Virus record (IMG/VR): IMGVR_UViG_3300017763_000248
Location: 1-21,380 of that record
Length of the DNA: 21,380 nt
Strand: one strand, 5' to 3'
From: a virus
Shown: in pieces, positions 1 through 21,380 of the stretch
Layout of the letters: every line of letters starts with the position of its first letter
How positions within the stretch are numbered: the stretch's first letter is position 1
Notes under the pieces: model-generated
Told to the model about the DNA's origin: nothing
Databases searched by the model: none
The model's input: only the letters and a program-made list of their open reading frames with translations
Made by a program: the position numbers and the translations under genes

Positions 1-2
1 TT

Positions 3-2918
3 AACAATATTAACGATGAGGGTGAATGTATAACAAGTGGTGAATTAACGGGAGTAGATTTAACGGGAATTGCAACGGGTGCTGAGTTGTTTGTAAGTTC
101 TGCAACTGCGGGAGAATTAGTTACTACTGCACCAACGGGAGAGGCTAATTTAATACAAAAGATAGGTAAAGTAATTAACGGGGGAAATGGAGGAGCATTG
201 ACGGTGCTAGGAGCATTTAGGACAAATGCAGTACCTAATTTAAATAGTGCTAAAATATTTCTAGGAAACGCTAGTAATCAATCAGTATCTGCTACAATTA
301 GTGGTGATGCAACAATATCAGATACGGGTGTTATAGCATTAGCATCTGACATAGTTAGAGTAAATTCTGCACCTACTATAAATAAAATAGCAGTTTGGAA
401 TGATTCAGTAAATGAATTAAGAAGTGATTCTACAATATCTATAGCAACAGATGGTACAATTACATTATCTCAACCTAATAGTGATGATCCAATAGTTGTA
501 ACTAACTCTTACAACATAGGTGGAGGGAATATTGCTAATGTTACGGGCGTAAATAATCTAGGGTTTGGTAAAGATAATTTATCTAGTTTAACTACGGGAA
601 CACAAAATGTCGCAATAGGAAGGGATGTATTAAAAGTAAATACAGAAGGACTTTCTAATGTTTCTGTTGGATATTTATCTTTAGAAAGTAACACTACGGG
701 AAATAGTAATATTGCTATTGGTGTTCAATCACTACAAGCAAACACTTATTCAAGTAATAATATATCTATTGGGCAAAGTGCATTAGTATTAAATGTTACG
801 GGAGCAAATAATACTGCTATTGGGTATACATCATTGGGAGCAAATACTGCTAGTAGTAATAGTACTGCGTTGGGATATTTATCTTTACGCAATAGTACGG
901 GAGCAAATAATACTGCTATTGGTAAGGATTCGGGTTCTGCAATTACAACGGGTTCAAACAATGTAATACTTGGATCATTTACGGGAAATTCGGGAGGAAC
1001 GGACATAAGAACATCAGACAACAACATTATCATTTCAGATGGTAGTGGGAATAATAGAATACAAGTTGATAGTGGGGGTAATGTGGGTATTAGTTCAACA
1101 TCACCAAGCAACCCCGCAAGTTTTGGATCAAATTCAAGATTTTTAACCTTAGAATCTCCTATAGTTGGTGGTTCTGAAACAGTTTCTGCTTTAGAGTTGT
1201 TAGGTTCGGGTGGTAGTTCTGCTACATATAGAATGGCTAATATTGGAATAGGTACAAGAGCAAGTACTCATTATTATGCTCAAATAGACTCGCTAACAGA
1301 AGGAACGGGTGGAGTAGGTGGAAGTTTAAGATTTTCCACAACCGAAAACGCATCAACTACTGCTCCATCTGTAAGACTCACCATCTCATCGGGGGGTACT
1401 GCTACTTTTGAAGGATTAATAAAAGGAAAAGGTGGTTATCAAATACTTAACGGAGCAACTGCTTACGGTGGTATTTATACTTATGCGGCTATATCGGGTT
1501 CGGGTACAGATTACAACCCAACCCTTTTTAGTGAAGGTAATTTGTATTTTGCAACGGGGGGTAATGCTACTAAAAAACTTACCATCTCATCGGGGGGTAA
1601 TGTGGGTATTGGAACTAGTGGAACGCCTAGTGATAAACTGCACGTAGAAAATGGTAGTATAAGATTAAAATCAAACTCAGACGGATCTACGGGAATACTT
1701 AAATTATATGATGCTGCTGGATCTGAAAGTGGACAAGTATATCCTAGTGGAGGAGACTTAAGAATATACTCTCCGAATGATGTGATATTTAATAATGGAG
1801 GTAATGTGGGTATTGGAACTACTTCGCCATTAACCATTAATGGAAATGTAGCAGCAGGTAGCGGATTACACGTTAACGCTAGTAGTGGCTATGGTGTTTC
1901 AGTTTTAGATGGAGCAGATGGTTCTCAAATGTTTTTCAACGATAGGGGAGCATCAGTAAATTCAAGATTATGGAGGTTATTATGTAACGATGGTTCATTC
2001 AGTATAAATGCAATGAATGACAACATTGGTGTTAAATCCTCAGCACTCACCATCTCATCTACGGGTGTTGCTACATTTTCAAATTATATTGACACACCCG
2101 AAGTAAGGCAAGGTGGAGAATTTATGATTGGGCGATCTAGCAATATTATAAGAATGGGTAGTGGTGATGCATCAGATTCTTTAGCATTTTATGCGGGAGG
2201 TTCTCAAAGACTCACCATCTCATCGGGGGGTGCTGCTAATTTTAGCAATCATATATATTCACAATCTACATTACTTACAACTGACGGAACTACGGCGAAT
2301 TACAGATGGCAAACTTATAACAATGCTAGTGATGATGCTTATGTAATTAATAGCAGAAATAAAGGCGATGTTTTAAAAATAGGATATACAACAGGAAATA
2401 TCGGGATTAATCGTGATCCACACTCAGATTATAAGTTATATATGATGGGGGATTCTGCAACAAGTGCAAAATATATTTTTGTAACTCTTAATAGTGCTGG
2501 CTATGGTGTTCTTCACGCTCGTAATGATGGCGCGGTATATGCGGGATTAATAGCATCAGATAGTGGGACAGATTTAGTATTAAATTCTTCGGGTTTTATT
2601 TGTAAAAAAAGCAGTTCTATAAGATATAAAAAAGATGTAGAAAATATTGATATTGGGTTGGATTTTATTCTTTCTTTAAATCCAGTAAAATATAATTTAA
2701 AATCTAATGATCAAAAACAAGTTGGTTTTATTGCAGAAGATTTTTCTGATGAAAGATTTGTAAGTTATTCCCAAGTTGATACTAAAGATAAATCAAAAGG
2801 AACACAAAAAGAAGCAGTAAATTATTCGCAATTAACAGCAGTTTTAACCAAAGCAATCCAAGAACAACAAACCATAATAGAAGATTTAAAAAGTAGAATT
2901 GAAACACTAGAAGGGTAA
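3..2918 (+). CDS. Phage fibre/appendage protein with S74 intramolecular chaperone (5' partial)
   Basis: The frame is open to the left edge, so the true start lies outside; the first in-window start-like codon is TTG at 87, used here for numbering. The N-terminal part (residues 1-30, with TAPTG then IQKIG) belongs to a beta domain also found in the 8106 gene. Residues ~155-305 hold about eight repeats of the N-x-A-I-G-x-x-S-L-x-x-N type, like the trimeric beta-roll of YadA/Hep_Hag adhesins. Later come repeated LTISSGG and GGNVGIGT motifs. Residues ~842-943 match the Peptidase_S74 chaperone: S-S-x-R-Y-K-K-D, then VGFIAEDF and a coiled-coil end. In known S74 proteins this domain trimerises the fibre and cleaves itself before the Ser. 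It is a receptor-binding or capsid-attached fibre. It lies upstream of the tail completion gene, so a head or neck fibre is possible. Confidence 0.85.
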   Translation, partial: NNINDEGECITSGELTGVDLTGIATGAELFVSSATAGELVTTAPTGEANLIQKIGKVINGGNGGALTVLGAFRTNAVPNLNSAKIFLGNASNQSVSATISGDATISDTGVIALASDIVRVNSAPTINKIAVWNDSVNELRSDSTISIATDGTITLSQPNSDDPIVVTNSYNIGGGNIANVTGVNNLGFGKDNLSSLTTGTQNVAIGRDVLKVNTEGLSNVSVGYLSLESNTTGNSNIAIGVQSLQANTYSSNNISIGQSALVLNVTGANNTAIGYTSLGANTASSNSTALGYLSLRNSTGANNTAIGKDSGSAITTGSNNVILGSFTGNSGGTDIRTSDNNIIISDGSGNNRIQVDSGGNVGISSTSPSNPASFGSNSRFLTLESPIVGGSETVSALELLGSGGSSATYRMANIGIGTRASTHYYAQIDSLTEGTGGVGGSLRFSTTENASTTAPSVRLTISSGGTATFEGLIKGKGGYQILNGATAYGGIYTYAAISGSGTDYNPTLFSEGNLYFATGGNATKKLTISSGGNVGIGTSGTPSDKLHVENGSIRLKSNSDGSTGILKLYDAAGSESGQVYPSGGDLRIYSPNDVIFNNGGNVGIGTTSPLTINGNVAAGSGLHVNASSGYGVSVLDGADGSQMFFNDRGASVNSRLWRLLCNDGSFSINAMNDNIGVKSSALTISSTGVATFSNYIDTPEVRQGGEFMIGRSSNIIRMGSGDASDSLAFYAGGSQRLTISSGGAANFSNHIYSQSTLLTTDGTTANYRWQTYNNASDDAYVINSRNKGDVLKIGYTTGNIGINRDPHSDYKLYMMGDSATSAKYIFVTLNSAGYGVLHARNDGAVYAGLIASDSGTDLVLNSSGFICKKSSSIRYKKDVENIDIGLDFILSLNPVKYNLKSNDQKQVGFIAEDFSDERFVSYSQVDTKDKSKGTQKEAVNYSQLTAVLTKAIQEQQTIIEDLKSRIETLEG

Positions 2919-2927
2919 GGGTTACCC
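2913..2927 (+). terminator. Small hairpin across the fibre stop codon
   Basis: GGGTAA (2913-2918) pairs with TTACCC (2922-2927) across a GGG loop. The stem includes the fibre stop codon. No T-run follows, so it is a weak terminator candidate or an RNA-end stabiliser. Function is inferred. Confidence 0.3.
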
Positions 2928-2951
2928 ACATTATTAAAACAAGAGTAAATT

Positions 2952-3227
2952 ATGAAAAAAATAGAACCAATTTCAATATGGCAGAATGGTACAACCAAAA
3001 CTGCCACACAGTTACAAGTACAAGGTACAAGTGTAACTTTAGGAAGTAGTGCATCTTTTTATTGGCAATTGCTGACAGAAGAAGGACATCAAGTATCAAG
3101 TGGTAACCTCGGAATTAGTGGTGAGCAATATACTGCTTGGGGTGCAGATGATGATTACGTTTACACAATTGTAGTAGAGGATTTAAACCTTACAATTATA
3201 GAACCATCTGAGGAGGCATCAGCATAA
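2952..3227 (+). CDS. Small protein of unknown function, 91 aa
   Basis: Begins with MKKIEPISIW, then an alternating polar/hydrophobic pattern (SVTLGSSASFYWQLL) suggesting a small beta-rich fold, and an acidic C-terminus. It starts 33 nt after the fibre stop and shares its transcription direction. I have an impression, from memory only, that similar small proteins sit beside fibre genes in Bacteroidetes phages. A fibre accessory or chaperone role is possible but nothing in the sequence proves it. There is no signal peptide or membrane segment. No Shine-Dalgarno is seen; the leader is A-rich. Confidence 0.7.
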   Translation: MKKIEPISIWQNGTTKTATQLQVQGTSVTLGSSASFYWQLLTEEGHQVSSGNLGISGEQYTAWGADDDYVYTIVVEDLNLTIIEPSEEASA

Positions 3228-3229
3228 GA

Positions 3230-3246
3230 TTATTTATCTTTGAGTA
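3230..3246 (+). promoter_or_regulatory. Promoter-like element, copy 1 (TATCTTTG core)
   Basis: The 17-mer TTATTTATCTTTGAGTA lies between a stop and the next start and recurs exactly at 4666-4682. It contains TATCTTTG (3235-3242), matching the Bacteroidetes -7 consensus TAnnTTTG. No clear -33 TTG is seen about 20 nt upstream, so promoter activity is inferred from the repetition and position. Confidence 0.4.
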
Positions 3247-3269
3247 TTATTAATTAAAACAAATACAGA

Positions 3270-3686
3270 ATGTTTGAAAACAAAACAATTTCATTTAAGG
3301 AGGCAGAAGATTATCACAAAGGTTTAATTATGTTAACCAATGCGGTAGAAGCCTCAGAAAAAGGGGTAGGTTTAGATTTAACCTATAAACTAATACAAGG
3401 ATTAAAAAAGATTGAGGAGCAAGTTGAATCAATCAATAAGGCTAGGACTAAATTATACGAGGTTTACGGCACTTTAGATGACAAAGGTGTACTTACACCA
3501 CATAAAGGAAAAGAAGAGATTCTAGAGCCTTTAAATAAGGATATAGAAGAGTTTTTAGCTAAAGAAGATGAGTTTAGTTTAATTAAGGATAAAATTAAAG
3601 TCGAGGATATAAAACATCTCATATTAAAGCCAAGTTTCTTGATTTTATGGGATAAATATCTTGAAGGATTAGAAGAATATGAATGA
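3270..3686 (+). CDS. Helical phage protein of unknown function, 138 aa
   Basis: Highly charged and helical throughout. Residues ~50-68 are followed by a YGTLDDKGV turn and a second helical segment ending in an acidic tail. This helix, 'YG.kDe.G', helix arrangement is common among small phage structural or assembly proteins of the DUF1617-like type; that resemblance is by pattern only. It overlaps the next gene by 8 nt (GAATATGAATGA), so the two are probably translationally coupled, and it sits between the fibre and tail completion genes. Likely a virion morphogenesis protein; no specific function can be assigned. Confidence 0.7.
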   Translation: MFENKTISFKEAEDYHKGLIMLTNAVEASEKGVGLDLTYKLIQGLKKIEEQVESINKARTKLYEVYGTLDDKGVLTPHKGKEEILEPLNKDIEEFLAKEDEFSLIKDKIKVEDIKHLILKPSFLILWDKYLEGLEEYE

Positions 3687-4107
3687 TAGTACAAAAGATG
3701 TAAGGGGTTATATTTATGGGTTGTTAAATGATAACATAACCTATGATGCTAGTGCAGTTCCCGTAGTTGCTAAAGCTACAGATGAAACTACATATCCCTT
3801 TATTGTTGTACAAGCAACGGGATTGGTTGACGATCCGTTAAAAGATAGATTTGGGGGTGTGTATGAGGTACAAGTACAAGTACACACCAAATACCCATTA
3901 AACTACGGAGGGCAAGATGATTGCGATGATATATCCAACTCAATTCTCCAAGCAATAAGAGTTAGAAACGCTACATCAGACTTTGGTGCTGACACGATGT
4001 ATATATTTAAACAGACCAACCAAAGGTATCTTGAGGATGACGATGGGCAATATGAATATTTTACAAAAATATTGGTGTTTGAGTCAAATGTTATAAGTAA
4101 TGCTTGA
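3679..4107 (+). CDS. DUF3168-like tail completion/terminator protein
   Basis: 142 aa. The N-terminus (VRGYIYGLL) is followed by a TTYPFIVVQ strand, then YEVQVQVHTKY, a helix (CDDISNSILQAI) and a final strand pair ending FTKILVFES. This order (helix; 'yPyv' strand; V-x-V-x-V strand; helix; strand) is that of DUF3168 and related tail completion proteins, which cap the tail tube and join it to the head. Its place directly before two tail-tube-like genes fits the usual order terminator, tube, chaperone, tape measure. It overlaps the next gene by 8 nt. The assignment rests on fold pattern and gene order. Confidence 0.7.
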   Translation: MNDSTKDVRGYIYGLLNDNITYDASAVPVVAKATDETTYPFIVVQATGLVDDPLKDRFGGVYEVQVQVHTKYPLNYGGQDDCDDISNSILQAIRVRNATSDFGADTMYIFKQTNQRYLEDDDGQYEYFTKILVFESNVISNA

Positions 4108-4651
4108 TGGAAGTTTATTTGTTTTATATATTGATGACGATCAACTTTTACTTTCAAAATCCAATAATATATCATTTAGTGGTGAAGCGCATGACATATC
4201 TACTAAAATACCAATTATAATATCATCTGATACTAGTTATTATTGGGAGGCTGCTAATACAAATTGGGAGTTGTCTGATTTTACTTGGGATCAAACTTTA
4301 TATCAAAGTCTTTATTCGGGATGGAAAGAGGTAATGATGGGAATGAGATCGGGCAATTTCTCGGCAGAAGGATTATTAGATATTAGATCAGAAGGTGCTT
4401 TTTGGGAAAAAACAAATAATTATTGGGATTCTTACGATCTTAATTGGGAGAATGCTCCTAAAATAGAAAGCGTTTCATCTGTTTTAGACCAATATCTAAT
4501 AGAAAGAACTAAATTAAAGTTTGATTTAATAAGTGATGGTGTTGCTTATTTTAGTGGATATTGCTATGTTAATCAATATGAAGTTATAGCCAATAATGAG
4601 GATGTATTGTCTTATAACGCAGATTTTAACATTACGGGTGTTACTGAGTAA
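4100..4651 (+). CDS. Tail-tube-like protein with two Trp-heptad inserts
   Basis: 183 aa. It aligns with the next gene (4695) in three blocks: SGEAHDISTK (27-36), GWKEVMMG (74-81, then a strand to LLD) and RTKLKFDL (136-143, then YFSGYCYVNQYE). These fit a tube-type beta barrel of the TP901-1 major tail family. Unlike its paralogue it carries two insertions: residues ~47-66, with W49, W56 and W63, and ~101-119, with W102, W109 and W116. Both follow W-(E/D)-x-x-(N/D)-x-x. The inserts may project from the tube surface. It could be a minor tube, an adaptor or a second major tail protein. Confidence 0.65.
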   Translation: MLDGSLFVLYIDDDQLLLSKSNNISFSGEAHDISTKIPIIISSDTSYYWEAANTNWELSDFTWDQTLYQSLYSGWKEVMMGMRSGNFSAEGLLDIRSEGAFWEKTNNYWDSYDLNWENAPKIESVSSVLDQYLIERTKLKFDLISDGVAYFSGYCYVNQYEVIANNEDVLSYNADFNITGVTE

Positions 4652-4665
4652 TAATATTCTTTTTT

Positions 4666-4682
4666 TTATTTATCTTTGAGTA
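4666..4682 (+). promoter_or_regulatory. Promoter-like element, copy 2 (TATCTTTG core)
   Basis: Exact second copy of the 3230-3246 17-mer, again just after a stop codon and 12 nt before the ATG at 4695. The core TATCTTTG (4671-4678) fits TAnnTTTG. It follows a run of T's (4661-4667). It could boost transcription of the major tail protein gene. No convincing -33 TTG is present. Confidence 0.45.
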
Positions 4683-4694
4683 AAATATTAAAAA

Positions 4695-5168
4695 ATGAGT
4701 GTAATCAACGGAACTGAACTAACCTTATACGTACCTAACAACGATGCATCCGCAACGGCTGATACATGGATAGCTATAGCCTTATCAAAGTCTTCAAGTT
4801 TATCTATTTCGGGAGAAAACCCCGACATATCTACAAAGTCAAGTGCTGGGTGGAGTGAAGTAATTGGTGGTCAGAAAAGTTGGAGTATAGATTTTGAAAG
4901 CATGGTTGATCTTTCACTTACTGCTGAAGCAACGGGACAAGATCAAACTAACACGGGTATACTTACTTTATGGACATATTTTTCTCAAAGAGCAAAACTA
5001 AAAGTAGCTTGGGGACAAGGAGGTAACTTTTGGTATGGTTTCGCATACATAACCTCTTTAGACCAAAGTGCAGAGGTAGAGCAACCCGTTAGTTTTAGCG
5101 GTAACTTAGTTGGAAGTGGAGTCCTTGCTTTAGGATCATCAAATCCTCCAACATTTGCAGCACCTTAA
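4695..5168 (+). CDS. Major tail (tube) protein
   Basis: 157 aa, starting MSVINGTELTLYV. Residues include SISGENPDISTKSSAGWSEV, a pattern typical of TP901-1-like phage major tail proteins ('G..l.i....a...T...d.W.e...G.k.ws...e'), then SWSIDFESMVDL, a RAKLKVAW strand, and YGFAYITSLDQSAEVE leading to the closing strands. Length is at the short end for the family. It is the insert-free paralogue of the 4100 gene and lies directly before the assembly chaperone, the standard position for the tail tube. Its own promoter-like element upstream fits a need for high expression. Confidence 0.75.
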   Translation: MSVINGTELTLYVPNNDASATADTWIAIALSKSSSLSISGENPDISTKSSAGWSEVIGGQKSWSIDFESMVDLSLTAEATGQDQTNTGILTLWTYFSQRAKLKVAWGQGGNFWYGFAYITSLDQSAEVEQPVSFSGNLVGSGVLALGSSNPPTFAAP

Positions 5169-5192
5169 TTATATTAATTAAACAATAATTTT

Positions 5193-5582
5193 ATGGCAAC
5201 AAACAAACACAGAGGCACTTGTCTAATAGACATTGGTGATAAAAAAAGAGGATTAGTCTTCAATATGAATACTTATGCAATATTTTGTGAAGGTATGGAT
5301 GTTGAATTATCAGAGATAGAGGATGCTTTTAATGGTAAAAAACAAGCCAAGGCATTCTGTTGGTTATTGTATGCTGGATGTGTGGCATATGATGAAAAGA
5401 TTAGTGGTGATATAGATTACACTATTCACGATTTCTATGATTGGGCAATGGATGTATCAGAGGACGATTCAGCAAAAGTTATGAATACAATGATAGGTTC
5501 TAGAGAATTAAAGAATGACAAGAACAACGGATTATCTAGAAACGTTGTAGAATCTAATAAGAGTGATTCAAAAAAAAATTAG
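5193..5582 (+). CDS. Tail assembly chaperone, gpG-like (unshifted product)
   Basis: 129 aa. Mostly helical (AFCWLLYAGCVAYDEKI) with a low-complexity Lys/Asn/Ser end (SNKSDSKKN). It stands between the tube and tape-measure genes, where lambda gpG-type chaperones are found; these bind the tape measure during tail assembly. Its end carries nine A's (5570-5578) next to the stop at 5580-5582, and a second frame continues without a usable start (see 5576-5893). That arrangement, common in tailed phages, supports the assignment more strongly than the sequence itself. Confidence 0.75.
   Translation: MATNKHRGTCLIDIGDKKRGLVFNMNTYAIFCEGMDVELSEIEDAFNGKKQAKAFCWLLYAGCVAYDEKISGDIDYTIHDFYDWAMDVSEDDSAKVMNTMIGSRELKNDKNNGLSRNVVESNKSDSKKN
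5570..5576 (+). promoter_or_regulatory. Slippery heptamer for -1 ribosomal frameshift
   Basis: A-AAA-AAA read in the upstream frame (codons TCA AAA AAA AAT TAG) meets the X-XXY-YYZ rule. Slippage by -1 enters the frame that runs to 5893. The stop codon follows within six bases, as at many phage sites. I see no obvious strong downstream stem-loop. Confidence 0.65.
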
Positions 5583-5893
5583 TTACATGGGATGATATAC
5601 TAGACCAAGCAATTGGTACTTTAGGAATATCTCCCGACATCTTTTGGAACATGACTTGGTCAGACTTTATAAGGTCTATTGAGTCATGGGTTCATAATCA
5701 TAATCAGCATTGGGATAGGACAAGGTACTTAGCTACCTTGACTATCAATTGTTCTTTTGGCAACAAGAAAAGAGTATCTCCAAAAGACTTATTTAAACTA
5801 CCTCACGATAACGCTGATGAAAGAAAAACCCCTCTACCTACTCACGAAGAGATAAAATCTGTTATTGGTAAAGCCATAAAATTACCTATATAA
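5576..5893 (+). CDS. Tail assembly chaperone T extension, made by -1 frameshift (gpGT-like)
   Basis: Downstream part of a probable 233-residue fusion: 128 residues of the 5193 gene plus 105 here. The frame is open from 5567 to 5893, but its first ATG is at 5651, already inside a conserved-looking stretch, and no alternative start lies before it. The sequence KLVTWDDILDQAIGTLGISP, then FWNMTWSDFIRSIES, WDRTRYLATL and KRVSPKDLFKLP, matches the usual T-domain pattern 'W..l......lGlspdefW.mt..e.......W.rtr..a.....KR.kpedlf.lp'. A separate 80-residue protein from 5651 is the less likely alternative. It ends 19 nt before the tape measure. Confidence 0.75.
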   Translation, partial: KLVTWDDILDQAIGTLGISPDIFWNMTWSDFIRSIESWVHNHNQHWDRTRYLATLTINCSFGNKKRVSPKDLFKLPHDNADERKTPLPTHEEIKSVIGKAIKLPI

Positions 5894-5912
5894 TATTAGT
5901 TAAATTTGTGTT

Positions 5913-8102
5913 ATGGCATTAGGAGACAATAAATTATCAGTTTTCGTTTCACTCAGAGCGGAAAAATTTCAGAAAGGAATAAAGCAAGTACAATCGGGTT
6001 TTAAAACATTAAACAGAACCATTGGTGCTTTTTCAACTGCTTTTGTTGGTCAACAAATATTTCAATTATCAAAACAATTTGCCGATGCTGCTGGTGAGAT
6101 GGAAACCGTTGAGCGTAGTTTTGCTAGGTCTTTTGCTGGAATATCTAGTTCTGTTGAAACTGAGTTAGGTAAATTAGCTGATTCACTTAACAGAAATGAA
6201 ACACAACTAAAAAAAGGAGCGGTTTCTTTTAATGCATTTTTTAGTGGACTAGGTTTTGTCAGTAAAGAAGCTGCTGATATGTCTGTAAAAATGCAGACAT
6301 TATCTTTAGATTTAGCCTCATTTTTTGGTATAGCAGATTCAAATGCACAAAAAAGATTTTTATCCGCATTAGCTGGTTCTCCCGAAGTTTTAGATCAATT
6401 TGGTATTAACCTAAAGCAATCTGCATTACAATTAGAATTGTATCGAATGGGTTTAAAATCAACGGTACAAAATACTAGCGAGGTAATAAAAACCCAAGCA
6501 AGGCTTAATATAATAATGCAAGCCATGACTGATTCGGGTATTATTGGAGATGCATCTAGAGGATTAGATACCTATCAAGGTCAATTAAAGCAATTTGATG
6601 CTGCTTGGATTACTTTTTCTGAATCAATGGGTAAGGTAGTTATACCAGCTATAGTAGCAACACTATCAGCAATAAGTAAATTATTTAAGGCTTTTGTAAG
6701 ATTTAAAGAGATTCTTACTTTTGATCCTAAGGATGAAAGTGCGTTGCAAAGAAGCGGTAGACTTAAAGAAGAATTAAAACTCCTTAAAGAAAAGTATACT
6801 TTAATTGAATTAATAGCAGATGCTACTCCTAAAGTTGATAAAAAAACTCCAAAGCAAACAAAAGAAGCTGAAGAAGCGGTTAGAAAAATTCCCGTTGGTG
6901 AAACGCTAATTAAAAGTCAACAAAGAATACTAACAAAAGAAGAAATTAAAGACTTACTTGTATTAAATAAACAAATTAAAAATACTAATGAACTAAAGAA
7001 AAAAATGAACGATGTCGGTATTGAAACAAAAAATATCTCTAAGGATTTATTGCGTTTGACTGATATGAAGAGGGTGATTGATGTTAAAGTCGCTGATCAA
7101 CTTAAAGAAGAAAAAACAACAAGGGATGGAATTTTACAAGACATACAATCAGAAATTGATTCAATTAACGGTAAAGTTGAAAAAGAAAAGGAATATGATC
7201 AACTAGTTAAATTAAGTAGTAAAGAACTTTTAGAACTAGCTGCAACTCAAAAAAAGATAAATATATTAGAAGGTGAAAGAGTTCGAATTACGGGTGAAGG
7301 TAAGGAAGAGTTAGAAGCAAGTAAATCATTTTATGAAGATTTGGTTAGTTTATCTAAAAGGATAAAGCCAATCTCAGATATGCCTAAAAGACAAGTTTCA
7401 ATAGGTGATAAGGAACTTAACATGAAGACGGGTCATATTGAAAGAGTAACATCTGAAGAAGCCGCTGATAATTTAGGTAATCTTTTAGGTTTGGGAACGG
7501 TATCTGAACAAGAAAAAGCAATGCAAGACTTGATAGCAAGAAATACTGCTGGATTGGCTAAAATTGCTAGTAAATCTAAACAAGGAATGGATGATGCTGG
7601 TAAAAAATTATCAGAAGCTGGAATGACTTGGATTCAACTTATAAGACCAATTACAGATGCTTTTTCTGAAATGTTTATGCAAATGTTAACTCCTCCCGAT
7701 ACTACAATTAGTAAAGAAGAGCAAAAAGAAAAAACAATAGCTGCATTTGCTGGCATAATGGTTGGTTTAGGACAAGCTATGATGAGTTTAGGAATGGGTG
7801 GAATACTACTTGCAAAAGGACAAGAGTCAATAGGTTCGGGTAATATAGGACCAGCTATAGCAATGTTGGCTGGTGGCGCTGCCTTAGTAGCGTTAGGTAA
7901 AGGACAATTACAAAAAGTAAAAAATAGCGCACACGCAAGAGAACAAGCAACGGGAGGGGGTGCAAATGATGGTAGCAATGGTAATAGCATGGCTAGTTTT
8001 CTTAAAGCAGTTCAAGGAGAACAAACATTTAGGATAAATGGTGCTGATTTGGTTAGTGTGTTGGGTAGACAAAATAATTTTACAAATGCAATAGGAGGAT
8101 AA
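5913..8102 (+). CDS. Tail tape measure protein
   Basis: 729 aa. The N-terminus (KFQKGIKQVQSGFKTLNRTI) and the following Ala/Ser-rich helices are typical of tape-measure proteins. A long charged coiled-coil region spans residues ~250-490. Near the C-terminus are hydrophobic segments (around AGIMVGLGQAMMSLGMGGIL and AIAMLAGGAALVALG) that in this family insert into the host membrane during DNA entry. At the usual 0.15 nm per residue the tail would be about 110 nm; this is an estimate. Position after the G/GT chaperone and before the hub gene supports the call. Its 3' end forms AGGAGG at 8093-8098, one of the few good Shine-Dalgarno sequences, serving the next gene. Confidence 0.85.
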   Translation: MALGDNKLSVFVSLRAEKFQKGIKQVQSGFKTLNRTIGAFSTAFVGQQIFQLSKQFADAAGEMETVERSFARSFAGISSSVETELGKLADSLNRNETQLKKGAVSFNAFFSGLGFVSKEAADMSVKMQTLSLDLASFFGIADSNAQKRFLSALAGSPEVLDQFGINLKQSALQLELYRMGLKSTVQNTSEVIKTQARLNIIMQAMTDSGIIGDASRGLDTYQGQLKQFDAAWITFSESMGKVVIPAIVATLSAISKLFKAFVRFKEILTFDPKDESALQRSGRLKEELKLLKEKYTLIELIADATPKVDKKTPKQTKEAEEAVRKIPVGETLIKSQQRILTKEEIKDLLVLNKQIKNTNELKKKMNDVGIETKNISKDLLRLTDMKRVIDVKVADQLKEEKTTRDGILQDIQSEIDSINGKVEKEKEYDQLVKLSSKELLELAATQKKINILEGERVRITGEGKEELEASKSFYEDLVSLSKRIKPISDMPKRQVSIGDKELNMKTGHIERVTSEEAADNLGNLLGLGTVSEQEKAMQDLIARNTAGLAKIASKSKQGMDDAGKKLSEAGMTWIQLIRPITDAFSEMFMQMLTPPDTTISKEEQKEKTIAAFAGIMVGLGQAMMSLGMGGILLAKGQESIGSGNIGPAIAMLAGGAALVALGKGQLQKVKNSAHAREQATGGGANDGSNGNSMASFLKAVQGEQTFRINGADLVSVLGRQNNFTNAIGG

Positions 8103-8105
8103 AGT

Positions 8106-10652
8106 ATGGCGATATATAGAAATAAATACACATTAGAATTTGATGATGTTATAGAAGGAGAATTTAATGATTATAGACTAGAAATAAATAAAAAAGCAGC
8201 AGAAACAACAACTAATAATGTTACTATTGGTGCAACTAATAATAGTGGTGAAACTATAAATCAATTTGATCCCGTAAGAGTTGTATCGGGTGAAGTTGTA
8301 AGATCAAAAGCATCTGTAAGTAGTAGTATGCCAAGTACGGGTATAGCAACCATAGCCATTGCTAGTGGCACTACTACATCTAATGGTATTTTAGCATCGG
8401 GTGTTATTGAAGGAGTACCCTCACAAGTAATTGGGTATGATTATTATGTTGGAGTAAATGGAGGAACTACTAATACTGCGCCAACGGGTACTAATATTGT
8501 TCAAAAAATAGCAGTACAAGTAGCAAATAATTCTGTTGCTATATTAGATGTAACACAAGAATTAACGGGATCGGGAGAACCTATAAAACTAACCTATGAG
8601 GGTGATGATATTTTTAAACCAATTAGGGCAAGTTATTTAGATATTGATTTTGTTAAGGTAAATGATTCAGACAATTATGATGATTTATTCTTAGCTGAAA
8701 ACGATACGTTTCAAGTATTATTATATAAAAATTCAAATATATTTTGGCAAGGTTGGGTGGGTTCTCAGTACATATCAGAACCATATATTTCTGCACCTTA
8801 CAATATAACCATTAAGGCATATGATGGGTTGCATTTATTAAAGGAATTAAGTTATATAACACAACCCGAATGTGCAAGATTTTTGGATGCTAGTGCAACT
8901 TATCAAGTTGATAGATGGGGTTATCAGCAGTTTAATAGAGTAATAGAAAAGATGCTTTATTTTACGGGATTAACTGCTATTTCAAATCACGTATACTATG
9001 CCGTAAATATGAAGTCTACAAGTCAAACGGATTACGATGATTTTGATAGATATAATAGAATACATCATCACACTTACTTAGTTGAGGAGGGAAAATCAAA
9101 AACAATGACTAAGGTTCTTGAGGATATATTAACGGGTTTAGGGTTAATTATATATCAAAGAGATGCAAAATGGTGTATTGTAAAGCCATCTGATTTAACG
9201 CTTACGAGTACTAAAAATAATTGTATAAAAACATCTAGTTGGATCGATGAATCAACTACTAACCAAAGTTATTCAACAAGTGTTAGGAATACAGACATAT
9301 CATCTAGTTTTTATAGTGATGATGTACCATATAAGCAAATTGATGGTGCTGCAAACATGACCTTACAATTTCCATTAAAAAGAGTAACAATAAAAGATGA
9401 ATCTGATAGTAATGGCTTAATAGGTACATTTGGTTTAGATGAGGTAATAGATACAACTAGTAATGGATTTAATGATTGGACTAGTAATGATGCAGATGCT
9501 ACAGAAGTAGTTGTTTTTAAATATTCTGATCCAAATATACCGATTGAAGGGCAAAGTGATTATCAATCTTACATGGAAATTGATTTAGCATCAACGGGTG
9601 TGGTTATAAATGGTGAGTCTGATGATCCACATTTAATTAATGGTGAAGACAAAACAAATATTACAACAAATACCTCATTGCCAGCATATAAGTTAAAGTT
9701 TAAGATGAGAGTTTTAGCTGCTGGAGTAACATCTAATGATGAGTTAAGGGTATTGATATCACCTAGACTAACTAGAATTGATAATGGCAATGTTTATCAT
9801 TACTACACTAAAGAAGGTACTCAAAGTATAGAAGATGCGTGGTTAACTGATGCAGAAGCAGCAGCAGATACTAGCTATAGTATGAATTATATAACTATTG
9901 AAGGCAAGGGTAGTGTTAATAGATGGAAAACATATGAAATATTTTTTAAACCATCATTTATTAATGTTAATGTTACCTTACCTCTTTACGGTGCATTTGC
10001 AGTTTTAAAATCAAGTGGTGGTGGCGCATCTCAGCCACAAACTGCTCCATATGCTTATTATTATGATGTCACTTATTCTGACATAGAATTAATTCCATTA
10101 CCATCAAACCCAAGTTCGGGTAAGCAAGCAGTAAGTTCATATGATACGGTTGATCATATTGTTGAGAGTCCTAATAATTATAATTTTATTGAAGATAAAA
10201 CGGTAAACTTTGGATCAAAAATAAGTAATACGGGGGGTAATAGGTTGATTGCTTTTGATGATGATATAACAAACTCAACTTATGCTTTATTTTTAGCTAA
10301 TACAGATCAGCCATTAAAATCATGGTTAAATTGGAGTGATGGAGTATATAGTAATAAAACACTACAAATGCATTTAGCTATGTCTTATATGTATTTATAT
10401 TACAAACCCGTACGAAGAATTGAAGGTACACATTATGGTAATATGAAATATGGTGATTTATTGGTTGTAGATAACGGATTAAATGGTTCTCAAGGTAAGT
10501 TTTTCCCATTAAAAGTTGTTTTTAATTTTAGAATGGCAAGGGTTGATTTTACGGGAGATGACTTATTAGATAATTCATCAATAGATACATCTGATTTCGT
10601 CACTAAAATAAGATATAGTAGTAAAAATACATCTCATATTGAAACGATTTAA
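8106..10652 (+). CDS. Baseplate/hub-type minor tail protein with inserted beta domain
   Basis: 848 aa. Residues 1-30 (YTLEFDDVIEG, YRLEINKK) and ~157 onward (EPIKLTYEGDD, FKPIRASYLDIDF, FWQGWVGSQYISEPY, then a KAYDGLHLLKEL segment) form the start of a minor tail protein type seen after the tape measure in Bacteroidetes phages. The two parts are split by residues ~37-151, a domain ending NTAPTGTNIVQKIAVQV that resembles the N-terminal domain of the fibre at the left edge. The rest is beta-rich with many Asp/Asn/Ser residues and probably builds the tail tip. It may combine hub and receptor-contact roles. An SD-like AGGAGG precedes the start by 7 nt. Confidence 0.7.
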   Translation: MAIYRNKYTLEFDDVIEGEFNDYRLEINKKAAETTTNNVTIGATNNSGETINQFDPVRVVSGEVVRSKASVSSSMPSTGIATIAIASGTTTSNGILASGVIEGVPSQVIGYDYYVGVNGGTTNTAPTGTNIVQKIAVQVANNSVAILDVTQELTGSGEPIKLTYEGDDIFKPIRASYLDIDFVKVNDSDNYDDLFLAENDTFQVLLYKNSNIFWQGWVGSQYISEPYISAPYNITIKAYDGLHLLKELSYITQPECARFLDASATYQVDRWGYQQFNRVIEKMLYFTGLTAISNHVYYAVNMKSTSQTDYDDFDRYNRIHHHTYLVEEGKSKTMTKVLEDILTGLGLIIYQRDAKWCIVKPSDLTLTSTKNNCIKTSSWIDESTTNQSYSTSVRNTDISSSFYSDDVPYKQIDGAANMTLQFPLKRVTIKDESDSNGLIGTFGLDEVIDTTSNGFNDWTSNDADATEVVVFKYSDPNIPIEGQSDYQSYMEIDLASTGVVINGESDDPHLINGEDKTNITTNTSLPAYKLKFKMRVLAAGVTSNDELRVLISPRLTRIDNGNVYHYYTKEGTQSIEDAWLTDAEAAADTSYSMNYITIEGKGSVNRWKTYEIFFKPSFINVNVTLPLYGAFAVLKSSGGGASQPQTAPYAYYYDVTYSDIELIPLPSNPSSGKQAVSSYDTVDHIVESPNNYNFIEDKTVNFGSKISNTGGNRLIAFDDDITNSTYALFLANTDQPLKSWLNWSDGVYSNKTLQMHLAMSYMYLYYKPVRRIEGTHYGNMKYGDLLVVDNGLNGSQGKFFPLKVVFNFRMARVDFTGDDLLDNSSIDTSDFVTKIRYSSKNTSHIETI

Positions 10653-10673
10653 TAATTATTTGGAATTTTAGAT

Positions 10674-10688
10674 AGTCTTTATTAGACT
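10674..10688 (+). other. Short inverted repeat between tail and recombination genes
   Basis: AGTCT (10674-10678) and AGACT (10684-10688) flank TTATT within the 66-nt gap that separates the two gene blocks. The stem is only 5 bp and no T-run of note follows. It could be a weak terminator or an operator. I find no good TAnnTTTG promoter here. Confidence 0.2.
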
Positions 10689-10718
10689 TGTAGCTGAAAT
10701 ATTTTTCACATAAAACAA

Positions 10719-11261
10719 ATGCGTATGAATAAATCAGTAAATGAAAAGCTATTTGCTCTTCAAAATGAGATAGGTGCTATTAGCAAAGATGCTAAAAACC
10801 CTTTCTACAAGAGTAAATACTTTGATATTAATTCTTTAATAAACCAACTACAACCTTTACTCCAAAAACATAAACTACTACTATTACAACCAATTGAGGA
10901 ATCATTGGTGTATAGTAAAATGGTTTGTGTAGATACGGGTGAGTTTGTTGTTAGTTGTATGAAGTTACCCGAAATACTTGACCCACAAAAGATGGGTTCT
11001 GCGGTAACATATTATAGAAGGTATACATTGGGTTCATTGTTGGGATTACAATCCGTAGATGACGATGCTAACCTTGCGATTGGTGCTGGTACGAAACCCG
11101 TAAAAGCAAGACCAAAAAAGGAAAAACTATCAAAGGATAGATTTGATAAAGCAATTAGTGCTTACAAAGAAAATCCCGAAATAGTTAAAGACAACTTGAG
11201 AAACTTTGAGTTAGACCAAGTTCAAATCAATAAATTAAAATCACTTAAAATAACTTTATAA
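10719..11261 (+). CDS. ERF family single-strand DNA annealing protein
   Basis: 180 aa (a second ATG at 10725 is equally possible). Residues 11-56 (LFALQNEIGAISKDAKNPFY, then INSLINQLQPLLQKHKLLLL) and the motif DPQKMGSAVTYYRRYTLGSL (88-107), followed by QSVDDDAN, are the ERF superfamily signature. ERF proteins anneal complementary single strands in phage recombination. The C-terminal third is Lys-rich and variable, as in the family. The exonuclease two genes downstream is the expected partner, giving a two-component recombination module. First gene of a long operon. Confidence 0.9.
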   Translation: MRMNKSVNEKLFALQNEIGAISKDAKNPFYKSKYFDINSLINQLQPLLQKHKLLLLQPIEESLVYSKMVCVDTGEFVVSCMKLPEILDPQKMGSAVTYYRRYTLGSLLGLQSVDDDANLAIGAGTKPVKARPKKEKLSKDRFDKAISAYKENPEIVKDNLRNFELDQVQINKLKSLKITL

Positions 11262-11263
11262 TT

Positions 11264-11503
11264 ATGGCAGATTTATATTTTGCAAAATTGAATCTTGAGG
11301 CATTAGCAGCCTTAAAGGAAAAAGCTTACAATGGTAAGTATTTAGATGTGGCAGTATGGGTTAATAATGATTTAGATCATACTGATGACAATGAGAATTG
11401 GAAAGCAATTTCTATATCTCATGGTAACAAAAAGAAAGGTGAAGATGTTGTTTATGTTGCTAACGGTAAGAAATACGTTCAGCAAGAAACAATGCCTTTT
11501 TGA
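11264..11503 (+). CDS. Small protein between recombinase and exonuclease, 79 aa
   Basis: Unrecognised. It starts MADLYFAKLNLEAL, has a probable beta segment (KYLDVAVWVNN, WKAISISH, DVVYVANGKKYV) and ends ETMPF. It starts 3 nt after the ERF gene and its stop overlaps the next start by one base (TGATG), so co-expression is near certain. The C-terminal MPF recalls the -PF tip of single-strand binding proteins, but the protein is too short for a full SSB and the tip lacks their acidic run. A helper of the recombination module is an inference. Confidence 0.7.
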   Translation: MADLYFAKLNLEALAALKEKAYNGKYLDVAVWVNNDLDHTDDNENWKAISISHGNKKKGEDVVYVANGKKYVQQETMPF

Positions 11504-12255
11504 TGTTTGAGATTGTTAAAGTAATTGAAGATATGTCTAATAAGATGTATCATTCAGTAGGGACGGAGATTATATCTTCGTCCTATTTAAAAGGTGTTTA
11601 TAAGCATTCTATTAAAAGAGCAAGCGTTCCATTAGAATCAAATGATGCTTTAGTTTTTGGATCACATTTTCACGATATGTGTGAGTATGGTGTTGAAGAG
11701 TTTGAGAATAAGTATTCTGTCATACCCGATGAATGTTCAAACAAAAGAACAAAACTATACAAGGATTTTATAGCTAATAATAAGAATGCAATAACTAAGG
11801 TTGATTACAAGAAAGTTAGTCTTATGTATGATAGCTTAAATAGTAATTCATTCTATAGGGACTTGGAAGACAATTATAGTTCTTATGCTGAGTATAGTTT
11901 TTTTGCTAAGAAAGATGGTTTAGATTTTAGAATAAGACCCGACAAGTATTACTCATACGATTCAAAGATTGTCTATGTGGTTGATTTTAAAACTTGTCAA
12001 GATGTAACTAAATTTAAGTTTGATGTTAACACATACAATTATGATTTACAAGCGGTTTTTTATGCGGATGTACTTGGCATCAATCCCTCTGATTTTTATT
12101 TTATTGCTATTGAAAAAACATTTCCATACACGACCCAAATATTTGGATTATCGGATCACGCAATTGACAGAGGAAGAGCCAAAATGGATATAGCCATTGA
12201 CAGAATACAGAAAGGTGATGATGGTGTTGGTTATGAAATAGTACATAGGATATGA
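11503..12255 (+). CDS. RecE/Exo VIII-like PD-(D/E)XK exonuclease
   Basis: 250 aa from the ATG at 11503; an in-frame TTG at 11500 is less likely. Motifs in order: GSHFHD (53-58), AEYSF (129-133), a RIRPD turn (143-147) with D147, VVDFKT (159-164) with D161 and K163, and YDLQAVFYADVLG (180-192) with the conserved Gln. This is the pattern of the PDDEXK nucleases related to exodeoxyribonuclease VIII (PF12684 type). It would resect double-stranded ends to make 3' single strands for the ERF protein. It overlaps the next gene by 4 nt (ATGA). Confidence is high for the fold and moderate for the exact subfamily. Confidence 0.85.
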   Translation: MFEIVKVIEDMSNKMYHSVGTEIISSSYLKGVYKHSIKRASVPLESNDALVFGSHFHDMCEYGVEEFENKYSVIPDECSNKRTKLYKDFIANNKNAITKVDYKKVSLMYDSLNSNSFYRDLEDNYSSYAEYSFFAKKDGLDFRIRPDKYYSYDSKIVYVVDFKTCQDVTKFKFDVNTYNYDLQAVFYADVLGINPSDFYFIAIEKTFPYTTQIFGLSDHAIDRGRAKMDIAIDRIQKGDDGVGYEIVHRI

Positions 12256-13115
12256 AAATATTATTAACAAATAATCATTTAAACACTTTTGGTGGTTCTG
12301 AGAATTGGACATTTACGGTTTACTCTACTTTAAAAAAGCTAGGGCATTCTGTAGATGTTTTTGCTATTGATGTAGGTGGTGTAGGTACTGAAAGATTTGG
12401 TTTAGTCCATACTACTATACCTAATGTAACTTATGATTTAATTATTGCAAATCATAATAGTTGTGTAAATATTGTTTTGGAGAAGGCTAAGTATTCAAAA
12501 CTTGTTATGATGTGTCATGGCATTGTCCCTCACTTAGAGCAACCAATTAAGGGTGCTGATAGGTATATTTCTATTTCAAATGAAATACAATATCATTTAT
12601 TACTGCTGGGGTATAGAAGTGATGTAATACTAAATCCCGTTGATTTGGATGTTTGCTATCCAACTAAGCAATTAAACGAAACACCTAAAAAGATATTTGC
12701 TTTATGTCAAAACATAGGCGCACAAGAGAACGTAAAATCACTAGGATTGGAAACTCAATGCATTCCACCAACAAGAGGTGCTAGATTAGCAATTAGCAAT
12801 GATACATTTAATGAAGTAGACATATGTGTTGGTTTAGGTAGATCAGCTTATGAGTCATTGGCTTGTGGTAGATGTGTTGTTGTGTATGATGCTAGAGGAT
12901 ACAACGGTGATAAATACGATAGTATTGTTACTAGAGAAAACATTGGTGAATTACTTAAAAATAATTTATCGGGCAGAAGATTTAACAAGCCATTTAATAA
13001 GACTAAAATTCTTGATGGCATTGATAAATTGTATAGACCAAATACTGACTACTACAGAAGTATAGCAGAAGATTACTTTGATGCTAAAAAAATAGTTAAC
13101 CAAATAATAAAATGA
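12252..13115 (+). CDS. Glycosyltransferase, GT-B/GT4-like
   Basis: 287 aa. N-terminal Rossmann start (MKILLTNNHLNTFGGSENWT) with the GGSE donor/acceptor loop typical of GT4-like enzymes, then YDLIIANH, a MMCHGIV strand, a DRYISISNEI segment, VILNPVD and, near the C-terminus, SAYESLACGRCVVVYD, which corresponds to the E-x-(L/M)-A-x-G nucleotide-sugar site. It is shorter than most GT4 enzymes (about 350-400). Substrate unknown. It is coupled by ATGA to both neighbours, the exonuclease and a GT2 enzyme, so the two glycosyltransferases probably act in one pathway, for example on phage DNA, virion proteins or host surface glycans. Confidence 0.75.
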   Translation: MKILLTNNHLNTFGGSENWTFTVYSTLKKLGHSVDVFAIDVGGVGTERFGLVHTTIPNVTYDLIIANHNSCVNIVLEKAKYSKLVMMCHGIVPHLEQPIKGADRYISISNEIQYHLLLLGYRSDVILNPVDLDVCYPTKQLNETPKKIFALCQNIGAQENVKSLGLETQCIPPTRGARLAISNDTFNEVDICVGLGRSAYESLACGRCVVVYDARGYNGDKYDSIVTRENIGELLKNNLSGRRFNKPFNKTKILDGIDKLYRPNTDYYRSIAEDYFDAKKIVNQIIK

Positions 13116-13864
13116 AAGTAGCTATAACAAGAGTTAGAAATGAAGAGGTAATACTTAAATCCACATTGGATAGATTGTCATATCACTTTGATTGTGTAAT
13201 AGCATTCGATGATTGCTCTACAGACGGTACTAGAGACATTCTAAGCGAACATAAGCTAGTTAAACGTGTAATCACAAGCAATAAATGGGAAAGTCGCTCA
13301 GAAGTCCGTAAAATGCTTGAGACAACCCAAAGGCAAGACTTGTATGATTATGCAATGCGTAAGGAAGAAAACATTGATTGGATGTTATACTTTGATGCTG
13401 ATGAACATTTTTATTTTGACAATATAGAATGGGGTTCTAATTTCAGTTATTACTTTAGGTTGTTTGATGTTTATATAACTGCTGAAGACAAAGACAAATC
13501 ATTTATTGATAGGGAGTATATTGGTTGTGAGTATAGAGATATACCTATGTTATTTAGACCAAACCCTAAAGTAAGATTTCATAATCGTGTTCCATTAGGT
13601 ATTGATCCATTATTGATGATTGGTGGAACGGTAAAACATTTTGGTAAAGGGATATCTGTAGAGCATTGGGAGGAAACTTGTGATTATTATATTAATCATT
13701 TAAACGAGAGAATGCCAAATGGGGAAGACATTTCGACCAAGTGGAAACGAAGAAAAGGTAAAGCAATCCATAAGGGTGTGTCTGATTTTGGATTACCATT
13801 GATTAAATGGGATGACAGATACACAAGTGAACATATTATTAACCTAAACGAAGTAGACAAATGA
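13112..13864 (+). CDS. Glycosyltransferase, GT2/GT-A type
   Basis: 250 aa. Starts MKVAITRVRNEEVIL, then DDCSTDGT (33-40) and the metal-binding DAD in YFDADEHF (94-100; D95, D97), the hallmarks of family 2 GT-A enzymes of the type that begins 'RNEE'. The C-terminal half has many aromatic residues and His (VKHFGKGISVEHWEE), common in phage-encoded members. No membrane segment, so a cytoplasmic enzyme. Overlaps its neighbours by 4 nt on each side. The acceptor cannot be told from the sequence. Confidence 0.8.
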   Translation: MKVAITRVRNEEVILKSTLDRLSYHFDCVIAFDDCSTDGTRDILSEHKLVKRVITSNKWESRSEVRKMLETTQRQDLYDYAMRKEENIDWMLYFDADEHFYFDNIEWGSNFSYYFRLFDVYITAEDKDKSFIDREYIGCEYRDIPMLFRPNPKVRFHNRVPLGIDPLLMIGGTVKHFGKGISVEHWEETCDYYINHLNERMPNGEDISTKWKRRKGKAIHKGVSDFGLPLIKWDDRYTSEHIINLNEVDK

Positions 13865-14013
13865 AAATAGATTTATTAACACTATATATTAAAGACGAAG
13901 ATTTCTACGGAATAGACTTTTTGAGTATTAATGGAAAGGTATTATTAGGAATTAATTATGATAGTTTCTATAAAAAAATTCACTTTGAGTTATTCTTTAA
14001 GGTTATTAGATGA
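13861..14013 (+). CDS. Small protein of unknown function, 50 aa
   Basis: The ATG overlaps the previous stop (ATGA at 13861-13864) and the stop overlaps the next start (ATGA at 14010-14013), filling the gap exactly. That coupling is the main evidence that it is a real gene. The product starts MKIDLLTLYIKDEDFYGIDF and is rich in Phe, Ile and Lys, with a likely alpha/beta pattern and no membrane helix. No function is proposed. Confidence 0.65.
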   Translation: MKIDLLTLYIKDEDFYGIDFLSINGKVLLGINYDSFYKKIHFELFFKVIR

Positions 14014-14384
14014 GAAAACCAAAGACAAGGAATAATGGCTCAATGACAGAGGCAGCGTTCTTTGGCTGGTTACGTTCATTACTTAGAAATAGGTACATGA
14101 GGGGTTGGAAACCTCACAATGAAGTTGCAAAAGATAATCGTAGGGCAATAACATATAAAAGCAGAGCAAAGTGGGAATACCAATGTGCTGATTGTGGTGA
14201 TTGGTTTTTACGCAAAGAGATTGATATTGATCACATAAACCCATGTGGTACACTAAAATCCTTTGATGATTTATCTGAATTTGCTAAGAAATTATTTGTA
14301 GAAAAGGCTGGATTGCAAGTATTGTGCAAACCTTGCCACAAAAACAAGACATATGACAATGAAACTAATACACCATTACTTTAA
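14010..14384 (+). CDS. HNH endonuclease
   Basis: 124 aa. C59-x-x-C62 (QCADCG), then IDIDHINPCG with D74-H75, and LCKPCHKNKT with C106, C109 and H110: the standard zinc-stapled beta-beta-alpha HNH nuclease. The N-terminal 50 residues are basic (RSLLRNRYMRGWKP). Such enzymes act in phage packaging, recombination or homing. It is not beside a terminase here; it sits in the replication block, so junction or DNA-processing activity, or selfish homing, are possible. It overlaps the next ORF by 32 nt. Confidence 0.85.
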   Translation: MRKPKTRNNGSMTEAAFFGWLRSLLRNRYMRGWKPHNEVAKDNRRAITYKSRAKWEYQCADCGDWFLRKEIDIDHINPCGTLKSFDDLSEFAKKLFVEKAGLQVLCKPCHKNKTYDNETNTPLL

Positions 14385-14562
14385 GCATTTTAAAGAAGAT
14401 TTATTTGTTAACCTAGTAATTAAAGGGGACGAGGTGTTTGCGATAAATAAAATAACAAATTGCAAACATATTTTTGTAAACTCGGATGAAAGCATTAAGA
14501 TTACAAACAAAAGAGATTTAGAAAAAGTTAAAGATTACATTTATGACCGCAAAAAGTTTTAA
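14353..14562 (+). CDS. Small protein of unknown function, 69 aa
   Basis: Starts at ATG 14353 or at ATG 14359; the second reduces the overlap with the HNH gene to 26 nt. The sequence has an alternating strand-like region (LFVNLVIKGDEVFAINKI, CKHIFVN) and a helical end (KRDLEKVKDYIYDRKKF). Unrecognised. Its tail overlaps the next gene by 20 nt. Position between the HNH and helicase genes suggests a DNA-metabolism accessory, without direct evidence. Confidence 0.6.
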   Translation: MTMKLIHHYFKHFKEDLFVNLVIKGDEVFAINKITNCKHIFVNSDESIKITNKRDLEKVKDYIYDRKKF

Positions 14563-14824
14563 ACATAAACACCAACCAACCAAAGCATCATTGATTTTAC
14601 TTGATAGTTTGATACATAAAAGAATAGATCAGTATGATAGCTTGGAAGAGGCTTACCATATGAATAGATATGATTGGATGGCTAAAACCAAATGTTATTT
14701 ACCAACAACTTACAATGGCTATAGAGCAAAAGTCAGTAAGATGACCCGAAAGAAATTTACGGGTGTTAAGGCAAATAGACTAGCAAGTCACGTAGTTGAT
14801 TTCTATAGAGAATTACAAGGATGA
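14543..14824 (+). CDS. Small basic protein before the helicase, 93 aa
   Basis: Strongly basic and helical: HKHQPTKASLILLDSLIHKR, then AYHMNRYDWMAKTKCYLPTT, KVSKMTRKKFTGVKANRLAS and a closing helix. The ATGA overlap with the helicase gene (14821-14824) implies co-translation. A DNA-binding or helicase-loading role is plausible by charge and position, but I recognise no family. Confidence 0.65.
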   Translation: MTAKSFKHKHQPTKASLILLDSLIHKRIDQYDSLEEAYHMNRYDWMAKTKCYLPTTYNGYRAKVSKMTRKKFTGVKANRLASHVVDFYRELQG

Positions 14825-15843
14825 TTGATAGCTTTCTAGAGAATATAAATTATCTCCACAATTTGGTGATAATTAAGACCAATCTACCTCAAAAAACAAA
14901 GAAGGAGATTGTGATGACAATTCAATCAATGAAAAGAAGTCTTTCTGAATACGTAGAAAGTAATTCATTAACTGATTTAGATGGTGTAAACGATGATAAA
15001 TCTGAATTTTGGGATTGGTTAAACCAAGGTAGCAATGCTGAGACAACACATATAAAAGAATATGATAGGATGTTTAAGTGGAAATACGGATGGGTAAATA
15101 GTTGGACGGGGTATTCAAATGAAGGCAAGTCATCTTGGTTGTATTTCTTGATTTTAATTAAGCTATTAAAAGACCCAAATGCCAAAGTAGCCGTTTTCTC
15201 ACCCGAAAACTATCCTAGACATAAATTTGTTAAAGATTGGGTGAAGACAATGCTGGGATGCGATCCAAAGTATTCCACTAAAGTAAAATGTGAGAGAATG
15301 ATAGAGCAATTTAATGATAGATTGTTTTACGTATATCCTTCAAATCACGACATAGAAAGCATTGAGAATCAATTTAAAACATTGATTAAGGTTAATAAGG
15401 TAAACATAACGGTTATTGATCCTTTCTTAAAAGTGAGTAAGCCTACTACAATGAATGATTTGCAATATCTGACATCATTCATAAAGAGACAAGAGGTGTT
15501 TGCTAAACAATTTAACGTAAGTCATCACGTAGTTTACCATCAATTAACTCCACAAATTGACGAGACGGGTAACTACCCCGAACCCGATATGTATAAGATA
15601 AAAGGTGGTGGATCAATAACAGATGGATCAGATACGGTTTCTTCTGTTTGGAGACCTTATCGTAAAAGTGAGGAGGAAAATAAAAGTGTAATAATAAAAA
15701 CTCAAAAGGTAAAAGATTTCGATGTTTTTAAGAATGGTTACCTCAGATTAGATTACAATCTAATGAAAAACAGATATTTTTTGAATGGAATTGATATCTT
15801 TGAGCAATCAATTAAAAAAACGCAGAAGAGTGAATTATTTTAA
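14821..15843 (+). CDS. DnaB/RecA-fold replicative helicase-like ATPase
   Basis: 340 aa. Walker A GYSNEGKS (97-104; K103), a SPENYP segment (127-132) in the place of motif 1a, Walker B ITVIDPF (196-202; D200), the VVYHQLTPQ stretch (237-245) like the DnaB H3 region, and GGGSITDGSDTVSSVWRP (262-279) like the DnaB arginine-finger loop 'rGSg.ieqdADvv...R'. The N-terminal ~85 residues do not look like a full DnaB N-domain, so the protein is essentially one helicase C-domain. It probably unwinds phage DNA; an annealing or packaging ATPase is less likely. Overlaps the previous gene by ATGA. Confidence 0.8.
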   Translation: MIDSFLENINYLHNLVIIKTNLPQKTKKEIVMTIQSMKRSLSEYVESNSLTDLDGVNDDKSEFWDWLNQGSNAETTHIKEYDRMFKWKYGWVNSWTGYSNEGKSSWLYFLILIKLLKDPNAKVAVFSPENYPRHKFVKDWVKTMLGCDPKYSTKVKCERMIEQFNDRLFYVYPSNHDIESIENQFKTLIKVNKVNITVIDPFLKVSKPTTMNDLQYLTSFIKRQEVFAKQFNVSHHVVYHQLTPQIDETGNYPEPDMYKIKGGGSITDGSDTVSSVWRPYRKSEEENKSVIIKTQKVKDFDVFKNGYLRLDYNLMKNRYFLNGIDIFEQSIKKTQKSELF

Positions 15844-15845
15844 TT

Positions 15846-16325
15846 ATGAAAACGATTTTAACACTAATGGCGTTAATGAGTGCTATAGTAGCACCTAATG
15901 CCACCATAGATAATCTTTGCGAAGACACAACCGTTGTTAAAGAATACCATCAAATAGACTCTGTAGATTACTTGCTTGAAAGCATGATACTTGTTGAGTC
16001 AAATGGTGATTCATTGGCGGTTGGTGATACACATATGAGTACACCAAGCATAGGATTACTACAGATACGTAGAGTTATGGTAAAAGAGATTAACAGAATT
16101 TTAAGAAAACAAGGTAGTAAGATGCGCTATTTTTACAAAGATAGGTGGAGTGCGACCAAGTCAGTAGAGATGTATTATATTTGGAAAGATTTTCATCATC
16201 AAGAATCTAGTAATGAGATTATTGCTAGAAATTGGAATGGAGGAACTTACGGGTATAAAAAAAGATCAACAATCCAATATTGGGCAAAAGTTAAAAACAA
16301 TATAAAAAATGCACAATCCATTTGA
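15846..16325 (+). CDS. Secreted lytic transglycosylase (SLT-like)
   Basis: 159 aa. A signal-like N-terminus: K2, hydrophobic core ILTLMALMSAIV, then APNAT, a possible cleavage site. Motifs MILVESNGD (47-55; catalytic Glu E51) and SIGLLQI (68-74) equal the SLT signature 'ai...ES...p....s..G.mQi'. Residues NWNGGTYGY (129-137) fit the late motif 'a.YNgG'. It would cleave peptidoglycan glycan strands in the periplasm, either as an endolysin exported by the host Sec system or for DNA entry. It starts 2 nt after the helicase and begins the lysis block. Confidence 0.75.
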   Translation: MKTILTLMALMSAIVAPNATIDNLCEDTTVVKEYHQIDSVDYLLESMILVESNGDSLAVGDTHMSTPSIGLLQIRRVMVKEINRILRKQGSKMRYFYKDRWSATKSVEMYYIWKDFHHQESSNEIIARNWNGGTYGYKKRSTIQYWAKVKNNIKNAQSI

Positions 16326-16500
16326 GAATAATTTAATTTTAATAGAAGAACTTAGCGAGCATTGGTCACACATTAATTGTATTGACAATTCTAGTGTAGC
16401 TATTATAGATACTTTGCTAGGTGTTTTATTTAAGATAAATACTAAGTATTCAGAGGCTTTTATTGAAGATCAAATTAAAGGAATAATAGAAGATGAATAG
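16309..16500 (+). CDS. Small protein of unknown function, 63 aa
   Basis: Acidic, probably helical (NNLILIEELSEHW, VAIIDTLLGVLFKI, AFIEDQIKGIIEDE). Its start lies 17 nt inside the transglycosylase gene and its end overlaps the next gene by 8 nt. There is no strong membrane segment, so it does not look like a holin. Unrecognised. The overlaps on both sides are the best evidence that it is expressed. Confidence 0.55.
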   Translation: MHNPFENNLILIEELSEHWSHINCIDNSSVAIIDTLLGVLFKINTKYSEAFIEDQIKGIIEDE

Positions 16501-16690
16501 CATAGGATTTTATCCCCCAAGAGGAGTAGATGGTGTTTTGGTAGATAATCTATCTGAATTACCCACAACTGCCAAAATACAAGATTATAATGAGTTTTTT
16601 AGGTTATATGTTGATGATGATAATGTTAGATACATATACAAAATAAAGAATCCAAAAAGTCCACTTTCAAAATTATTATCAAGAAATTAA
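16493..16690 (+). CDS. Small protein of unknown function, 65 aa
   Basis: Begins MNSIGFYPPRGVDGVLVDNL and ends with a basic tail (PLSKLLSRN). The FYPPRG stretch and alternating hydrophobic residues (FFRLYVDDDNVRYIYKI) suggest a compact beta fold. Its last stop base is the first base of the amidase start (TAATG at 16688-16692), so the two are coupled. A control factor for the endolysin is conceivable but not shown. Confidence 0.6.
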   Translation: MNSIGFYPPRGVDGVLVDNLSELPTTAKIQDYNEFFRLYVDDDNVRYIYKIKNPKSPLSKLLSRN

Positions 16691-17253
16691 TGATTAAAGC
16701 ACCTAAAGTAATACCATCAGTTAGAGTTTTTAGACCAAATTCAGAAAGAAGTAGTACTAATGGAATTGTTATACATTCCATGTCTGAAAGGTTTGGTGGT
16801 AAATCTGCATCAGAGTTTTTACAAGATATAGGATTAAGTGTTCACGCATTTATTCATACTGACGGTAAAATTGAATTGGCACAAGTTCAAGATAAAAAAG
16901 CTTACCATGCTGGTAAAAGTGAATGGAACGGTGAAACAAATTTAAACAACACATTTTTAGGAGTTGAATTGTTGGTGAGACATAGCTATGCTAATAATCA
17001 ATTTGAGTCGTTTAAGAATACGGTAATGAATACTGATTGGGTTGGTGCATTACAATTTGATTCTTTAGTTTGGTTGTGTCGCAAATGGTCTAAGGAATAT
17101 GATATAAACTTGGACAATATTGTAAGACATTCGGATGTTAGTGGTGATCACGTTAGAGGTAGTGGTAAGGGTAAATTTGATGTTGGTGATGGTTTCCCTT
17201 GGAAACTATTTAAAGATTATATGAATGGCAATGGACTTGCCGATAAATTATAA
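16690..17253 (+). CDS. N-acetylmuramoyl-L-alanine amidase endolysin (Amidase_2)
   Basis: 187 aa. NGIVIHSM with zinc ligand H29, AYHAGKSEWNG (71-81), GVELLV with E93, IVRHSDVSGD with ligand H147, and a KFDVGDGFPW end motif with D164: the N-acetylmuramoyl-L-alanine amidase (PF01510) pattern, cutting the bond between MurNAc and the stem peptide. No signal peptide, so it needs a holin or another route to the wall; the 40-residue membrane protein just downstream is the candidate. A full single domain with no cell-wall binding module, usual for phages of Gram-negative hosts. Confidence 0.9.
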   Translation: MIKAPKVIPSVRVFRPNSERSSTNGIVIHSMSERFGGKSASEFLQDIGLSVHAFIHTDGKIELAQVQDKKAYHAGKSEWNGETNLNNTFLGVELLVRHSYANNQFESFKNTVMNTDWVGALQFDSLVWLCRKWSKEYDINLDNIVRHSDVSGDHVRGSGKGKFDVGDGFPWKLFKDYMNGNGLADKL

Positions 17254-17254
17254 A

Positions 17255-17377
17255 ATGCGTTTTGGAAAGACAGAATGTTCAAACTTAATTAAATCATTAG
17301 GTTTACTCATTTCTGTTTTAATTATAATATCATTTATAATATTATTTATTAAATATGCGATTTTTAGTTTGCGTTAA
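17255..17377 (+). CDS. 40-residue single-helix membrane protein, holin candidate
   Basis: Starts one base after the amidase stop. The product begins MRFGKTECSNLIKSLG, then one long hydrophobic helix (residues ~15-33: LGLLISVLIIISFIILFIK) and ends with Arg. Its last 23 nt overlap the next gene in another frame. A small one-helix protein immediately after an amidase without a signal peptide suggests a holin or pinholin. Most holins have two or more helices and about 60-150 residues, so this would be a minimal type. An accidental ORF cannot be excluded, but exact packing against the amidase argues for a gene. Confidence 0.5.
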   Translation: MRFGKTECSNLIKSLGLLISVLIIISFIILFIKYAIFSLR

Positions 17378-18401
17378 ATCTGAATATAACGCTATAAGTT
17401 ATCACAGATTAAAAAAACCTTTTGAATACCTACAAAAGAAAGGACACCATTGTGATTTTGTATATAATTTCACATATGATGTGGTTATTGAAGGATATGA
17501 TTACTTTGTTTACAATAGAAGTATTGGATATGGAGATGTTGATATTGGTTTATTAGAAAAGATAAGATCACAAGGTATTAAGATAATTATTGATGTAGAT
17601 GATTTGTGGGAATTACCTAATCATCATCCAATAGTTTGGCGAGATGATGTTGATTATGGTGAGTGGAAGAACAACTTTCTGATGAACATAGCATTTGCTG
17701 ATTATGTTTGGACAAGTACGGAGTATTTAAAAATGAAAATTGAAGATTTATTTGACAATAAACCCGTAGTTGTAGTAAAGAATGCTATTGATTATGATGA
17801 CCCACAATGGGTAGATAGCAAAGGAAAGAGAAGAAATAAGAATAAAACGGTTATAGGTTATGCTGGTAGTACTACCCACTACGGTGACTTAGACCAAATG
17901 AAAATACCATTTAGAAGGTTAAATGATAACAAGACCTTTCGTAGAAATATGGTTTTTCAATTGTCGGGTGTTGATTTTGTTAATCCTTATGCTAAAAAGG
18001 TTTGGCATCATCAGCTAGGAATATTTACTGACGATGGTAAAAACAAAAACGTATTTATTTCGGGTGGTGTTAAGGTAAATCAATACGCTAGATTCTTTGA
18101 TCAAATGGACATAGTTATTGCCCCATTAATTGACAATGAGTTTAATAGATGTAAGAGCGAGTTAAAGGTGTTAGAGGCTGGGAGCAAATGGTTGCCATTT
18201 ATTGGATCAGACATGATAACATTCTCAAGAACGGGAGCAAATATTGACCTATGCTCTGATAATGACGAGTGGGTTGAATCAATATTAGAATTAAGCTTAG
18301 ATAAATCACTTAGAGAGATGCTAGGCAAGGAGTTGGGTGAATATGTTCGTGATGTTTATTCAATAGATAAAGAAAATCAAGCTAGACTAAGTATTTTATG
18401 A
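17355..18401 (+). CDS. Glycosyltransferase, GT-B like (third in window)
   Basis: 348 aa. Starts MRFLVCVKSEYNAISYHRLKKP, then YDYFVYNR, IIIDVDDLWELP (79-90), a VWTSTEYLK segment, VVVVKNAID, TVIGYAGSTTHYGD, VVIAPLIDNEFN and SELKVLEAGSKWLPFIGSD. The IDvDDlwelp, 'aGs..H..dl' and K-x-x-E-a-g motifs are those of phage and bacterial GT4-like enzymes that work on surface or virion glycans. Cytoplasmic, no membrane segments. It overlaps the PD-(D/E)XK gene by 4 nt. It is separated from the other two glycosyltransferases by about 3.5 kb but transcribed with them. The acceptor is unknown. Confidence 0.75.
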   Translation: MRFLVCVKSEYNAISYHRLKKPFEYLQKKGHHCDFVYNFTYDVVIEGYDYFVYNRSIGYGDVDIGLLEKIRSQGIKIIIDVDDLWELPNHHPIVWRDDVDYGEWKNNFLMNIAFADYVWTSTEYLKMKIEDLFDNKPVVVVKNAIDYDDPQWVDSKGKRRNKNKTVIGYAGSTTHYGDLDQMKIPFRRLNDNKTFRRNMVFQLSGVDFVNPYAKKVWHHQLGIFTDDGKNKNVFISGGVKVNQYARFFDQMDIVIAPLIDNEFNRCKSELKVLEAGSKWLPFIGSDMITFSRTGANIDLCSDNDEWVESILELSLDKSLREMLGKELGEYVRDVYSIDKENQARLSIL

Positions 18402-18766
18402 ATTTAGGTGAGTATGCTGAGTCACTATTCACCACAATATGCATAAGAGAAGGATACACCGTTTCTAAGCCATTTTATCACGAGATAAGGTATGATTTAG
18501 TAGTTGATGTAAATAATGCCTTACAGAGGGTTCAAGTAAAGTCTACGGATCATGTGCGTCCAAAAGACAATCAATGCCAAGTTAGAGTTAATTACAACAA
18601 GAAAGAAGTAGATTGGTTTGCAATTTATATACATAAAACCAATGATTGGTTTGTCTTGCCAATAGATGTTGTTGAAGATATTAGACAATTCTCAATAAAA
18701 TTAGGTTATAAATCAAAATACGATATTTTTAAAAATAATTTTGGATTTGTCAGACATGGTTTTTAG
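18398..18766 (+). CDS. Small PD-(D/E)XK endonuclease
   Basis: 122 aa. NLGEYAESLF (2-11; E8), a RYDLVVDV strand (31-38; D33) and LQRVQVKST (42-50; Q46-x-K48) give the E...D...(E/Q)xK order of small PD-(D/E)XK nucleases such as PF11645 and Holliday-junction-like enzymes; Gln in place of Glu is accepted in many members. The second half (DWFAIYIHKTNDWFVLPID) is the strand pair that follows the core in this family. Single small domain with no visible recognition module. Could resolve junctions or act as a homing or anti-host nuclease. Coupled to the glycosyltransferase by ATGA. Confidence 0.75.
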   Translation: MNLGEYAESLFTTICIREGYTVSKPFYHEIRYDLVVDVNNALQRVQVKSTDHVRPKDNQCQVRVNYNKKEVDWFAIYIHKTNDWFVLPIDVVEDIRQFSIKLGYKSKYDIFKNNFGFVRHGF

Positions 18767-18771
18767 ATTTG
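18741..18771 (+). promoter_or_regulatory. Candidate internal promoter (TTG-N20-TAGATTTG)
   Basis: TTG at 18741-18743 lies 20 nt before TAGATTTG (18764-18771), agreeing with the Bacteroidetes -33/-7 arrangement (TTG, then TAnnTTTG). It straddles the stop of the nuclease gene and would drive the 18799-19621 genes. Chance matches to this degenerate motif are frequent in AT-rich DNA. Confidence 0.4.
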
Positions 18772-18798
18772 AATATTATTAATCTTTAAACACATGAT

Positions 18799-18864
18799 AT
18801 GGATACAGACCAAAAATTAAAAGATTTGTTTGAATTACTCAATCCAAAACCTAAGACTAAATGA
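18799..18864 (+). CDS. 21-residue mini-ORF upstream of zinc-binding protein
   Basis: Encodes MDTDQKLKDLFELLNPKPKTK. Its TGA overlaps the next ATG (ATGA at 18861-18864), the junction style used throughout this operon. It fills the 94-nt gap after the nuclease gene. It may be a leader peptide coupling translation to the zinc protein, or a micro-protein with one amphipathic helix. Its shortness keeps confidence low. Confidence 0.4.
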   Translation: MDTDQKLKDLFELLNPKPKTK

Positions 18865-19184
18865 TTTGTGCAAATTGTAATAAAATCTTTGAAAAGGCTA
18901 AAGAAGAGGGTATTAACGGTAGAGCAAGAAAATACTGCTCTGTGAAGTGTAGAACCGATAATCAAAGCAGAATACACAAGTTAAGAAGAGTTGATAAAAG
19001 CAAATATCCAAGTTCTAGAGAAGTTGATAAAATTGTTAATAGTTACTCAAAAGATATTGTAACGGTTGACTATGATTGGGTATTCTCAAGAAATATATTA
19101 GATTGGTGTTCATCTAGAGACTCTAAATTTAGAAGTAATTATAAAAAACAAAAAGCAAATGAAAAAAAACAAGAAACAATATAA
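18861..19184 (+). CDS. Cys4 zinc-binding protein, 107 aa
   Basis: ICANCNK (C3, C6) and KYCSVKCR (C27, C31) form a treble-clef-like Cys4 site, as in the 'C..C...f.......yCs..C...' motif of small DNA-binding proteins and resolvase-type zinc fingers. The rest is basic (RIHKLRRVDKSKYPSSREVD) with a Lys-rich end. Likely a DNA-binding or regulatory phage protein. Its start is set by the overlap with the mini-ORF. It overlaps the following gene by 26 nt. Confidence 0.7.
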   Translation: MICANCNKIFEKAKEEGINGRARKYCSVKCRTDNQSRIHKLRRVDKSKYPSSREVDKIVNSYSKDIVTVDYDWVFSRNILDWCSSRDSKFRSNYKKQKANEKKQETI

Positions 19185-19401
19185 AGAGAATTTGTATCAA
19201 ATGTTGATTTCAGATTCAATGGCAAAAGCCAAGAAAGCCGTATTGTCATTAGATTTATTAACAAATAGCGCAGTAAGTATTGGTGATCATTCTACTGATG
19301 ATTTTTATAATAATGTTAAGGATGCTATAAAAAGCTTAACAGATGCAGAAGACGAGATTGAGACTATTAATAATTATTTTTTAAGAGGTAAATATGATTA
19401 A
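19159..19401 (+). CDS. Small helical protein of unknown function, 80 aa
   Basis: Lys-rich start (MKKNKKQYKENLYQML), then helices with heptad-like spacing (ISDSMAKAKKAVLSLDLL, VKDAIKSLTDAEDEIETINN). Reads as a helical bundle or coiled-coil protein. Overlaps neighbours on both sides (26 and 8 nt). No family recognised. Confidence 0.6.
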   Translation: MKKNKKQYKENLYQMLISDSMAKAKKAVLSLDLLTNSAVSIGDHSTDDFYNNVKDAIKSLTDAEDEIETINNYFLRGKYD

Positions 19402-19621
19402 GAATTATTTTTTAATAGACAAGAAAAGATATGGCAAAAACTTAATTATGTTCTGTCGTACCATTAAAGGTGTGTTCTGTTATGATCACGATAAGATATA
19501 TGACAAGCACATAGACCATCTAGACTCATTGTACTGCTGGCATAAGTACGGTAGGTATACAAAGACCTATGGAATACCTTATCCAATGAATTTAGATTGC
19601 GAAAACATCCTTGAGTACTAA
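19394..19621 (+). CDS. Small protein of unknown function, 75 aa, last gene of operon
   Basis: Rich in Tyr, His, Asp and Lys (YDHDKIYDKHIDHLDSLYCWH) with three Cys; a metal-binding small domain is possible. It overlaps the previous gene by 8 nt and is the last gene before the 757-nt non-coding region. No known family is recognised. Confidence 0.6.
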   Translation: MIKNYFLIDKKRYGKNLIMFCRTIKGVFCYDHDKIYDKHIDHLDSLYCWHKYGRYTKTYGIPYPMNLDCENILEY

Positions 19622-19628
19622 AAGGGAT

Positions 19629-19645
19629 ACGGTGGGGGATACCGT
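19629..19645 (+). other. Short GC-rich hairpin after the last operon gene
   Basis: ACGGT (19629-19633) and ACCGT (19641-19645) pair across GGGGGAT, 7 nt after a stop codon, inside a near-direct repeat of GGATAC. No T-run follows. It might help end transcripts, with the better terminator 130 nt downstream. Confidence 0.25.
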
Positions 19646-19771
19646 GGTTCATTTTCTAAATGAGAATATTTTTACCTCACTTTAAAACGGTTTTCTAAAT
19701 TTAAGAATGCCTATATAAAAACCACTAAGATTTTAAGACAATAATGCTACACAAATGCATTGAATATTTAG

Positions 19772-19806
19772 AGGGAAATCGTAATTGGTTTCCCTTTATT
19801 ATTTTA
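19772..19806 (+). terminator. Intrinsic terminator of the main operon
   Basis: AGGGAAATC (19772-19780) pairs with GGTTTCCCT (19787-19795), a 9-bp stem with one G-U pair and a GTAATT loop, followed by a T-rich tract (TTATTATTTT). Classic Rho-independent form. It lies 150 nt after the stop at 19621 and separates the long operon from the origin-like region. Confidence 0.75.
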
Positions 19807-19862
19807 AAAATAAATTCAGCTAATTTCTAGACATAATTCTTTGATTATTCTGTATGAAATTT

Positions 19863-19872
19863 AGACCAAATT
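19863..19872 (+). repeat. Outlying iteron copy
   Basis: AGACCAAATT, identical to members of the array at 20055-20111 but about 190 nt upstream, separated by the AT-rich stretch. May be chance, or a second binding site. Confidence 0.4.
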
Positions 19873-20054
19873 TATAGCCATATTCCAAGGGATAATTCCA
19901 CACATATCTTATGGTAATCTCCACTAAATAATGAGATATTTTTACTTATAATATCCTTAATAAATTACTCAGTCTTACTAAGAATTTATTTAAAATAATT
20001 ATTTATTTTTTTTTGAAAATATTTTTATTAAAATATATTTTAAATAGAATTTTT

Positions 20055-20111
20055 AGACCAAGTTTTAGACCAAATTCAGACCAAGTTCAGACCAAATTTT
20101 TAGACCAAATT
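20055..20111 (+). repeat. Iteron array, five copies of AGACCAARTT
   Basis: Copies start at 20055 (G form), 20067 (A), 20078 (G), 20089 (A) and 20102 (A), spaced 12, 11, 11 and 13 bp, about one helical turn, so a protein could bind all copies on one face of the DNA. The same orientation throughout. Typical of iterons for replication initiators or of repressor arrays. Confidence 0.75.
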
Positions 20112-20137
20112 TATTTTGAGATTTGAGTTTTGGCAGA

Positions 20138-20146
20138 TGTGGAAAA
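20138..20146 (-). promoter_or_regulatory. DnaA-box-like 9-mer
   Basis: TGTGGAAAA on the plus strand reads TTTTCCACA on the minus strand, matching TTWTNCACA. It lies 27 nt after the iteron array. Confidence 0.5.
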
Positions 20147-20210
20147 CTAATATTTCATTGTTAAAAACTTTTAAAAAAAATATTTGGTTTTATTGTTTTT
20201 ATTAATTATC

Positions 20211-20222
20211 ACGTGCGCACGT
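20211..20222. repeat. Perfect 12-bp GC-rich palindrome
   Basis: ACGTGCGCACGT is its own reverse complement and is the most GC-rich stretch of the surrounding AT-rich DNA. Seven T's begin at 20222. As a hairpin it has only four base pairs, so a dimeric protein site is likelier than a terminator. Confidence 0.5.
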
Positions 20223-20251
20223 TTTTTTATATGTCATTGATTTATAAAGAG

Positions 20252-20260
20252 TTATCCACA
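20252..20260 (+). promoter_or_regulatory. Consensus DnaA box TTATCCACA
   Basis: Exact match to the bacterial consensus DnaA box, 30 nt after the palindrome. A perfect match in an iteron-bearing region is strong support for an origin. Confidence 0.65.
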
Positions 20261-20278
20261 TTAAAATTAATTTACGAT

Positions 20279-20287
20279 TGTGGAAAA
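20279..20287 (-). promoter_or_regulatory. DnaA-box-like 9-mer
   Basis: TGTGGAAAA again (TTTTCCACA on the minus strand), the same 9-mer as at 20138 and 18 nt after the consensus box, in opposite orientation to it. Confidence 0.5.
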
Positions 20288-20378
20288 GTTTTTGTTAATT
20301 TTTAGCTTAAAAGTTTTTTTATTCATTAAATGTGTTTTATCATTGCTAAACATTATTTAAAACATAAATAAAAACAAG

Positions 20379-20597
20379 ATGAATAATTTTAAAAAGCAAG
20401 AGGTAGAAATGTTAAATAGGGCCTTAGATTTACTTAAAGATAAATGCGAAGAGGAGGTTCGGAGTTACGGTGTAGATTCACATTTTAAATTTGGCTGGTG
20501 GACGAAAGAAGTAGAAAAATTAAGAAAAAAACTAGAACTTAATCAAACAGAATCTAAAAAATTCAATTCAAGAGATCACGTTATTATAGCTAAATAA
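20379..20597 (+). CDS. Small early-type protein of unknown function, 72 aa
   Basis: Charged helical protein (KQEVEMLNRALDLLKDKCEE, then KEVEKLRKKLELNQTESKK). First gene after the origin-like region. The leader AAAAACAAGATG resembles the repeated leader of the next two genes. Many phages have such tiny helical proteins in early operons. No function assignable. Confidence 0.65.
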   Translation: MNNFKKQEVEMLNRALDLLKDKCEEEVRSYGVDSHFKFGWWTKEVEKLRKKLELNQTESKKFNSRDHVIIAK

Positions 20598-20623
20598 ATT
20601 AACCTAAAAAACAAGATTATGAA
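20598..20623 (+). repeat. Duplicated 26-nt leader, copy 1
   Basis: Identical to 20826-20851: ATTAACCTAAAAAACAAGAT followed by TATGAA, covering the whole space from one stop codon into the next start. Likely an expression leader; see finding. Confidence 0.7.
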
Positions 20624-20825
20624 AACTACTAAAAGATTTGCGGGCGAATACATTATCGAACAAGATGAACTGTTTTTTTCTGCATCTTATCAAGATATTA
20701 GAAAAGATTGGTTAGTTCAGCCTATAAATGATGAAGTACACGATTACTTGTACTGTGATACCTTAAAAGGTTGCAAAGATGCCGTTTTGTACGGTTTTTT
20801 TGACGATGAACCACTCAATAGATAG
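20619..20825 (+). CDS. Small early-type protein of unknown function, 68 aa
   Basis: MKTTKRFAGEYIIEQDELFF, then WLVQPINDEVHDYLYCD and an acidic end. Probably a small alpha/beta protein, acidic and Tyr/Asp rich. The start is fixed by the duplicated leader. Acidic small proteins in early phage regions are often inhibitors of host enzymes or DNA mimics, but nothing specific supports that here. Confidence 0.65.
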   Translation: MKTTKRFAGEYIIEQDELFFSASYQDIRKDWLVQPINDEVHDYLYCDTLKGCKDAVLYGFFDDEPLNR

Positions 20826-20851
20826 ATTAACCTAAAAAACAAGATTATGAA
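20826..20851 (+). repeat. Duplicated 26-nt leader, copy 2
   Basis: Second identical copy, 228 nt after the first, ending in the ATG of the 59-residue gene. Confidence 0.7.
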
Positions 20852-21026
20852 TTTATCGGAATTTTTACCACTTAATCAAATTTCCCGTGAATTGTCTATA
20901 TATATAAATTCACCAACCAATAAAAAGCCAATAAAAGCAATACACATAAAAGAATTAATTGAAAATTACATTGATTCTTATGATGATATATTTGATATAA
21001 AAAAACAAATTAAAAACAATAAATAA
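20847..21026 (+). CDS. Small protein of unknown function, 59 aa
   Basis: Starts MNLSEFLPLNQISRELSIYI and continues with a basic stretch (NKKPIKAIHIKELIE) and a Lys/Ile-rich end. Its start sits in the second copy of the duplicated leader, the main support for a real gene. The helix-rich pattern (hydrophobic residues every three to four) could fit a small DNA-binding fold; no family recognised. Confidence 0.6.
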   Translation: MNLSEFLPLNQISRELSIYINSPTNKKPIKAIHIKELIENYIDSYDDIFDIKKQIKNNK

Positions 21027-21056
21027 ATCAAATTTTAAACATAAATTTTAAACACC

Positions 21057-21188
21057 ATGAAAACTCTTTTATACACCACTAACAAAGCAATAACAATTTT
21101 TAATATTGTTTCCTTTTCAATTGGTTGTACATTAATTGCAACTTGTATTTTTTCTCTTATTTACGGCATTTTAAACGGTTTATTATGA
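21057..21188 (+). CDS. 43-residue membrane micro-protein
   Basis: MKTLLYTTNKAITIFNIVSF, then a long hydrophobic span to the C-terminus (IGCTLIATCIFSLIYGILNG) with two Cys and a Gly-rich end: one or two short membrane helices. Its stop overlaps the next start (ATGA at 21185-21188). Early-region position suggests host membrane or superinfection effects, as an inference. Confidence 0.5.
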   Translation: MKTLLYTTNKAITIFNIVSFSIGCTLIATCIFSLIYGILNGLL

Positions 21189-21289
21189 TAATCTATGTAC
21201 TATTTGCGTTATTCATTGGAACGCTAGAAATACTTGCAAGACGTGAGGAACAGAACAACAAGAATTATTATAAAAACCGTAAAAAATAA
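21185..21289 (+). CDS. 34-residue membrane micro-protein
   Basis: MIIYVLFALFIGTLEILARR, a single N-terminal hydrophobic helix, followed by a charged Asn/Lys tail (EEQNNKNYYKNRKK). By the positive-inside rule the tail should be cytoplasmic. Coupled to the preceding membrane micro-protein by ATGA; the two may work as a pair. Confidence 0.5.
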   Translation: MIIYVLFALFIGTLEILARREEQNNKNYYKNRKK

Positions 21290-21294
21290 ACATC

Positions 21295-21380
21295 ATGAAA
21301 AGAATAACATTTAAAATAAAGAATACTATTCACGTGTTCAGATATGGCAAAACGACCAATTCAAAAATAAGTGATCCAAA
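21295..21380 (+). CDS. Start of a further small basic protein (3' partial)
   Basis: ATG at 21295, 5 nt after the preceding stop, open to the right edge: MKRITFKIKNTIHVFRYGKT and on. Basic, with strand-like alternation. Too little is present to assign. Confidence 0.5.
   Translation, partial: MKRITFKIKNTIHVFRYGKTTNSKISDP

Follow-up and report, generated by a model that had tools for sequence, protein, structure and literature searches.

The window, meaning the whole 21,380-bp stretch of DNA analysed here (~68% A+T), is the record IMGVR_UViG_3300017763_000248 of an uncultivated phage; it is the complete record and probably a fragment of the genome. Its main genes point rightward and comprise tail genes, genes for an Erf protein, a RecE-like exonuclease, likely glycosyltransferases and a DnaB-like helicase, lysis-type genes and small ORFs. 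Four of them are referred to below:

10719–11261, plus strand: Erf-type single-strand annealing protein (PF04404, 5.8e-20)
11500–12255, plus strand: RecE/exonuclease VIII-like nuclease (PHROG 412, 1.1e-40; PF12684)
14821–15843, plus strand: DnaB-like helicase (PHROG 239, 4.5e-18; PHROG 19, 9e-12; PF03796 at 6.8e-5, under the Pfam cut-off)
18861–19184, plus strand: zinc-finger-like ORF, conserved near the repeat array described below, not tracking repeat type

The top helicase match in the phage collection was Tenacibaculum phage JQ (32% identity) and the remainder were mainly Flavobacterium phages, so the protein matches point to Bacteroidota as the likely host. A close annotated relative of the window was absent from that collection. 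No polymerase or primase gene was seen for this phage, which has its own helicase, Erf protein and exonuclease, and it therefore needs an entry point for the helicase.

A gap of 757 bp (19622–20378) without a credible gene lies between a small ORF ending at 19621 and a second group of small genes, both flanking groups being rightward; this is the gene-free region named in the first-pass annotation. It contained the following features:

19769–19798, plus strand: terminator-like hairpin closing the upstream gene group, with a 13-pair stem and a T-rich tail; sequence kept in L010, L011, L014 and L026
19863–19872, plus strand: single AGACCAAATT copy, 192 bp upstream of the array, kept in close relatives
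19985–20054, no strand: AT tract, probable unwinding element, with 2 G/C in 70 bp; the least stable 60-mer of the record begins at 19987
20055–20064, plus strand: iteron 1, AGACCAAGTT, 8-bp core 98% conserved
20067–20076, plus strand: iteron 2, AGACCAAATT, core 99% conserved
20078–20087, plus strand: iteron 3, AGACCAAGTT, core 93% conserved
20089–20098, plus strand: iteron 4, AGACCAAATT, core 99% conserved
20102–20111, plus strand: iteron 5, AGACCAAATT, core 81% conserved; several relatives lack it
20138–20146, minus strand: DnaA-box-like TTTTCCACA, 80% conserved in the class A alignment; the form TGTGGAAAACTAATA recurs in class C
20211–20222, no strand: palindrome ACGTGCGCACGT, 94% conserved; a CGCGCG core occupies the slot in other lineages
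20252–20260, plus strand: consensus DnaA box TTATCCACA, 95% conserved; absent in class B, L278, L114 and L022
20279–20287, minus strand: inverted DnaA-box-like TTTTCCACA, starting 27 bp from the start of the consensus box
20338–20345, plus strand: weak candidate -7 element TATCATTG of a Bacteroidota-type promoter for the right-hand genes; slot pattern in 11 relatives

The iteron values refer to 16 aligned sequences. The five AGACCAARTT copies and the near-pure AT tract before them, both claimed in the first-pass annotation, were present, and its one consensus DnaA box and two minus-strand boxes were all exact. The candidate origin region sits between the terminator-like hairpin and the promoter-like element. 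Dinucleotide shuffles predict 0.27 copies of AGACCAARTT for the record, which has 8, every one on the plus strand; five lie within 57 bp and two, outside the gap, are inside genes (11213 and 16732). TTWTCCACA occurred 4 times against 0.91 expected, three of the four within 150 bp. The A+T-rich composition of the genome, where chance would supply roughly one DnaA-like 9-mer per record, might suggest an artefact of AT-rich intergenic DNA, unrelated repeats and chance boxes. This is very improbable: 0 of 100 shuffles gave 8 copies, and contigs with helicase identities of 71–99% still have the array, the AT tract and the palindrome slot, a conservation that already refutes the idea. DNA of annotated phages gave only weak, chance-level matches to the gap region, and a search for RNA families found none.

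Some 50 related loci were gathered by scanning with the helicase, with the array and with one right-arm protein, and ~25 of them reach the gap. In these ~25 contigs the layout was an AT tract, direct repeats at once, and then boxes and/or a GC-rich palindrome; in many relatives a promoter-like element followed the box/palindrome stretch. In the alignment of 16 sequences, conservation reached 98–99% in the cores of iterons 1, 2 and 4, 95% in TTATCCACA and 94% in the palindrome slot; most of the stretches surrounding these elements had 65–88%. Wherever both were intact, the consensus DnaA box and its inverted partner started 27 bp apart throughout class A.

Nearest-neighbour stability was profiled at 18 loci from all four repeat classes. 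The least stable 60-mer of the whole locus lay directly upstream of the repeats in 18 of the 18, which are related and hence not independent; in L264 it was the very first 60 bp of the contig. Among the quantitative results, this minimum makes the best case for an unwinding element, whose melting is predicted. Two contigs from the same metagenome (3300032736), L264 and L270, end at or beside the array (L264:1 and L270:1) and carry opposite genome arms of a related phage; the assembly probably broke at the repeats. Since most related contigs continue across the region, it is unlikely to be a fixed genome end or cos site.

The repeats of the relatives fell into four classes:

Class A, AGACCAAA: the window, L010, L011, L014, L016, L017, L026, L265, L263, L124, L268, L093, L264 and L293
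Class A', AGTCCAAA first and then AGACCAAA, some with AGAGCAAA: L022, L024, L277, L114 and L278
Class B, AGGGCAAA and AGTCCAAA, 15–16 bp apart: L283, L284 and L290
Class C, GGGGCAAA and GGAGCAAA, spacing 13-13-9 or 14-13-9: L288, L289, L291 and L285

Repeat type thus varied between lineages while copies stayed alike within most arrays, as expected if one protein reads the sites. L264 and L270/L293 had class A repeats although their proteins are only ~26–86% identical to those of the window, and the repeats of classes B and C shared the core SCAAA. The helical spacing reported in the first-pass annotation held roughly for the window (12, 11, 11 and 13 bp) but not as a general phasing, since relatives had 13-13-9 or 15-15-15; spacings were mostly 11–16 bp and lineage-specific. 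Consensus DnaA boxes were found in most of class A and also in L024 and L277, and class C had the forms TTAT[TC]AACA and TGTGGAAAACTAATA; none were seen in class B, L278, L114 or L022. The boxes thus come and go across lineages, while the AT tract and the repeats form the constant core.

A protein reading the repeats was sought in the window and its relatives. The first-pass annotation saw no initiator gene in the window, and indeed none was recognisable in this genome fragment, most of whose small ORFs have no assigned function; genes of the helicase, Erf and RecE-like exonuclease are nevertheless present. A Rep-type winged-helix initiator, as in iteron plasmids, was not found, and the right arms of relatives encoded no protein resembling a known initiator. 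One conserved right-arm protein (L011:16413–17159, whose homologue starts at 21296 in the window) has distant homologues in Mycobacterium and Gordonia phages. A 93-aa ORF overlapping the helicase start (14543–14824, plus strand) was rejected as a dedicated reader because L290 and L291, whose repeats are of other types, encode versions 91% identical to that of the window, and because no match to it was found in L293 though the array is present there; comparison of its fold model matched nothing. The zinc-finger-like ORF (18861–19184) was also rejected, as it exists in two forms, 55% identical, within class C; its structure model was poor.

L290, of class B, and L291, of class C, were compared protein by protein. 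All proteins encoded between Erf (L290:6903) and L290:14697, both included, were 98–100% identical, and the first ORF past the array was 100% identical. The two contigs differed in the tail genes, in one array-adjacent lipoprotein-like ORF (L290:14709–14984; L291:14709–14990) and in the array itself; the right arm is not fully covered by either contig. This leaves three candidates for the reader: a single protein that recognises the two repeat types alike, a protein encoded by the right arm, or a protein of the host. The lipoprotein-like ORF was 29% identical between types and 96–100% within them, and its form tracked class B or C in 7 of 7 contigs; most likely it travels with the array by position. 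Near-identical replication genes beside different repeat types amount to a natural experiment on the repeat reader and on a swap of origin specificity by recombination.

The main rival to an origin is a regulatory array, in which a phage or host regulator on the repeats controls the right-hand early genes, or ends or antiterminates transcription from the left; DnaA might then be a transcription regulator and the AT tract an UP-like or bent element. The repeats do lie upstream of the right-hand genes with a promoter-like element downstream, AT tracts occur at promoters too, and operator arrays can be lineage-specific as well. Some right arms of relatives also carry genes for proteins with the alpha-CTD domain of RNA polymerase, whose fold binds AT-rich DNA. 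Such proteins (PF03118) were seen at L264:3116–3532 (minus strand, 1.9e-16) and L289:19905–20429 (minus strand, 4.1e-11) and possibly act on host transcription. The promoter slot of 11 relatives read TTG-N(19-20)-TATACTTG or TATAATTG, a strict pattern that the window itself does not match. It lay 221–262 bp downstream of the first repeat and not over the repeats, which is far for an operator, though other promoters may exist. Repressors or activators of known families were not seen in the window, and unwinding accounts better for the extreme stability minimum that every profiled locus has beside the repeats. We therefore consider a regulatory array rather unlikely, and the alternative raised in the first-pass annotation, that the repeats are repressor operators only, is weakened.

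The word AGACCAA was not confined to the array. It occurred 19 times in the window, always on the plus strand and never on the minus strand, and 14 of these copies lay outside the array:

4013, 4486, 5060, 5602, 7644, 11109, 11213, 13035, 13556, 14876, 16732, 17891 and 18807 (starts, within 4013–18813), plus strand: thirteen dispersed AGACCAA copies
19863, plus strand: the fourteenth, which is the single copy upstream of the array

With arrays masked, AGACCAA was the most over-represented coding-strand 7-mer of five class A contigs (66 against 11.3 under a second-order model). Against synonymous shuffles that kept protein and codons it was enriched 2.7- to 4.6-fold in six class A contigs, and 0 of 500 shuffles reached the observed number; these contigs are related and the tests are not independent. 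Under the synonymous null it ranked 2nd among all 7-mers in L011, 2nd in L293 and L264 together, 4th in L017 and 27th of 960 in the window. The reading frames of the dispersed copies were mixed, so a repeated peptide is not their cause. In leftward genes the degenerate motif tended to stay on the plus strand (5 against ~1.3, small numbers with some shared sites), a hint from sequence that the polarity may belong to DNA rather than RNA; a gene-sense RNA motif was accordingly not favoured as the cause. The degenerate RGRSCAA was also enriched in an unrelated Flavobacterium phage (control L299), so this enrichment is unspecific and a claim is made for AGACCAA only.

The strand-oriented dispersed copies were the least expected finding, and because AGACCAA is scattered genome-wide on one strand the 7-mer is not specific to the array site. 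A genome-wide, strand-oriented motif might then serve something other than initiation, e.g. Chi-like recombination, priming, DNA condensation or partition, and the array would be where its copies lie closest together. The over-representation in six contigs and the lack of minus-strand copies in the window agree with this. It would leave the AT tract and boxes beside the array unexplained, however, and loci of the other classes keep an array with almost no dispersed AGACCAA (one copy in the left part of the L277 contig); RGRSCAA is moreover enriched in the unrelated phage as well. We regard such a role as quite unlikely. A single protein might also recognise AGACCAA in the array as well as at the dispersed sites, which come about once per 1.5 kb on one strand; this would couple initiation to a polar process such as priming, helicase reloading or recombination, and the word would have been re-tuned between lineages. 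We judge this similarly doubtful.

On balance, the gap region is probably a theta-type phage replication origin with short iterons that is opened with host DnaA. An origin, the candidate put forward in the first-pass annotation, is the best single reading: diverged relatives keep the order of AT tract, repeats and palindrome slot, and in every profiled locus no other stretch is predicted to melt as easily as the AT tract, but the boxes are clade-specific and phasing fails family-wide. We infer the following course of protein binding, melting, helicase loading and start of synthesis. A repeat-binding protein would coat the AGACCAA iterons, host DnaA would sit on the flanking boxes where present, and the two together would melt the adjoining AT tract. 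The phage DnaB-like helicase (14821–15843), the likely user of the candidate origin, would then be loaded onto the opened strands, and host primase and polymerase would copy the genome. Several points stand against an origin: no initiator was found, the boxes are missing in some lineages, the repeats are short and unphased, the 7-mer recurs across the genome, and the cumulative GC skew suggested as a check showed no turn at the candidate origin. Skew was positive on both sides of the array, less so to the right, and negative in two leftward-gene blocks of relatives; since it broadly follows gene direction, it speaks neither for nor against an origin. Scans of viral and genome contigs with a loose iteron pattern gave mostly unrelated matches, many of them probably coding repeats with a 12-bp period, and were set aside.

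In a DnaA-dependent bacterial oriC an AT tract is combined with consensus 9-bp DnaA boxes. The window and its clade resemble this in having an AT tract and a consensus box, but only three boxes are present here; they lie beyond a repeat array that is separate from them, and some relatives have lost them. The lambda ori consists of 19-bp near-perfect inverted repeats within the O gene that bind O dimers (PMC5043065). It likewise has repeats carried by a phage and an adjoining AT-rich tract that opens (PMC5043065), whereas the repeats here are short, direct and intergenic, 4.2 kb from the helicase gene, and are accompanied by DnaA boxes with no O-like gene. Iterons of plasmids are 17–22 bp long and generally helically phased (PMC4980987, PMC5043065), and RK2 oriV has a direct-repeat array, an adjoining AT-rich unwinding element and DnaA boxes (PMC4980987). 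The window shares with it about five repeats, the adjoining AT element and DnaA boxes beyond the repeats, i.e. the RK2 order read backwards (PMC4980987), but has an 8–10-bp core and lineage-specific spacing. Most likely the region works like an iteron origin in the lambda/iteron-plasmid scheme, and no named plasmid or phage family is claimed for it. In the literature library that was searched, no paper with a mapped origin of a Bacteroidota phage turned up. Short iterons with dispersed plus-strand copies in one lineage lie outside the textbook picture of iterons.

Two further features were seen in relatives. L289 (17944–18422) and L277 (17588–17851) had a similar non-coding stretch in the right arm with complementary pieces of the CCCTA/TAGGG and GGTG/CACC types, possibly a structured RNA. 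In L264 a long non-coding stretch (3855–5080) ahead of the small terminase gene contained a ~65-bp segment twice.
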